Source: Solirubrobacteraceae bacterium (GTDB lineage: Bacteria; Actinomycetota; Thermoleophilia; Solirubrobacterales; Solirubrobacteraceae). Taken from it: a stretch of 57,403 bases of DNA. The position numbers and the translations under genes are program-made. The notes under the pieces were generated by a model. That model worked only from the letters and a program-made list of their open reading frames with translations, was not told the DNA's origin and did no database searches. Location: NCBI GenBank assembly GCA_024711025.1, contig JANJTP010000050.1, positions 1 to 57,403 on the forward strand, in the 5' to 3' direction. This document shows positions 1 to 57,403 of this stretch, piece by piece (the stretch's first letter is position 1; the number at the start of each line of letters is the position of its first letter).

Positions 1-191
1 ACCTCCGAGCAGCCCCCACCGCACTCGACTGGCCGCAGCGTGCACCGCCACTCGCCCTCGTCGATCGACAGCCCCTCCTCCACGTCAATGCGCGCACACC
101 CCTCCGGCAGCCGACCCGCGACTGCTCGCAGGACCCCCAGAACCTCCTCGCGAACCTCAGGCGTAGCAGGATCTACTAACACGCGCGTCAC
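1..191 (-). CDS. Partial hypothetical protein running off the left edge
   Basis: An open frame on the minus strand begins at a GTG at 189-191, just after an in-frame TGA, and stays open to base 1 (63 codons seen). It begins VTRVLVDPATPEVREEVL and later has EEGLSIDEGEWRCTLRPVEC, an amphipathic, acidic, cytoplasmic-looking sequence with two Cys near the cut end. I do not recognise a family. The first codons include TTA, GTA, GAT, CCT and GCT, AT-ending codons that are rare in the rest of the window, so this edge may differ in origin from its neighbours. No good ribosome binding site precedes the GTG. Reading frame continuity is the only support. Confidence 0.35.
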   Translation of the reverse strand, partial: MTRVLVDPATPEVREEVLGVLRAVAGRLPEGCARIDVEEGLSIDEGEWRCTLRPVECGGGCSE

Positions 192-475
192 TACGGATGT
201 AAGTCAAAGTGGCGCCCCTTGTAGCGCGGGCTGAGCGTCCGCGGTTTGCGGCGCGGCTTCAATATCCAGATACGTATCTTGTCACTGCCAACGCCCGGCA
301 TCGGATGCCCACCTCAAACGCACACACCGTGACAAGCCCCTCCGAAACGAGTGACACCCGACCGGCCCGTGGTGTGATCTACCGCGATGTCAAGATGACG
401 CTAGCGTCACCGAGCAACTGAAGTCAAATCGCTGAAATGCCAGGAACGACACGAGGCGGGGAATCAGGTCGCGGC
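192..475. other. Intergenic gap with two perfect palindromes
   Basis: No convincing gene is seen here; short open frames lack codon bias and ribosome binding sites. The stretch is less GC-rich than its surroundings. It holds two perfect palindromes, AGATACGTATCT at 268-279 and TGACGCTAGCGTCA at 396-409. Either could bind a dimeric regulator of the left-edge gene. They are unlike the CCTAACG-type operators further right. Confidence 0.4.
396..409. promoter_or_regulatory. 14-bp perfect palindrome, possible operator
   Basis: TGACGCTAGCGTCA is self-complementary over all 14 bases and lies about 200 bp upstream of the left-edge gene and 66 bp beyond the flippase stop codon. It has no T tract, so it does not resemble an intrinsic terminator. 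A regulatory role is inferred from symmetry alone. Confidence 0.25.
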
Positions 476-1960
476 TCAACCCCCCGACGCCCGCGCCGAC
501 GCAGCTCCCCGTCGACCCGCCCCGAGCGCGCCGCGCAGCCGCCGCAGCTCCGCCGGCGTGACGACCCGCGCGGCGACGAGCGTCGGAGCGAGCGCCAGCC
601 ACAGCGCCAGCCGCGCCGCGAAGCCGGCGGCGCCGGCGGCCGGCAACAGCAGCTCGCCGGCGATCGCCAGGACGCCGACGACGGCGACGGCCCGTGTGAC
701 GCGGGCCCACTCGAACGGAACGGGGAAGGCGCGACGCAGCAGCAGGTGCAGGACCGCGAGCGACGCGACGTAGGCGGCGACGAGCGCGATCGCCGCGCCC
801 TCGATGTCCAGCGGCCCGGTCAGCACGACGAGCACCGCGACGTTCACGACGAGCCCGACGAGCGCCGCCGGCAGCGTGCGCACCGTCAGCTTCATCCGCC
901 CGGCGATCGAGACGAGCACCAGGTGCAGGCCGTACAGCGCCCAGCCGAGCGCCAGCCACGGCAGCGCGGTGTGCGCCTCGAAGAACGCCGGCGCAGCGAG
1001 CAGCCGCACGACCCAGCGGCCGAGCAGCGCGAAGCCGGCGACCGCGAGCGCCGCGAGGACGACGTAGCCGCTCGTCACCCGCGCGTACAGGCGGCGCGCC
1101 TGCTCGTCGTCGGTGACGGAGTAGGCGAGCGGCGGCCAGGCGAGCTGGAAGGCGCGCACGACGACGATCACCGCCGTCGCCAGCTTCACCGCGACCGAGT
1201 AGAGGCCCGCGGCCGCCGGCGACTCGACGCGCAGCAGGTACGCGCGGTCGATGACGTTGAGCAGGAAGACGGCTGCGTCGGCCGGTACGGTCGGCGCGCC
1301 GAAGCGCAGCAGCGGCGCGAGCGCGACCGCGCCGCGGGCGGGCGGGCCGATGTGCTCGCGCACCGCCAGCAGCCAAAGCCCCAGCAGCACGACTCCGGAC
1401 GCCGCGTAGTTGCCGACGACGTAGCCGCGGGCGCCGGTGTCGAAGACGACGACGAGCAGCACCGTCAGCGTCACCGTCAGCACGACGTTCGCCGCCGACG
1501 CGATCAGGTACGGGCGGCGGCGCTCCTCCACGCGCAGCAGCGCGTAGGTGACCTCGAGGTTGGTGAACGTCCAGACGCCGAGGACGCCGAAGGCCATCAG
1601 CGTCGCGTCGTGCGTTCCCAGCACGAGGCGCGCCAGCGGCCCCGCAAGCAGGACGCCGGCGACGAGCGCGACGGTCGTCGACACGAGGACGAAGCTCGTC
1701 GTCGCGCGCGCGAGGTGCCGGCGCCGCTCGGCGTGCTCGTCGTCGAACCAGTGCCGCACGAACGCCTCGCCCATCCCGGCACGCAGCAGGATGCTCGTCA
1801 GGATGACGATCGTCAGCAGCGTCTCCGCGTAGCCGAAGTCCTCGCGCGTCAGGTTGCGCGTGTAAAGCGGCAGGGTGAACAACGCCAGCAGCGCGGCGAG
1901 CAGGCTCGCCGACTGGTAGGCGAGGCCAGAGGCCGCCAGGCGCTTGAGCAGCTCCGCCAT
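476..1960 (-). CDS. Polysaccharide flippase (Wzx/MurJ-like MOP superfamily)
   Basis: A 494-residue integral membrane protein of repeated hydrophobic segments spread over the whole length, about 12-14 helices. It opens with the amphipathic stretch MAELLKRLAASGLAYQSASL and a first helix ending in the LFTLPLYTRNLTREDFG loop. A first-helix loop of the type PLYTRxLxxxDFG is typical of oligosaccharide flippases of the polysaccharide biosynthesis family, which move lipid-linked sugar units across the inner membrane. Length fits the family (about 420-520). It lies at the left end of the polysaccharide locus, separated from the Wzy-like gene by a rightward glycosyltransferase, so it probably has its own promoter in the 1961-2405 gap. 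The substrate cannot be read from sequence. Confidence 0.88.
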   Translation of the reverse strand: MAELLKRLAASGLAYQSASLLAALLALFTLPLYTRNLTREDFGYAETLLTIVILTSILLRAGMGEAFVRHWFDDEHAERRRHLARATTSFVLVSTTVALVAGVLLAGPLARLVLGTHDATLMAFGVLGVWTFTNLEVTYALLRVEERRRPYLIASAANVVLTVTLTVLLVVVFDTGARGYVVGNYAASGVVLLGLWLLAVREHIGPPARGAVALAPLLRFGAPTVPADAAVFLLNVIDRAYLLRVESPAAAGLYSVAVKLATAVIVVVRAFQLAWPPLAYSVTDDEQARRLYARVTSGYVVLAALAVAGFALLGRWVVRLLAAPAFFEAHTALPWLALGWALYGLHLVLVSIAGRMKLTVRTLPAALVGLVVNVAVLVVLTGPLDIEGAAIALVAAYVASLAVLHLLLRRAFPVPFEWARVTRAVAVVGVLAIAGELLLPAAGAAGFAARLALWLALAPTLVAARVVTPAELRRLRGALGAGRRGAASARASGG

Positions 1961-2137
1961 GCCGGCGGCACGCTACCCGGCGGCGGGGTCGCCGCAGCCG
2001 GCCGCCCGGCCCGCGGGGCGTCCGGTCGGCTCGGCGGGCGGTCAGCTCGGCGGTGCGTCGGGAGATCGACAGCGCTCGCGGACACGTGACGAAAGTAGCG
2101 GGACCGCGCCACCTTTGCGCGATCACGGTCAGCCCCG

Positions 2138-2188
2138 GAACGTGGCTGCAATAACGTGCCCTATACCTGACTTTCTGCAGCCACGTTC
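2138..2188. promoter_or_regulatory. 13-bp inverted repeat with 25-nt loop
   Basis: The arms are GAACGTGGCTGCA (2138-2150) and TGCAGCCACGTTC (2176-2188), perfect complements, extendable by one more pair after a mismatch. The 25-nt spacer is unusually AT-rich for this DNA (it includes CTATACC). No U tract follows, so it is more likely a regulator site or mRNA structure for one of the two divergent genes than an intrinsic terminator. Function is inferred. Confidence 0.4.
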
Positions 2189-2240
2189 GGTGGGCGCGAT
2201 CCCGACCCCGTGACCCGCAAGCCACGGCCCGCCCTCAGGC

Positions 2241-2329
2241 CCCGCCCCCTCACGGCCCGCACCCCACGCCCTCCCGGCCCGCACCCCACGCCCCGCCCCT
2301 CACGGCTCGCACCCCACGCCCTCCCGGCC
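2241..2329. repeat. C-rich imperfect tandem repeat, 50-bp period
   Basis: The 29 bases at 2251-2279 recur at 2301-2329 with one change (CCC to CTC), a period of exactly 50 bp, and the preceding CCCGCCCC(C)T block is repeated too. The plus strand is almost free of G runs while the minus strand is G-rich. It lies just upstream of the glycosyltransferase gene, whose downstream side also carries a tandem repeat. Confidence 0.6.
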
Positions 2330-2405
2330 GTGGCGCCGACGCCCCGCGCCCGCCTCCGCCCGCGACGGCAGGCGCGGCACGCGGCGGCTAGGGTCGCGGG
2401 CCACG

Positions 2406-3479
2406 ATGGCAACGAGCTCCGCCGATGCGCGCCCGCCGATCTGCGTCCTCCTGCTGCCACGCGAGCTGGAGAGCTTCATCCTGCGTGAGCAGGCGGAGGA
2501 TCTGCTCCGCGCTCCCCGCGTCGTCGCGGTCGACCCGCCGCGGATCCGCTATGGAGCCTTCGCCCGACTGCCGGAGGCCGCCGGCGACACGCTCGCCGCC
2601 CGACAGGCCAAGCGGCTCGTGCGCGCGCTGCGCCGCAGCCATGGCGAGCCGCGCGTCGTCGTGCTCTACCACCCGCTGCAGTACCAGCTCGCGCGGGCGA
2701 TCCTCGCCCTGTGCCCGGGCTGCGAGCTGTGGTACTGCCGCTGGGACCGCTACGAGCGCGCCTACGACGCGGGGCCCGCGCGGCGCGAGCAGCTGGAGCG
2801 ACTCCACGAGCTGGCCGCCCAGCGTGCGGCGCTCACCTTCGGCGTCTCCGGCAAGCTCGTCGAGCTGGAGCGCGAGGCCGGACGCGACGCCGCGCTCGTG
2901 CCGATGTCGGCCGACGACTTCCCGGCCCCCGATCCGGACGGGACCGTCGTCGCGGTATCGCTCGGCCACCTCGGCTGGCGCACCGACTGGGCTCTGCTGC
3001 GCACCGTCGCGGATCTGCTCGGCGAGCGTCTCGTGCTGCTGCTGATCGGCCGCTGGCACGACGCGGAATGCGCCGCGGACCCCGACTACCAGGCATGCCG
3101 GGAGCATCCGAGTCTCGTCTGGCTGGGGCAGCGCAGCGACGAAGAGGCCTCGCGGCTGATCCTCGCCGCGGACGTCGGGATCGTGCCGTTCCGGGTCGAG
3201 CCGTTCAACGACGCGGGGCTGCCATACCGGATCCTCAAGTACGCCCGGCTCGGCAGGCGGACGGTCTCGCTGGAGCTCGCCGGCGTGCGAACCTGGGAGC
3301 GGGCCGTGACGCTCGCAGCCGACTCGCCCGCTTTCGCGCGCGCTCTCGCGGCGCACGCCGGTGACCGCGCGCGCCCCGACATGGAGCTGCGCGAGTGGGC
3401 GCTCGCGCAGACGGCGCGGACGCAGGACCGCCCGCTCTGGGAGAGGCTCGAGCGGCTCGGCATCGCGCGCGACGCCTGA
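2406..3479 (+). CDS. GT-B fold glycosyltransferase-like protein
   Basis: A 357-residue soluble protein without signal peptide. The N-terminal half reads like a Rossmann sugar-acceptor domain (VVVLYHPLQYQLARAILAL at about 78-97; WYCRWDRYERAYD). The C-terminal half has the strand/loop pattern of a nucleotide-sugar domain: VAVSLGHLGWRTDW, VLLLIGRWHD, LVWLGQRSDEEASRLI, ADVGIVPFRVEPFNDAGLP and LPYRILKYARLGRRTVS. The late V-P-F-x...P-x-K/R-x-x-E/R-Y arrangement is usual for family-4-like glycosyltransferases, although the classical E-x7-E motif is not clear. It is the only rightward gene in this part of the locus and is bracketed by repeats at 2241-2329 and 3517-3743. Donor and acceptor are unknown. 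Confidence 0.75.
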   Translation: MATSSADARPPICVLLLPRELESFILREQAEDLLRAPRVVAVDPPRIRYGAFARLPEAAGDTLAARQAKRLVRALRRSHGEPRVVVLYHPLQYQLARAILALCPGCELWYCRWDRYERAYDAGPARREQLERLHELAAQRAALTFGVSGKLVELEREAGRDAALVPMSADDFPAPDPDGTVVAVSLGHLGWRTDWALLRTVADLLGERLVLLLIGRWHDAECAADPDYQACREHPSLVWLGQRSDEEASRLILAADVGIVPFRVEPFNDAGLPYRILKYARLGRRTVSLELAGVRTWERAVTLAADSPAFARALAAHAGDRARPDMELREWALAQTARTQDRPLWERLERLGIARDA

Positions 3480-3516
3480 CCGCCAGCGCGCCTCCCCAAC
3501 GACTCGCGCCGCGCGG

Positions 3517-3743
3517 CCTCACACCCGACGTCCCGTGCCGCACGACTTCACACCCGATGCCGCGTGCCGCGCCACCTCACGCCCTACGTCCCGTGCCGCC
3601 CGGCCTCACACCCGACGCCGCGCACCGCGCAGCCTCACACCCGACGCCGCGCGCCGCCCGACCTCACACCCGACGTCGCGTGCCGCGCAGCCTCACGGAC
3701 ACGCCGCGCGCCGCGCAGCCTCACGGACATGCCGCGTACGCGG
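3517..3743. repeat. 29-bp tandem repeat, about 8 copies
   Basis: Units start at 3517, 3546, 3575, 3604, 3633, 3662, 3691 and 3719, so the first six steps are exactly 29 bp and the last full unit is 28 bp. Each begins CCTCACACCCGACG or a close variant (CTTCACACCCGATG, CCTCACGGACACG) and ends CGTGCCGC or CGCGCCGC plus a 4-5 base variable tail. The array fills the gap between two convergent genes, and its last unit contains the stop codon of the membrane glycosyltransferase (3721-3723). There are no unique spacers, so it is not a CRISPR array. It may act in transcription termination or be a variable minisatellite. Confidence 0.85.
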
Positions 3744-5292
3744 CGACCCGCCCATGGCGGGCGATCGGCTCGAACCCCGGGTCGGGAACGCTCGTGCTGC
3801 GGCTCGCGCCTGCGGCGTAGCCGTAGCGCCGTAGCGTCTTGTCGTCGGTGAAGAACAGCGCCACACCGTGGTCGCGACGCTTGGCCGAGCGCGCGCCGAC
3901 CTTGCTGCGCGGGGCGTCGAGGATCCAGCGCGTGTCCGGCACCAGCCGGTAGTTCGGCAGCGTCAGCGGCCCGCAGCTCCGGGCCCGGCGCACCGCCGGA
4001 TCCGCGAGGGTCGCGACGAGGTCCTCGTGCACCCCGCCGATGAAGCGCACCTCGTCGACGAACCGCGTGACGACCGTCGCACGCGCGGCGACGAACGCGA
4101 GGCCCGCTAGCGCCAGGATCGCAACCGCCCGCGTCCAGCGGCGTCGGACCGTCGAGCCGCCGGGCTCGAACAGCCAGCCGGTCGCCGCCCAGCCGGCGAA
4201 CAGCGTCAGCGCCAGCGCCGGCACGGTCAGGTAACGCGGCAGGATCGAGAGCCCGGCGACGCCGGTCGCCAGGAACGTGAGCAGGCCGGCGCCGAGCAGC
4301 GCCAGCGGCACGTGCAGCGCGAGCGCGCTCCGGCGCCGCAGCGCGAGCCCCAGCCCGGCGAGCGCCGCGACGAAGACCGGCGGGCGCAGCACGTCGGCCA
4401 GAAAGCTGACGAGCGCGCCCGGCACGTGCTCGACGCCGCGCTCGCGGCCGAGCTCGTCGGCGAGCTCGCTCGTCGCGTGCAGCGACCACAGCGGATCGCC
4501 GGTCGCCGCGAGGTCGACGAGCGCCCAGGCGAGCGGCGCGGCGAGCGCAAGCGCGAGCAGCCCGGGGCGCAGCCGGCGCGCGCCGGCGCCGTCGCGCGGC
4601 CAGGCGCACCACGCCCATGAGGCGAGCGCCAGCAGCCAGGCCTCCGGGCGGAGCAGCCCCGCCACGGCGAGCAGGCCCGTGACCGCGGCGCCGCGGCGCG
4701 GGCGCTCCGCCTCGAGCGCCGCGGCCCACATGACCAGTGCGAGGAACGGGATGTCGACGTACGCCCGCGCCGCGTACAGCAGCAGCGCGAAGCTCGATCC
4801 GGTGAGCAGCGCCGCGACGATTCCGGCCCACTGCCCGAACACCGCGCGGCCGGTGCGGAAGACCGCCCAGACGAGCGCGACCAGGGACAGCGCCACCAGC
4901 AGCACCATCGCGCGATCGGCGCCGTCGCCGACGAGCGCCGCGAGCAGCGTCGCGACGGCCAGGTAGAGCGGATGCTCGGTCGGCGCCTGGTAGGCGTCGA
5001 GGGAGGGAGCCCGGCCGGCGAGGATCTCGCGGCCCCAGACGAGGTGGTAGTAGCCGTCGTAGCTCGGGTACGTGGCGACGAGCGCCCACACCGCGACGGC
5101 CGCCAGCGCCAGCGCCGCGACGGCGATGAGCTCGCGGCGGCGGGCGCTCGCGAGCTTCGCCGCGCGGGCCCCGGTGCCGGGGCGAGCGGTCGCCTCGCCG
5201 CCCGCGCCCCACTCGTCGTGGCTGCAGCGGCAGCTCCTATACGCCGAGGGGCGCGGCCAGGAGCGGACGGGGGGGAACAGACGGGATCTCAC
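3721..5292 (-). CDS. GT39/ArnT-like membrane glycosyltransferase
   Basis: A polytopic membrane protein of about 523 residues. After a cytoplasmic N-terminus comes the first helix (ELIAVAALALAAVAVWALV), then a first loop with YPSYDGYYHLVWGREIL and APTEHPLYL. This layout, an acidic residue in loop 1 followed by a W-x-R-x-x-x-G and HPLY region, is that of polyprenyl-phosphate-sugar-dependent GT-C enzymes of the PMT/ArnT group. About ten further helices follow, then a soluble tail with LPNYRLVPDTRWILDAP. There is no ATG before helix 1 in this frame. I chose the GTG at 5290-5292, which overlaps the stop of the upstream Wzy-like gene (GTGA) and is preceded by GGAG. It is the last gene of the leftward polysaccharide operon, and its stop codon lies inside the 29-bp repeat array. 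Confidence 0.78.
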   Translation of the reverse strand: MRSRLFPPVRSWPRPSAYRSCRCSHDEWGAGGEATARPGTGARAAKLASARRRELIAVAALALAAVAVWALVATYPSYDGYYHLVWGREILAGRAPSLDAYQAPTEHPLYLAVATLLAALVGDGADRAMVLLVALSLVALVWAVFRTGRAVFGQWAGIVAALLTGSSFALLLYAARAYVDIPFLALVMWAAALEAERPRRGAAVTGLLAVAGLLRPEAWLLALASWAWCAWPRDGAGARRLRPGLLALALAAPLAWALVDLAATGDPLWSLHATSELADELGRERGVEHVPGALVSFLADVLRPPVFVAALAGLGLALRRRSALALHVPLALLGAGLLTFLATGVAGLSILPRYLTVPALALTLFAGWAATGWLFEPGGSTVRRRWTRAVAILALAGLAFVAARATVVTRFVDEVRFIGGVHEDLVATLADPAVRRARSCGPLTLPNYRLVPDTRWILDAPRSKVGARSAKRRDHGVALFFTDDKTLRRYGYAAGASRSTSVPDPGFEPIARHGRVAAYAACP

Positions 5293-6923
5293 GCGCCCTC
5301 CGACTCCGTGGCGGGCTCGCCGGCACGCGGCGCCGGCTCCCGCCGGGCCGCCCGCGTCGACCGCGCGTCCTCCGAGTCGACCGAGTCGACCGAGCCGGCG
5401 ACGCCGCGCTCGTCCTCTGAGCCCACCCGACCGCCGGCGACGCCGCGCTCGTCCTCGAAGACGGCCGTGTCGCGGCCCGCCCCGGCGCTTGCGAGCGCCG
5501 TTCCCACGGCCAGCAGCGCCCATGCCAGCGGGTCCTCGAGGAACGCCGCATAGAGCAGGGTGTGAACGACGAGCGCGACGAACGCGGCGGCGATCGCCGC
5601 GCGCGCCGGCCCGGCGCCGCGCGCGCCGCGCAGCAACCGCGCGAGAGCGCAGCCCAGCAGGACCAGATAGGCGAGCAGCCCGCCGGCGCCCTGCTCGGCA
5701 AGGACCGTGATCGGGATCGTGTGCGACGCCGAGCTGGCCCGCTCGACCGATACCGCCTCGGCGCGCCGGTACTCCCGGGCGAAGGCGCCCGAGCCCCAGC
5801 CCGTCAGGGGCCGCTCGCGCGCCAGCCGCAGACCGCCCTCCACAAGCGCGGCGCGGCCGCTCGTCGCCCGGTTCGCGAGCTTCCCGCCCTTGAACGCATC
5901 GGTCCCCAGAGCGATCGCCGCGAGCGCGACGACGAGCGCCAGGGCCACCGCGGCCAGCGTCCGGCGCACGCTCCAGCGCAGCGCGGCCAAGACGGCAAGG
6001 CCCGCGAGCAGCGCCGCGAAGCTCGACTGCGAGAGGGTCAGCAGCAGGCCGCCGAAGACGAACGCCGCACCGGGCGCGGCGAGCGCGACCTGCCGCCCGC
6101 GCGAGCGCCAGAGCATCCACGCCATCGCGAGCACCAGCACGATCGCGAGGAACCGCCCGAATATGTTCGGGTCGAAGAACAGCGAGTTGACCCGGAAGTA
6201 CTCCTCGACCTGGTTGGAGGCGATCACCTTCGGGTTCAGCAGGATGTGGCGCGTCGCGTACTCGACATAGCCGACGGCGGTCAGCGCGGCGGCGAGCCCG
6301 GCGAGCGTGCCGAGCGCGATGCCCTGCAGGCGCGCCGTCCACTCGAGGCGGGAGAGCAGCACGTAGAGCGCCGCGAACGGGACGTAGAAGAAGACGACGT
6401 TCTCGAGCGCGCGGTCGTGGCCGTCGCTGTAGGCGCTCTGCGCCGCGTAGAGGACGAGGACGACGGCCAGCGCCCATTCGAGCGCCCCGGGGCGCCGCCC
6501 GTCCCCGGCCCCGGCCCCGGCGACCGCCGGTGCGCGAAGGCGCGGAGCGGCCCATGCCAGCACCCCCGCCGCGACAACGAGGTAGAGGCCCAGCAGCAGG
6601 TTCGCGCTCGCGCCGGCGACCGCGAGCGGCAGGCGCAGGGGCAGCGTCACGAGTGCCGCGACGGCCAGCGCGGTCGGGATGCGCCGGAAGAGCAGCGCCA
6701 GCAGCACGACCAGCGCGAGGCCGCCCGCCAGCGCGGCCGCGGCGAGCGCCGGGCGCTCGCGCAGCGTCGCGAGCTGGTCGCTGTCCCGGACGTGGATCGC
6801 GAGGATCACCGGCGCGAGGACCAGCGAGGCGAGCAGCAACCACGCACGCGCGCGGTCAGAGCGCACGACGAGGGCGCCGGCGGCCAGCGCCGAGCAGGCG
6901 ATCAGCGGGACAGCAGCTCCCAC
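5289..6923 (-). CDS. O-antigen ligase/polymerase (Wzy/WaaL-like) membrane protein
   Basis: A 544-residue protein with about 12 hydrophobic helices and a large hydrophilic loop near residues 360-415 containing RPLTGWGSGAF and ASSASHTIPITVLAEQGAGG. The G-x-G-x-G-x-F and (S)H(N/T)...ES/EQG-x-x-G pattern in that loop is the signature of the O-antigen ligase/Wzy_C family, which transfers or polymerises lipid-linked glycans on the outer face of the membrane. The C-terminal 70 residues are an acidic cytoplasmic-type tail with a duplicated DERGVAG segment (FEDERGVAGG, then SEDERGVAGS). The start overlaps the end of the FlgD-Ig-like gene by 22 nt, and its stop overlaps the next start (GTGA), so translation is probably coupled. 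Confidence 0.82.
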   Translation of the reverse strand: MGAAVPLIACSALAAGALVVRSDRARAWLLLASLVLAPVILAIHVRDSDQLATLRERPALAAAALAGGLALVVLLALLFRRIPTALAVAALVTLPLRLPLAVAGASANLLLGLYLVVAAGVLAWAAPRLRAPAVAGAGAGDGRRPGALEWALAVVLVLYAAQSAYSDGHDRALENVVFFYVPFAALYVLLSRLEWTARLQGIALGTLAGLAAALTAVGYVEYATRHILLNPKVIASNQVEEYFRVNSLFFDPNIFGRFLAIVLVLAMAWMLWRSRGRQVALAAPGAAFVFGGLLLTLSQSSFAALLAGLAVLAALRWSVRRTLAAVALALVVALAAIALGTDAFKGGKLANRATSGRAALVEGGLRLARERPLTGWGSGAFAREYRRAEAVSVERASSASHTIPITVLAEQGAGGLLAYLVLLGCALARLLRGARGAGPARAAIAAAFVALVVHTLLYAAFLEDPLAWALLAVGTALASAGAGRDTAVFEDERGVAGGRVGSEDERGVAGSVDSVDSEDARSTRAARREPAPRAGEPATESEGA

Positions 6924-8698
6924 GCGCGCTCCATCAGCCCTTGGGCGTCGGGATCGTCAGCCAGCCGCGACGGCAGCTCGGGCAGGCCGAAGCGGACGAC
7001 GAGCCCGCGGCCGACGCGCAGCGCGACGACGACCGGACGCTCCCGGTCGTCGACCGCGGACGCGACGAGCTTCGCGCGCCCCGTCGAGCGCGTCGCCTCG
7101 ACCTGCGTGTAGCCGCGCAGCGCCCCGCCCGTGTAGCGGAACAGCTCGACCTCGTCGGTGGCGCCGACGACGTCGAACGTACCGCGCCGCAGGGGCTCGA
7201 GCTCGCTGCCGAACAGGTCGGCGCTCGCCGCCGGCGTCGGGTCCGTGAGCCGCAGGCTCGCCGTCAGGCGCGCCTGGCGGCGAAGCGAGTCGACGCCGGC
7301 GGCGACGAGCGCCCCGCCGCGCGCGACGAAGCGGCGCAGGTCGCGCTGCAGCGCGGGCGGCAGCCACACGGCGTCGCCGGCGAGCAGCACCCCGCGATGG
7401 CCCTCGAGCTTCGGGCCCACGCCGGTTGCCAGCGCGACGTCGGTCGTGAGGTCGAACCGCCTGCGTCCCTTCGCCAGCCACTCGAGCACGCCCCTCTCAC
7501 GAGCGGCGAAGCCCGGGGGCAGCGGCGTGCCGAAGACGCGTGCCAGCCGCACGTCGCTGCCCGTGCCCAGCAGGTTCGGCCGGCCGTCGCCGTCGTCGTC
7601 GACGGGGTTGCGACCCTGCCAGGTCATCGCCGGAAGGACGACGAGCACGCGATGGTCCTCGCGATCGTCGACGGCGATGGGAACGCTCGCCTCGAGACCG
7701 TCGCGGCGAGCGGTGAGTAGGTGGACCGCCGAGCGCGCACCGCTCGGCGTGACGTGGACGAGCGCGCGCTCGGCGCGCCCACGGCGCTCGGGACGCGCCT
7801 CGCCCAGCACGCGCAGCGTCCAGTGGTACGGGCGCTGCCGCGCATCGACCGCGACCGTCGCCCGCCGTCCGGCGCTCACCGGCGCGAGCGGCGCCTGCAG
7901 CGCCAGGCGCCGGACGGTGATGCCCCCGCGGCCGGGCATCTCGCGCCCGTATTCCGCGACCGGCCGCCCGCGGCCGTCCAGCGGCGCGGACGTGCCGACG
8001 TTGCCGGCGCTGTCGCGCGTCTCGACGACCGCCAGGTAGGGCCCCTGCGCGACCGGGGTTCCGGAATCGTCGGTCCCGTCCCAGCTCGTCACGCGCAAGC
8101 CGTCCGGGATCGGCGTGGTGCGCACCAGCGCCCCGGGTGCCGGCCAGGTGCGAAAGACGAGCAGCCGACCCGCGCGCGCCGGCGCCGCGAGCCGGATCCG
8201 GGCGGGCTCGCCCTGGGGGTTCGGCAGGAGCTCGGGGCCGGGCGTCCTGCTCGGACCGATCGAGGCGATGCGCGGGCGCGGCGGCGTCGTGTCCACGCGG
8301 AACGAGCGTCGGACGACCACCGTGCGGCCCTCGCCGCGCAGCGTTATCCGCACGCGGTAGATGCCGTCCCGAGCACGGTGACCGGAGTCGGTGCGCCCGG
8401 TCCAGCGCAGGCCGGGCTCGAGCTGCCGGCCGGCTGGAAGCTCGACGCCCGACGCGAGCTCACGGACGGTGTCGCCGCGCTCGTCGACGATCGCGACGTC
8501 GACGGTGTCGCGCCGCTTGAGCCGAAAGGTGACGCGCTGGCGGTCGAAGCGCCCGTCGCCGTTCGGCGAGATGACGCGGTGGGCGAGCTGGAAGCGCTGG
8601 ATGACCGGCGGCTGCGACTTCAGGGCCTGCGCCGCGAAGAACGCCCCGAACGCGGCGAGGACCATCGCGGCGAAGACGACCTGCGCCGTGCGGGTCAC
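6902..8698 (-). CDS. Membrane-anchored protein with FlgD-like Ig domain
   Basis: A 598-residue protein with an N-terminal signal anchor (AQVVFAAMVLAAFGAFFAAQAL) and the rest outside. Right after the anchor is RVISPNGDGRFDRQRVTF, the S-P-N-G-D-G motif of FlgD-type Ig-like domains, and a second such module ends near TSWDGTDDSGTPVAQGPY. The region from about 350 on (VLVVLPAMTWQGRNPVDDDGDG) resembles the large extracytoplasmic domain that follows FlgD-Ig modules in some actinobacterial proteins and ends in a glutamine-amidotransferase-like fold (GVLLAGDAVWLPPALQRDL). No catalytic triad could be named. Its operon position between a histidine phosphatase and the Wzy-like gene suggests a role in assembling or presenting the exported polymer, but no enzyme function can be assigned. 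Confidence 0.72.
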   Translation of the reverse strand: MTRTAQVVFAAMVLAAFGAFFAAQALKSQPPVIQRFQLAHRVISPNGDGRFDRQRVTFRLKRRDTVDVAIVDERGDTVRELASGVELPAGRQLEPGLRWTGRTDSGHRARDGIYRVRITLRGEGRTVVVRRSFRVDTTPPRPRIASIGPSRTPGPELLPNPQGEPARIRLAAPARAGRLLVFRTWPAPGALVRTTPIPDGLRVTSWDGTDDSGTPVAQGPYLAVVETRDSAGNVGTSAPLDGRGRPVAEYGREMPGRGGITVRRLALQAPLAPVSAGRRATVAVDARQRPYHWTLRVLGEARPERRGRAERALVHVTPSGARSAVHLLTARRDGLEASVPIAVDDREDHRVLVVLPAMTWQGRNPVDDDGDGRPNLLGTGSDVRLARVFGTPLPPGFAARERGVLEWLAKGRRRFDLTTDVALATGVGPKLEGHRGVLLAGDAVWLPPALQRDLRRFVARGGALVAAGVDSLRRQARLTASLRLTDPTPAASADLFGSELEPLRRGTFDVVGATDEVELFRYTGGALRGYTQVEATRSTGRAKLVASAVDDRERPVVVALRVGRGLVVRFGLPELPSRLADDPDAQGLMERAWELLSR

Positions 8699-9252
8699 AG
8701 CGCCACGAGGCTCCCGTTCGCCGGACGGCCCGGGGTCTGGCCGGCGCGCCCGCCGAGCGCCAGCCGAATCGTGTTGCCGTGGCAGACGATGACCACCGGC
8801 CCGGGCCCCTCTCGCGTCCGCCAGTCGGCGATCGCGGCGCGGACCCGCTCGCGCTGGTCGGCGAACCGCTCACCGGAGGGGAAGCCCCAGTCGAGGTCGA
8901 GCGCGAGGAACCGCTCGAATCCATCGGGATCCTCGGCGCGGATCTCCTCGAAGGTGCGCCCCGTCCAGGCTCCCGTCTCCGTCTCGGCGAAGCGCTCGTC
9001 GACGATCGGGTCCAGCCCGACGCGAGCGGCGACGATCTCCGCCGTCTCGCGGGCGCGCTCGATGTGACTGCAGACGAGGACCGTCGGCGCGAGGCGCTCG
9101 ACGGCTTCCGCGAGCGCCGCCGCCTGCTCGCGGCCGACGGCGTCGAGCGGCACCGGCAGGTGCCCCTGGAAGCGGCCCTCGGCGTTGAACGCGGTCTGGC
9201 CGTGACGGGCGAGGTGGAGCCCGGCGGCGCCGGGGGAGGCGAGGCGCGACAT
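8695..9252 (-). CDS. Histidine phosphatase (phosphoglycerate-mutase-like)
   Basis: A 185-residue cytoplasmic protein of the branch-1 histidine phosphatase superfamily. The catalytic R-H-G motif is in HLARHGQTAFNAEGRFQG near residue 17, with the acid residue in DERFAETETGAWTG (about 87-93) and the second histidine in VVIVCHGNTIRLAL (about 157). These enzymes form a phosphohistidine intermediate and act on small phosphorylated metabolites or sugar phosphates. In this operon a sugar-phosphate or lipid-carrier precursor is plausible, though the substrate is unknown. Its stop overlaps the next gene's start by 4 nt, and it follows the LytR_C gene by 6 nt. Confidence 0.85.
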   Translation of the reverse strand: MSRLASPGAAGLHLARHGQTAFNAEGRFQGHLPVPLDAVGREQAAALAEAVERLAPTVLVCSHIERARETAEIVAARVGLDPIVDERFAETETGAWTGRTFEEIRAEDPDGFERFLALDLDWGFPSGERFADQRERVRAAIADWRTREGPGPVVIVCHGNTIRLALGGRAGQTPGRPANGSLVAL

Positions 9253-9258
9253 CGCTCG

Positions 9259-10479
9259 CTACTGCGCCTGGTCGGCGCCGACGATGACGACGACCGGCGC
9301 GTTCCCGCCGAGGGCACGCGCGTTCTGGTCCATCTGCTGGAGTGCCGTGCGCTCGATGCCGATCAGGCGGGCGACGTCCTGCGCCTCGCGCCGGGCTCCG
9401 GGCTCGAAGAAGACGACGGTCGCACCGCGCGCCTGGTTGGAGGTGTCGGTGGTGACCGGGCCGATGTCGCGGTAGCCCCCTGCCTGCAGCTTGTCGGCCG
9501 CGGCCCGTGCCAGGCCGGTGACGGTCGTCCCGTTGAGGACCGCGACCTGCGTGCCCGAGCGGTTCGGCGCCGTCGTCGTGCTCTGGCCGCCGGTGTCCGG
9601 CGTCGTCGCCGGCTCGACGATGTTCGGCTTCTGCGGGGGGGCCTGATCGCTGCCGCCCAGGACCTGGGTGATCAGCAGCACCGCGACGGCCGCGATGACG
9701 ACGGCGGCGACCGCCACGATCGCCACGGCGCGGCGCGACCCCCCGGCCTCGCCGTCGCCGCGCGTGCGACCGGTCGCCTCCCGCGTGTCGGCACGGGCGA
9801 CTGCCGCGCGCGGGCGGGGAGCCGGGCCAGGGGCGGGCGACGGACGATCGGGAGCGCCGACGCTCGCGCGCGGCGGCACGGCACCCGGCGCCGCCGGCGG
9901 TCGGACGGTCGGCGGCTGGGCGGCCGCGGCTTCGGTCCCCGAGGGCGGCTCGGCTTCGATCCCCGAGGGCGGCTCGACTCCGGTCGCCGCCGGCACGCCC
10001 GCCGCGCCGGCGGCGGTCGCCGGTTGGGGCCCCGCTCCCACGACCTGCTCGCGCGCGGCGGCGGCCGCCGCCTGGGCGGCCGCCGGCGTACCGGGGCCGG
10101 GCGCAAGCGGCCGCGCCGGCTGGGCGGCGGCATCCGCGACGCCGGGGGCCGCGGTCGTCGGCAGCGCCTGTGTCGCGTCGGGGGATACGACCGGGGGCGC
10201 GGCCGGCTGCGCGGGAGCGGGACGCTGGGCGGCCGGCGTCGCGGCGACCGGGCGCGGCGCGGAGGCTCGGCGCTGGGCCTCGACGACGACCCGCTGCTGC
10301 AGCTCGGCGTCACGCTCGGGTGCGCGTCCGGCCCACTCGCGCAGCCGCTTGACCTCGCGGGCCTGCGAGATGTAGAGCAGCACCAGGACGCCGAGGCCGA
10401 CGATCGCCGCGATACCCGCGTACGCGCCGTACTTCTGCGCCTGGTCCGTCAGTGAGAGAGCAGCGAGGACCGCCGGCAT
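9259..10479 (-). CDS. LytR_C-domain membrane protein
   Basis: A 406-residue protein with one hydrophobic segment near the N-terminus (residues 17-39, YGAYAGIAAIVGLGVLVLLY), a long Ala/Pro-rich linker (about 70-240), a second hydrophobic segment (AVAIVAVAAVVIAAVAVLLI) and a C-terminal domain of about 100 residues. That domain starts VAVLNGTTVTGLARAAADKL and continues GATVVFFEPGARREAQDVARL, the pattern of the LytR C-terminal domain found after LytR-CpsA-Psr phosphotransferase domains. The catalytic LCP domain is absent, so it is not itself a wall-polymer ligase. I infer a cell-wall-associated accessory protein. It sits between the CapD dehydratase and the histidine phosphatase in the leftward operon. 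Confidence 0.8.
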   Translation of the reverse strand: MPAVLAALSLTDQAQKYGAYAGIAAIVGLGVLVLLYISQAREVKRLREWAGRAPERDAELQQRVVVEAQRRASAPRPVAATPAAQRPAPAQPAAPPVVSPDATQALPTTAAPGVADAAAQPARPLAPGPGTPAAAQAAAAAAREQVVGAGPQPATAAGAAGVPAATGVEPPSGIEAEPPSGTEAAAAQPPTVRPPAAPGAVPPRASVGAPDRPSPAPGPAPRPRAAVARADTREATGRTRGDGEAGGSRRAVAIVAVAAVVIAAVAVLLITQVLGGSDQAPPQKPNIVEPATTPDTGGQSTTTAPNRSGTQVAVLNGTTVTGLARAAADKLQAGGYRDIGPVTTDTSNQARGATVVFFEPGARREAQDVARLIGIERTALQQMDQNARALGGNAPVVVIVGADQAQ

Positions 10480-10531
10480 CGCCGCGGGATCCTAGAAGGT
10501 CGGTCCGCCGTAGCGCATCGGCAGCCGGGGC

Positions 10532-12490
10532 TCAGCCGCCGCCGGGGGCACCGGCGGCTCCCGTGCGCGCGCCCTCGCCGAGCGGGGGCACGCCGTCGCC
10601 GACGAGCCCGGCGACCTTCGCCGCCAGGCCCGCGACGTCGCCGTCGTGCACGAGCCGGTCGATCCCGTCGAACCAGGTGGCGACCGCCTCGGGATCGCGC
10701 GGCTCGCGGCGCGCGTGGCGGATCTTCTCGGCCGGCGTCGGCTGCGGGCGCTCGTGGGGGTTGAACAGCTCCTCGTGGAGCTTCTCGCCGGGCCGCCGGC
10801 CGATGACGTCGATGGCGATGTCCTCGTCCGGGCGCAGCCCGGACAGCTCGATCATGTCGCGCGCGAGCTGCATGATCGACACCGGGTCGCCCATCTCGAG
10901 CACGAAGATCTCGCCGCCGTCGCCCAGCGAGCCCGAGCGGATGATCAGCTGCACGGCCTCCGGGATCGTCATGAAGTAGCGGGTCATCCGCTCGTCGGTG
11001 ACCGTCACCGGGCCCCCGCGCGCGATCTGGCGGCGGAAGATCGGCACGACGGAGCCGGACGAGCCGAGCACGTTCCCGAAGCGCACCGTCGCGTAGCGGG
11101 TTCCGGGGAAGCGCCCGCTCATCTCCTCGACGGCGTACTCGGCCAGCGCCTTCGACGCGCCCATGACGGTCGCCGGCACGACCGCCTTGTCGGTCGAGAC
11201 GAGGACGAACGCGCGCACGCCGAGCTCCCCCGCGAGCCGCGCGAGCAGCCGCGTCGCGAGCGCGTTGTTGCGCACCGCCTCGACGGGGTTGGCCTCCATC
11301 AGCCCGACGTGCTTGTAGGCGGCGGCGTGGAAGATCACGGTCGGCCGGTGCTCGGCGAGCACCTCGCGCATCCGATCGCCCTCCTTGCAGTCGGCGAGCA
11401 CGGTGGCGAGCGCGGACGGGTGGACGTGGCGGTCCTCCTCAAGCTCGCGCTGGATCGCGAAGAGGTTGTCCTCGGCGTGGTCGAGCAGGATCAGCCGGCG
11501 CGGTGCGACGCGCGCGATCTGCCGGGCGAGCTCGGAGCCGATCGAGCCGCCGGCGCCGGTGACGAGCACGATCTCGCTCGAGAGGTAGGCGCCGACACGG
11601 TCGAGCTCCATCCGCACCGGCTCACGGCCGAGGACGTCCTCGACCTGGACCTGGCGCACCTGGCGCACGACTGCGCCCGAGCCGGCCTGCAACAGCTCGA
11701 AGACGGTCGGTAGCGTGCGGACCTCGATGCCGCGCTCGCGCCCCGCGCGAACGACGCGCGCGCGCAGTGTGCCGGGCGCCGAGGGGATGGCGATCAGGAT
11801 CTCGTCCGGCTCGGTCTCGTCGAGGATCCGCGGAAGCTGGTCGGTCCCGCCGAGGACCTTGACCCCGTCGACGCGCATCGCGCGCTTGAGCGGGTCGTCG
11901 TCGACGAAGCCCACCGGGTTGAGGCGCAGCTCGGGGTTGCGCAGGATCTCCCGCAGCGTGAGGCGCCCGCCGTCGCCGGCGCCGACGATCAGCACCCGCC
12001 GGGCATCCCGTCGAGCGCGAAAGCCGCGCAGCGGCCGGTCCGCGACCAGCCGGGCGACGAACCGCGAGCCGCCGACGAACAGCAGCGTGAGCAGGAAGAA
12101 GAACGCGGTCACGCCGGTCGGGATCGAGACGTTCACCGCGCCGCTCGCGGACGGGACCGTCACCGGCTTGACGAGCGCCACCAGCCCGACGACGAGGAGC
12201 GTCAGCCCGACGGCCGCCTGCAGCACGCCGCCGTAGTCGCGCTGGGTGACGTACCGCCACTGCTTCTGCTCGAGACGCAGCGCCGTGAACACGGCGAGCG
12301 CGAGCACGAAGACCCACGGCAGCGTCGCCGAGAACAGGCGCTCGTAGCGGTCCGGCACACCCGTCGACTGGTCGAAGCGCAGCTCGTACGCGAGCCAGTA
12401 GGCGAGCACGACGAGCCCGCCGTCGATCGCGAGCTGCAGGAGCTGGTGCCGGTGCAGCGGTAGTGCCGCCAGGGGCAGGCGACGGCGCAT
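10532..12490 (-). CDS. CapD/PglF-type nucleotide-sugar 4,6-dehydratase
   Basis: About 652 residues. Four N-terminal helices (LAIDGGLVVLAYWLAYEL; SATLPWVFVLALAVFTAL and others) precede a first Rossmann domain (RVLIVGAGDGGRLTLREIL). An extended SDR domain follows with VTGAGGSIGSELARQI, HAAAYKHVGLMEANP and VSTDKAVVPATVMGASKAL. Met replaces the usual catalytic Tyr before xxxK, as in membrane-linked UDP-GlcNAc 4,6-dehydratases of the FlaA1/WbpM/PglF group. The ATG at 12488-12490 was chosen because it lies just past the upstream stop; an in-frame GTG at 12529 would add 13 residues and overlap that gene. With the DegT aminotransferase two genes upstream it would make a 4-amino-4,6-dideoxy sugar nucleotide. 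No acetyltransferase is present. Confidence 0.9.
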   Translation of the reverse strand: MRRRLPLAALPLHRHQLLQLAIDGGLVVLAYWLAYELRFDQSTGVPDRYERLFSATLPWVFVLALAVFTALRLEQKQWRYVTQRDYGGVLQAAVGLTLLVVGLVALVKPVTVPSASGAVNVSIPTGVTAFFFLLTLLFVGGSRFVARLVADRPLRGFRARRDARRVLIVGAGDGGRLTLREILRNPELRLNPVGFVDDDPLKRAMRVDGVKVLGGTDQLPRILDETEPDEILIAIPSAPGTLRARVVRAGRERGIEVRTLPTVFELLQAGSGAVVRQVRQVQVEDVLGREPVRMELDRVGAYLSSEIVLVTGAGGSIGSELARQIARVAPRRLILLDHAEDNLFAIQRELEEDRHVHPSALATVLADCKEGDRMREVLAEHRPTVIFHAAAYKHVGLMEANPVEAVRNNALATRLLARLAGELGVRAFVLVSTDKAVVPATVMGASKALAEYAVEEMSGRFPGTRYATVRFGNVLGSSGSVVPIFRRQIARGGPVTVTDERMTRYFMTIPEAVQLIIRSGSLGDGGEIFVLEMGDPVSIMQLARDMIELSGLRPDEDIAIDVIGRRPGEKLHEELFNPHERPQPTPAEKIRHARREPRDPEAVATWFDGIDRLVHDGDVAGLAAKVAGLVGDGVPPLGEGARTGAAGAPGGG

Positions 12491-12500
12491 CGCGGCGATT

Positions 12501-13568
12501 CTAGTCGCTGGAGCGCGGATCGCCGGCACGGCCCGCGCTCGCCGGCGTCCGCTGCCGGCCGTCCAGCGGGCTGCACAGCAGGTCGACGAGCAGCTGCGGG
12601 TCGCGCCGGACGCGCCCCCGCGCGGCGCTCTCGCCGGCTCCGGCGTCGCGCTTGACCAGCCGCACGTCCTCCGGGCGCTCCAGGCGTCGGAGCCGGCCCT
12701 CGGCGATCAGCCGCTCGTCGACCGCGCCGAGCCGGCCCTCGAAGGTCGTCCAGACGGGCGTGCCGAGCGCCACGGCCTCGCGGTTCATCGTGCCGCCGGC
12801 GCTCACGACGAGGTCGGCGAGCGCGACGAGCGACGGGGCATCGATCGCATGCTCCGGAACGACGTAGCCGCCCGCCGCCGCCAGCTCGGCGCGCTGCTCC
12901 GCGGTCCTCGGCAGGACGACGACCTGGCCATGGTCACGCAGGCGCCCGAGCACCGCGGCGAAGAGCTCGTTCTCGAAGCGGTGGTAGAGCGAGACGGTCG
13001 GCGGGGTGCGCACGACCGCGATCGGGGCCGAGGGGTCGAGCCCGAGGCCCTCGAGCACCGCCGGGTCGGGCTCGAAGTCGGCGAGCTCGTACTCCTCCTT
13101 GAGGCCGGGATACGGGCGCAGCTTGCCGAGCGCCCCGTAGCGGCGAAGCCGGTCCGGCGGGATCGCCTCGGGCACGACGACGGCCTGGGCGAGACGGCAG
13201 TTGACGGTGTGCTGGATCGTCGCCCACTCGTAGTCGAACATCGTCGAGCACGGGATTCCCAGCACCCGTGCCGCGACCGTGACGTCGTTGGACCCGTGGC
13301 CGAATGCCAGGTCGAAGCGGCGTCCGCGCGCCCAGCGGATCAGCGCAAGCGACCGATCGGCGAGCCCCAGCGCCTTCGCGGCGAGACGGCCGCCGCGATG
13401 GCGGCCGATCACGTGCGCGTCCAGGCCGCGGCGCTCCGCCAGCTCGACGGTCTGGGCGAAGTCGCGCGCGGTCACCTCGACGTGAACGCCCGCGGCGCGC
13501 AGGCGCTCGACGACCGGGGCGAGGACCAGGACGTGAGGGCTGTTCGTCAGGTCGACCCAGGCGCGCAT
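12501..13568 (-). CDS. DUF354-family GT-B-like protein
   Basis: A 355-residue protein starting MRAWVDLTNSPHVLVLAPVV, the typical opening of the DUF354 family (W-V/I-D-x-x-N-x-P-H). Other landmarks are AFGHGSNDVTVAARVLGIP, FDYEWATIQHTVN, VVRTPPTVSLYHRFEN and DLVVSAGGTMNREAVALGTP. The last matches the C-terminal sugar-nucleotide-binding loop of UDP-GlcNAc 2-epimerase/MurG-like folds (S-G-G-T-x-x-x-E). DUF354 proteins occur in archaeal and bacterial surface-glycan clusters and are taken to be glycosyltransferases or epimerases. The start is 7 nt after the DegT-like gene and its stop is 10 nt before the CapD-type start, so the three form a tight cassette. Confidence 0.82.
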   Translation of the reverse strand: MRAWVDLTNSPHVLVLAPVVERLRAAGVHVEVTARDFAQTVELAERRGLDAHVIGRHRGGRLAAKALGLADRSLALIRWARGRRFDLAFGHGSNDVTVAARVLGIPCSTMFDYEWATIQHTVNCRLAQAVVVPEAIPPDRLRRYGALGKLRPYPGLKEEYELADFEPDPAVLEGLGLDPSAPIAVVRTPPTVSLYHRFENELFAAVLGRLRDHGQVVVLPRTAEQRAELAAAGGYVVPEHAIDAPSLVALADLVVSAGGTMNREAVALGTPVWTTFEGRLGAVDERLIAEGRLRRLERPEDVRLVKRDAGAGESAARGRVRRDPQLLVDLLCSPLDGRQRTPASAGRAGDPRSSD

Positions 13569-13575
13569 CGACGCC

Positions 13576-14664
13576 TCAGGGCCGCAGCACGGCGCGTGCC
13601 GCGCCGACGACCTCGACGACCTGCTCCCAGCCGATCGCTGCGCTTATCGGGAGCGCGAGGTGCCTGGCCGCCGCCTCCTCGGTCCCCGGCAGTCGCGCCC
13701 CGGCGCCCCACCGCGCCATCGCGGGCTGGCGGTGGACCGGCGTGCGGTAGTAGGCCCGCGCGCCGATCCCGCGCGCCTGCAGTCCGGCTATCAGCTCGTC
13801 GGACCGGTCGCAGCGCGCCACGTACAGGTGCCACGCCGGGGCGCTCGCCGGCGTGGGGACCGGCAGGTCGCAGAGCTCCGCGAGGCCGGCCTCCTCGTAC
13901 CAGGCGCCGGCGAGGTGGCGATGTGCCGCCCAGTGCTCGAGCTCGGGCAGCATCACGCGCAGCGCCGCCGCCTGGAGCTCGTCCAGGCGGCTGTTGTAGC
14001 CGACCTCCGTGTACGTGACCTTGTCGCGCGAGCCGTGGAAGCGCAGCATCCTGACGCGGTCGGCGAGCTCGTCGTCGGAGGTCGTGATCGCTCCCCCGTC
14101 GCCGAGCGCGCCGAGGTTCTTCGACGGGTAGAACGAGAACGTCGCGAGCGCGCCGAGCGCGCCGGGCCGCCCGTCGGGGCCGATCGACCCGGCCGCCTGC
14201 GCCGCGTCCTCGACGACCGGAACGCCCAGCGCCGCGATCTCGGGCACCGGCGCGACGTTGCCGAACAGGTGGACCGCGATGACCGCCTTGGTGCGCGGCG
14301 TCAGGACGGCGCGCACCGTCTCCGGCGTGGCGAGGAACGTCTGCGGGTCGACGTCGCAGAAGACGGGCGTCGCACCGGTCGGGGGGATCGCCTCCGCGCT
14401 CGCGTAGAAGGTGAACGACGGGACGACCACCTCGTCGCCGGGCCCGACGCCCAGCGCCCGCAGCGCGATCGTCAGCGCCTCGGTTCCGTTGGCGACGCCG
14501 ATCGCGTGGCGCGCGCCGAGGAACGAGGCGAGCTCGCGCTCGAACGCCTCGACGTTCGGGCCGAGGATGAAGCGCCCGTCGTCGAGCACGTCCAGCAGCG
14601 CCTCTTCGAGCCGCTCGCGCAGCGGCTCGAGCGGCGTCGTCGGGTCGAATAGCGGCACCGTCAT
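13576..14664 (-). CDS. DegT/DnrJ/EryC1/StrS-family sugar aminotransferase
   Basis: A 362-residue PLP enzyme. Clear family landmarks are FILGPNVEAFERELASFLG, IGVANGTEALTIALRALG, DEVVVPSFTFYASAEAI, PVVEDAAQAAGS (the PLP-stacking D/H-A region) and FSFYPSKNLGALGDGG, whose Lys (about residue 180) forms the Schiff base. Further on is HLYVARCDRSDELIAGLQARGI. Members aminate 3- or 4-keto groups of nucleotide sugars. Together with the CapD-type dehydratase this would make an amino-dideoxy sugar nucleotide for the glycan. It is the first gene of the leftward run that ends at 3721, and it diverges from dedA, so its promoter should lie in 14665-14725. Confidence 0.92.
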   Translation of the reverse strand: MTVPLFDPTTPLEPLRERLEEALLDVLDDGRFILGPNVEAFERELASFLGARHAIGVANGTEALTIALRALGVGPGDEVVVPSFTFYASAEAIPPTGATPVFCDVDPQTFLATPETVRAVLTPRTKAVIAVHLFGNVAPVPEIAALGVPVVEDAAQAAGSIGPDGRPGALGALATFSFYPSKNLGALGDGGAITTSDDELADRVRMLRFHGSRDKVTYTEVGYNSRLDELQAAALRVMLPELEHWAAHRHLAGAWYEEAGLAELCDLPVPTPASAPAWHLYVARCDRSDELIAGLQARGIGARAYYRTPVHRQPAMARWGAGARLPGTEEAAARHLALPISAAIGWEQVVEVVGAARAVLRP

Positions 14665-14725
14665 GGCGGCACAACGCTAGCCTCTCCGCCCGGTGCCGCT
14701 CTCCGCGATCCTCGTCGCCGCCTCG

Positions 14726-15352
14726 ATGACGGACAAGCTCGCCGAGTGGGTGACGTCCGTCGTGGGCGATCTCGGGCTCCCCGGGATCTTCCTGCTGATG
14801 ACGCTCGAGAGCATGTGCGTCCCCGTGCCCTCCGAGCCGACGATGCTGTTCGCGGGCTTCAACGTCAGCGAGGGCACGTACTCGTTCTGGGCGGTCGTCG
14901 CGGTCGCCGTGGCGGCGAACGTCGTCGGCTCGTGGATCGCCTACGGCGCCGGGCGCTTCGGCCGGCTCGAGCTGATCGAGCGCCACGGGAAGTGGCTGCA
15001 CGTGAAGCCCTCGCACATCGAGTGGGCCGATCGCTGGTTCGAGCGCTACGGCGACGCGGCCGTCTTCTTCAGCCGCATGCTGCCGATCGTCCGCACGTTC
15101 ATCTCGCTGCCCGCCGGGGTGGCGCGGATGCCGTTCTGGCGCTTCACGGTGCTGACGACGCTCGGCTGCATCCCGTGGATGGCCGCCCTGACGTTCCTCG
15201 GCCTCAAGGTCGGCGAGAACTGGGAGGACCTGCGCGCCTACCTGCACTGGCTCGACTACACGGTGCTCGCCGCGATCGTCGCGGGGGTCGTCTGGCTCAC
15301 GGTGCGCTGGCGGCGCGCGCGCACGCGAGCAGCCGATGCGCCTGCCGGCTGA
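14726..15352 (+). CDS. DedA-family membrane protein
   Basis: A 208-residue polytopic protein with the DedA/SNARE-associated pattern: GLPGIFLLMTLESMCVPVPSEP, GSWIAYGAGRFGR, WFERYGDAAVFFSRMLPIVR and FISLPAGVARMPFWRF. The E-x3-P-x-P-x-E and F-x-R-x-x-P-x-x-R motifs of the family are present. DedA proteins include the undecaprenyl-phosphate translocases that return the lipid carrier to the cytoplasmic face. I used the ATG at 14726 (MTDKLAEW); an upstream in-frame GTG at 14693 would add 11 residues, and neither has a strong ribosome binding site. Its end overlaps the uppP start by 17 nt, which supports a joint role in carrier recycling. Confidence 0.85.
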   Translation: MTDKLAEWVTSVVGDLGLPGIFLLMTLESMCVPVPSEPTMLFAGFNVSEGTYSFWAVVAVAVAANVVGSWIAYGAGRFGRLELIERHGKWLHVKPSHIEWADRWFERYGDAAVFFSRMLPIVRTFISLPAGVARMPFWRFTVLTTLGCIPWMAALTFLGLKVGENWEDLRAYLHWLDYTVLAAIVAGVVWLTVRWRRARTRAADAPAG

Positions 15353-16280
15353 GCTCGCGGCGCCGCCCGCCGACGGCGGGGAGACGCCGGGCAGACGCGC
15401 GGATGCGCCCGCCGGCGCCGACCTGACGGCGCTCCCGGCGCGCCACGCCATCGCGCTCGGCCTGATGCACGGCCCCGCGGAGCTGCTGCCGGTCTCCTCC
15501 AGCGGCCACACGACGCTCGTCCCGTGGCTGCTCGGCTGGCCGTACCCGAGCCTCGACCCGGAGCTGCGCAAGGCCTTCGAGGTCGCGCTGCACGCCGGCA
15601 CGGCGGCGGGGCTGCTGATCGCCCTGCGCGGAGAGGTCGTCGCCGCCGTCGGCGGCCTGGACGGCCGGCGGCTCGCGCTGATCGTCGGCTCGTTCCTGCC
15701 GCCGGCGATCGCCGGCCTCGCGTTCGAGCGCTCGATCGAGCGGCGCCTCGGCACGCCCGGCTCGATCGCCGCCGGCCTGGTGGCGGGAGCGCTCGCGATG
15801 ATCGTCGCCGACGCCCGCGGCGGGCGCGGACGCCCGCGCGAGAGCGCCGGCGCGGTGGACGCGCTCGCCCTCGGCCTCGGCCAGGCCGCGGCGCTCGCCC
15901 CGGGCCTCTCACGCGGCGGCATGACCCTTGCGGCAGCGCGGATGTGCGGCTTCGACCGCCCGGCGGCGAGCGCGCTGTCGCGCCACGTCGCGCTGCCGGT
16001 GATCGCCGGCGCCGGCGTGCTGAAGGGTGTGCGCCTGGCACGGCGCGGGCTGCCCCCGGGCTTCGGCGGGCGACTCGCGCTCGGCGCGAGCGCCTCGTTC
16101 GGCTCGACGCTGCTGGCCGCACGGCTGCTGCCGGTCGAGCGCGTCGGGGCGCTCTGGCCCTACGCCGCCTACCGGATCGGGGTTGCCGCGCTGACGGCCG
16201 CGCGGCTGCGGCGTGAGGCTCGCCTCCCGGGCCACGCGGCTCGTCGATCCGACGGCCGGTCACCACACGTTCGAGCGTGA
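15336..16280 (+). CDS. uppP: Undecaprenyl-diphosphatase (UppP/BacA family)
   Basis: A 314-residue membrane protein (family usually about 260-290) that dephosphorylates undecaprenyl diphosphate. Motif 1 appears as GLMHGPAELLPVSSSGHTTL and motif 2 as ALAPGLSRGGMTLAAARMCG, corresponding to QGxTExLPxSSxGH and PGxSRSGxT. Two family positions differ: the Gln of motif 1 is His and the second Ser of motif 2 is Gly, while the catalytic Glu, SSSGH and Arg are kept. The first 35 residues are a hydrophilic extension that lies partly over the end of dedA. The stop at 16280 faces the leftward EamA-type gene with only 21 bp between. Confidence 0.88.
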   Translation: MRLPAELAAPPADGGETPGRRADAPAGADLTALPARHAIALGLMHGPAELLPVSSSGHTTLVPWLLGWPYPSLDPELRKAFEVALHAGTAAGLLIALRGEVVAAVGGLDGRRLALIVGSFLPPAIAGLAFERSIERRLGTPGSIAAGLVAGALAMIVADARGGRGRPRESAGAVDALALGLGQAAALAPGLSRGGMTLAAARMCGFDRPAASALSRHVALPVIAGAGVLKGVRLARRGLPPGFGGRLALGASASFGSTLLAARLLPVERVGALWPYAAYRIGVAALTAARLRREARLPGHAARRSDGRSPHVRA

Positions 16281-16301
16281 GCAGGAGCGCCGGCCGGGTG
16301 A

Positions 16302-16706
16302 TCATCGGGCCAGGAGGACCACCCCCGCGAGCACCAGTCCGAGGCCGACGAGGCGGACGGTGCTGACCGCCTCGGCCAAGAAGACCGCGGCCAGGAGCAC
16401 TGTCACCGCCGGATACATCGACCCGATCGGGACAACCATGCTGGCGTCACCTCGCTCCAGCGCCACGAACAGCAGCACCGAGGCGACGATCAGGCAGACA
16501 CCGCTCAGCGCCGCCCAGAGAGTGCCCGAGCCGAGCTCCACGCCGGAGCCCCGAGCCGCCAGGATCGCCGCCGCGACGACGTAGCCGCCGGCTCCCCAGA
16601 GGATCAGCTGCGGCCATTCGAGGCCTCGCAGCGCGAGCTTGGACGTGATCCCAAGCGCCCCCATGGCGAAGACGTAGCCGAGGGTGGGGACCAGCCATGA
16701 GCTCAT
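16302..16706 (-). CDS. Half-size EamA/DMT-superfamily transporter
   Basis: A 134-residue protein with four hydrophobic helices (VPTLGYVFAMGALGITSKL, LILWGAGGYVVAAAILAA, LWAALSGVCLIVASVLLFVAL, AVTVLLAAVFLAEAVSTV), matching one EamA repeat. Family features are ALERGDASMVVPIGSMYPAVT and LAEAVSTVRLVGLGLVLAGV. A single-repeat protein should work as a dimer. The ATG at 16704-16706 has a strong ribosome binding site (AGAGGAG, 6 nt away). It is the last gene downstream of the aminotransferase and VOC genes, so it may move the amine or keto acid they handle. That link is positional only. Confidence 0.8.
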   Translation of the reverse strand: MSSWLVPTLGYVFAMGALGITSKLALRGLEWPQLILWGAGGYVVAAAILAARGSGVELGSGTLWAALSGVCLIVASVLLFVALERGDASMVVPIGSMYPAVTVLLAAVFLAEAVSTVRLVGLGLVLAGVVLLAR

Positions 16707-16756
16707 GCGATCTCCTCTGGCCGGCGCCGGTCGCGTGCCATCCACCTCGTACGCGC

Positions 16757-17284
16757 TTAGCGCGCCGGCGGCCAGACGCTCTCGGGGTCGCGCCGGGCCG
16801 CGGGCGGCTCGATCGCCTCGGCGATATACCCGAGCACCGCCGTCGTGTCGAAGTAGGCGAACCCGCCGGAGCCGTCCGCTCCGAGACCGCGCCCTGCCTG
16901 CAGAAGGGCGTACCCGGCATCCGCCATGGCGCCGATCGCAGCCTCCAGATCGTCGGTGAAGTAGCCGAGGTGATGCAGGCCGTAGCCGTGCTCGGCGACC
17001 CATTCGTCGTACACGCTGGGGCCGGCCACCGGCTCGATGAGCTCGATCTGCGGCTGGGTCGGATTGAGCGCGATGCGCATCTCGAAGCGACCGGGGCCGC
17101 CGCGGAGCTCGACGCTGCCAACGGTGCTGCGCCCGTAGGTCCAGATCCGCCATGGCGTTGCCGCGCCGTAGGCCGGAAAGGCGGCTTCGAGCGACGGCAC
17201 GATGATGCCGACCTGATCCGGCCGTCCGTGACGGCCGGCCAGCAGTGGAACCTCGTCGGTGAACTCGTTCATCTTGGCTGCCAC
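16757..17284 (-). CDS. VOC-superfamily (glyoxalase-like) protein
   Basis: A 175-residue protein with two beta-alpha-beta-beta-beta modules: DQVGIIVPSLEAAFPAYG at about 23-40 and GLHHLGYFTDDLEAAIGAMA at about 102-121, plus QIELIEPVAGPSVYDEW between them and FAYFDTTAVLGYIAEAIEPP at the end. Metal-ligand positions typical of the family are His in LHHLG and the Glu residues of the ELIEP and EAIE strands. The first ligand, normally His, is Gln here (PDQVG), a change also known in metal-binding VOC enzymes. The order matches methylmalonyl-CoA epimerase-like and related lyase/epimerase members. The substrate is unknown; it lies between a class III aminotransferase and an EamA transporter. Confidence 0.78.
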   Translation of the reverse strand: MAAKMNEFTDEVPLLAGRHGRPDQVGIIVPSLEAAFPAYGAATPWRIWTYGRSTVGSVELRGGPGRFEMRIALNPTQPQIELIEPVAGPSVYDEWVAEHGYGLHHLGYFTDDLEAAIGAMADAGYALLQAGRGLGADGSGGFAYFDTTAVLGYIAEAIEPPAARRDPESVWPPAR

Positions 17285-17338
17285 CTTGTCTCCTGCGGTC
17301 GCTGATCGCGCCTGGCCGGGCCGGACGCCGTTGCCGGG

Positions 17339-18721
17339 CTAGCCCGCCGCCGAAGCACGGCGCTGGAGCGCGTTGTCGTAGGCGTCGACGATGTGGTCCA
17401 CGTCTTGGGCGCTGTGGGCGGTGGAGAGGAAGAGCAGTCCGCGCGGCGCCGCATAGACACCGTCGGCCAGGACGCGTTCGCACAGCTCGGCGATCGGCGC
17501 CGGGTCGGCCAGCGAGACGTCGGCGTAGTTGCGCATCGGCTCGCGAGGCGCCCACAGGAGCTGCACGAGCGAGCCCACCTGGTTGGCCACCAATGGGACG
17601 CCGTGGCGCACGCCGAGCGCGCGCAGGCCCTGTGCCAGCCGGGCACCGGCCTCGTCGAGCTGCTCGTAGACCGCCGGCGAGCGGCGCTCGAGGTACTCGA
17701 TGGCGGCCAGCGCGGCCGCGACCGCCATGGGCGTGGCGTTGTAGGTACCGCCATGCACCACCGGTCCGTCGACTGCCGACGCCATGGCTTCGTCGGTCCC
17801 GACGACCAGCGCCAGCGGCAGACCGGCCGCGACGCCCTTCGCGTAGATGGCCAGATCCGGTGTGACGCCCAGCAGCTCCTGTGCGCCGCCCAACGCGACG
17901 CGAAAGCCGGAGACGACCTCGTCGAAGATCAGCAGGGCACCGTGCCGGCGGCACAGCCGACGCACTCCCTCGAGATAGCCGTCCTGCGGCAGGAAGGTGC
18001 CGAGGTTGAATGGGATCGGCTCCATGATCACGGCAGCGACCTGCTCACCGATCCGGGCGAGCAGCTCGTCGATCGCCTCGAGGTCGTTCCACGGGCATAC
18101 GACGACGTCCTCCGGGGCAGGCTGGCCGGGGACGTTGTGCGTCACCTCCAACGGCACGGGAGCCTGTGCCGCGGCCGGCACGCCGGGGCTGTTGACGAAC
18201 AGCGGATCGATCCAGCCGTGGTAGTGACCGTCGAACTTGACGATCAGCCGCCGCTTCGTCGTCGCGCGCGCGATCCGCACCGCGGCCTGCACGGCCTCGG
18301 AGCCAGTGTTGGAGAACACCACCTTCTCGGCACACGGGACCGTCCGCACGACTCGCTCGGCCAGCTCCGCTTCACCCTCGTGCTGACCGCCGAACTGGAG
18401 TCCCCGGCTCAGCTGGGCGGTGACGGCCTCGATCACCTCCTGCGGCGAGTGCCCCAGGAGCAGCGGCCCAAGGGCCATCACGCAATCGACGTAGCGATTG
18501 CCGTCGACGTCGAACAGATACGCGTCGCGACCGGACTCGAACGCGACCGGCACCGCCCGCAGCCGTCCACGCGAGGCGAGCCCGCGAGGGATCACCCGCC
18601 TTGCTCGGTCCATGTACGCCGTCGACCCCGGCACATGGCTGACGGCCTCGAGCGGCGTGCCGCCACCAAGTCCGAGGAGAGGGTTGACGTCACCTGCGGT
18701 GGGTTCGACTGACGTGCTCAT
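17339..18721 (-). CDS. Class III PLP aminotransferase / GSA aminomutase-like
   Basis: A 460-residue fold-type I PLP enzyme. Landmarks are DAYLFDVDGNRYVDCVMALGP, VFSNTGSEAVQAAVRIARA (phosphate-binding GSEA), GHYHGW, ALLIFDEVVSGFRVALGGAQ and LAIYAKGVAAGLPLALVVG, with the Schiff-base Lys in YAKG near residue 285. The GHYHG and DEVxxGFR pattern is closest to glutamate-1-semialdehyde 2,1-aminomutase-like and omega-aminotransferase members. A role in haem synthesis is unlikely: the gene is 168 bp downstream of a 2-oxoacid dehydrogenase-type operon and beside a VOC gene and a transporter, which fits catabolism of an amine or beta-amino acid. Confidence 0.87.
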   Translation of the reverse strand: MSTSVEPTAGDVNPLLGLGGGTPLEAVSHVPGSTAYMDRARRVIPRGLASRGRLRAVPVAFESGRDAYLFDVDGNRYVDCVMALGPLLLGHSPQEVIEAVTAQLSRGLQFGGQHEGEAELAERVVRTVPCAEKVVFSNTGSEAVQAAVRIARATTKRRLIVKFDGHYHGWIDPLFVNSPGVPAAAQAPVPLEVTHNVPGQPAPEDVVVCPWNDLEAIDELLARIGEQVAAVIMEPIPFNLGTFLPQDGYLEGVRRLCRRHGALLIFDEVVSGFRVALGGAQELLGVTPDLAIYAKGVAAGLPLALVVGTDEAMASAVDGPVVHGGTYNATPMAVAAALAAIEYLERRSPAVYEQLDEAGARLAQGLRALGVRHGVPLVANQVGSLVQLLWAPREPMRNYADVSLADPAPIAELCERVLADGVYAAPRGLLFLSTAHSAQDVDHIVDAYDNALQRRASAAG

Positions 18722-18889
18722 ATGGAGTGGCGACCTGCCCTTGCTTCCGACGCCGCGGCGGCCGGATCGAGATGGGGAGACGGTGCCCCTCCACGGCGAG
18801 GCGTCGCGGAGGCGGCACGGCGGATGTGGCGACGGGCCGGTGTCACGGATCGATGGCCCGATGGGTTGAGAAGGACCGAGTCACCGGGG

Positions 18890-20119
18890 CTACACCAGGA
18901 GCGCCGGCGGTCGCTCGAGGAGGCTCGCGACGTACGACAGGAACTCGGCGGCCTCTGCGCCGTAGACGACACGGTGGTCGCACGCCAGGCGCAACCGGCA
19001 GAGCGAGACGTCGACGAGCTCTCCATCTCGGCGTCGCACTTCGTCGCGAATCGCCCCGACCCCGAGGATCGCCGCCTGCGGGCGGTTGATGATCGACGTG
19101 ACGGCGAAGACCCCGAACATCCCGAGGTTCGAGACCGTGAAGGTGCCGCCCGACAGCTCGGCGGCGGTGAGCTCACCGCGGCGGGCGCGGTCCGATAGGC
19201 GGCGCGTCTCGGTGGTGATCTCGGCCAGCGACCGCCGGTCCGCATGCGTCACCACCGGCACCAGGAGCGCATCGGGCACCGCCACCGCGACCCCGACGTT
19301 GACGTCGTCGTGGAGCACGAGGGCCTCGTCGCGATAGGAGCCGTTGAGGCGGGGGTACCGCCTCAGGGCGAGCGCGCACGCCCTCACGATCATGTCGTTG
19401 ACCGAGGGCTTCACCGCGCCGTCGATCGCGGCGATGGACTCGCGCAGCGCGGCGGCCGCATCGAGCTCGACGTCGATCTCGACTTCGAAGTCGGGCACCG
19501 TCGCCCGCGACTCGGCCATGCGGCGCGCGATCGTCTGCTGGACGCGGCCGAGCGCCACGACGCTCGATCCACCTGCGGCGGCCGCCGGCTCCGGGCCGGA
19601 GCCATCGCGGTCGACCCGCGTGCCGGCATCCGGGATCGACGGCGCTGCGCGCTCGGCGACAGACCGCTCGACATCCTCCCTGGTGATCCGCCGGCCGGGC
19701 CCCGTGCCCGCAAGGGTCGAGAGGTCGATTCCGTGCTCGGCGGCCAGCCGGCGCGCCAGCGGCGAGGCCTTCGCGCGCGGCCTGCCGGCTGCCGAGGCGT
19801 CCGCGGCTCCGGCCGGTGCGGGCACGGATGGCTCGGCTTGCCGCTCCCCACGGCTCGAGTCAGGCCCAACCGGCGCGACGGGCGGCCCGTCATCGCCGAT
19901 CCACGCGAGCCGCGCGCCGACGGGCAGCGTCATCCCGGGATCGGCGAGCAGCCTGATCGTGCCCTCCGCCCATGCCTCCAGGGGCATGTTCGCCTTGTCG
20001 GACTCGATCTGGGCGATGACCTCGCCCAGCGCGACCGTCGCACCGTCCGCGACCAGCCACTCGATGAGCGTGCCCTCCTCCATCGTGTCGGAGAGCCGCG
20101 GCATGGTGATCTCGGGCAT
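18890..20119 (-). CDS. 2-oxoacid/acetoin dehydrogenase E2 (lipoyl acyltransferase)
   Basis: A 409-residue E2 subunit. The lipoyl domain (1-75) has VIAQIESDKANMPLEAW with lipoyl-Lys 42. An E3/E1-binding domain follows (KASPLARRLAAEHGIDLSTL, about 115-150), then a catalytic core with GGTFTVSNLGMFGV. The catalytic motif near residue 382 reads CDHRVVYGAEAAEFL, so the usual DHRxxDG has Tyr in place of Asp, a form I recall from cyanobacterial/chloroplast pyruvate dehydrogenase E2. One lipoyl domain only. It accepts acyl groups from the E1 subunits encoded just upstream; the start is 3 nt after the E1-beta stop. No E3 gene lies in the window. The acyl substrate cannot be told from sequence. Confidence 0.92.
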   Translation of the reverse strand: MPEITMPRLSDTMEEGTLIEWLVADGATVALGEVIAQIESDKANMPLEAWAEGTIRLLADPGMTLPVGARLAWIGDDGPPVAPVGPDSSRGERQAEPSVPAPAGAADASAAGRPRAKASPLARRLAAEHGIDLSTLAGTGPGRRITREDVERSVAERAAPSIPDAGTRVDRDGSGPEPAAAAGGSSVVALGRVQQTIARRMAESRATVPDFEVEIDVELDAAAALRESIAAIDGAVKPSVNDMIVRACALALRRYPRLNGSYRDEALVLHDDVNVGVAVAVPDALLVPVVTHADRRSLAEITTETRRLSDRARRGELTAAELSGGTFTVSNLGMFGVFAVTSIINRPQAAILGVGAIRDEVRRRDGELVDVSLCRLRLACDHRVVYGAEAAEFLSYVASLLERPPALLV

Positions 20120-20122
20120 GAG

Positions 20123-21088
20123 CTAGACGCCGGCCAGCCGCGCCCGGACATGCGCGACGATCCGCTCCACGCCCGGGAGCCACGCATCCTCCAGCGTCGG
20201 GCTGAACGGCACCGGCAGGTCCGGCGCCGAGACGATCGTCGCGTCCTCCAGCAGGTCGAGCGCCTGCGCGGCGAGCTGCCCCACCAGACCGGCGGCCCAG
20301 CCGCCGGTGACCGGCCCTTCCTCGACGCAGACGATCCGGCCCGTCTTCTCGACGGAGCGCACGACCGTCTCGAGGTCGAGCGGACGCAGCGACCGAAGGT
20401 CGATGACCTCGACGTCCGTGCCTTCGGCGGCGAGCACGTCGGCGGCCTGCAGCGCGTCGTGGACGCCCTTCATCATCGACACCATCGTCAGGTCTGCGCC
20501 CTCGCGGACCACTGCGGCCGTCCCAAGCTCCACCAGGCCGCGGTCGAGCTCGCCCTTCATGGAGAAGAGCCGCTTGTGCTCGAGGAAGAGGACGGGGTGG
20601 TCGGCCTGGACGGCGCTGCGCAGCAGGCCGTAGGCATCGCCAGGAGTCGACGGCGCGACGATGCTGATACCCGCGACGTTATGTAGCCACGTGCCCGGGT
20701 TCTGCGAGTGGATCGCCCCGAAGCGGCCGCCCGCGCCGACCGCCGTCCTTACGGTCAACGGCACGGTCACCTGGTCATTGGACAGGAACCGCCATTTCGC
20801 AGACTGGTTGATCAGTGAGTCCATGGAGAGCGCCATGAAGTCACCGAACATGATCTCCAGGACGGGCCTGCGGCCCATGAGGGCGCTGCCGAACGCCGCC
20901 CCGGTCATGGCCAGCTCGCTGATCGGGGTGTCGATCACACGGTCGGGCCCGAAGCGCTCCAGCAGGCCCTCGGTCGTCTTGAAGACGCCGCCGGCGGCGG
21001 CGACGTCCTCCCCGAGCAGGAAGACGGACGGATCGGCGGCCAGCTCGTCGGCCAGCGCTTCGATGATGGCGTGGCGGAACTCGATCAT
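20123..21088 (-). CDS. 2-oxoacid/acetoin dehydrogenase E1 beta subunit
   Basis: A 321-residue transketolase-like subunit beginning MIEFRHAIIEALADELAADP and FLLGEDVAAAGGVFKTTEGL. Further features are DTPISELAMTGAAFGSALMG, AVGAGGRFGAIHSQNPGTWL, PSTPGDAYGLLRSAVQADHPVLF and VEVIDLRSLRPLDLETVV, which give the pyrimidine-domain and C-terminal domain order of PDH/AcoB-type E1 beta chains of usual length (about 325). With E1 alpha it forms the thiamine-diphosphate decarboxylase that loads the E2 lipoyl group. It overlaps the end of E1 alpha by 4 nt and precedes E2 by 3 nt. Confidence 0.93.
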   Translation of the reverse strand: MIEFRHAIIEALADELAADPSVFLLGEDVAAAGGVFKTTEGLLERFGPDRVIDTPISELAMTGAAFGSALMGRRPVLEIMFGDFMALSMDSLINQSAKWRFLSNDQVTVPLTVRTAVGAGGRFGAIHSQNPGTWLHNVAGISIVAPSTPGDAYGLLRSAVQADHPVLFLEHKRLFSMKGELDRGLVELGTAAVVREGADLTMVSMMKGVHDALQAADVLAAEGTDVEVIDLRSLRPLDLETVVRSVEKTGRIVCVEEGPVTGGWAAGLVGQLAAQALDLLEDATIVSAPDLPVPFSPTLEDAWLPGVERIVAHVRARLAGV

Positions 21089-22074
21089 GAGAGGACCTCA
21101 AGCTCCTCGGGTGTCGGGAACGGGCTGGCAAGGGCTGCGTCGATCGCGCGTTCCAGGCGCTCGTCGACCTCCTGCTCGCGGGCCGCGATGTCCTCGTCGG
21201 GTGTCCCGAGCTCGTCCGTGAGCGCTCGCCGCGAGAGGGTCAACGGGTCGCGCTCCTGCCAGCGCTCCAGCTCGCCCTCGGGGCGGTAGTCCCCCGGGTC
21301 GCTCCGGGAGTGGCCGACGAAACGGTAGGTCCGGTACTCGAGGAACTGCGGCCCCTCGCCGGCACGGGCCCGCTCGACCGCCCGCAGCGAGGCCTCGTAG
21401 ACCGCCCGGACGTCCATGCCGTCAACGCGCTCGGTCTCGATGCCGAAGGCCTCCGCACGACCCGCGAGGTCGTCGGGACGGGCGGTCACGTTCCCGATCG
21501 GCGTGTATTCCATGTAGCCGTTGTTCTCGAGCGAGAAGACCAGCGGCAGGTCGTAGACCTTCGCGAAGTTCAGGCACTCGAAGAAGTACCCCTGGTTCGT
21601 CGTGCCGTCGCCGAAGTCCGCGACGGCGACACGGCCGGTGCCCTTCAGCGCGAGTGCCGCGCCGGTCGCGGCCCCGATGCTGCCGCCGATGATCGCGAAG
21701 GATCCGATGTAGTTGCGCGTCGGGTCGAACACATTCAGCGACCCCGCCCTCCCGCCGCAGAGTCCGTCGACGCGGCCCAGCAGCTCAGCAGCGAGGCGGA
21801 GCTCCTCCGAGCCGCGCGCCAGGATGTGGCCATGGCCGCGGTAGGTGCCGGCCACGACGTCGTCCTCGTCGAGCGCGTAGCCGAGGCCGACGCAGACGGC
21901 CTCTTGGCCGTTGCAGAGATGCGTCGTGCCCGCGATCTCCCCACGGAGGAAGAGCCGCATGATGTGCTCCTCGAAACGGCGAATCGCGTACATGTCCGCG
22001 TGCGCGCGGAGGAGCATCCGCCCGTCGAGTTGGCCGGGTCGCTCGTCCGGACGCGCTTGAGCAGTCGGTGACAT
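21085..22074 (-). CDS. 2-oxoacid/acetoin dehydrogenase E1 alpha subunit
   Basis: About 329 residues. The thiamine-diphosphate motif is clear: VADFGDGTTNQGYFFECLNF through SLENNGYMEYTP (GDGxxNxG...NN). Upstream are AIRRFEEHIMRLFLRGEI, GQEAVCVGLGYAL, GTYRGHGHILARG and the GSLNVFDPTRNYIGSFAI segment, and near the end FLEYRTYRFVGHSRSDPGDYR, the phosphorylation-loop region of E1 alpha chains. I took the ATG at 22074 (MSPTAQARPDER), preceded by AGGA; an upstream GTG at 22113 would add 13 residues. First gene of the leftward operon. An operator-like palindrome lies at 22183-22198 in the divergent gap shared with a TetR gene. Confidence 0.92.
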   Translation of the reverse strand: MSPTAQARPDERPGQLDGRMLLRAHADMYAIRRFEEHIMRLFLRGEIAGTTHLCNGQEAVCVGLGYALDEDDVVAGTYRGHGHILARGSEELRLAAELLGRVDGLCGGRAGSLNVFDPTRNYIGSFAIIGGSIGAATGAALALKGTGRVAVADFGDGTTNQGYFFECLNFAKVYDLPLVFSLENNGYMEYTPIGNVTARPDDLAGRAEAFGIETERVDGMDVRAVYEASLRAVERARAGEGPQFLEYRTYRFVGHSRSDPGDYRPEGELERWQERDPLTLSRRALTDELGTPDEDIAAREQEVDERLERAIDAALASPFPTPEELEVLS

Positions 22075-22409
22075 GGGTCCTGCCTTCGTTGGAAGATCAG
22101 CAGCCCGCCCCATCGCACGATCGAGGCCGGGACGCGCTGCAACCGGGCGTCCCGGACCCCATCGGGGCGAGTCCGCAGGGATCCTAACGTCCGTTCGGGG
22201 CGAGAGTCAAACTTTCCCGCGGAACGTCTCGCCGAGCGATGGGTCGAGTCGCCCGGGGTGGCGGGCTTTCTCCCCTATTTCCGGCATAAGCCCGGTCTCG
22301 GCACAGCCATCGGAGACGGGCGGGTGCGTCGCGTGCGAAGCCATCACGTCGTTCGGCGCCGAGCACGCCGAGGTGATCTCCGGGGAGCCCGCGCCGTATC
22401 ATCGGAGAC
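22075..22409. other. Divergent promoter region of the E1 alpha operon and TetR gene
   Basis: A 335-bp gap without genes. It contains the palindrome at 22183-22198 and a 7-bp inverted repeat, CGGGCTT (22262-22268) with AAGCCCG (22288-22294), around a pyrimidine-rich loop. Both genes should start transcription here; I cannot place -35/-10 boxes with confidence. Confidence 0.45.
22183..22198. promoter_or_regulatory. TetR-type operator palindrome (site a)
   Basis: CCTAACGTCCGTTCGG: two 7-bp half-sites around a 2-bp spacer, one mismatch to perfect symmetry. It lies about 110 bp upstream of the E1 alpha start and about 210 bp upstream of the TetR start. It matches the other sites at 24492, 33041, 33236, 37663, 44101 and 44204. 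The regulator is inferred to be one of the two TetR proteins in the window. Confidence 0.7.
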
Positions 22410-23177
22410 GTGGCAAAGACGCCGATCACCGAACCCCCAGACGAACCCGCCGGGAGCCCCCGCGTGGGAGCCGAGCGGCGGGCGCACGAGGCGCTCCTTC
22501 GGCTCGTCATGGCGACGCGCCAGAACACGCGCGCAACCGGCAACCAGACGCAGACGCGAATCCTCAACGACGCGATCCGGCTCTTCGCGGTTCGCGGGTA
22601 CGGCGGAACGTCGATGCGCGACATCGCAAGCGCCGGCGGCATAAAGGCCGCGAGCATCTACGAGTACTTCAGCTGCAAGGAGGACCTGCTCCACGCGTCG
22701 CTGCTGGAGGTACTCGACCAGTTTCACGACCACCTTCTCGAGGGCCTCGACATCGACGCCGCACCTGAGGACCAACTGCGACGGATCGTCGAGCACCACC
22801 TCACGTGGCAGCTCGGACATGCCGACATCGCCGGCGCATGGGACATCCTCGCCGACGACCAACGGGCGTCGGAGATCCTCTCACCGCAGGTTCGCGAGGA
22901 CCTCGAACGCAAGCGCACGCTCTACTACCGGGTAGTCGCCGCGCTGGTCGAGGCGGCCTTTCCCGGGCCGGCCGCAGGCGCGCGGGCAGCGGCCATCATT
23001 GCGCTCTGCAACCGCGCACCGGTCTGGGGCCGTGCGATCGACGGCGATGACGAGGAGGTCGCGGCCTTCGCGATCGAGTTTGCACACGCGATCGCCACGG
23101 CGCCGGTGCCGGCGCCGGCACCCGTCTCGTCGCCGCGTCCGGGCCGGGGCCGGACGCGCGTCGCTCGTCAGGGATAG
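22410..23177 (+). CDS. TetR-family transcriptional regulator
   Basis: A 255-residue protein. The DNA-binding domain at about 48-95 reads QTRILNDAIRLFAVRGYGGT, SMRDIASAGGIKAASIYEYF and SCKEDLLHASL, the TetR helix-turn-helix with the usual Y-x-Y/H-F-x-x-K ending. The C-terminal ligand domain is helical and ends in an Ala/Pro/Arg-rich tail (ATAPVPAPAPVSSP). I kept the GTG at 22410; an ATG at 22509 would leave a more usual 222 residues. Divergent from the E1 alpha operon with an operator-like palindrome between them. Its stop overlaps the stop of the convergent dehydrogenase gene by 10 bp. Confidence 0.87.
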   Translation: MAKTPITEPPDEPAGSPRVGAERRAHEALLRLVMATRQNTRATGNQTQTRILNDAIRLFAVRGYGGTSMRDIASAGGIKAASIYEYFSCKEDLLHASLLEVLDQFHDHLLEGLDIDAAPEDQLRRIVEHHLTWQLGHADIAGAWDILADDQRASEILSPQVREDLERKRTLYYRVVAALVEAAFPGPAAGARAAAIIALCNRAPVWGRAIDGDDEEVAAFAIEFAHAIATAPVPAPAPVSSPRPGRGRTRVARQG

Positions 23178-24466
23178 ATCGCGCGGGCGAGCGCCGCTGT
23201 CGAGACGCGCTCGACCGCGGTGACCAGCGCCGCGGTGCGCCAGTCGACGCCGCGGCGCTCCGCCGTCTCGACCACCCGGTCGAGCGCCGAGCGCAGCAGG
23301 CGACGCATGCGGTCCTGGATCGCGACCGTCTCCCAGACGAGTTTCTGCTGGTCCTGCACCCATTCGAAGTAGCTGACGGTCACCCCGCCGGCGTTGGCGA
23401 GGATGTCGGGGACGAGCGTGATCCCGCGCGCGGCGAGGACGGCCTCCGCTCCGGGCGTGGTCGGGCCGTTCGCTGCCTCGAGCACCATCTCACAGCGCAG
23501 TCGCGACGCGTTCCGCTCGGTGATCTGCCGCTCGAGCGCCGCCGGGATGAGGATGTCGCAAGCCAGCTCGAGCACCTCGGCGCGACCGACGGGCGCGCCC
23601 AGCGGACAGCCGGTGAGCGTGCCGTGCTCGGCCACCCAGGCTGCGACGGCCGGTATGTCGAGCCCGCGCTCGTCGTGGATGCCGCCCGTGTGATCGGAGA
23701 CGGCCAGGATCGTCGCGCCGCGGACGGAGAGCTCCTCGGCGACCACCGCCCCCACGTTGCCGAAGCCCTGGACGATCACCCGCTTGTCGGACAGGCGCCG
23801 GCCCAGATGCTCGCATGCCGCCTCGGCGATCTGGACGACGCCCAGGCCCGTCGCCGACGGGCGCGCAGCGGTGCCCCCGAGCACCGCCGGCTTGCCGGTC
23901 ACGATCTCCGGCACCGCGTAGCCCTTGAGCTGGGAGTAGGTGTCGTAGAACCACGCCATCTCCCGCTCGCCGGTGCCCATGTCAGGCGCCGGGATGTCCC
24001 GATCGGGACCGATGATCGGGATCAGCTCGCTCGCGTAGCGCCTGGTGATGCGCTCCAGCTCCTCGTCCGAAAGGGCGGTCGGGTCGCAACGGACGCCGCC
24101 CTTCGCCCCGCCGTACGGCAGTTCGAGGAGCGCGCACTTCCAGGTCATCCAGGCTGCGAGGGCCGCGCACTCACCCATCGAGACATCGGGCGCGAACCGG
24201 ATCCCGCCCTTGGTCGGCCCCATCGTCAGCGTGTGTTGGACGCGGTAGCCGGTGACGTTGACCACCGAGCCGCCGTCCAGCCGCACGGGGAAGTTGACGG
24301 TCAGGGCTCGTCGCGGCTCGCGCAGGCGCGCTCGTGCCTCCTCGTCCAACTCGAGCACCGCCGCCGCCCTGTCGAACTGCGCGGTGGCGATCCGGTAGAG
24401 CTCGGAGTTCCACTCCTCGCCGGCGCCGACCATAGAGCGGCCTTGGACCCGGGCCGAATCCGACAC
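23168..24466 (-). CDS. Glu/Leu/Phe/Val-type NAD(P)-dependent dehydrogenase
   Basis: About 432 residues. Family landmarks are GYRVQHTLTMGPTKGGIRFA, ALLELPYGGAKGGVRCDP (substrate-binding Lys region), PDMGTGEREMAWFYDTYSQL, VIVQGFGNVGAVVAEELSVR (nucleotide-binding GxGxxG) and ADILANAGGVTVSYFEWVQD. Length and motifs fit glutamate dehydrogenases of the RocG/GudB type better than leucine dehydrogenases (about 365). It interconverts an amino acid and a 2-oxoacid with ammonia. The GTG at 24466 has GGAG 8-11 nt upstream; an ATG at 24433 is the alternative. It has its own operator-like palindrome at 24492-24507, so it appears to be a separately controlled member of the regulon handling nitrogen released by the pathway. 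Confidence 0.9.
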   Translation of the reverse strand: MSDSARVQGRSMVGAGEEWNSELYRIATAQFDRAAAVLELDEEARARLREPRRALTVNFPVRLDGGSVVNVTGYRVQHTLTMGPTKGGIRFAPDVSMGECAALAAWMTWKCALLELPYGGAKGGVRCDPTALSDEELERITRRYASELIPIIGPDRDIPAPDMGTGEREMAWFYDTYSQLKGYAVPEIVTGKPAVLGGTAARPSATGLGVVQIAEAACEHLGRRLSDKRVIVQGFGNVGAVVAEELSVRGATILAVSDHTGGIHDERGLDIPAVAAWVAEHGTLTGCPLGAPVGRAEVLELACDILIPAALERQITERNASRLRCEMVLEAANGPTTPGAEAVLAARGITLVPDILANAGGVTVSYFEWVQDQQKLVWETVAIQDRMRRLLRSALDRVVETAERRGVDWRTAALVTAVERVSTAALARAIYP

Positions 24467-24491
24467 TATGACTCCGACTCCATACCATGAG

Positions 24492-24507
24492 CCTAACAAT
24501 CGTTAGG
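24492..24507. promoter_or_regulatory. TetR-type operator palindrome (site b)
   Basis: CCTAACAATCGTTAGG, one mismatch to perfect symmetry, placed 25 bp upstream of the dehydrogenase GTG start in the gap after the HyuB gene. Its position suggests binding near the promoter and blocking transcription. Same pattern as site a. Confidence 0.7.
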
Positions 24508-24579
24508 ATCATGTCAAGGCGCCCTGGAAGCACCCAGCTCTGAGCGGGGCGCCCCAGGGGCGACGGCAGACGGTCGCGG

Positions 24580-26400
24580 TCAGGCTCGCGACGAGCTGCG
24601 CTCAGCGGCGAGGACCTGCCGCTGCTCCTCGGTCCGGGCCCCGTCGACGGCGAGGCTCTCGTCGTCGCGGTGCCCGGTGAACACGACCCCGTACACGTCC
24701 CGGGCCCGCTCGATCGAGACCCATCCTTCGAGCACGTCGAGCAGGGCCGCGTCCGGGTCGCGCTCGAGCGGGTCGCCGAAGCCGCCGCCGCCGCAGCCGA
24801 TGCCGGCGACAAGCTCGCCCGGCACGATGTCGACGGCCCCGAGGCCCGGCAGCGGCGAGCGCGAGCCGTCCTCGGCGATGCGCTCGGAGCGCTGGAGCGA
24901 GCCGGAGCCGCCGCCGTGCACACCGGCGGCCGGCGTCTCGTGGCCGTCACCGGCCCATATGACGCGCATCTCCCCGCCTCGCGTGCCGATGACCACCTCG
25001 GCGGCCAGCCCGCCCCGCTGCCGGCCGGGACCCCCCGAGTCGGGCATGAGGCGCAGCGACTCGACATGCAACGGATACTTCTGCTCGTCGATCTCCACCG
25101 AGTCGCGGTACAGGAGCCCGGCCGTGACGGGAATCGTCCACGTCAGCCACCCGTCGGACGCATTCGTCGCGGGCCCGCCGTTGTTGCCCAGGAGTATCTG
25201 GTTGATGTAGGGCGAGCCGGTGCGCCAGTCGCGGCCGGAGATGACGCTGAACGACAGGCCGAGCCCCGTGCCGCCCTCGGCGACACCGGCCTGCGGTCCG
25301 GCGCCCTCGAACGCGGCCGCGACGAGGTTCACGAGCCGGTCGGCGACGTTCGTCGTGGCGACCGAGCAGCACGTCGGGTGCCGCGGGATGCCCACAACGC
25401 AGTTGTCGCGCAGATGCACCGTGATCCGCCGGAAGGAGCCGGCGTTGTGCGGGATGTCCGGATCGAGGTTGTAGAAGACGCCGGTGATGGCGCTGTTGAT
25501 CGCGGTCGCCCGCGACAGGTTCAGTCCCGCCTCGAGGCAGTCGGGATTGTCCCTGAGATCGACCTCGACACGCCCGTTCTCGGCGTCGACCGTGATCCTG
25601 GCCTTGATCGGGATGCGCGGGGCAGGCCCGAAGCTGTCGTGAACGCCGGTCCGCTCGTACGTCCCGCTCGGCAACTGGCGCAGGGCATGGTCGATACGCC
25701 GCTCGGAGTAGTCGAACCACTCGCTGATGAACTCCCGGATGAGCTCGACGCCGTACTTGTCGACGAGCTCCTTCAGGCGACGCTCGGCGGTGCGGGCCGC
25801 TCCCAGCGTTGCGAGGAAATCGCCATACCACTGATCAGGAACCCGGATGCGGCGGCGGCACATGCGGATGACGTCGTCGATGTTGCGGTAGTCGCGCTGG
25901 ACCTGAACGCAGGGGAAGCTCAGCGCTCCCTCCTGGTAGATGTCCTTGGCGAACGCCATGAACTGCGTGGGCTCGCTGTTGCCCAGGTCGGCCTGATGGG
26001 ACTTCGCCGCGGCGGTGAACAGATGCTCGCCGTCGACGAACACCGGCACCAGGATCGTGTGGTCGGCGTGGTGGGTGTTTCCGACGTAGGGGTCGTTGTC
26101 GAGGAACGCGTCCCCCTCGCGAAAGTCCGGATGCACGCGGCGCATCTCGGCGGTCTGGAGGTGGGTGCCGAAGATGTGGACCGGAAGGCCCTCGGCGGAC
26201 GCGAGCAGCTGGTCGTCGGCGGTAACGATGCTGCAGGAGAAGTCGCGCGCCACGCTGATCACCGCCGAGCGTCCGGCGCGCATCAGCGTCGAGGTCATCT
26301 CGCGCACGATGCCGTCCAGCCGGTTGGCGATGACCGCCGTGAGCGCCGGATCCAGCGTCGTGGTCTCCCGGTCCTGCGGGGTCGCGGCAGGCGAGGTCAT
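24580..26400 (-). CDS. HyuB-family subunit (N-methylhydantoinase B / carboxylase alpha-like)
   Basis: A 606-residue protein of the hydantoinase B family. The metal-site region is NDPYVGNTHHADHTILVPVF followed by AAKSHQADLG, giving the His/Asp/His ligands seen in acetone-carboxylase alpha chains. Also seen are FPCVQVQRDYRN, ERTGVHDSFGP and SGGPGRQRGGLAAEVVIGTR, a conserved C-terminal motif. The ATG at 26398-26400 overlaps the HyuA stop (ATGA). There is no gamma subunit next to this pair, so it may be a two-component ATP-dependent amidohydrolase (hydantoin or lactam type) rather than a ketone carboxylase. It is last in the ABC-transporter operon, which suggests that the imported compound is the substrate. 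Confidence 0.88.
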   Translation of the reverse strand: MTSPAATPQDRETTTLDPALTAVIANRLDGIVREMTSTLMRAGRSAVISVARDFSCSIVTADDQLLASAEGLPVHIFGTHLQTAEMRRVHPDFREGDAFLDNDPYVGNTHHADHTILVPVFVDGEHLFTAAAKSHQADLGNSEPTQFMAFAKDIYQEGALSFPCVQVQRDYRNIDDVIRMCRRRIRVPDQWYGDFLATLGAARTAERRLKELVDKYGVELIREFISEWFDYSERRIDHALRQLPSGTYERTGVHDSFGPAPRIPIKARITVDAENGRVEVDLRDNPDCLEAGLNLSRATAINSAITGVFYNLDPDIPHNAGSFRRITVHLRDNCVVGIPRHPTCCSVATTNVADRLVNLVAAAFEGAGPQAGVAEGGTGLGLSFSVISGRDWRTGSPYINQILLGNNGGPATNASDGWLTWTIPVTAGLLYRDSVEIDEQKYPLHVESLRLMPDSGGPGRQRGGLAAEVVIGTRGGEMRVIWAGDGHETPAAGVHGGGSGSLQRSERIAEDGSRSPLPGLGAVDIVPGELVAGIGCGGGGFGDPLERDPDAALLDVLEGWVSIERARDVYGVVFTGHRDDESLAVDGARTEEQRQVLAAERSSSRA

Positions 26401-28478
26401 GCGTCGAGCTCCAGGTAGTAGTTGCCGAGATCGGTGACGTGCACGGTTGCGCCCGGCGGGACCACGAGGGTGCTCGTCGGCTCCTCGATGATGGCGGGGC
26501 CCTGGACCACGGTGCCCGGCGACAGCCCGCTGCCGTGGTGGATCGCCGTCGCCTGCCAGACGCCGTCGAACGATGCCTTCCGCGTCTGCGCCGGGTCGGA
26601 GGGGTCGTCGAGCCGCGCCTCGGAGCCCAGCGCGTCGACGACCGCCCGGCCGACCGGCGATCGCACCCGCGCCCTCCAGGTCAGGCACTCGATCGGCGCA
26701 CCCGGCTCGGCGACGGCGAAGACCCGCTCATGAGCCTGGTCGAACGCGTTGCTGAGCCGCTCCAGGTCCTCGTCGCCGGCAAAGCGCGAGCTGGGACAGG
26801 GGACCTCGAGCTCCCAGTTCTGGTAGGCGTAGCGCGCGTCGACGAAGTAGTCGACCGAGATGTCGCCGACCGCGCGCTCGCGCAGAACGCCGGCGAACTC
26901 CTCGATCGACGCGTCCAGCTCGGCAAGGACCCCGTTGACCTTGCCGGCGTCGAAGCTCGCGGTTTCGATGAACTCGCTGCGGCTGAACTCCGCCACGATG
27001 TCGGAGAACTGCGCGCCGGTCGCGCTGAGCGCGCCGGCCGTCCGCGGCAGGATCGCACCGGCGCAACCCAGCTCGCGGAGGAACGGCACGATGGTCAGGC
27101 CCGCCGCCCCGCCACCGGCGACGATCAGCGCCTCCCGCGGGTCGACGCCCTCGTTCACCGTGATGTCCTGGACGGCGACCACCATGTGCTCGTTGGCCAC
27201 GGACAGGATCGCGTCGGCCGCCGCCTCGAGGCCGATCCCGAGCCGCTCGGCGAGGCGCCCGGTCACTCGGCGTGAGGCCTCGACGTCGAGCCACATCCGG
27301 CCGCCGAGAAAGCCGGCGGGGTCGATATAGCCAAGTGCCACCGCCGCGTCGGTGACGGTCGGTGCGTCGCCCCCACGCCCGTAGCAGGCCGGCCCGGGCC
27401 GGGCGCCCGCGCTGTGCGGACCGACCCGCAGGAGGCCGCCGTCGTCGACCCAGGCGATCGAGCCGCCGCCCGCCCCGACCGAGCGGATGTCCACCGAGGA
27501 GACGCCTGTCAGCAGCCCGGTGAAGCGGGGGCCGAGCCACGTCTCGCGGGTGTAGGTGACCTCGCCGTCGCGAATCAGCGAGACGTCGAAGCTCGTGCCG
27601 CCCATGTCGCACACGATCACGTCGCGCTCCGGTCGGCGCTCGGCTGCCGCATACGTCTTCGCCGCCACCGGGGCCATCGACGGGCCGGAGCGGACCGTTT
27701 CGATCGGGCGCGCCGCGACGTCTTCGATATGCATGACGCCGCCGTAGGACGTGGCGACCATGAGCTCGCCCGTCAACCCGCTGTTGCGGAGATCCTCGCC
27801 CACCTCACGCAGGTGGGTGCCCATCAGGGGCTTGAGGGAGGCGTCGATCGCCGCGGCGGACGCGCGGCGGAACTCACGCACGATCGGGTTGAGCTCGTGC
27901 GACAGGGTGTACGGCACCCCCGGCAGCAGCTCGTCGAGCAGCTCCCCGACTCGGCGCTCATGGGCACCGTTGGCCACCGACCACAGCAGGCAGACGCCGA
28001 CCGCCTCGACGCCGCGCTCACCCAGCGCGCCGATGACCTCGCGAGCGCCTTCTTCATCGAGCCGCTCGACGACCTCCCCCTCCGAGCTGATGCGCTCGTC
28101 GATCTCGAAGGTCAGCCGGCGCGGCACGTAGGGCTCCGGGAACGGCGCGGCGAGGTCGAAGCCGTTGGCCTTGCCACCCTCGCGAAGCGTCAGGACATCG
28201 GCGAACCCCTTGGTGGTCAGCAGCGCGGTCCGGGCGACGTGGCGCTCGAGGATCGCGTTGGTGGAGCGTGTCGTGGAGTAGATGAAGAGCGAGGTAGAGC
28301 TGAGCAGCTCCTCGACGCCGAGCCCCAGCGACGCGGCCGCGACCTCGAGCCCACCCCGCACGCCCGCGAAGGCGCGCTCGGTCGTCGGGGACTTCCCGAT
28401 GGTCAAGCGCCCCTGCTCGTCTGAGACGACCACGTCGGTGAACGTGCCTCCCGTGTCGACTGTGATGCGAAAGGACAT
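26397..28478 (-). CDS. HyuA-family subunit (ATP-dependent hydantoinase/carboxylase beta-like)
   Basis: A 693-residue protein of the hydantoinase A family with an actin-like ATPase fold. The phosphate loop is at the N-terminus (ITVDTGGTFTDVVVSDEQGR). Further features are IYSTTRSTNAILERHVARTA, TSYGGVMHIEDVAARPIETV, VCDMGGTSFDVSLIRDG and GAGGGSIAWVDDGGLLRVGP, then ARPGPACYGRGGDAPTVTDA. HyuA subunits phosphorylate the substrate carbonyl, and the HyuB partner completes hydrolysis or carboxylation. It overlaps hyuB by 4 nt and follows the SDR by 34 nt. It is a second, clearly different HyuA from the one at 41934-44072. Confidence 0.92.
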   Translation of the reverse strand: MSFRITVDTGGTFTDVVVSDEQGRLTIGKSPTTERAFAGVRGGLEVAAASLGLGVEELLSSTSLFIYSTTRSTNAILERHVARTALLTTKGFADVLTLREGGKANGFDLAAPFPEPYVPRRLTFEIDERISSEGEVVERLDEEGAREVIGALGERGVEAVGVCLLWSVANGAHERRVGELLDELLPGVPYTLSHELNPIVREFRRASAAAIDASLKPLMGTHLREVGEDLRNSGLTGELMVATSYGGVMHIEDVAARPIETVRSGPSMAPVAAKTYAAAERRPERDVIVCDMGGTSFDVSLIRDGEVTYTRETWLGPRFTGLLTGVSSVDIRSVGAGGGSIAWVDDGGLLRVGPHSAGARPGPACYGRGGDAPTVTDAAVALGYIDPAGFLGGRMWLDVEASRRVTGRLAERLGIGLEAAADAILSVANEHMVVAVQDITVNEGVDPREALIVAGGGAAGLTIVPFLRELGCAGAILPRTAGALSATGAQFSDIVAEFSRSEFIETASFDAGKVNGVLAELDASIEEFAGVLRERAVGDISVDYFVDARYAYQNWELEVPCPSSRFAGDEDLERLSNAFDQAHERVFAVAEPGAPIECLTWRARVRSPVGRAVVDALGSEARLDDPSDPAQTRKASFDGVWQATAIHHGSGLSPGTVVQGPAIIEEPTSTLVVPPGATVHVTDLGNYYLELDA

Positions 28479-28512
28479 TGCTACCCCTGTGTTCGAGTTT
28501 TCCTGCGGACCG

Positions 28513-29262
28513 CTACTCAGCGACCCAGCCGCCGTCGACGGCGATGACCGCCCCGGTTATGTATGACGCGGCCCGCGAGGCCAGAAAGGTGACGGTCGGT
28601 GCGACCTGCTCCGGAGCGCCGATGTGCCCGAGCGGAATGCGCTCGAGAAGCCAGGCCGCGTACTTCGGATCGCCGTCGATGGCGTCCCGGTTGATCGCGG
28701 TCTTGATGATCCCCGGCGCGATCGCGTTGATCCGGATCTCTCGCTCGGCCAGCTCGCGGGCCAGGCACCGGACCAGCATCTCGATCGCCCCCTTCGACGC
28801 GCTGTACGCCGAGGCGCTGGGGAACCCGACGCTGCCGAGGATCGAGGAGATCAGCACGATCGACGCCTCGCGACGCAGGTGCGGCCGCGCGTGCAGGATC
28901 AGCTCGTACGGCGCGCGTACGTTGATACCCAGGACCGCATCGAAGTTGTCGATGCTCGTCTCCCAGATCGACTCCGGATTGAAGATGCCGGCGCAGGGCA
29001 CGAGCACGTCGATGCCCTCGCCGAGCCGGAGGGCGGCCCGGACGATCTCCGCGCTGGCGCCCGGCGCGGCAACGTCGACCGCCAGGGCCTCGCATGCCCC
29101 CGCGCCGGCGGCGAGCGCAGCCTGCCGCACGGCATCGAGTCGCTGCTCGTCACGGGCGACGAGCAGCAGGCGCGCGCCGGAGGCGGCGAGCTCGGTCGCG
29201 ATCGCCTCGCCGATGCCGGAATTCGCGCCGGTGACCACCGCCACCTTGCCGTCGAGCGCCAT
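28513..29262 (-). CDS. SDR-family oxidoreductase
   Basis: A 249-residue classical short-chain dehydrogenase. The cofactor motif is VAVVTGANSGIGEAIATELA at about 7-26, then NAG-like PCAGIF, catalytic Ser in VLISSILGS and Y-x-x-x-K in AYSASKGAIEM (about 150-154). It ends ITGAVIAVDGGWVAE. The Asp of the usual V-D-V-x-D position reads ALAVDVAAPG. It would oxidise an alcohol or reduce a ketone with NAD(P). The ATG at 29262 has GGGGAGG 9-15 nt upstream and lies 2 nt after the permease stop. Its position between the importer and HyuAB suggests it prepares or follows the HyuAB substrate. Confidence 0.88.
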   Translation of the reverse strand: MALDGKVAVVTGANSGIGEAIATELAASGARLLLVARDEQRLDAVRQAALAAGAGACEALAVDVAAPGASAEIVRAALRLGEGIDVLVPCAGIFNPESIWETSIDNFDAVLGINVRAPYELILHARPHLRREASIVLISSILGSVGFPSASAYSASKGAIEMLVRCLARELAEREIRINAIAPGIIKTAINRDAIDGDPKYAAWLLERIPLGHIGAPEQVAPTVTFLASRAASYITGAVIAVDGGWVAE

Positions 29263-29264
29263 CT

Positions 29265-30302
29265 TCACAGCCTCCCCACTCGCCGCGAGGACCCGGGCGT
29301 AAGCCGGGAGAGCGCGATCGCCAGCACCAGAGCGGTGCCGTTGAACACCGGCTCGACCCACGACGGTACGCCGAGGATCTGCAGCCCGGAAACGCCCACG
29401 GCCAGCAGGTAGACCGAGACGACGACGCCCAGCGCGTTGAACCGGCCGAGCTGGAAGGCGGCGAGGCTGAGGAACGCCCCCGCGAACGCCGGTAGGAAGA
29501 AGCTCGCGTTCGCGGTCGGGTTGGCCGATCCTATGCGGGCCGTGAGGACGATGCCGGCGAAGGCGGCAAGCGTCCCCGCGGTGATCAGCGCGATCGCGCG
29601 CACGCGGCGCGTCGGGACCCCGGCGAGGCGGGCCGCCGACTCCCCGGCGCCGACCGCGTAGAGCAGTCGGCCCGCTGGGCGCCGATCGAGCACGAACCAG
29701 AGGACCAGCGCGATCACCGCCATGTAGATGACGGGTAGGCCGATGCCGGCGACGTCCGACGTCCCCAGGTCGGTCAGCGACCTCGGGATGCCCTCGAAGA
29801 TCGTGTTGCCTCCCGAGTAGAGGATGATCATGCCGCCGACGACCGAGTTGGTCCCGAGGGTCACGACGAACGACGGGAGGTCGAAGCGCACGATGAGGAG
29901 GGCGTGGATCGCGCCGATGGCCGCGCCGATCGCCAGCACGAGGACGATGACGAGCGGCACCGGGATCCCGGACTTCCCCGCCAGGCCGGCGGTGAGCATC
30001 GCCCCGAGCCCGAGCACGGCCGCCACCGACAGGTCGAAGTCGTTGGCGATCAGCGGGACCATGACCGCGAGCGCGAGGATCGTCAGGACGGCGTTCTCGA
30101 CGAGGATCGTCTTGAAGTTGTCGGTGGTCGCGAAGCTGTCCGGGCGCAGCAGGCTGAAGACCGCGATGAAGGCGGCGAGGAGCCCGAGCACGGCGAAGCG
30201 CGCCAGCGGTCGGCGCGTGGCCCCGGTCTGCCGGCGAGTCGGGGGCGGCGGGGGGTCGGCCGTCGCCGGGCGGGCGTTCACGGTGTCGATGTTCGCGTTC
30301 AC
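29265..30302 (-). CDS. ABC transporter permease (RbsC/BPD_transp_2 family)
   Basis: A 345-residue membrane protein with about 9-10 helices after a hydrophilic, Pro-rich N-terminus. RbsC-like landmarks are ILALAVMVPLIANDFDLSVA, PSFVVTLGTNSVVGGMIIL (normally PxFIxTLGxxxxxxG), YAVGAGESAARLAGVPTRRV (the EAA-like cytoplasmic loop that meets the ATPase) and ASFFLPAFAGAFLSLAAFQL. Such permeases import monosaccharides, polyols and some small amides or amines. It follows the ATPase gene by 8 nt; one permease gene suggests a homodimeric channel. Confidence 0.9.
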   Translation of the reverse strand: MNANIDTVNARPATADPPPPPTRRQTGATRRPLARFAVLGLLAAFIAVFSLLRPDSFATTDNFKTILVENAVLTILALAVMVPLIANDFDLSVAAVLGLGAMLTAGLAGKSGIPVPLVIVLVLAIGAAIGAIHALLIVRFDLPSFVVTLGTNSVVGGMIILYSGGNTIFEGIPRSLTDLGTSDVAGIGLPVIYMAVIALVLWFVLDRRPAGRLLYAVGAGESAARLAGVPTRRVRAIALITAGTLAAFAGIVLTARIGSANPTANASFFLPAFAGAFLSLAAFQLGRFNALGVVVSVYLLAVGVSGLQILGVPSWVEPVFNGTALVLAIALSRLTPGSSRRVGRL

Positions 30303-30310
30303 CTGCGCTC

Positions 30311-31810
30311 CTACTGCATCGCGGCGATGATCGCCTGGGTTCCGGTGCGTCCCTTGAAGCGCGCGACGATCCGGCCGTCGCGCAGGACGACGACGCGGTC
30401 GCAGATCGACGTGATCTCGTCCGGCTCGCCGCTGAGGAGCACGACGCTCAGGCCATCGGCGGCGTGGGACTCGATGCGCTCGAGGATCTGCGACTTAGCG
30501 TAGACGTCGACGCCCTGCGTGGGCTCCTCGGCGACCAGCACGTCGGGGGAGACGGCCAGCCAGCGCGCGAAGATGACCTTTTGCTGGTTGCCGCCGCTGA
30601 GGCTCGCCATCTCCGCTTCGGTGTCCGGCGGCTGGACCGCGAGCCGGTCGAACCACTCGCCGACCAGGCGGTGCTCGAGCGACCGGCTGAGCGCCCCGCG
30701 CCGAACGTACGAGCCGGGATGGGTGATCGTCGCGTTCTCCCTCGCCGTCAGCCCGGAGAGCACGGCTTCGCCGGGACGGTCGGCCGGGACGAACCCGACG
30801 CGTGTGACGTCCGCGGCCCTCAGCGACTTTCCGTGCAGTCGCACGACCCCGGCGGCCGGCGGCTGCCGTCCGCTGAGCAGGCGACCGAGCTCCTCAACGC
30901 CGCTGCCGGTGAGTCCCACGACGCCGAGCACCTCGCCACGGCCGACGCCGAGATCCACGTCACGGACGACCTCGCCGCAGGCGCCGTCCGCGACGAGCAC
31001 CACGTCGGACGGCTCGTCGGCCACCTGCTCCGCGCCCACCGAGTCCTGGCCCTCGAGCGCGCAGACGCGATCCAGCGGGCCGTCGACGTCGCCCACCATG
31101 CCCGTGACCAGGTCGGCGATCGTCAGGCCGTCCGCCGAGCCGCTGCTGATCACCCTGCCGTTGCGCAGGATCGTCACCTGGTCGGAGACGGCGAGCACCT
31201 CGCGCAGGCGGTGCGAGACGAAGAGGATCCCCAGGCCGTCGGCGGCGAGCGACCGGACGACCTCGAGCAAATGGCGGGTCTCCGACGCCGAGAGCGTCGA
31301 CGTCGGCTCATCGAGGACGAGCGCCGAGCAACGATCCCGCCGCTCCAGCGCGCGTGCGATCGCGACGATCGTCGCCTGCGCCCGCGTGAGCTCCGCGACG
31401 GGGAGGTCGACGCCGCCATCGAGGCCGAAGGGCGTGAGCACCTCGACGGCTCGCACCCGCTCGGCACGCCAGTCGATCGTGCCGCGGCGGGTCGCGACGC
31501 GCCGCCCGAGGGTGAGGTTCTCGAGCACGGAGAACTCCGGGATGAGCGCCAGATCCTGGTGCACGAACGCGATGTCCGCGTCCTCGTGCCCGTCGGCGCG
31601 TGCGCTCGAGACCGTGATCGTCCCCTCGTCGGGCCGGTGGTAGCCGGCCAGCACCTTGACGAGCGTCGACTTGCCGGACCCGTTCATGCCGATCAGAGCG
31701 TGGACGCTGCCGGGGTGGATCGTCAGATCCACCCCGGCGAGCGCCACGTTCGCCCCAAACCGCTTCGTGAGCCCGCGAACTTCGACTACGTGGCGGGCAT
31801 CCATCATCAC
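30311..31810 (-). CDS. Sugar-type ABC transporter ATPase with two nucleotide-binding domains
   Basis: A 499-residue RbsA/MglA-type ATPase. Half 1 has Walker A GMNGSGKST (about 40-48), a degenerate signature ELTRAQATIVAIARAL and Walker B ALVLDEPTSTL with the switch His in FVSHRLRE. Half 2 keeps the family's altered P-loop GLTGSGVEELGRL, a full signature SLSGGNQQKVIFARWL and the Walker B VLVAEEPTQGVDV with Glu-Glu. The second-half deviations are normal for this family. It powers the permease encoded next, and its start overlaps the binding-protein stop by 4 nt. Confidence 0.93.
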   Translation of the reverse strand: MMMDARHVVEVRGLTKRFGANVALAGVDLTIHPGSVHALIGMNGSGKSTLVKVLAGYHRPDEGTITVSSARADGHEDADIAFVHQDLALIPEFSVLENLTLGRRVATRRGTIDWRAERVRAVEVLTPFGLDGGVDLPVAELTRAQATIVAIARALERRDRCSALVLDEPTSTLSASETRHLLEVVRSLAADGLGILFVSHRLREVLAVSDQVTILRNGRVISSGSADGLTIADLVTGMVGDVDGPLDRVCALEGQDSVGAEQVADEPSDVVLVADGACGEVVRDVDLGVGRGEVLGVVGLTGSGVEELGRLLSGRQPPAAGVVRLHGKSLRAADVTRVGFVPADRPGEAVLSGLTARENATITHPGSYVRRGALSRSLEHRLVGEWFDRLAVQPPDTEAEMASLSGGNQQKVIFARWLAVSPDVLVAEEPTQGVDVYAKSQILERIESHAADGLSVVLLSGEPDEITSICDRVVVLRDGRIVARFKGRTGTQAIIAAMQ

Positions 31811-32946
31811 GCGGCGCTGTCGCTCCAGATCTCAGCGAAGTGCGACGCGTAGTCGACGTCCCCCGTCCATGCCTGGCCCTCCGGGATCTCGTCGATGTTC
31901 TCCTTCGTGATGAGCCGGATCGGCAGCTTCTGCTCGATCGGCTCCTGGCCGGCGAAGACCCGGTTGAGGTTGTCGAATGCGGCGTAGGTGCCCCACTCCT
32001 TGGCCTCAGCCGACGTCGCGGCGACCTTGCCGTCGCGAATGAGCTGCAGCCACGCCTTGATGCCGTTGTAGGCGCCCACGGTGACCTTCTCGCTCTCCGG
32101 GAGGTTCGGCACGGCGTTCAGCAGCGCGGCGTCGTACGGCGCGATGATCGTGGTGATGTTCGGGTGCTGCGCGAGCGCCGAGCTGATGAGCTGCGGAACG
32201 CGGGTCGGGCCCTCGGCCCCCGTGAAGTCGTCCTTCTTGACGATCTCGCACGTCGGGCATTCCTCGAACGCCTCCTGCGCGCCGACGATCTGCTCGACGC
32301 AGACCTTGAACTCCGGAGCGTTCAGCAGGTAGGCCGTGGCCTTGCCGCCGCCCTTCCATGCCGCGTAGTTGGCGAGGGACCGGCCCTGCGCCCGATAGTC
32401 GGAGCGGATGTCATAGACGACCCCCGTATCGGATTGCTCGTTGAAGCCGTCGAAGCTCCCCACGGGGATCCCGGCCTTCCGCGCCCTTTCGACCGCCCCG
32501 GACACCGCCTCGACCGCGATCGCGTCGAGGATGATCCCGTCGACCTTCTGGTCGACGGCCTGCTGGATCGCCTGGTTCCAGACGCGCTGGTCGAACTTGC
32601 CATCGACGACGTTGACGTCCCAGCCGAGCGCCTTGCCGGCCGCCTTGGCGGCATCGGCCGGCCGCTTGCACCCGTCAGCCGCGAAGCTGCACGACAGGAA
32701 CATGATTCGCTTGCCGCCGACGGCCTTCGGGCCTTCCGTCGGCCCGATCCACTCGGCCGTCGGCTCCATCGCCTTCTTGGCGGCGGCTTCGAACTGCGCG
32801 ACCGACGCCGCAGCGTCGCCGCCTGTCCCGTTGCCGCCCCCGGCCGAGCTCGAGCCGGATTTCGAGTCTGACCCGCAGGCGCCGACTCCAACACCCAGCA
32901 CCGCAGCGACGAGCACCATCCCGACGCGGCGCTTGCCTGTCCTCAT
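31807..32946 (-). CDS. Substrate-binding lipoprotein of the ABC importer
   Basis: A 379-residue type-1 periplasmic-binding protein. The signal is MRTGKRRVGMVLVAAVLGVG followed by the lipobox V-G-A-C with Cys 24, then a Gly/Ser linker. The mature part has RIMFLSCSFAADGC, DGIILDAIAVEAVSGAVERA and GIPVGSFDGFNEQSDTG, the layout of sugar-binding Peripla_BP_4 proteins. Four Cys of the mature domain (CSFAADGC; CEEC-like pairs in FKVCVEQIV and EECPTCEIVK) could form disulfides. First gene of a six-gene leftward operon (importer, SDR, HyuA, HyuB) with operator-like sites upstream at 33041 and 33236. The ligand is unknown. Confidence 0.9.
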   Translation of the reverse strand: MRTGKRRVGMVLVAAVLGVGVGACGSDSKSGSSSAGGGNGTGGDAAASVAQFEAAAKKAMEPTAEWIGPTEGPKAVGGKRIMFLSCSFAADGCKRPADAAKAAGKALGWDVNVVDGKFDQRVWNQAIQQAVDQKVDGIILDAIAVEAVSGAVERARKAGIPVGSFDGFNEQSDTGVVYDIRSDYRAQGRSLANYAAWKGGGKATAYLLNAPEFKVCVEQIVGAQEAFEECPTCEIVKKDDFTGAEGPTRVPQLISSALAQHPNITTIIAPYDAALLNAVPNLPESEKVTVGAYNGIKAWLQLIRDGKVAATSAEAKEWGTYAAFDNLNRVFAGQEPIEQKLPIRLITKENIDEIPEGQAWTGDVDYASHFAEIWSDSAA

Positions 32947-33040
32947 GCTCCCACTCCTCCCGGAAAATTACGTGGCCAGCGACGAAGAGAACGTGCCGCC
33001 CCTCGGAGGGGCAGCCCCGTGCGCTCCGATCGGCCAGGAC

Positions 33041-33056
33041 CCTAACGTCCGTTAGA
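33041..33056. promoter_or_regulatory. TetR-type operator palindrome (site c)
   Basis: CCTAACGTCCGTTAGA, with the left half identical to site a and one mismatch to symmetry. It lies about 95 bp upstream of the binding-protein start and is the likely control site of the ABC-SDR-HyuAB operon. Confidence 0.7.
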
Positions 33057-33137
33057 CCCGACGTCAAGACCTGAGCAGCGCCCAGCCCATTCGCGGCCAA
33101 CCCCACCATCGCGCCGCCGACGTTTGCCCCGACCAAG

Positions 33138-33151
33138 TAACGGAGGCGTTA
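33138..33151. promoter_or_regulatory. Related inverted repeat with 4-bp spacer
   Basis: TAACG-GAGG-CGTTA: the same 5-bp half-site cores as the regulon palindromes but separated by 4 instead of 2 bases. It lies between sites c and d in the same gap, so it may be an accessory or degenerate binding site. Confidence 0.35.
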
Positions 33152-33235
33152 TCCGCTGTAAATAGGGGTGCGTGCGGCCTCGTCCAGACTGCCGCCCCCA
33201 TCCTCGCAGCGGCAGATCGCAGGCTACGCCCAGAC

Positions 33236-33251
33236 CCTAACGATCTGTTGG
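33236..33251. promoter_or_regulatory. TetR-type operator palindrome, imperfect (site d)
   Basis: CCTAACGATCTGTTGG keeps a perfect left half-site with a weaker right half. It lies about 195 bp from site c in the same gap, a pairing that would suit cooperative binding or a separate promoter. Confidence 0.5.
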
Positions 33252-33514
33252 CACCACTACCCACGTAGCCGACAGGCGGGCGACGCTCACGAAGAAGGCG
33301 CCCCGACGATCACGAGATGCCACGATCGCCGAGGGGTTCTATCCTGACGCCGGCCGCAGGCCCGCGGACCGAGCAGACGTCCGCTCCGCGAGCGCCGACG
33401 CGCCGGGCGGAAGCCTCGCGCTCACGCCGCGTGAGCTGATCAGGACCGAGCCCGACTCCGCGCCGAGCATGCCGGAGCCGCGCCGTCGCGCGCAGTCTGC
33501 GAGCATCGGGCGCG

Positions 33515-34573
33515 ATGAGCGACGCCTACGCCGAGGCCGGGGTCGACACGCGCGAGGCGGATGACGCGGTACGCGCGCTGGTCGGCGTGCTGGCGGGGAT
33601 CGACAGCGGCGGCCCGTCGCGCTCGGTCGTCCCCTCGGGCCACTACGCGAGCGTGCTGAGGGTCGCCGACGACCTGGGGATCGCGATCGCGACCGACGGC
33701 GTCGGATCGAAGATCGTCGTCGCCGAGCAGACCGGCCGGCTCGAGACGGTCGGCATCGACTGCGTCGCGATGAACGTCAACGACCTCGTGTGCGTCGGCG
33801 CCGAGCCGATCGCGATGGTCGACTACCTCGCCGTCGAGCGCGCCGACCCGCGAGCGCTCGCGGCGATCGCCCGCGGCTTGCGCGACGGAGCGAGCGACGC
33901 GGGGATCGAGATCCCGGGCGGGGAGCTCGCGGTCCTCCCGGAGCTGATTCGCGGCCATCCCTCGCCGGGCGGCTTCGATCTCTGCGGCACGGCGATCGGG
34001 ACCGTCGCGCTGTCGACGCTGCCGCTCGTCCTCGGCGCGCGGATCGCGCCCGGGGACGCGCTCGTCGGCGTGCCGTCGAGCGGCCTGCACTCCAACGGCT
34101 ACACGCTCGCCCGCCGAGTGCTCGTCGACGATGGCCCGGGGCTCGACGCGCGCCCCGACGAGCTGAGCGGCGCGACGGTCGCGGACGCGCTGCTCGAGCC
34201 GACCGTGATCTACGTGCGCGCCGCGCTCGACCTGCTGCGCAGCGACGTCCCGGTCCACGGCCTGGCGCACATCACCGGCGGGGGCCTGCGCAATCTCGTG
34301 CGGCTGGCGCCCGGGCGATGCGGCTTCCGCGTCGAGCGGCCGCTGCCGGCGCCCGGGGTCTTCGCGCTGCTCGCCCGCCTCGGCGCGATCCCGCCCGCCG
34401 AGATGTGGGAGGTCTTCAACATGGGTTGCGGCTTCGTCGCCGTCGTCCCCGAGGATCGCGCCGACGACGCGGCCGCGATCCTCGCGCAGCGCCACCCCGG
34501 CGCCGCGCGAATCGGCACCGTCAGCGACCGCGCCGGCGAGACGCTCGCTCCGGGCGCCGTCGTCGTGGGGTAG
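33515..34573 (+). CDS. purM: Phosphoribosylformylglycinamidine cyclo-ligase (AIR synthase)
   Basis: A 352-residue enzyme of purine synthesis that closes the imidazole ring of FGAM with ATP. PurM landmarks are YAEAGVDTREADDAVRAL at the N-terminus, LGIAIATDGVGSKIVVAEQ (ATDGVGTK motif), GIDCVAMNVNDLVCVGAEPI, PSSGLHSNGYTLARRVL, AHITGGGLRNLVRLAP and EMWEVFNMGCGFVAVVP (FNMGxGM motif). Length is normal. It is a housekeeping gene with no purine neighbour, flanked by leftward catabolic operons on both sides. It converges with the SDR gene at 34655. Confidence 0.95.
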   Translation: MSDAYAEAGVDTREADDAVRALVGVLAGIDSGGPSRSVVPSGHYASVLRVADDLGIAIATDGVGSKIVVAEQTGRLETVGIDCVAMNVNDLVCVGAEPIAMVDYLAVERADPRALAAIARGLRDGASDAGIEIPGGELAVLPELIRGHPSPGGFDLCGTAIGTVALSTLPLVLGARIAPGDALVGVPSSGLHSNGYTLARRVLVDDGPGLDARPDELSGATVADALLEPTVIYVRAALDLLRSDVPVHGLAHITGGGLRNLVRLAPGRCGFRVERPLPAPGVFALLARLGAIPPAEMWEVFNMGCGFVAVVPEDRADDAAAILAQRHPGAARIGTVSDRAGETLAPGAVVVG

Positions 34574-34591
34574 CGGCGTCTCGCGGCTACC
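34569..34591 (+). terminator. Candidate hairpin at the end of purM
   Basis: GGTAGC (34569-34574) pairs with GCTACC (34586-34591). Inside, after a G-G mismatch, GCG pairs with CGC around a TCT loop. The hairpin covers the purM stop codon in a gap between convergent genes. No T tract follows, so an intrinsic-terminator role is only possible. Confidence 0.35.
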
Positions 34592-34654
34592 GAGCGGCGA
34601 GGGCGAGATCCGCCCCCGGCGCCCGTGTCTGCCGGCCGCGGCTTGGCACGCGGC

Positions 34655-35404
34655 TCATTCGGCGTCGTAGCGAACGAGTCCCAGCGCGACGCCGCCGTCG
34701 ACGACAAGCGTCTGGCCGGTCGTGAAGCGAGCGCCGTCACCGAGCAGGAAGACGACGGCGGCCGCTATCTCGCCCGGCTCGACGAGACGGCCGAGTGGCG
34801 TATGACGCGCGATCCACTCTCCGTCGCGGTCGAGCGCCGCCGAGGTCAGCCCCGTACGCGCGAACCCCGGGGCGACGGAGTTGACGCGGACGCCGCGCTC
34901 GGCGACGGCGACCGCGAGAGCGCGTGTCGCGTGCTCCAGAGCGGCCTTGCTCGCAGCGTATGCCGGAGTCGGCCGGCCGGAGGTCGCGAGCACCGTTCGC
35001 CCCGCGATCGACGTGATGTTCACGATCGACCCGCCCGACGCCATCCGCTCCGCCGCCGCCTGCGCGATGAGCACGGGTGCGACGAGGTTGATGCGGAGCA
35101 GGCGCTCCCACTCCGCTGCGCTCGTGCGGCCGTGCTCCTCGCGCTCGGCCACGCCTGCGGCGTTCACGAGACCGTGGACGGGAAGGGGAAGCGCCGCGAC
35201 GCAGGCCGCGGCGCCTTCCGGGTCGGCGAGATCGAGCGCGAGCATGCTGCCGCCAAGGGTCGACGCGACTTCCGTCGCGGCCTTCGCGTCACGGTCGGCG
35301 ACGATGACCTGCGCGCCCGCCTGCGCCGTCTGGGCGGCGATCGCGGAGCCGAGCCCGCCGGCGCCGCCGACGACCAGGATCCTCCGTCCTTCGAGAGCGC
35401 TCAC
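34655..35404 (-). CDS. SDR-family oxidoreductase
   Basis: A 249-residue short-chain dehydrogenase. Cofactor motif ILVVGGAGGLGSAIAAQTAQ at about 8-27, VADRDAKAA (acidic residue after beta 2, suggesting NAD preference), LVNAAGVAE, catalytic Ser in VNITSIAGRT and Tyr/Lys in AYAASKAALEHATR. The end is FTTGQTLVVDGGVALGL. It lies 46 nt downstream of a second SDR in the operon headed by the broken permease. A role in oxidising a secondary alcohol to a ketone for the neighbouring carboxylase is plausible but unproven. Confidence 0.87.
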   Translation of the reverse strand: MSALEGRRILVVGGAGGLGSAIAAQTAQAGAQVIVADRDAKAATEVASTLGGSMLALDLADPEGAAACVAALPLPVHGLVNAAGVAEREEHGRTSAAEWERLLRINLVAPVLIAQAAAERMASGGSIVNITSIAGRTVLATSGRPTPAYAASKAALEHATRALAVAVAERGVRVNSVAPGFARTGLTSAALDRDGEWIARHTPLGRLVEPGEIAAAVVFLLGDGARFTTGQTLVVDGGVALGLVRYDAE

Positions 35405-35450
35405 GATCGCCGCCGCCTGCGCTGAGGCGGCGCAAGCCCCACGGCGCTCG

Positions 35451-36221
35451 TCAATGGACCTCGTGTCCGCCGGAGACGTTGATCGCCTGCCCGCTCACGA
35501 ATGCCGCGCCATCGCGGCAGAGGAAGCTCGCCACCTCGGCGACGTCCTCGGGCCTGGCCACGCGACCCATCGGGATCTCGGCGACGAAGGCCGCCCGCGC
35601 TGCAGACTCCGAGCCGACGTCGGGAAGGCGCGCGTAGGCGCCGGCGAGCTGCTCCATCATGTCGGTCGCCGTGATCGCCGGGCACACGGCGTTCACGGTG
35701 ACTCCCGTACCGGCGACCTCGAGCGCGAGCGACTGGGTCAATCCCACGAGTCCGAACTTCGACGCGCAATAGTGCGCGAGATAGGGCTCGCCGGTCTTCG
35801 CGGCGTCCGATGCGACGCTGACGATCCGTCCCCAGCCGCGGTCGACCATGCCGGGGACCACCGCCTTCGCGCAGAGGAACGCGCCGGTCAGGTTGACGGC
35901 GAGCACCCTGTTCCACTCCCGCTCCTCCAGCTCGACGACGGGCGCGACCGAGATCACGCCGGCGTTGTTCACCAGCACGTCGGGCGGCCCCAAGGCGGCG
36001 GAGGTGGTGGCGACCATCGCGGCGACCTGATCCGAGCGCGTGACGTCGCCGGGCGCGGCGACGGCCTTGCCGCCGCCATCCGCGATGGCGGCGGCGACGG
36101 CAAGGGCGAGCACCTCGTCCGCGTCGTTGACCGCCACCGCGAGCCCGTCCGCGGCAAGGCGCACTGCGATGGCGCGGCCGATTCCACGGCCCGCGCCCGT
36201 GACGAGCGCGACTCGGGACAC
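35451..36221 (-). CDS. SDR-family oxidoreductase
   Basis: A 256-residue short-chain dehydrogenase starting at a GTG (36219-36221) 2 nt after the permease stop. Cofactor motif ALVTGAGRGIGRAIAVRLA, then NDADEVLAL, LVNNAGVISV, catalytic Ser in IVSVASDAAKT and Tyr/Lys in HYCASKFGLVG. The C-terminal substrate loop (TATDMMEQLAGAYARLPDVG, then FVAEIPMGRVARPEDVAEVA) is longer than in the SDR at 34655, so the two are not recent duplicates. It ends FVSGQAINVSGGHEVH. Probably translated by coupling to the upstream gene. Confidence 0.87.
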   Translation of the reverse strand: MSRVALVTGAGRGIGRAIAVRLAADGLAVAVNDADEVLALAVAAAIADGGGKAVAAPGDVTRSDQVAAMVATTSAALGPPDVLVNNAGVISVAPVVELEEREWNRVLAVNLTGAFLCAKAVVPGMVDRGWGRIVSVASDAAKTGEPYLAHYCASKFGLVGLTQSLALEVAGTGVTVNAVCPAITATDMMEQLAGAYARLPDVGSESAARAAFVAEIPMGRVARPEDVAEVASFLCRDGAAFVSGQAINVSGGHEVH

Positions 36222-36223
36222 GA

Positions 36224-37643
36224 TCAGGTCAGGGTCGAGGGCGCCGGAGCAGCGACGGGGGCGACACCACCCTCGTGCTCGTCGGCATGCAGGTGCGATG
36301 CCACCTCGTCCGCCTCGGCGGCGGCGAGCGCGCTGCCGATCCGCTCGACCATCTCCGGACGGCGCTTGCGAGCGTGGAAGAGCAGCACCGTGCCGAGCGC
36401 GATCCAGCCGAGGTAGACGAACGGGAGCGCTCCGTAGATCCCGTCCTGGAGCGGGAAGACGCTGCGGTAGAGCGGATAGCAGAGGATCGCCGCTCCGAGC
36501 GCCGGGAGCACGCCGTGACGGAAGAGGCGGAACTCCCCGTTGCCACGCGTCCAGCGGATCAGCGCCAGGTTCGTCACTACGTACGAGACCAGGAACGCGA
36601 TCCCGATCAGGAAGCCGTAGTAGCCCCACGTTTCGAACGGGCCGACGGCGACCGCGAACGGGATGCTCATGACGAGGCACGCGACGACCATCGCGATGAT
36701 CGCCTTGTGCGGCGTGCCGCGGTGGGAGACGCCGCCGAGCCAGGCGCTGAGCACGCGCTCGCGGCCGAGGGTGTACACCACGCGGCAGCCGGCGTTGAAC
36801 GACGTCTGCGCGAAGGCGAGGATCGAGACACCGGCCGCAAAGACGATGATCGCGAGGCCGAAAGCGCCCCAGTACTTCTCGGCCACGGTCTGGATCGGCA
36901 CCGCGTCCTTGGCGAACGCGCCCTGGATGTCGGCGACGCCATAGCCCTGCACGAGCGCGTAGGAGACGAACACGTAGAACGTCGGGACGAGGATCGCCGT
37001 CACCCAGAGGCCCTTCGGGATGTTGTGCTTCGGCTTCTTCGTCTCCTCGCCCAGCGTCGCGCCCTCCTCGATGCCCACGTGGGAGAGGACCGCGAAGGTC
37101 ATCGCCAGTCCGAGGGCCGAGGCCCCGCCGCTCTGGATGGCGCTCGGACGGAACGGCGTCGTGCTCCACTCGCCGGGTCCGACCGTGACCAGCATCCAGA
37201 TCGCGAGCCCGATGAGCAGCACGACCTCGAAGGCCAGCATCGCGAGCGTCGCATGGAGCGTCTGCACGATCCCGAGCAAGCCAAGGATCGCGACGTAGCC
37301 GAGGCCACCGACGGTGAAGATCCACCACGGCACGTCGAGGCTGAACTGGCTCTGCAGGTACTCCGACATGAAGCCGCCGAAGATCGTGAAGCCGCCGCGC
37401 GAACTCCGCGAACGAGTTGACCAGGATCAGGACCGCCGGCCAGATGAGGACGAACGCGAGCACGAGCGCCGCGCCCGCGAACTGCCCCATGAAGGGGATG
37501 TTGAGCGCGATCGTCGCCGCGGGCCCGCAGCCCGCGACCGACAGGATCGCCACATGCCGCCAGTCGACCGTGTTGCGCTTCAGCTGGGGTTGACCCACCT
37601 GGTCCGGACTCGTTGCGGCAGGGGTTGCCGTCGACGCCATCAT
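36224..37643 (-). pseudogene. APC-family amino acid/amine permease, broken by deletion and frameshift
   Basis: The gene starts at an ATG (37641-37643) with a strong ribosome binding site (GGGGAGGTGAG) and encodes MMASTATPAATSPDQ..., the cytoplasmic LKRNTVDWRHVAIL segment and the first helices to LVNSFAEFARR. At about 37391-37400 the frame shifts. The other frame continues GGFTIFGGFMSEYLQ to 36224 with the rest of an APC transporter (VLSHVGIEEGATLGEETKKP, AGCRVVYTLGRERVL, GTPHKAIIAMV). The usual A-G-G/S-F-Y-x-Y-x-x-R-G-L-G stretch and the next helix are missing, so about 40-50 codons seem lost, joined at a GC-rich CGGCGG microhomology. It is first in an operon with two SDRs and would have imported an amine or amino acid. 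Confidence 0.75.
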
Positions 37644-37662
37644 CTCACCTCCCCTCGTGCTG

Positions 37663-37678
37663 ACGAACGCTCGTTAGA
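37663..37678. promoter_or_regulatory. TetR-type operator palindrome (site e)
   Basis: ACGAACGCTCGTTAGA, 20 bp upstream of the permease ATG. The first 15 bases are identical to site f at 44101. A lone half-site TCTAACG follows at 37680-37686, and a weaker site occurs at 37730-37745 (minus strand ACGAACGTCCGTCCGG). This gap separates the permease operon from the end of the carboxylase operon. Confidence 0.7.
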
Positions 37679-37754
37679 CTCTAACGAGCCACAACTGGTG
37701 ATGCAAGCCGGTTTCTGCTACCCATTTCACCGGACGGACGTTCGTGCGCTTAGC

Positions 37755-38591
37755 TCATATGTTGAGCATCTCGCGCGCCTGGGCCGGCGTCGCCACCGAA
37801 CGGCCGAGGACCGCGCAGTCGGCCGCGGTGCGTGCCACGAGCTCCGCGTTCGAAGCTGCCAAGCGCCCGCGCTCCACGTACACGCCGTCCTCGAACCCGG
37901 TTCGCAGGCAGGTCGCCCCCATGAGCGCCCCCAGCGCCAGCAGGCGGCGCTGATGGCGCCCGATCGCGGTGACGCCCCACGTGCACGCGTCCGGCACCGC
38001 GGACGCCAGCATCGCGAGATTGCGGTGCGTCGCGGCAAGCGCACCGGGAACGCCCAGCACCAGGTTGAAGCGCAGCGGCTCGGGCAGGGTGCCGTCCACC
38101 GCGAACGCGAGCGCCGCCTCGACGTGGCTGAGCTCGAACGCCTCGACCTCCAGGGCGATCCCGAGCTCACCCGCCGCACGTGCGATCGCGCGCGTCTCTG
38201 CGGGCGTCGTGGGAAAGAGCTCCTCACCGAAGTTGGTCGAGCCGGTCTCGATGCCGGCCATCTCCGGCGCCGCCCGCAGGCCTGCCGCCCGCTCGTCGAC
38301 GGACATCCCGATCGCACCGCCGGTGCTGACCATCGTGATGATGTCGCAGCCGCCGCGGATCAGCTCGATCGCCTCGGCGAACAGCTCCGGTCGCGCGCTC
38401 GGTGCTCCGTCCGGCTCGCGCACGTGCAGGTGGGCGATCGCCGCCCCGGCGGCGTGCGCGGCGATGACCTCGTCCGCGATCTCCCGCGGCGTGTAGGGGA
38501 CGGCGGGGTTGTCCTCCCGCGTCACCTCCGCGCCGGTCGGCGCCACGACGATCGCGACGGGCCGGGACGCCCAATCCGTCTCGCGGATCAC
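37755..38591 (-). CDS. Beta-keto acid cleavage enzyme (BKACE/Kce, DUF849)
   Basis: A 278-residue TIM-barrel protein of the BKACE family, which joins a beta-keto acid with acetyl-CoA and releases acetoacetate and a new acyl-CoA. Markers are VAIVVAPTGAEVTREDNPAVP, the zinc site HLHVREPDG (His 54, His 56), CDIITMVSTGGAIGMSVDER, TGSTNFGEELFP and GHMMx-like LALGALMGATCLRTGFEDGVY, where RxGxEDxxY is conserved. The founding member cleaves 3-keto-5-aminohexanoate in lysine fermentation. The GTG at 38591 overlaps the upstream stop (GTGA). Last of a five-gene coupled operon with the ketone carboxylase. Its presence implies that the carboxylated product is a beta-keto acid other than acetoacetate. Confidence 0.9.
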   Translation of the reverse strand: MIRETDWASRPVAIVVAPTGAEVTREDNPAVPYTPREIADEVIAAHAAGAAIAHLHVREPDGAPSARPELFAEAIELIRGGCDIITMVSTGGAIGMSVDERAAGLRAAPEMAGIETGSTNFGEELFPTTPAETRAIARAAGELGIALEVEAFELSHVEAALAFAVDGTLPEPLRFNLVLGVPGALAATHRNLAMLASAVPDACTWGVTAIGRHQRRLLALGALMGATCLRTGFEDGVYVERGRLAASNAELVARTAADCAVLGRSVATPAQAREMLNI

Positions 38592-39295
38592 GAGCGCGCC
38601 GCTTCCACGAGCGATCGAAACGAGCCGAGCTGAGCCTCGTCGAACTCGGGGGCCATGAGCTCGGGATGCCATTGGATCCCGCGCACGCGCCCGGCGGCGT
38701 CCTCGATGGCCTCGATCGTCCCGTCCGGCGACCAGCCGACCGGCTCGAGACCCCGGCCCAGGCGGTCGACGGCCTGGTGATGGACGCTGTTGACCTCGAG
38801 CGTCGTGGTGCCATAGGCCCGAGCGATCGCCGAGCCCTCGAGAAGTCGAACGGGGTGCGCCGGGCAGTCGTGCGGATCGTCGATGCGGTGGGTCAGCTCG
38901 CTCACGTCCGGGAGGTGCTGCACCAGTGTCCCGCCCAAGGCGACGTTGAGCACGTGGATCCCCCGGCAGACGCCGAGCACCGGGAGGTCGCGCGCGATCG
39001 CCTCGCTCACGAGCGCGATCTCGAAGCGGTCGCGCTCGCCGTCGACCCAGTAGAGCTCCTCGTGAGCATCCGCCCCGTACTGCGCCGGATCGACGTCGCC
39101 GCCTCCGTTGAGCACCAGCGCATCGATCCGCGCCGCGAGCGCCGCCGGATCTGCCGACTCGTCGGCGTAGACCGGCGTTCCGCCCGCCTGCGCGATGAGG
39201 TCGCCAAAGCGCCGGTGAACGGTGGCATGCGGGCTCGGCCCGGGCAGGGTCGACGTGAGCGTGCGCGTGATCGCGGTGACGGCGACCAGCGTCAT
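38588..39295 (-). CDS. PuuD-like gamma-glutamyl amide hydrolase (class I GATase fold)
   Basis: A 235-residue protein of the peptidase C26 family. The catalytic triad is visible: Cys 110 in LPVLGVCRGIHVLNVALGG, His 210 and Glu 212 in IRGIQWHPELMAPEF. Other landmarks are DALVLNGGGDVDPAQYG, RDRFEIALVSEAI, EVNSVHHQAVDRLG and WSPDGTIEAIED, all typical of gamma-glutamyl-gamma-aminobutyrate hydrolase PuuD. Such enzymes release glutamate from gamma-glutamylated amines. The matching ligase is probably the glutamine-synthetase-like protein at 44888-46309. Start and stop overlap neighbouring genes by 4 nt. Confidence 0.9.
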   Translation of the reverse strand: MTLVAVTAITRTLTSTLPGPSPHATVHRRFGDLIAQAGGTPVYADESADPAALAARIDALVLNGGGDVDPAQYGADAHEELYWVDGERDRFEIALVSEAIARDLPVLGVCRGIHVLNVALGGTLVQHLPDVSELTHRIDDPHDCPAHPVRLLEGSAIARAYGTTTLEVNSVHHQAVDRLGRGLEPVGWSPDGTIEAIEDAAGRVRGIQWHPELMAPEFDEAQLGSFRSLVEAARS

Positions 39296-39750
39296 TCGGC
39301 TGTCTCGCTCAGCGCCGGCTCGAAGTTCATGATGAACGGGTAGCCGATCGGCACGACCTCGACGTCGAGGCGCGTCGCGCAGCTCGGGCAGTAGAACTCG
39401 CGCAACACCATCCAGTCCGGATCTGCGGCCCGCGGGCCCGGGAAGAACGGCGTCTCGCCTTCGCGCTCGATCACGGCCGCGGCATGCTTCCAGTTGCGCC
39501 GGTGGTCGCCGAAGTCGTGGCCGCAGCGGCAGCGGACCACACGCTCTCCGTCATCCCGTCGCACGATGAAGAGCGCCTCCTGGAGGCAGACGAGGATCGG
39601 GTCGTCGAATGCGACGCGCTGCTGCTCGAGCCCGATGACCATCTCCTGGCGACCGGCATCCTTCGGCGCCCGCTGGATCGCCTGCAGGTCGTCGGACGAG
39701 ATCGACCCGTCGAGCAGGTCGTGGATCAGCTCGGCCGGATACTCGGTCAT
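39292..39750 (-). CDS. Acetone-carboxylase gamma-like subunit (AcxC type)
   Basis: A 152-residue protein. The N-terminal part (LLDGSISSDDLQAIQRAPKD) is helical. Cys and His residues are then grouped as VRCRCGHDFGDHRRNWKHAA and LREFYCPSCATRLDVEVVP, a likely zinc-ribbon-type site also present in acetone carboxylase gamma subunits, which are about 165 residues. The gamma subunit is found with carboxylases and not with simple hydantoinases, so it is the best evidence that this operon encodes a ketone carboxylase. It overlaps both neighbours by 4 nt. Confidence 0.85.
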   Translation of the reverse strand: MTEYPAELIHDLLDGSISSDDLQAIQRAPKDAGRQEMVIGLEQQRVAFDDPILVCLQEALFIVRRDDGERVVRCRCGHDFGDHRRNWKHAAAVIEREGETPFFPGPRAADPDWMVLREFYCPSCATRLDVEVVPIGYPFIMNFEPALSETAE

Positions 39751-41921
39751 CGGGCCACCTCGGGGTCGGGGATCAGGAAGTCGTCGTCGAGCTCCCAGAA
39801 CTCGCGCATGTGCGCGGCGAAGCGGGGGCTGTTCTCGAGCAGGTCGTTGTACATCCGCCGCGTCGGCGTCGAGACGTCGCCCGCGACGAGGCGAGCGCGC
39901 GCGCGGGCGCGGTACTCATCCGCCGGGATCGCCTCGGCCAGCCGCTGCCGTCGGCGCTCGGCGCGCAGCCGCTCGGTCCCCTCGCGATCGACATCGCCCG
40001 CCTCCGTCAGCGCGACGCAGTACTCCTCGCGTGCGGCGCGACGGCTCGTGCGCTCGTCGCGCACGTCGCGCGCGACGGCCTCGGGGTCGCGGTCGATCGA
40101 GTCGCCGTAGCCGCCGCCGTCGCCGCTGACCGCGGTGAACATGTCGTACGCCTTCATCGGCTCGGTGCGCTTGTTCGCCCCGTGGTGAACCGTCCACTCG
40201 CCCTCGACGAGCTCCACGAAAGCGGGGTTGGCGGGATCGTCGCCCTCGCCGTCGGGAATCGGCCGCCGCGCGGCCGCGACCTCGGCGAGGTTCGTGCCCT
40301 TGCCGGTCCACATGTAGAGCGTCGCCGCCGGATGGCCGCCCATCAGGCCCGGCGACGGGTAGATCGGCACCGACCCGAACGAGCCGACCTCGATGTCGCT
40401 CGTGTTGGCGAGCATGTACAGCGACTGGATGCCGTTGCCGCCGCGGAACTTGCCGGCGCCGCCGCCGTCCATCCGCATCCGCCGCGACAGGTAGACGCTC
40501 GGCAGCATCTGCTCCCAGATCTCGGCATCGCCCATGTCGCCCTCGGGGTTGAACTCCACGCCGGAGGTGTCCAGGCCGTCGGCGACGCCGGTCGCCGGCA
40601 TGCCCGCGGCGCCGAACTCCATGTTGTGCGCCCCGAAGGAGCGGCCGTACTGGTCGATCCCGCCGGCCGTGTAGCCGCACGAGAGGGCGCTCGAAGCGTG
40701 GACCTCCTCGCGGTAGCCCTGGGCGAAGAAGGCCCGCGAGAGCGCCTGCCCGACGGCGAGCCCGGCGCCGTACGCCGGCCCCCAGAGCGTCGTCGGGTAG
40801 AGGATCGAGGGCGGGTTGCAGCAGGTCCCGAAGGGGACGTCCAGCGTCGCCGCGAGCAGCGTGCCCTCGTTCGTGCGGCTGTCGTAGAGGACGTGCTGGA
40901 TGAGGCCGTTCATGACGAGGCCCTCGAGGCACGAGAGGCTGCCCTGGAAGGGCTGCCAGGCGGCCGACGAGAGGCCGTCGAAGCTCAGGTGGATCGAGCC
41001 GTCCTCGCGCACGGTGAGCTCGACCGGGGCGTGCAGCAGGCGCTCGTCGCCGGGGATCGGCGACCCGCGCCAGGCGACCTCCCGGTAGACGCCCGGATGC
41101 AGGACCGCGGCGATCTTGCGCTTCGCGGCCCGCAGGCTGTCCTCGATGAACTCCTCCGAGGCGCGCTGGAAGTACTCGAGGCCGTACTCGGCGATCAGCT
41201 CCTTTACGTGCTCGCGGATCATCAGCGAGCCGGTGACCTTCGCCCGGTTGTCGGTCAGCCAGTAGACCGGGGTGCGCGTGCTGCGCTCGACGAGGAGCTC
41301 GAAGTCACGGCGCAGCTCGTCGTTCTCCCCGATCTTCACGCACGGGAGGTAGAGGCCCTCGTGGAAGCGATTGGTGAAATAGGAGTCGAAGCCGCCCGGC
41401 GCCGTCGCCCCGACCTCCGGGACGTGCGTGAGCCCCGCCGCCCACCCGACGAGCTCGCCGTCGACGACGATCGGTGTGACGATCATCTGGTCGAGCGCGT
41501 GCGCGCCGCCGATGTAGGGATCGTTGTTGAAGTAGATGTCCCCCTCGCGGAAGCCCATCGTCTTCTCGTAGTCGTTCTCGATCATCCACTTGATCATCCG
41601 GCTGATCGTGTGGACGTGGACGATGAGCCCGTGCGAGAGGGCGATCGCGTCGCCGTCGGGCGTGTAGAGGCCGAAGATCAGCTCCCCGAGCTCGCGCGTC
41701 ATCGGCGAGGCGGAGACGAGCCGCGCCACCTCGTGCGCGTTGGCCACGACCTGCGAGAGCTTCGTGTAGAGAAGCTCGAAGCGGATCGGGTCCTCCTCCC
41801 AGAGGCGCAGCTCGTCGACGTATGCTCCTGTCCTGGTGAAGCGCTCGGTGCGCTCGTGCAGGAGCTGCTTGAGCGTGTCTGCGGCCACAGTGGCGCTCGC
41901 TTCCGTGGTCATGATGTTCAC
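39747..41921 (-). CDS. Acetone-carboxylase alpha-like subunit (HyuB family, AcxB type)
   Basis: A 724-residue HyuB-family protein, longer than the HyuB at 24580 and closer in layout to acetone-carboxylase alpha. The metal region reads NNDPYIGGAHALDQMIVTPI followed by AGLTHVPEVGATAPGGFDSY, giving the His/Asp/His set in the carboxylase-like HxxxDQ context. Other landmarks are FHEGLYLPCVKIG, CCNPPSILYPTTLWGPAYGAG and RMRMDGGGAGKFRGGNGIQSLY, then GDGGGYGDSIDRDPEAVARD. It should bind metal and join bicarbonate-derived CO2 to the enol phosphate. I kept the GTG at 41921 (AGGAGG 9-14 nt before); an ATG lies at 41912. Confidence 0.9.
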   Translation of the reverse strand: MNIMTTEASATVAADTLKQLLHERTERFTRTGAYVDELRLWEEDPIRFELLYTKLSQVVANAHEVARLVSASPMTRELGELIFGLYTPDGDAIALSHGLIVHVHTISRMIKWMIENDYEKTMGFREGDIYFNNDPYIGGAHALDQMIVTPIVVDGELVGWAAGLTHVPEVGATAPGGFDSYFTNRFHEGLYLPCVKIGENDELRRDFELLVERSTRTPVYWLTDNRAKVTGSLMIREHVKELIAEYGLEYFQRASEEFIEDSLRAAKRKIAAVLHPGVYREVAWRGSPIPGDERLLHAPVELTVREDGSIHLSFDGLSSAAWQPFQGSLSCLEGLVMNGLIQHVLYDSRTNEGTLLAATLDVPFGTCCNPPSILYPTTLWGPAYGAGLAVGQALSRAFFAQGYREEVHASSALSCGYTAGGIDQYGRSFGAHNMEFGAAGMPATGVADGLDTSGVEFNPEGDMGDAEIWEQMLPSVYLSRRMRMDGGGAGKFRGGNGIQSLYMLANTSDIEVGSFGSVPIYPSPGLMGGHPAATLYMWTGKGTNLAEVAAARRPIPDGEGDDPANPAFVELVEGEWTVHHGANKRTEPMKAYDMFTAVSGDGGGYGDSIDRDPEAVARDVRDERTSRRAAREEYCVALTEAGDVDREGTERLRAERRRQRLAEAIPADEYRARARARLVAGDVSTPTRRMYNDLLENSPRFAAHMREFWELDDDFLIPDPEVAR

Positions 41922-41933
41922 CGAATCGCCTCC

Positions 41934-44072
41934 TCAGGCCTTTACGCTCATCCAGATGCTGCGGTACTCGTCCATATGGACGCTGCGGCCCGGTGGGACG
42001 ACGACCGTGGTGTAGGCGTTCTCGAGCACGGCCGGTCCGTCCACGCGGTTGCCGGGGCGCAGCTCGTCGACGCTGAAGATCGACGCCTGGGCCCACTCCC
42101 CGTCGAAGTACGCGGGGCGGGTGCCGACGCGCGCGTCGGTGGCGGGCCGCTCGCCCGAGAGCTCGTGCCGGCGCAGGCGCGGGCGGATCTTCGGCGCGCG
42201 GACGACGAGCCCGACCTCGAAGAGGTCGAAGCCCGCCTGGGGGTATCGCGCCGCGCGCGAGTACGTCTGCGAGTACTGGGCCTCGAAGGCGTCGATCAGC
42301 GCACGCCAGTCGTCGACCGAGTCGATCCGCTCGCGCGGCGAGTCGACGACGAGGTCGTTGAGCTGGCGCCCGTAGCGGAGCATCGCCTGATGGCGGTACT
42401 CGAGCCGGGCGGGGTCGAAGCCCTCGAGCTCCATCTGCTCGGTCGCCCGTGCCCGCAGGCGATCCCAGACCTCGGTGACCCGCGCGGCGACCTCCAGGAG
42501 GTCGTCGTCGCTCGCGTCGGGCGGGATGACGAGGTTGAGCGACTGCGAGTAGTGGTGCTCGTAATCGGCGGCGGCGGCGCCGAACGCGGAGAAGACCGAC
42601 GAGTAGGGGAACATGATGATCCCGCTCAACGGCACGCCGTCGGTGTAGCCGGCGACGTGGCCCGGGCCGCCCCCGCCGAACGCGAGCAGCGTGTACTCCG
42701 ACATGTCGAACCCGCGCGAGACGACCAGGCCGTAGATCGACTCGCGCATCCGCGTGTCGATGATGCGGCGAACGCCGAGCGCGGCGTCCTCGACGGTGAG
42801 GCCGAGCGGCTCGGCGATCTTCTCGCGGATCGCTCGCCGGGCGCCGTCGACGTCGAGATCCATCTGCCCGCCGGCGAAGCGAGCGGGGTTGAGGAGGCCG
42901 AGCACGACGTTGGCGTCGGTCACGGTCGGCTCGGTCCCGCCGCGGCCGTAGCAGACGGGCCCCGGGTCGGCGCCCGCGCTCTCGTGGCCGACGACGAGTC
43001 GGCCGGTGAGGGGATCGATGCCGGCGATCGTCCCGCCGCCGGCGCCGATCGAGACCACCTCGGCGATCGGCACGCCGAGCACGAATCGACCGACGGTCGG
43101 CTCGCGATTGACCGCGACGTTGCCGTTGGTGATCAGCCCGAGGTCGAACGAGGTGCCGCCGACGTCGGTCGTGATGATGTTGCGCAGGCCATACGTCTCG
43201 CCGATGAAGCGGCCGCCGACGAGCCCGCCCACGGGGCCGGACTGGATGGTCTCGACGACGCGGACGGAGCGCGCCGGCGCGAGCCCTCCGGCGGACTGCA
43301 TCACCTGGAGCTCGCCGTCGAAGCCGCCGCGCTTCAGCTCGTCCTCGAGATTGGCGAACGCGCGCTTGACGAGCGGGCCGGCGTACGCCTCGAAGGTCGC
43401 GGCGTTCGCGCGCGGGAGCTCGCGGATGACGGGCGAGACCTCGTGCGAGGTCACGACGGGCCCGTCGACCCCTCGCCGCGCGAGGACCTCGCGCGCGATC
43501 TCCGCGGCCCGCGCCTCGTGCGCGTCGTTGAGGAAGGACCACAGGAAGCAGACGACGATCGCGTCGGCCCCCGCGTCCAGCAGCTCCTCGACGGCCTGCT
43601 CGACATCGGCTTCGTAGAGCGGGATCTGCTCGGCGCCGAGGCAGTCGACCCGCTCGGTGACGCCACGGACGCGGCCGAACGGGATCAGGGGCTCGAGCAT
43701 CCGGTGGGTCACCGGATGGATCCGCGCCGGGCGATCCAGCTCGGTCCAGCTCTGCTTGCCGCGCCCCATGGCGAGGAGGTGCTCGAAGCCGCGCGTCACG
43801 ATGAGGCCGGGAGCTCCGCCGCGGCGGGTCAGCACGGTGTTGAGCGCAACGGTCGCGCCGTAGCCGAGGACGCGCAGCGACGACAGCGTCTCGCGCACCG
43901 GGAGGCCCATCTCGTCGGCGGCGCGCTCGATCGCGCGGAAGAAGCCGCGGCTCACATCGTCGGGGGTGCTGGGCGCCTTGGCGGTGGCGAACTCACCGTC
44001 CGCGTCGACCAGGAAGGCGTCCGTGAACGTACCTCCGACATCGATGTAGCAGAGCTCAGGCTGCCGTCCCAT
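41934..44072 (-). CDS. Acetone-carboxylase beta-like subunit (HyuA family, AcxA type)
   Basis: A 712-residue HyuA-family ATPase. The phosphate loop is LCYIDVGGTFTDAFLVDADG near residue 7, followed by YGATVALNTVLTRRGGAPGL, QSAGGLAPARSVRVVETIQS, TTDVGGTSFDLGLITNG, GAGGGTIAGIDPLTGRLVVG and CYGRGGTEPTVTDANVVLGL. In acetone and acetophenone carboxylases this subunit phosphorylates the ketone enol and bicarbonate at the cost of ATP. The ATG has AGGAG 10-14 nt upstream. First gene of the five-gene coupled operon; the palindrome at 44101-44116 lies 29 bp before its start. Confidence 0.92.
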   Translation of the reverse strand: MGRQPELCYIDVGGTFTDAFLVDADGEFATAKAPSTPDDVSRGFFRAIERAADEMGLPVRETLSSLRVLGYGATVALNTVLTRRGGAPGLIVTRGFEHLLAMGRGKQSWTELDRPARIHPVTHRMLEPLIPFGRVRGVTERVDCLGAEQIPLYEADVEQAVEELLDAGADAIVVCFLWSFLNDAHEARAAEIAREVLARRGVDGPVVTSHEVSPVIRELPRANAATFEAYAGPLVKRAFANLEDELKRGGFDGELQVMQSAGGLAPARSVRVVETIQSGPVGGLVGGRFIGETYGLRNIITTDVGGTSFDLGLITNGNVAVNREPTVGRFVLGVPIAEVVSIGAGGGTIAGIDPLTGRLVVGHESAGADPGPVCYGRGGTEPTVTDANVVLGLLNPARFAGGQMDLDVDGARRAIREKIAEPLGLTVEDAALGVRRIIDTRMRESIYGLVVSRGFDMSEYTLLAFGGGGPGHVAGYTDGVPLSGIIMFPYSSVFSAFGAAAADYEHHYSQSLNLVIPPDASDDDLLEVAARVTEVWDRLRARATEQMELEGFDPARLEYRHQAMLRYGRQLNDLVVDSPRERIDSVDDWRALIDAFEAQYSQTYSRAARYPQAGFDLFEVGLVVRAPKIRPRLRRHELSGERPATDARVGTRPAYFDGEWAQASIFSVDELRPGNRVDGPAVLENAYTTVVVPPGRSVHMDEYRSIWMSVKA

Positions 44073-44100
44073 TCAGTCTCTCCTCAAAGCCTATTGACGA

Positions 44101-44116
44101 ACGAACGCTCGTTAGC
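44101..44116. promoter_or_regulatory. TetR-type operator palindrome (site f)
   Basis: ACGAACGCTCGTTAGC, 29 bp upstream of the carboxylase beta gene and sharing its first 15 bases with site e. It lies with site g in the divergent gap between the carboxylase operon and the TetR gene. Confidence 0.72.
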
Positions 44117-44203
44117 TAGGGTCAAGCTAGCATTCGGTTCGGGAGGATGTCAAGCGGATAGCTTGCTCATCTGCGGGGTTTGCTGGATAGGCTCTCCTCG
44201 CGC

Positions 44204-44219
44204 CCTAACGAACGTTCGG
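44204..44219. promoter_or_regulatory. TetR-type operator palindrome (site g)
   Basis: CCTAACGAACGTTCGG, one mismatch to symmetry. It reaches to within 9 bp of the TetR start and overlaps the first bases of its GGAG ribosome binding site, so binding there would give tight autorepression of the TetR-ligase-lyase operon. Confidence 0.72.
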
Positions 44220-44228
44220 AGTGACGAA

Positions 44229-44879
44229 TTGGGAACACAGGCAGAATTGTCCACGGTGGAGCGCCTCGAGGAGACGGCGCTCGACTGCTTCACGGAGCTT
44301 GGCTTCCATGCCACCTCGATGCGGACGATCGCCGCACGGGTGGAGGTCCGCCCGGCGTCGCTCTACCACTGGTTCCCCAGCAAGCAGGCGCTCCTGCAGG
44401 CGCTCATGACGCGCTTCCTCGAGGGCCTCACCCGCGAGGTGCTACAGGTGCTCGACGAGCACGCGACGCCGGTGCGGCGACTTGCGGCCGCGGCGTGGGT
44501 GCACGTCGTCTACCACGGCGTCCATCGCCGTGCCGCGTTCGTCAGCGACACCGAGGTGCGCGCGCTCGAGGGCGGGAACGCGGAAGCGATCATGCGCCTG
44601 CGCGACTCATACGAGCAGATCATCCGGCAATTGATCAGCGACGGCGTCGCCTCGGGGGACTTCGAGTGCCGAGACGTCCGCGTCGCTACGAAGGCGATCC
44701 TCCTGCAGTGCACGGGCGTAGCCGTCTGGTACCGGCCGAACGGCCCGTTCACGCTGCCGGAGATAGCCGAGATGCACGTCGAGCTCGTGCTCAACTCGCT
44801 GCGAGTCGACGTGCCGGTCGGCAGCGCCGCGGAGCTGCTCGGCGACCGCCGACCGATCGCAGTCACGACAGAGGAGTGA
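44229..44879 (+). CDS. TetR-family transcriptional regulator
   Basis: A 216-residue protein with the helix-turn-helix at about 11-57: LEETALDCFTELGFHATSMR, TIAARVEVRPASLYHWF and PSKQALLQALM. The C-terminal ligand domain is helical (WVHVVYHGVHRRAAFVSD; RLRDSYEQIIRQLISDGVA; KAILLQCTGVAVWYRP), a KstR/FadR-like TetR_C arrangement. There is no ATG; I chose the TTG at 44229 because GGAG lies 7 nt upstream, with a GTG at 44256 as alternative. It is divergent from the carboxylase operon with two palindromes between. First of a rightward three-gene operon with the glutamylamide ligase (8 nt later) and the ammonia-lyase. It is the best candidate for the regulator of all NCKAACG sites, but the other TetR cannot be excluded. 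Confidence 0.87.
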   Translation: MGTQAELSTVERLEETALDCFTELGFHATSMRTIAARVEVRPASLYHWFPSKQALLQALMTRFLEGLTREVLQVLDEHATPVRRLAAAAWVHVVYHGVHRRAAFVSDTEVRALEGGNAEAIMRLRDSYEQIIRQLISDGVASGDFECRDVRVATKAILLQCTGVAVWYRPNGPFTLPEIAEMHVELVLNSLRVDVPVGSAAELLGDRRPIAVTTEE

Positions 44880-44887
44880 GGGACACG

Positions 44888-46309
44888 ATGCACAGGACCG
44901 CCGAGGCGCAGGCCACGCCGGCCTTCCGCGATCACGACGTCGAGGCCGCGATCGCGTTCTTGGAGGAGCGCGACATCGACACGCTGATCGTCGCGGGCAG
45001 CGACACCCATGGGGTCATGCGGGGCAAGCGCGTTCCGATCGCCGAGGCGCCGCGCGCGCTGGCGGACGGGATCAACCTGTGCAACGTCATGTGGGTGATC
45101 GACGTGGCCGAGCGCGACTTCGTTCCGTGCCCGGACGGGGTCGACGGCTACTTCCCGACCGAGCGCAACGGCTACCCGGACATGCGGCTGGTCCCCGACC
45201 TCGCAACGCTCCGCGTCGTTCCGTGGCACGAGCGCACGGCGCTTGTGCTGGGAGACTTCTCGACGCCGGACGGCGATCCGGTGCCCATCGCGCCGCGGAC
45301 GGTCCTGTCCCGACTCGTCCAGCGCGCACGTGCGCTGGGCCTCGAGCCGCACACGGCGATCGAGCTCGAGTTCTACGCGCTGCGGGAGACGACCGAGTCG
45401 CTCGTCGGCAAGGGATCCGCGCAGCTCGTGCCGTACAGCCTGCGACCCGCGACGTACGGCGTCGTCAGCGGCTCGGCGCAGGAGCCCCTCACGCGCGTCG
45501 TACGCGAGGGGATGCGGGCATTCGGAGTGCCGATAGAGGCGTGCAACCCCGAGACGGGACCCGGCCAGTTCGAGATCAACCTCCGACACGACGAGACGCT
45601 CACGGCCGCCGACCACGCCTTCCTCTTCAAGAGCGGCGTCAAGGAGCTGGCCGCCCGGATGGGTCTTACCGCGACATTCATGGCGAAGCCTCACCCGGAG
45701 TGGTCCGGCAACTCCTGCCATGCGCACATGAGCATGACGCGCGACGGGAGGAACGCCTTCGCGGCCGGCGGCGACGAGCCCGGGGCGATGTCGGCGACGA
45801 TGCGCTCGGCCGCGGCCGGCATGATCGCGACGCTGGCGGAGCTGACCGCGGTGATCGCCCCGACGATCAACTCGTATCGTCGCTTCCGGCCCTACTCGTG
45901 GGGTGGCACGACCGCGACCTGGGGTGTCGACAACCGCACCGTCGGCATCCGCGCCGTCTGCGAGACGCCGGCGGGCACGCGGCTGGAGCACCGCCAGGGC
46001 GGTGGCGACGCGAACCCGTACCTCGTCGCTGCGGCGATGCTCGCCGGGGCACTGCACGGCATCGAGCACCGACTGGAGCCGCCGATGCTCCGCGAGGACG
46101 ACGTCTACGCGCTGCCGGCCGGCGAGGTCGAGCAGGCGCCGACGTCGCTTGCGCAGGCGACGGAGGCGCTCGACCGCAGCGCCGTGGCACGTACGTACCT
46201 GGGCGACGACTTCGTCGACCACTACGTCGCGATGAAGCGCGCGGAGATCACAGCCGCGAACGAGGCCGTCACCGACTGGGAGATCGACCGCTACCTCGAG
46301 AGCGTGTAG
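44888..46309 (+). CDS. Glutamine-synthetase-like gamma-glutamylamide ligase
   Basis: A 473-residue GS-fold protein. Landmarks are AGSDTHGVMRGKRVPIAEA, the catalytic-core EIEFYAL, NPETGPGQFEINLRHDETL, FMAKPHPEWSGNSCHAHMSM (the ATP/metal His motif), SYRRFRPYSWGGTTATWGVD and RLEHRQGGGDANPYL. The G-x-x-R-GK N-terminus and loops resemble PuuA/IpuC-type enzymes, which glutamylate amines with ATP, more than housekeeping GlnA, which has a longer N-terminal beta-grasp and the NLFLPEKD adenylylation loop. A PuuD-like hydrolase in the divergent operon could remove the glutamate again. The ATG at 44888 lies 8 nt after the TetR stop. The amine substrate is unknown. Confidence 0.88.
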   Translation: MHRTAEAQATPAFRDHDVEAAIAFLEERDIDTLIVAGSDTHGVMRGKRVPIAEAPRALADGINLCNVMWVIDVAERDFVPCPDGVDGYFPTERNGYPDMRLVPDLATLRVVPWHERTALVLGDFSTPDGDPVPIAPRTVLSRLVQRARALGLEPHTAIELEFYALRETTESLVGKGSAQLVPYSLRPATYGVVSGSAQEPLTRVVREGMRAFGVPIEACNPETGPGQFEINLRHDETLTAADHAFLFKSGVKELAARMGLTATFMAKPHPEWSGNSCHAHMSMTRDGRNAFAAGGDEPGAMSATMRSAAAGMIATLAELTAVIAPTINSYRRFRPYSWGGTTATWGVDNRTVGIRAVCETPAGTRLEHRQGGGDANPYLVAAAMLAGALHGIEHRLEPPMLREDDVYALPAGEVEQAPTSLAQATEALDRSAVARTYLGDDFVDHYVAMKRAEITAANEAVTDWEIDRYLESV

Positions 46310-46313
46310 CGCG

Positions 46314-46748
46314 ATGAGCGACCTGCGCGAAACCGCCCACAACTCCGAAGCCCCGGCCGCCCTGCTGCGCGTCCGAATGTCGTCGTCGGAGGCTCGCTAC
46401 GCCGGCGGCCTCGTCGACGGCGCATCGATCACCGCGCTGTTCGGCGACCTCGCCACCGAGCTGTCGATTCGCCACGACGGCGACGAGGGGCTCTTCCGTG
46501 CCTACGAGGAGATCGAGTTCCTCGCCCCCGTACGCGCCGGTGACTACATCGAGGCGCGCGCGTGGATGCTGCACGTGGGCCACACGTCGAGGCGTGTCGC
46601 GTTCGAGGCGTGGAAGCAGATCACGGCTGAGCCCGAGGCCGGCGACTCTGCCGCGGCGGTCCTGCCCGCGCCCGTGCTCGTCGCGCGGGCCGTCGGGACC
46701 GTCGTCACGCCACTCGAGCGTCAGCGTCGACTACCCACCACGGCCTGA
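46314..46748 (+). CDS. Beta-aminoacyl-CoA ammonia-lyase (Kal/Acl-like hotdog protein)
   Basis: A 144-residue hotdog-fold protein: RVRMSSSEARYAGGLVDGAS, ITALFGDLATELSIRHDGD, GLFRAYEEIEFLAPVRAGDY and VGHTSRRVAFEAWKQI. This order (MS-x-x-(D/E)-A-x-Y-x-G-x-L-V-x-G, GD-x-x-TEL, Y-x-x-(I/V)EF-x-APV-x-x-GD, FEA-x-K) is what I recall for beta-alanyl-CoA:ammonia-lyase and for 3-aminobutyryl-CoA ammonia-lyase of lysine fermentation, of the same length (about 130-145). It would remove ammonia from a beta-aminoacyl-CoA to give an enoyl-CoA, the step right after BKACE. It starts 4 nt after the ligase stop. A generic thioesterase-like role is the alternative. Confidence 0.82.
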   Translation: MSDLRETAHNSEAPAALLRVRMSSSEARYAGGLVDGASITALFGDLATELSIRHDGDEGLFRAYEEIEFLAPVRAGDYIEARAWMLHVGHTSRRVAFEAWKQITAEPEAGDSAAAVLPAPVLVARAVGTVVTPLERQRRLPTTA

Positions 46749-46892
46749 GCCCCGCCCCGCGCGCCACTCCCCCGCTCTCCACATCTCGCTCGCGAGCACC
46801 CGCTCGGGCCGCGCGCGCCACTCGAGCGCGCGCCGCCACAGCTCGGCGGTCGCGCGCGGCGGCGGCAGGTACTCGACGTCGCCGCCGCCCAC
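46731..46892 (-). CDS. Possible small protein, 53 residues
   Basis: An open frame from a GTG at 46890-46892 to a TAG at 46731-46733 with consistently GC-ending codons. It reads VGGGDVEYLPPPRATAELWR, then RALEWRARPERVLASEMWRA, a plausible amphipathic, Trp/Arg-rich helix. It is divergent from the kinase gene (17 bp apart) and overlaps the 3' end of the ammonia-lyase gene by 18 bp. No family is recognised and no ribosome binding site is obvious; it may simply be the 160-bp gap. Confidence 0.25.
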   Translation of the reverse strand: MGGGDVEYLPPPRATAELWRRALEWRARPERVLASEMWRAGEWRAGRGSGRGG

Positions 46893-46909
46893 GCCCCCAC
46901 AATAGGACC

Positions 46910-48406
46910 ATGAGCTCGATCGTCGGAACCTCGCTCGGGGGCCGCTACCGCCTCGAGGAGCAGATCGGGCGCGGGGGCATGGCGACGGTCTGGCGGGCCT
47001 TCGACACGACGCTCGAGCGCACCGTCGCCATCAAGCTCATGCACCGCGACGTGGCACGCGACGCCGACCAGCTCGAGCGCTTCCGGCGCGAGGCCAAGGC
47101 GATCGCGAAGCTCTCCTCGCCGTACGTCGTCGGCGTGATCGATGTCGGCGAGGACGACGGCACCCCGTTCATCGTCCTCGAGCACATCGCCGGCGAGACG
47201 CTCAAGGAGCGCATCAAGCGCTCGCACCGCCTCGACAGCGCCGAGGCGGTCGCCTACGCCATCGAGGTGGCACGCGGCCTCCAGGCCGCTCACGACCGGG
47301 GGATCGTCCACCGCGACGTCAAGCCGCAGAACGTGCTGCTCGACCTGGACGGCGCCGCCCGCGTGACCGACTTCGGGATCGCGCGCTCGCTCACCGAGGA
47401 GGGGCTGACGGCGGACGGCCGCGTGCTCGGCACGACCGACTACGTCAGCCCCGAGCAGGCTCTCGGCCATCCCGTGACACCGCAGTCGGATCTCTACTCG
47501 CTCGGCGTCGTCCTGTTCGAGATGCTGACCGGGGACGTTCCGTTCCACGGCGAGACGCAGGTCTCGGTCGCGATGCGGCACGTGCGCGAGGATCTGCCCG
47601 ACGTGCAGCAGCGCCGCCCGGAGATCTCCAGCGCCCTGGCGGCGATCGTCGATCGCGCGACCGCCAAGGACCTCGACGTCCGCTACGACAGCGCCGGCGG
47701 TCTCGTCGCCGATCTCGAGGACGCGCTTGCGATCGAGACCGCCCGCAGCGGGCACATGACCGGCGAGGCGACGACGGTGTTCCGCTCGCTGCCCGAGCAG
47801 ACCCGCCGGCGGGTCCCGGAGCGCGTCGCCCACCCGGCGCGCTGGATCGCCGCGATCGCGACCCTCGCGGCCGCGGCGGTCGCGGCCTTCGCGCTGCTCG
47901 CCGACCGCACCCAGCGAGGAACCGGCACGCGCGGTGCGCCGCAGGCGCCGGGGCTGCGCGCCGTCTCCCTCGGCCAGGCCGGCGCCCAGGCCTACGACCC
48001 CTTCGGCGGCGACGGGGAGCACGGCGAGGAAGCCCCCTTCATCCTCGACCGGGACACGTCGACGACCTGGTCGACCGAGCGCTACGACAACGGAGAGCTC
48101 GGCAAGCCGGGCGTCGGCGTCGCGATCGACGCCAAGCCGGCGCTGGCCGCCCGGCGCATGGAGCTGCGCACGCCGACGCCGGGCTGGAGCGGTGCCGTGT
48201 ACGCCGCCGCCAGCGGCTCGAAGCCGCCGGTGACGCTCGACGACCCCGGATGGAGCAAGATCGGGACGATCGTGAGCGCGCAGCGGCGCGCGCGGGTCGA
48301 TCTCGATACCGCGGGACGCGCGTTCCGCTGGTACCTCGTCTGGATCGAGCGGCTTCCCGAGGGCTCGGAGAAGGCCGAGATCAGCGAGGCCTACCTCTAC
48401 CGCTGA
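46910..48406 (+). CDS. Transmembrane Ser/Thr protein kinase with non-PASTA sensor domain
   Basis: A 498-residue kinase. The catalytic domain (about 13-275) has G-loop IGRGGMATVW, Lys 42 in VAIKLM, catalytic Asp 136 in IVHRDVKPQN, DFG at 154-156 and activation-loop GTTDYVSPEQA. A juxtamembrane segment and one helix (WIAAIATLAAAAVAAFALLA, about 305-325) follow. The outer domain of about 160 residues has SLGQAGAQAYDPFGG, LDRDTSTTWSTERYDN and FRWYLVWIERLP, a pattern like carbohydrate-binding discoidin-type beta sandwiches and unlike PASTA repeats. It is convergent with the ddl operon, so it is likely a separate sensor, possibly of cell-wall glycans. Confidence 0.88.
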   Translation: MSSIVGTSLGGRYRLEEQIGRGGMATVWRAFDTTLERTVAIKLMHRDVARDADQLERFRREAKAIAKLSSPYVVGVIDVGEDDGTPFIVLEHIAGETLKERIKRSHRLDSAEAVAYAIEVARGLQAAHDRGIVHRDVKPQNVLLDLDGAARVTDFGIARSLTEEGLTADGRVLGTTDYVSPEQALGHPVTPQSDLYSLGVVLFEMLTGDVPFHGETQVSVAMRHVREDLPDVQQRRPEISSALAAIVDRATAKDLDVRYDSAGGLVADLEDALAIETARSGHMTGEATTVFRSLPEQTRRRVPERVAHPARWIAAIATLAAAAVAAFALLADRTQRGTGTRGAPQAPGLRAVSLGQAGAQAYDPFGGDGEHGEEAPFILDRDTSTTWSTERYDNGELGKPGVGVAIDAKPALAARRMELRTPTPGWSGAVYAAASGSKPPVTLDDPGWSKIGTIVSAQRRARVDLDTAGRAFRWYLVWIERLPEGSEKAEISEAYLYR

Positions 48407-48408
48407 GC

Positions 48409-48423
48409 CCGCGCCCGGCGCGG
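48409..48423. terminator. Candidate bidirectional GC hairpin
   Basis: CCGCGC (48409-48414) and GCGCGG (48418-48423) form a 6-bp stem with a 3-nt loop in the 33-bp gap between the convergent kinase and ddl genes. No T tract follows, so termination would rely on the stem alone or on Rho. Confidence 0.35.
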
Positions 48424-48439
48424 AACGGGAGGGAAGACC

Positions 48440-49441
48440 TCAGAAGCGGTACCGGCGCTCCTCGCGGTGGCGCTCGACCGCGATCTCGACGAGCCGGTCG
48501 ACGAGCTGTGGGTAGTCGACGCCGCTCGCCTCCCACAGCTTCCCGTAGACGCTCGTCTGCGTGAAGCCGGGCAGCGTGTTGATCTCGTTGAGCAGCACCT
48601 CGCCGTCCTCGACGAAGAAGTCCGCGCGCGACAGGCCGCTGCAGCCGGCCAGGCGGAAGGCGCGCACCGCGAGCTCGCGGACGCGCTCGCGGACCGCCTC
48701 GGAGATCCGCGCGGGGACGATCAGCTCCATCCCGCCGGGCGTGTACTTCGCCTCGTAGTCGTACCAGCCGCCGGGTGAGGCGCTGCGCACGACGACGATC
48801 TCACCCGGCTCGCTCGCGCGGGCGCCCGTCGTGTGGCCGAGCAGCGAGCACTCCACCTCGATCCCCTCACACGCCGCCTCGACGATGACCCGCGGGTCGT
48901 GGCGAAACGCCTCGTTCAGAGCGCCGGCGAGCTGCGTCGCGTCCTCGACGCGTGCGATCCCGACCGACGAGCCGAGCCGCGAGGGCTTGACGAACACCGG
49001 CAGTCCGAGGGCCGCCACGTCGGCCCGAACCCGCTCGGGCTCCTCGCGCCAGCGCGCCTCGTCGAGTCCCACGTAGCCGACCTGCGGCAGACCGGAGCTG
49101 CCCATCAGGTCCTTGAACGCGATCTTGTCCATGCAGATCGCCGACCCGAGCACCCCCGAGCCGACGTAGGCGACGTCGAGCAGCTCGAGCATGCCCTGAA
49201 CCGTCCCGTCCTCGCCGAACGGCCCGTGCAGAACCGGGAAGACGACGTCCGCGTCGAGCAGCCCGCGGCCCGGCGAGAGCGCGATCTCGGCGCCGTCATG
49301 ACGCCACGCACCGTCGCGGTCGAGCTCGACCCAGAGCACCTCGTGGCCGGCGCGCAGCAGCCCCTCTCGCACCGAGGCCGCGCTGGCCAGGGAGACGTCG
49401 TGCTCGGACGAGCGACCGCCGCCCAGGACCGCGACCCTCAT
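48440..49441 (-). CDS. ddl: D-alanine--D-alanine ligase
   Basis: A 333-residue ATP-grasp enzyme that makes the D-Ala-D-Ala dipeptide of peptidoglycan. Markers are VAVLGGGRSSEHDVSLASA at the N-terminus, VFPVLHGPFGEDGTVQGMLE, YVGSGVLGSAICMDK, LPVFVKPSRLGSSVGIARV, EVECSLLG, WYDYEAKYTPGGMELIVPA (omega-loop YDYxxKY) and LLNEINTLPGFTQTSVYGKL (metal-binding E-x-N-x-x-PG). Length is normal. The ATG overlaps the stop of the PASTA kinase gene by 4 nt, so it is the last gene of the FhaA-PknB operon, an uncommon position for ddl. Confidence 0.95.
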   Translation of the reverse strand: MRVAVLGGGRSSEHDVSLASAASVREGLLRAGHEVLWVELDRDGAWRHDGAEIALSPGRGLLDADVVFPVLHGPFGEDGTVQGMLELLDVAYVGSGVLGSAICMDKIAFKDLMGSSGLPQVGYVGLDEARWREEPERVRADVAALGLPVFVKPSRLGSSVGIARVEDATQLAGALNEAFRHDPRVIVEAACEGIEVECSLLGHTTGARASEPGEIVVVRSASPGGWYDYEAKYTPGGMELIVPARISEAVRERVRELAVRAFRLAGCSGLSRADFFVEDGEVLLNEINTLPGFTQTSVYGKLWEASGVDYPQLVDRLVEIAVERHREERRYRF

Positions 49442-51330
49442 GCGCCACCCCCCGTCGATCCGTCGCCGGACGCTCCCGGCTCGGGCGGCGGGTTGAAGCG
49501 GCCGATCCCGATCCTCACCGCCGAGCCGCGCTTCGCGGTCCCGCCGGGCGGCCGCTGGTCGACGACGATGCCGTCCCGGTCCTCGCTGTCGACGTCGACG
49601 GTCCGCTCGCGCACCGCGAAGCCGTCTGCCCGCAGGCGCTCCAACGCGGTGGCCTCGTCGAGGCCCGTGACGTCCGGCACCGGCACCTCCGCAGGCTGGC
49701 GGGCGACGACGAGGCTCACCGTCGAGCCGCGGTCGACCTTGCCGCCGGCCGGCGGATCCTGGCTCAGGACCGTTCCCGGGTCGGCCTTGTCGTCGTCGCG
49801 CCGCGTCACGCCGACCTGCAGGCCGGCGGCGGTCAGCAGCGCTCGCGCCTCGTCCTCGGTGCGACCGACGACGCTCGGAACGGCGACCTGCTCAGGGCCG
49901 CTGGACACCTCGAGCGTGACGGTCGTGCCGCGCTCGACCTGCGTCCCGTCCACCGGTCGCGTCCCGATCGCCCGGCCCTTGGGCACGGCGTCCGACGGTC
50001 CTGCGCGCACGCGCACGCGCAGGCCGGCCTGCTCCAGGAGATCCCGCGCGTCCCGCGCGCTCAGCCCGTCCACCGGCGGCACCGTTGCGGTCCCCGGGCC
50101 ATCGCTGACGGTGAGCGTCACCACCGAGCCCTTCGCGGCCCGCGCGCCCCCCTCGGGGCTCTGGCCCGTGACCTCGCCCTTCGGCCGATCCGATGCGCGC
50201 GTCACCGAGTCGACGGAGAAGCCCTCTCGCTGCAGCGTCGACTGGGCGACGGCGAGCTCGCTGCCGACGACCTTGGGGACGATCACCTGGTCGCCTCGCA
50301 GCAGCAGCAGCGAGGCGATCAGGACGCCGACGACGACCAGCGCGCCGACGGCGAACAGCCACCATCGCGGGCCGGGCCCGTCGTCGTCGTAGCCGCCCGA
50401 CGGTGGCAGCGGGTGTCCGTAGCTCGGCGGCTGGGCGGCGGCCGGCGCCGGTGCGAATGCCGGCGCGCCGACGATCGTCGTGCGCGTGCCGTCCCGGCTG
50501 CCCGCACCCCGTGCGGCCTCGAGCGCCGCGATGAGCTCGTCGGCGTCGGCGAAGCGTGCGGCGGGGTCCTTCTCCAGCGCCCGCAGGATCGCCTGCTCGA
50601 GCGCCGGGGGGATCGCCGCGTTGTGGGCGCTCGGCGCGAGCGGCGTCTCCGAGACCTGCTTGAGCGCGATCGCGACCGCGCTCTCGCCGTCGAACGGGAT
50701 GCGGCCCGTGAGCATCTCGTACAGCACGACGCCGACCGCATAGAGGTCGCTCTGCGCGCTGACGGCGTGGCCCTGGGCCTGCTCGGGCGACAGGTACTGC
50801 GCGGTCCCCATGATCGAGCCGGTCTGCGTCATGTCCGACGCGCCGGCGCGAGCGATGCCGAAGTCGGTGACCGTCGCGGCGCCGTCGTCGTCGACGATGA
50901 CGTTGTGCGGCTTGATGTCGCGGTGGATGACCCCGCGCCGGTGCGCGAAGCGCAGCGCACGCAGGATCTGCGTGGCGATGTCGATCGCCTCGTCGGGGTC
51001 GAGGCAGCCGCGCTCCTGCAGGAGCTGCTTGAGCGTGCGCCCCTCGAGGTACTCCATCGCGATGTAGTAGGTGCCGTCCCACTCGCCGCGGTCGTAGACG
51101 GCGACGATGTTCTGATGCTGCAGACCGGCTGCGGCCGAGGCCTCGCGGCGGAAGCGCTCGACGAGCTCCGGGTCCTCTGCGAGGCGCCTGTAGAGGAGCT
51201 TCAGCGCGACCGAGCGGCCGAGCTGCAGGTCGGTCGCGAGGTAGACGTCGGCCATGCCGCCCGAGCCGATGCGCCGCTCGATCGCGTAGCGGCCGTCGAC
51301 GACGGTCTGGGGCTCGAGGCGCTCGGTCAT
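49438..51330 (-). CDS. pknB: PknB-type Ser/Thr kinase with four PASTA domains
   Basis: A 630-residue receptor kinase. The kinase domain (about 13-275) has IGSGGMADVY, Lys 44, Asp 138 in VIHRDIKPHN, DFG 156-158 and MGTAQYLSPEQAQG. A single helix (WWLFAVGALVVVGVLIASLL, about 335-355) leads to four PASTA repeats, opening at VPKVVGSELAVAQ, VPPVDGLSARDARD, VPSVVGRTEDEARA and VPDVTGLDEATALE. PASTA domains sense peptidoglycan fragments or lipid II; the kinase then controls wall synthesis and division through FHA and other targets. It overlaps pbpA and ddl by 4 nt each. The synteny pstP-rodA-pbpA-pknB supports the name. Confidence 0.95.
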   Translation of the reverse strand: MTERLEPQTVVDGRYAIERRIGSGGMADVYLATDLQLGRSVALKLLYRRLAEDPELVERFRREASAAAGLQHQNIVAVYDRGEWDGTYYIAMEYLEGRTLKQLLQERGCLDPDEAIDIATQILRALRFAHRRGVIHRDIKPHNVIVDDDGAATVTDFGIARAGASDMTQTGSIMGTAQYLSPEQAQGHAVSAQSDLYAVGVVLYEMLTGRIPFDGESAVAIALKQVSETPLAPSAHNAAIPPALEQAILRALEKDPAARFADADELIAALEAARGAGSRDGTRTTIVGAPAFAPAPAAAQPPSYGHPLPPSGGYDDDGPGPRWWLFAVGALVVVGVLIASLLLLRGDQVIVPKVVGSELAVAQSTLQREGFSVDSVTRASDRPKGEVTGQSPEGGARAAKGSVVTLTVSDGPGTATVPPVDGLSARDARDLLEQAGLRVRVRAGPSDAVPKGRAIGTRPVDGTQVERGTTVTLEVSSGPEQVAVPSVVGRTEDEARALLTAAGLQVGVTRRDDDKADPGTVLSQDPPAGGKVDRGSTVSLVVARQPAEVPVPDVTGLDEATALERLRADGFAVRERTVDVDSEDRDGIVVDQRPPGGTAKRGSAVRIGIGRFNPPPEPGASGDGSTGGGA

Positions 51331-52757
51331 CGCAGCAGGGACTCCATCACGGCGCGGGCGATCGGTGCGGCGTCGGTGCCGCCGAAGCCGCCGATGGTGC
51401 TCTCGATCGTCACCGCGATCGCGATCTGAGGGTCATCGGCGGGGGCGAACCCGATGAACCACGGCTGGGTGATGTTGCGCGACGGGTCGCGCTCGGCGGT
51501 CCCGGTCTTGCCGGCGACGTCGATGCCGGCGAGCGCCGCAGCGGTGCCCGTCCCCTCGCGCACGACCTGGGTCATCATCGCGGTCAGGGTACGGGCGGTG
51601 CTCGGCCGCATCGCCCGTGAGAGAAGCTCCGGCTCGTTGCGAAGCGTCGTGCGGCCGTCGGGGTCGATCGCGCTCGTCGCGACGTACGGCCGCATCAGCT
51701 TCCCGTCGTTGGCGACCGCGGCCGCGACCATTGCCATCTGCAGCGGCGTCACCTGCAGCCTGTCCTGGCCGATCGCCATGCGCCCGATGTCGACGCAGCC
51801 GGCGGTGGCGGGGGCGAGCTCGTCGGCGCAGCGCTCGCCGCTGGCTCGCACCTCGTCGCGCGGCAGGTCGATCGGCGGCGGCTCGCCGAAGCCGAGGCGC
51901 TCCATGTAGCGCTCCATCGTGCGCGGTCCCAGACGCTCGCCGACCTGGGCCCAGACGGTGTTCACCGAGCTCGTCAGCGCCTGCGTCAGCGTGATCTCGC
52001 CGTAGTCCTGGCCTCCGGCGTTGCTCAGCGGAACGCCGGAGATCGGCACGCCGCTGCGCCCGTTCACGCGCGAGTCGGCGGTGAAGCGCCCCGAGTCGAG
52101 CGCGGCGATCGCCGTGACGACCTTGAACGTCGAGCCCGGCGGGTAGCCGGCGGCGGTCGCGCGGTTCAGCAGCGGCGCTCCGGGCGCGCGGTTCAGCCGC
52201 GCGGTCCCGGCCCGGCTGCGCAGATCGCCCGGGTCGTAGCCGGGGGTCGACGCCATCACCTTGACGCGCCCGGTGCGCGGGTCGAGCGCGACGACCGAGC
52301 CGGCGTGGCCGGCGAGCTGCTGGAGGGCGACCCGCTGGGCATCGGCATCGAGCGAGGTGCGCAGGTCGTCGCCCTGGTCGCGCTTGCCCTGCAGCCGGCG
52401 CAGCGTGCGCTCGAGCCCCTCGTCGCGGCCGGTGAGCCGGCCGTTGTAGAAGCGCTCGAGGCCGGCGGTACCAGGGATCAGGTACGAGTAGCCGACGGTC
52501 TGCGCGAAGAGGCCGTCCTGCGGGTAGCGTCGTGTGTACGTGCCGTCGCGCCGCCGCGTCGAGCGGGCCAGCACCTCGCCCCCGGCGGCCTCGATCGAGC
52601 CGCGCGCGATCCGCTGCTGGGCGATGAGGGCCCGCCTGTTCAGCGGGTTGTCCTGCAGCTGCGCCCGCTCGGCGACCGTCCAGCGGGCGGTGAACGCGAT
52701 CAGCACGCCGAACAGCACGAGCACGACGACGAAGACGCGGATGATCGGCGCGTTCAC
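51327..52757 (-). CDS. pbpA: Class B penicillin-binding protein (PbpA type)
   Basis: A 476-residue transpeptidase. An N-terminal membrane anchor (IIRVFVVVLVLFGVLIAFTA) precedes a short dimerisation domain and the penicillin-binding domain with S-x-x-K at 209-212 (GSTFKV), S-x-N at 264-266 (TSSVNTVW) and K-T-G-T at 417-420. It cross-links peptidoglycan together with the RodA-type polymerase encoded just upstream. The GTG start at 52755-52757 overlaps the rodA stop (GTGA). Its size and short N-domain match actinobacterial PbpA. Confidence 0.94.
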   Translation of the reverse strand: MNAPIIRVFVVVLVLFGVLIAFTARWTVAERAQLQDNPLNRRALIAQQRIARGSIEAAGGEVLARSTRRRDGTYTRRYPQDGLFAQTVGYSYLIPGTAGLERFYNGRLTGRDEGLERTLRRLQGKRDQGDDLRTSLDADAQRVALQQLAGHAGSVVALDPRTGRVKVMASTPGYDPGDLRSRAGTARLNRAPGAPLLNRATAAGYPPGSTFKVVTAIAALDSGRFTADSRVNGRSGVPISGVPLSNAGGQDYGEITLTQALTSSVNTVWAQVGERLGPRTMERYMERLGFGEPPPIDLPRDEVRASGERCADELAPATAGCVDIGRMAIGQDRLQVTPLQMAMVAAAVANDGKLMRPYVATSAIDPDGRTTLRNEPELLSRAMRPSTARTLTAMMTQVVREGTGTAAALAGIDVAGKTGTAERDPSRNITQPWFIGFAPADDPQIAIAVTIESTIGGFGGTDAAPIARAVMESLLR

Positions 52758-54064
52758 CCGCCGCGCGCCTCCCGCCGTGCGCGATCGGAGACGAGCAGCA
52801 GCAACGCGACGATCACGAGGTTCGCGACGACCGACGAGCCTCCGTACGAGACGAAGGGCAGCGTCACGCCGGTCAGCGGGATCACCTTCGTGACGCCGCC
52901 GACGATGACGAACACCTGCAGCGCGACGACCGCCGTCAGCCCGGCCGCGAGCAGCTTCGAGAACGAGTCCCGGGCGAGCACCGCGATCCGCATGCCGCGC
53001 TCGACGAGCAGCAGGTAGACGAGCAGCAGCAGAGCGGCCCCGACCAGGCCCAGCTCGTTGACGACCACCGCGTAGATCAGGTCGGTCTGCGCCGCCGGCA
53101 GCAGGATCGCCTGGTCGGGCGGGGTGCCGATCCGGACCAGCGCCTCGCCGATCCCCTGGCCCCAGACCCCCCCGTCGGCCTGTGCGAAGAGCGACTGGGC
53201 GAGCTGGTAGCTGCCGCCGGGACGGTCGTAGAGCGCCTGGTCGAAGGGCGTGCGCCAGGCGTCGATCCGGTCGCCGACGTGACCGACCGACGAGGCGAAG
53301 AACCAGGCGCCGGCCGCGAACAGGGCGCCGCCGGCAAGCGGGAAGACGAGCCGGTTCGTCGCGACGTAGAGCAGCGCGAGGAAGCCGCCGAAGAACATCA
53401 GCGACGAGCCGAGGTCGCGGATCACGACCAGCATCAGCATCGCCATGCCCCAGACCGCGAGCAGCGGGCCCAGGTGCTTGAGCCGCGGGACCGCGACCCC
53501 GGCGATCGTCCGCCCGACGAGCAGCGCGCGCGTATCGCGCAGGTAGCTCGCGAGGAAGACGATGATGCCGATCTTCGCGAACTCCGCCGGCTGGAAGGTG
53601 ACCGGCCCGACCGCGATCCCGAGGTAGGCGCCGTTGACCTGGGCGCCGATCACGGGCATCCGCGGCAGCACCAGCAGCAGCAGGCTGGCGGCCGCGATCA
53701 CGTATCGGTAGCGCTCGAGCGAGCGGTAGTCGCGCAGCGCGACGATCGTCACGGCGAACGCCCCCAGCCCGACGACGAACCACTGGGCCTGCTCACGCGC
53801 GAGCGTCGCATCCAGACGGTAGATCACAACCAGGCCGACGCCGGCGAGGATGGCGACGATCGGGAAGAGGTACGGGTCGGCGTCCGGCAGGCGCACGCGC
53901 AGCACGAGATGGGCGGCGAGGCACAAGCCCAGGAACGCGGCGCCGTATGTCAGCGAGCCGTCGGTCAGGGCGTCGCTCTGGCGGATCACGACCGCGGCGA
54001 AGCCGCAGACCACGAGCAGGCTCGCCGGCAGCAGGCCGAGCAGCTCGCGGTTGCGGGCGCTCAC
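52754..54064 (-). CDS. rodA: SEDS-family peptidoglycan polymerase (RodA/FtsW)
   Basis: A 436-residue protein of about 12 helices. SEDS signatures are GAYLGIAVGPVTFQPAEFAK (Q-P-[AS]-E-x-x-K), VIRDLGSSLMFFGGFLALL, the large outer loop with DPFDQA-like APFDQALYDRPGGSYQLAQS and VWGQGIGEALVRIGTPPDQA, and the C-terminal IPLTGVTLPFVSYGGSSVVA (P-x-x-G-x-x-L-P-x-x-S-Y-G-G-S). The catalytic Asp is expected in the outer loop. It polymerises lipid II with the paired PBP. It overlaps both the phosphatase and pbpA genes by 4 nt. Operon order favours RodA over FtsW. Confidence 0.94.
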   Translation of the reverse strand: MSARNRELLGLLPASLLVVCGFAAVVIRQSDALTDGSLTYGAAFLGLCLAAHLVLRVRLPDADPYLFPIVAILAGVGLVVIYRLDATLAREQAQWFVVGLGAFAVTIVALRDYRSLERYRYVIAAASLLLLVLPRMPVIGAQVNGAYLGIAVGPVTFQPAEFAKIGIIVFLASYLRDTRALLVGRTIAGVAVPRLKHLGPLLAVWGMAMLMLVVIRDLGSSLMFFGGFLALLYVATNRLVFPLAGGALFAAGAWFFASSVGHVGDRIDAWRTPFDQALYDRPGGSYQLAQSLFAQADGGVWGQGIGEALVRIGTPPDQAILLPAAQTDLIYAVVVNELGLVGAALLLLVYLLLVERGMRIAVLARDSFSKLLAAGLTAVVALQVFVIVGGVTKVIPLTGVTLPFVSYGGSSVVANLVIVALLLLVSDRARREARGG

Positions 54065-55332
54065 CGCCCGAGGCTCCCGAGCTCGAGCTGGCGGACGTAG
54101 TCGTCGGCGTCCTCGCGAGAGCGAAGCTCGTTGGAGCTCACGACCGTCCGCTGCGCGGGCGTGAGCTGCCCGGTGCTCACGCCCGATGTGTAGACAGGCT
54201 GGTAGAGGTCGACGCCCGCGAGCCGGTACGGGACGCCGCGGTAGACCGTCACGAAGCCGTCCGCCGCCGGGCTGACGAAGAAGACGGCCTGGATCGCGAA
54301 CACGGCCGACGATCCGACGATCACGGCCATCCCCAGCGCCACGAGGACGCCGAGCCCCAGGCGCCCGCGGCGCCGTCGCGGGGCACGGGCGGCCGTCGCG
54401 GGGCGCGGAGCGCGCCCACCCGCCGCAGACCGGTCAGGCGACGGCGTCATGCCGGCCACGGGCCGCTCCGGCGACGGCGCCGCGGTCGGCGGCGATGCGA
54501 CCCGTGCGGGCGCCTCCTCGTCCCGCGCCAGCGCGGCGCGCACGTCCGCGGCATGCAGCGCGGCATCGCCGACGCGGGTCGGGGCCTCGTCGAGCCCGTC
54601 GCGCTCTCCGCCGACCTCCTCGAGGCGCACCAGGACGACGGTGATGTTGTCGCGACCGCCGGCGGCGTTCGCGCGATCCACGAGCGCTCGCGCGGCGTCC
54701 GCGAGCTGCGGCGCGCCTGCCAGCGCGCCGGCGATCTCGTCGTCCCCGACCATCGAGGTCAGGCCGTCGCTGCACAGCAGCAGCGTCTCGCCGCCGCGCG
54801 CCGGCACGGTCGTCGCATCGGGACGGACGCGCCCCTCGGGGCCGAGCGCGCGGGTGATTATCGAGCGCTGTGGATGCTCCTCGGCTTCGCGCCGGCTCAG
54901 CCGCCCCTGGCGAACGAGCTCCTCGACGAGCGAGTGATCGCTCGTCAGCCGCTCGAGCCGACCGTCGCTCCAGCGGTAGCAGCGGCTGTCGCCGACATGG
55001 GCGATCGTCACGACGCCGTCGCCGACGTGAGCGACGGTCAGCGTCGTGCCCATCCCGGCTCGCTGCTCGTCGGCCACCGACAGCGCGTGGATCCTCTCGT
55101 TGGCACGCTGGACGGCCGCGGCCAGCCGCTGCTCGACGCTCTCCCCTTCGGGCAGGCCCTCCGCGAGCACGTCGACCGCCGTGCGCGAGGCGACCTCGCC
55201 GGCCTGGGCGCCGCCCATGCCGTCGGCGACGGCGAACAGCGGGGAGCGCGCGAAGAAGGCATCCTCGTTGGCCCGGCGCTGGCGCCCGGTGTCCGTCAGC
55301 TCGACGTGCTCTGCGACGCGCAGCATCCTCAT
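54061..55332 (-). CDS. pstP: PP2C-type Ser/Thr phosphatase (PstP-like)
   Basis: A 423-residue protein. The PP2C domain (1-235) has RRANEDAFFARSPLFAVADG followed by MGGAQAG, GMGTTLTVAHVGDGVV, HVGDSRCYR, TLLLCSDGLTSMV and AAGGRDNITVVLVRLE, with the Asp ligands of the binuclear metal centre in place. A Pro/Arg-rich linker and one helix (LGVLVALGMAVIVGSSAVFA, about 325-345) lead to a small outer domain (YRGVPYRLAGVDLYQPVYTS). It reverses phosphorylation by the Ser/Thr kinases. The ATG at 55332 overlaps the upstream stop (ATGA); a second ATG at 55326 is possible. Confidence 0.93.
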   Translation of the reverse strand: MRMLRVAEHVELTDTGRQRRANEDAFFARSPLFAVADGMGGAQAGEVASRTAVDVLAEGLPEGESVEQRLAAAVQRANERIHALSVADEQRAGMGTTLTVAHVGDGVVTIAHVGDSRCYRWSDGRLERLTSDHSLVEELVRQGRLSRREAEEHPQRSIITRALGPEGRVRPDATTVPARGGETLLLCSDGLTSMVGDDEIAGALAGAPQLADAARALVDRANAAGGRDNITVVLVRLEEVGGERDGLDEAPTRVGDAALHAADVRAALARDEEAPARVASPPTAAPSPERPVAGMTPSPDRSAAGGRAPRPATAARAPRRRRGRLGLGVLVALGMAVIVGSSAVFAIQAVFFVSPAADGFVTVYRGVPYRLAGVDLYQPVYTSGVSTGQLTPAQRTVVSSNELRSREDADDYVRQLELGSLGR

Positions 55333-55820
55333 CCCGCCATGTAGGTGAACTCGCTGTCGCCTATCCGCAGACGGTCGCCCTGGTGGAGCGGCTGCGGCCC
55401 GTCGACGAGCTCCTCGTTGAGATAGGTCCCGTTCGTCGACCCGAGGTCCTCGAGGACGACGAGGCCCCCCTGGCGGGTCAGCCGAGCGTGCCGGGCGGAG
55501 GCGAACGGGTCCTCGAGGCGGATCTCCGCCTGCTCCCCGCGGCCGAGCACGGCGCCGACGCCGATCTCGTACTCCATGCCCGGTGTGTGCCCCGGCGCGC
55601 GCTCGACGACGAGCCGCGGGTCGAGCGTGGCGAGCGCGTGCATCCCCGTCTGCCCCGCGAGCGTCGACGCCGGCGCGGCGACGGCAAGCGTCGGGGGCGG
55701 CACGCGCGCCTCGTCGGGGCGCCGCAGGTCGCGCAGCGAGCTGCGCGCGACCCAGACGATGAACAGGAACATCACCGCGAGGAAGGCTGCCTGCAACGCG
55801 ACGGCGGCCGGCTCGAGCAT
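55329..55820 (-). CDS. fhaB: Small FHA-domain protein with N-terminal helix (FhaB-like)
   Basis: A 163-residue protein: one N-terminal helix (ALQAAFLAVMFLFIVWVARS), a short linker and a C-terminal forkhead-associated domain with AVLGRGEQAEIRLEDPFASA, RHARLTRQGG and LEDLGSTNGTYLNEE. The R-x-x-x...S-x-R-H...N-G-T phosphothreonine-binding signature is complete. In mycobacteria this protein links PknB-type kinases to RodA/PbpA. The ATG overlaps the fhaA stop (TGATG) and its stop overlaps the phosphatase start. Confidence 0.92.
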   Translation of the reverse strand: MLEPAAVALQAAFLAVMFLFIVWVARSSLRDLRRPDEARVPPPTLAVAAPASTLAGQTGMHALATLDPRLVVERAPGHTPGMEYEIGVGAVLGRGEQAEIRLEDPFASARHARLTRQGGLVVLEDLGSTNGTYLNEELVDGPQPLHQGDRLRIGDSEFTYMAG

Positions 55821-56548
55821 CACTCGACCTCGAAGCGGGCGGAGACCGTGCCGATGTGCAGGCGGTCGCCGGAGCGCAGCTCCTGCGACCCGGCGACCCG
55901 AGCCCCGTTGACCTGGACCCCGTTCGTCGACCCGAGGTCCTCGACCGTCCAGCCTCCGGCTCCGGGGGCGATCCGCGCATGTCTGCGAGAGACGTTGGCA
56001 TCGTCGAGGACCACGTCGCACTCACGACTGCGGCCGATCAGCGCGCCCTCCCGTCCGAGCGCGAAGCGCCGCCCCTCGGCGGTGAGGATCGCCCGGCCGG
56101 CGAGTTGCGGCGAGCCGCCCGCCGACCGCGGGCTTGCGGCGATGGGCGCGGGCGCGTGCTCGCCGCCGGCCGGCGGACGCCCCGCCGCGAGGCGCGTCTC
56201 GATGCCGAACTCCCCGAGGCCGAGCGCCTCGTCGGTCGCGAACGCGATGATCGGCGTGGCGGTGAGCACCAGGCGCTCGGCGCGGGCGTGCTCCAGCAGG
56301 TAGGCGGACAGCTCGTCGCCGACCTCCCGCTCGATGCCGGCGTAGCGCTCGCGATCGTCGGGCGAGAGCCAGACGACGTACTCGTGCGGCGCGTACGTGC
56401 GCGACAGGGAGACGGTGCGGTGCTCGTCCATCTCCTTGGCCAGGCGCCGCGCGAGCTCGACGGGGCGGACCTCGCTGCGGAAGACCCGCCCGAACGTGCC
56501 CTCAACGAGCCCGGCCAGCTTGCTCTCGAGGTTCCTCAGGACGCTCAT
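55820..56548 (-). CDS. fhaA: FHA-domain protein with DUF3662 domain (FhaA-like)
   Basis: A 242-residue protein. The N-terminal DUF3662 domain (MSVLRNLESKLAGLVEGTFG, then RVFRSEVRPVELARRLAKEM) is followed by a linker of about 40 residues and an FHA domain: FALGREGALIGRSRECDVVL, DDANVSRRHARIAP and VEDLGSTNGVQVNG. Both domains match FhaA of the pknB operon, which binds phosphorylated MurJ in mycobacteria. The ATG at 56548 starts the conserved MSVLRNLE; an upstream GTG/ATG at 56575 would add 9 residues. The linker here is much shorter than in mycobacterial FhaA. Confidence 0.93.
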   Translation of the reverse strand: MSVLRNLESKLAGLVEGTFGRVFRSEVRPVELARRLAKEMDEHRTVSLSRTYAPHEYVVWLSPDDRERYAGIEREVGDELSAYLLEHARAERLVLTATPIIAFATDEALGLGEFGIETRLAAGRPPAGGEHAPAPIAASPRSAGGSPQLAGRAILTAEGRRFALGREGALIGRSRECDVVLDDANVSRRHARIAPGAGGWTVEDLGSTNGVQVNGARVAGSQELRSGDRLHIGTVSARFEVE

Positions 56549-56584
56549 GGTGCGCTGCGCCGCAGCGTGGCGCAACGCCTCATG

Positions 56585-57403
56585 CTAGATGGTGTCGGCC
56601 CGTTCGCCGGCGGTGTCGGCCCATACGTCGGACGATGGCGCCCGGGCCGCTCTCGCCGTCGCGCCGGCGAGAGCGAGCGCGGCGGCCAGTGCGGCTCCCG
56701 CGAGCGTGCCGCGCAGCTCGACGCCGCCGACGGCGGCGGTCCCCGCCGCGACCGCCGCCGTCCACGCGGCCGCGGCGACGAGGTCGAAGGCCAGCCTGCT
56801 GCCGCGCACCAGCCACGGCAGCACCACCGCCGCGAGGGCCCACAGCGCACACGCGGCGAGCGTCGGACCGCTCACAAGCGGCGTCAGCACGTCGGCGGCG
56901 GCTGCGGCGGGCGACCGTTCCCAGCCCGCCGGCGGGGCGGCGGCCGGCGGGGCGGCGAACAGCAGCGCCCGCCCCGTCAGCAGCTCGGCGAGCGCCAGCC
57001 ACCAGAGCCCGAGAGCGCCGAGCGACGCCCGACGCAGCCAGCCGCCGGCCTGGCCGGCGAGCGCGACCCAGGCGAGCGCCAGGCCGCCGAGGCCGAGCAG
57101 CGCGGCGAGCAGCGGGACGCTCCAAAGCGTCGGCGCCCGCACCAGCAGCACGCAGGGCAGCGCCGCCGCCGAGACCAGCAGCGCGCTGCCCGGGGATCCG
57201 GCGATCGCCAGTGAGACGACGGCCGCGAGGACCGACAGCAGCCAGCCCGCGCGAGGCAGAGCGCCGGTCGCCACGGCGGCCGCGACCGCGGCGACGGGCG
57301 CGCCGGCGGGTGCGCCGTCGGGCAGCATCGTGAGCACGGCCCCGACGAGCGCGCCGGCGCCCGCGCCCGCGAGGCATCGCCGCGCAAGCGCGCGGCCGCG
57401 GCG
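56585..57403 (-). CDS. Multi-pass membrane protein, cut by the right edge
   Basis: The minus-strand frame is open from the right edge (RRGRALARRCLAGAGAGALV) to a stop at 56585, at least 272 residues. About eight hydrophobic segments follow one another, such as LLSVLAAVVSLAIAGSPGSA, LLAALLGLGGLALAWVALAG and LALAGATARAARAP, with Ala/Leu/Gly-rich composition. No catalytic motif is visible. It lies 36 bp upstream of fhaA in the same direction. It could be the C-terminal membrane part of a larger protein, for example a kinase, whose N-terminus lies outside the window. I do not recognise the family. Confidence 0.6.
   Translation of the reverse strand, partial: RRGRALARRCLAGAGAGALVGAVLTMLPDGAPAGAPVAAVAAAVATGALPRAGWLLSVLAAVVSLAIAGSPGSALLVSAAALPCVLLVRAPTLWSVPLLAALLGLGGLALAWVALAGQAGGWLRRASLGALGLWWLALAELLTGRALLFAAPPAAAPPAGWERSPAAAAADVLTPLVSGPTLAACALWALAAVVLPWLVRGSRLAFDLVAAAAWTAAVAAGTAAVGGVELRGTLAGAALAAALALAGATARAARAPSSDVWADTAGERADTI

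Follow-up and report, generated by a model that had tools for sequence, protein, structure and literature searches.

A putative cap-and-carboxylate route for amino-ketones in a gamma-glutamyl ligase and acetone carboxylase-type gene cluster of a Solirubrobacteraceae genome

Which chemistry takes place between the attachment and the removal of glutamate when a gamma-glutamyl ligase and its hydrolase occur without the usual amine-oxidizing enzymes? The window (the whole analyzed stretch of 57,403 nucleotides) encodes a glutamine synthetase (GS)-like ligase and a PuuD-like hydrolase on opposite sides of one divergent promoter, an arrangement reported in the first-pass annotation and confirmed by their coordinates and their PF00120 and PF07722 matches (Table 1). 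The promoter occupies 156 bp between the starts of hyuA (44072, minus strand) and tetR (44229, plus strand); it is indeed single, with the correction that the regulator gene also sits there. The plus-strand unit reads tetR-GS-KAL, with the ligase as its second gene, and the minus-strand unit reads hyuA-hyuB-acxG-puuD-bkace, with the hydrolase as its fourth. The ligase start proposed earlier (44495) is too early, as that stretch overlaps tetR in another frame, and the likely start is the ATG at 44888. PuuB and PuuC had been described as missing, and none of the genome's 27 DAO (PuuB-type) or 13 ALDH (PuuC-type) matches occurs on this contig (C57). The ligase and hydrolase had also been described as the first and last steps of the pathway; the hydrolase does not keep the last place, since a beta-keto acid cleavage enzyme (BKACE) and a 3-aminobutyryl-CoA ammonia lyase (KAL) come after it.

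Table 1. Features of the ligase–carboxylase cluster and its flank, in window coordinates.
Feature	Position	Strand	Remarks
SDR2 oxidoreductase	34655..35404	-	
SDR1 oxidoreductase	35451..36221	-	3-hydroxybutyrate/acetoin type, under cut-offs
APC-type permease	36224..37643	-	AA_permease_2; N-terminal part in other frame
Operator-like palindrome 5' of APC-SDR1-SDR2	37664..37677	.	RSA11 counterpart in same place (L187 1075/1090)
BKACE, Kce-like	37755..38591	-	PF05853 278 bits; best solved relative Kce 2y7d; start set at GTG 38591
PuuD-like gamma-glutamyl amide hydrolase (putative)	38588..39295	-	PF07722 193 bits, E=7e-57
Carboxylase gamma subunit (AcxG)	39292..39750	-	PF08882 97 bits; 5svb_C matched full-length, CxC and CPxC kept
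Carboxylase alpha subunit (HyuB type)	39747..41921	-	acetone carboxylase alpha 5svb_A 456 bits vs 6yra_B 89
Carboxylase beta subunit (HyuA type)	41934..44072	-	acetone carboxylase beta 5m45_B 515 bits vs 6yra_A 347
Operator-like palindrome 5' of hyuA	44102..44115	.	RSA11 counterpart in same place (L081 4199)
Operator-like palindrome 5' of tetR-GS-KAL	44205..44218	.	RSA11 counterpart in same place (L081 4316)
TetR-A regulator	44229..44879	+	TetR_N and TetR_C_24; between promoter and ligase
GS-like gamma-glutamyl amine ligase (putative)	44888..46309	+	PF00120 329 bits (genome profile search); catalytic-site motifs kept
KAL, hotdog fold	46314..46748	+	NF052388 162.4 bits, cut-off 160

The locus shares a GS-like ligase and a PF07722 hydrolase with the Puu putrescine pathway, but both proteins score well short of the cut-offs for PuuA and PuuD. 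Against NCBIfam, the ligase scores 260 bits as a type III GS and 248 bits as a gamma-glutamylputrescine synthetase, both under cut-off (650 for the PuuA equivalog NF045547), and the hydrolase scores 78 bits against a cut-off of 266 for the PuuD equivalog NF008471. Together with the lack of DAO and ALDH genes on the contig, these scores rule out a true Puu pathway. Alignments of the PuuD-like protein retain the Cys and His/Glu stretches (GVCRGIHVLN and QWHPEL), which we take to be the class I GATase triad. The flap Glu of the GYEAP motif, presumably the mark of an ammonia-using glutamine synthetase, is kept in the genome's GlnA (contig C29) and missing from the window ligase and from 10/10 other GS-like sequences. 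Because the ligase lacks this residue and the true GlnA of the same genome has it, a fair guess is that the ligase uses an amine, and an ammonia-using GS is unlikely.

Between the two end enzymes is a three-subunit enzyme that, judged from its sequences, is of the complete acetone carboxylase type: as in AcxABC, alpha, beta, and gamma subunits are encoded together, and the metal ligands and the gamma-subunit Cys motifs are conserved. The alpha-subunit Mn ligands are given in PMC5543143 as His150, Asp153, His175, and Glu89, and those of 5svb align to H141, D144, H166, and E80 of the window protein (4/4 kept). The key step is probably the carboxylation of a ketone. The locus differs from AcxABC in that the subunits share an operon with a hydrolase and BKACE, and that a ligase is encoded divergently from it. 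Outside the RSA11 MAG (G310), no relative of the alpha subunit exceeds about 41% identity, and all 78 relatives among plasmid records fall below 60% identity.

The BKACE and KAL genes recall the KDD-Kce-KAL module of lysine fermentation, in which the cleavage enzyme is also Kce-like. In one related genome (G047), a TetR (55% identical to TetR-A over 184 aa), KAL (65%), and BKACE (57%) occur with KDD in place of the ligase, carboxylase, and hydrolase, while another (G346) has the arrangement KDD-BKACE-KAL. The window BKACE is under the cut-off of the Kce family NF052387 (293 versus 382 bits; the G346 Kce scores 406), and KAL is barely over its own, with the RSA11 KAL barely under (159.2 versus 160). 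A comparison of the window, RSA11, G047, G346, and RSA11 contig C99, with the window genome's loci on C30 and C68 left out, finds the Glu of the TGAE motif, which we assume to be the amine contact in Kce, in all (NGAE in G346) except the C99 BKACE. Since KDD adjoins these relatives in G047 and G346 and is found in neither the window genome nor RSA11, BKACE and KAL look derived from the 3-keto-5-aminohexanoate module, for which the carboxylase would supply that type of substrate by a different reaction.

The cluster is conserved in RSA11 on two contigs, both ending within hyuB, with identities of 84% (HyuB), 81% (HyuA), 75% (BKACE and AcxG), 73% (KAL), 67% (GS), 65% (APC), and 58% (PuuD). Operator-like palindromes precede three transcription units in both genomes. 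With at most one mismatch allowed, CTAACGNNCGTTNG gives 12 strand matches (6 sites) in the window, compared with 0.51 expected and a shuffle maximum of 3; the looser motif CGAACGNNCG is not above chance. The ligase unit and the unit of carboxylase, hydrolase, and BKACE thus appear to be co-regulated. Further palindromes occur at 22184, 24493, and 33042. A single regulon for 18.9–46.7 kb was weighed from these and is not claimed because a second TetR (22410-23177) may own them.

The gene set, the protein families, the retained metal- and catalytic-site residues, the occurrence of the cluster in a second genome, and the shared operator-like sites lead us to propose that the cluster, under TetR control, serves the catabolism of an amino-ketone, or of an amino-alcohol oxidized to one, a reading to which we assign a probability of about 0.5. 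Spending ATP, the ligase would attach the gamma-carboxyl of glutamate to the amine, and the acetone carboxylase-type complex would carboxylate the capped methyl ketone to a gamma-glutamyl-amino beta-keto acid. The PuuD-like enzyme, predicted to act after carboxylation as part of this putative order, would then remove glutamate, allowing the Kce-like BKACE to convert the free amino-beta-keto acid and acetyl-CoA into a 3-aminoacyl-CoA and acetoacetate, and KAL to eliminate ammonia, leaving an enoyl-CoA. The glutamyl cap may block side reactions or serve as a handle for the carboxylase. The substrate is most likely a beta-amino methyl ketone, for example 4-aminopentan-2-one or 4-aminobutan-2-one; we know of no source of the former. 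A literature search for six names of such beta-amino-ketones and amino-alcohols yielded only 2 papers, each mentioning one of them once, and searches of titles and abstract openings returned no pathway of this kind and no paper combining a gamma-glutamyl ligase, an acetone carboxylase-type enzyme, PuuD, and BKACE.

The distribution of these genes bears on whether the carboxylase acts on a capped amine at all. It could instead take a free ketone and feed BKACE directly, with the ligase and hydrolase serving a different amine or balancing free and capped forms, a role ascribed to AtdA2 in aniline degradation; we consider this clearly the less probable reading, though the strongest competitor. 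It is favored by G731, where BKACE directly follows the carboxylase subunits without a ligase (on a short contig), by the 87 of 97 carboxylases in our tree that have neither GS nor PuuD as neighbors, and by the introduction of PMC11335346, according to which a GAT-like enzyme turns gamma-glutamylanilide back to aniline and so limits its level. Against it, the ligase and carboxylase units have operator-like sites in common in two genomes, and the partnership with ligase and hydrolase arises in two separate places in the tree: type 1, with BKACE, and a second clade (type 2) with GS and CoA-transferase III, in which several members have PuuD and some a thiolase, a two-step counterpart to BKACE. 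Weighing against the cap-and-carboxylate reading itself, a close type-1 alpha subunit occurs across the order (232 genomes) besides the window genome only in RSA11; the third match, from G731, shares 40% identity. Three loci of the window genome match PF08882 (gamma subunit), and the genome also has 10 matches to the GS family and 5 PuuD-like ones. All three PF08882 loci lie less than 15 kb from both GS and PuuD, compared with about 3.0% of the genome, so this pairing exceeds chance (rough P 3e-5, treating the loci as independent, two of them being one type).

The first-pass annotation suggested that glutamylation protects an amine during chemistry other than amine oxidation. The non-oxidase part of this idea is supported: instead of amine oxidases, the neighboring enzymes are the acetone carboxylase-type complex, BKACE, and KAL, and they are conserved and apparently co-regulated with the ligase and hydrolase. 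The lack of amine oxidase-family enzymes is not universal among such clusters, as a DAO-family oxidoreductase gene is just downstream of the type-2 cluster on C62. The principle of capping before a non-oxidation step is not new, having precedent in aniline and 1-naphthylamine degradation (PMC11335346). As here, the GS-like ligase of the AtdA1-A2 and NpaA1-A2 systems caps an amine, a GATase-like hydrolase gene adjoins, and a reaction other than amine oxidation follows; however, the capped amine there passes to a Rieske dioxygenase, of which there is none among the annotated window genes, rather than to an ATP-dependent carboxylase, BKACE, and KAL.

We tentatively suggest, at somewhat less than even odds, that gamma-glutamylation provides amino-ketones with a protecting group that can be taken off again, or with a recognition handle, for their ATP-dependent C-carboxylation, and that this arose two or more times among related Actinobacteria: in the window and RSA11 with BKACE and KAL recruited from the 3-keto-5-aminohexanoate module, and in type 2 with CoA-transferase III, joined in some clusters by a thiolase. 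The gamma-glutamyl amine routes known so far proceed to either amine oxidation or ring dioxygenation; carboxylation of the capped amine would add C–C bond formation and put a known protecting trick to a new use. If correct, this would give acetone carboxylase relatives a nitrogenous class of substrates and several uncharacterized clusters in environmental Actinobacteria a testable function, and would help explain ten GS-family matches in a 3.1-Mb genome.

An unlikely variant has aminoacetone or 1-amino-2-propanol as substrate, with an SDR oxidizing the capped amino-alcohol, carboxylation and BKACE yielding glycyl-CoA, and the KAL-like protein acting as a thioesterase. Aminoacetone is natural and reactive, and two SDR genes occur in the co-regulated unit; however, KAL passes its family cut-off, the KAL and BKACE relatives adjoining KDD indicate a 3-aminoacyl-CoA, and SDR1 was not found in RSA11. 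Least probable, by a small margin, is that HyuA and HyuB use ATP to hydrolyze an amide or lactam, as in the recycling of 5-oxoproline derived from gamma-glutamyl compounds: the superfamily is shared and the window holds another, caprolactamase-type HyuA/HyuB pair (24580-28478), but acetone carboxylases match best by far relative to the oxoprolinase/hydantoinase-type references 6yra_A and 6yra_B, a full gamma subunit is present, and the set of Mn ligands is complete, which together led us to reject that identity.

In the cap-and-carboxylate route, an SDR step is unsupported as a conserved part, SDR1 being without a close counterpart in the RSA11 genome (83% complete). A further point against the route is that the APC permease frame is broken near 37369 relative to the RSA11 homolog, which is open in L187.

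Gene positions and strands bear out the first-pass annotation in placing the GS-like gamma-glutamyl amine ligase and the PuuD-like gamma-glutamyl hydrolase on opposite sides of one divergent promoter, with hyuA, hyuB, acxG, puuD and bkace on the left and tetR, GS and KAL on the right. PuuB and PuuC are missing, as it stated; none of the 27 DAO-family and 13 ALDH-family matches in this 3.14-Mb, 97% complete genome falls on the contig. Its ligase start at 44495 takes in part of tetR in another frame, and a later start is likelier.

Features of the window and of the RSA11 contigs
Feature	Position or gene order	Strand
PuuD-like gene	38588-39295	minus
GS-like gene	likely start 44888	plus
Divergent promoter	between 44073 and 44228	
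APC permease frame	36224-37643, broken near 37369	
Second operon	24580-32946; palindrome at 33042	
Dehydrogenase stretch	18890-24499; palindromes at 22184 and 24493	
Second TetR	22410-23177	
RSA11 contig L081	hyuB-hyuA-tetR-GS-KAL	
RSA11 contig L187	hyuB-acxG-puuD-bkace-APC	

Directly after puuD lies a gene for a beta-keto acid cleavage enzyme (BKACE), for which Kce is the best match among solved structures; it scores under the Kce cut-off (293 versus 382) but keeps the TGAE Glu. The gene after GS meets the cut-off for 3-aminobutyryl-CoA ammonia lyase (KAL; 162.4 versus 160). Relatives of both are encoded with KDD, as in the KDD-Kce-KAL lysine fermentation module, in two compared genomes. In G047, KDD is encoded together with TetR, KAL and BKACE proteins 55%, 65% and 57% identical to those of the window, while in G346 KDD, BKACE and KAL are adjacent, with Kce and KAL both above their cut-offs; the two KDD matches (197 and 191 bits) fall slightly short of the KDD cut-off of 200. 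A search of the window's genome and of RSA11, a MAG with the same cluster, found no KDD. Because the TetR, KAL and BKACE relatives sit with KDD elsewhere and KDD is absent here, the window looks like a 3-keto-5-aminohexanoate-type module with ligase, carboxylase and hydrolase in KDD's place. The G047 locus (contig C4, L220/L239) joins the KDD-Kce-KAL cluster with a lactamase-type enzyme, TetR-KAL being divergent from a Pot-type transporter, HyuA, HyuB (hydantoinase type), KDD, BKACE and then an aminotransferase-like gene.

HyuB scores 456 bits against acetone carboxylase alpha versus 89 against 6yra (5-oxoprolinase/hydantoinase type), and HyuA 515 bits against the beta subunit versus 347; the small gene encodes a gamma subunit that is complete in length and retains its Cys motifs. 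The Mn ligands of the Xanthobacter enzyme, given as His150, Asp153, His175 and Glu89 in PMC5543143, map to H141, D144, H166 and E80 of HyuB, positions invariant across seven aligned sequences (one partial). Based on these scores, motifs and mapped ligands, the complex is a carboxylase-type enzyme. The ligase retains the metal- and glutamate-site motifs of the genome's true GlnA (contig C29), but the Glu of the GYEAP flap, which we take to bear on ammonia versus amine use, is present in GlnA and absent from the ligase, as from all 10 other GS-like rows compared. The ligase thus likely uses an amine.

The sequences show which genes and residues are present, their conservation and the operator-like sites; the pathway we propose would begin with glutamylation and carboxylation, then remove the glutamyl group, cleave the product thiolytically and eliminate ammonia. 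The first-pass annotation, in which glutamylation protects an amine during reactions other than amine oxidation, was right in spirit; we sharpen the key reaction to ketone carboxylation and treat protection as a hypothesis. Kce and KAL of the known route act on free amines and, because a Kce-like BKACE and a KAL are present, we infer that PuuD acts after carboxylation. Alternatively, PuuD could set the balance between capped and free amine, a role that PMC11335346 gives to AtdA2. Against the proposed pathway, RSA11 lacks a close counterpart of SDR1, and the window's permease frame is interrupted, a stretch being missing relative to the open RSA11 homologue; this reflects either decay or an assembly error.

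Two further clusters in the window's genome (contigs C62 and C14), here called type 2 and forming a partnership distinct from that of the window, encode GS, PuuD, CoA-transferase III, HyuA and a HyuB-AcxG fusion. The C62 cluster also has a polyamine-type ABC transporter, with a DAO-family gene just downstream, and the C14 cluster a thiolase, a GlmL-family protein and a B12-binding protein. In C14 (L037, 13065-16315) this last protein, 590 residues long, adjoins the GlmL-family protein and has its B12-binding domain at the C-terminus; its N-terminal part matches no Pfam family. In type 2, CoA-transferase III and, in some clusters, thiolase would fill the role of BKACE. A quick tree was built from 97 carboxylase alpha rows, after removal of 12 duplicates and exclusion of rows below 300 bits or 450 residues; it has SH-aLRT support only, and the branches flagged as long, several in number, include that of the window. 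In this tree 10 rows have a GS or PuuD neighbour: the window, RSA11 and eight members of one nine-row clade, whose ninth row (L094) stops at a contig edge. The remaining 86 show no such neighbours, although contig ends shorten some of these loci. On a 5-kb contig of G731 (C427, L238), HyuA-HyuB-AcxG-BKACE are directly adjacent with no ligase, suggesting that carboxylase and BKACE may form a module of their own.

Alpha-subunit relatives were sought in 299 class genomes, 232 order genomes and one species-genome collection, whose scan (211 stretches and 145 relatives, with the 80 best retained) ran on only two peptide patterns and may miss distant members. One close relative emerged among these genomes and the best 80 of 145, that of RSA11 (84%), which has the whole gene set in the same order, split over two contigs. 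In the scan alone, 6 of the 80 loci have a GS, PuuD or KAL neighbour. Ahead of hyuA, of tetR and of APC, both genomes carry palindromes that depart from CTAACGNNCGTTNG at one position at most; the window has six sites (12 strand matches versus 0.51 expected), three of them outside the cluster. The second operon, with its own upstream palindrome, encodes a caprolactamase-type HyuA/HyuB pair, an SDR and a ribose-type ABC transporter. The stretch with E1/E2 2-oxoacid dehydrogenase genes, glutamate dehydrogenase and the second TetR, which holds two palindromes, is possibly a related regulon.
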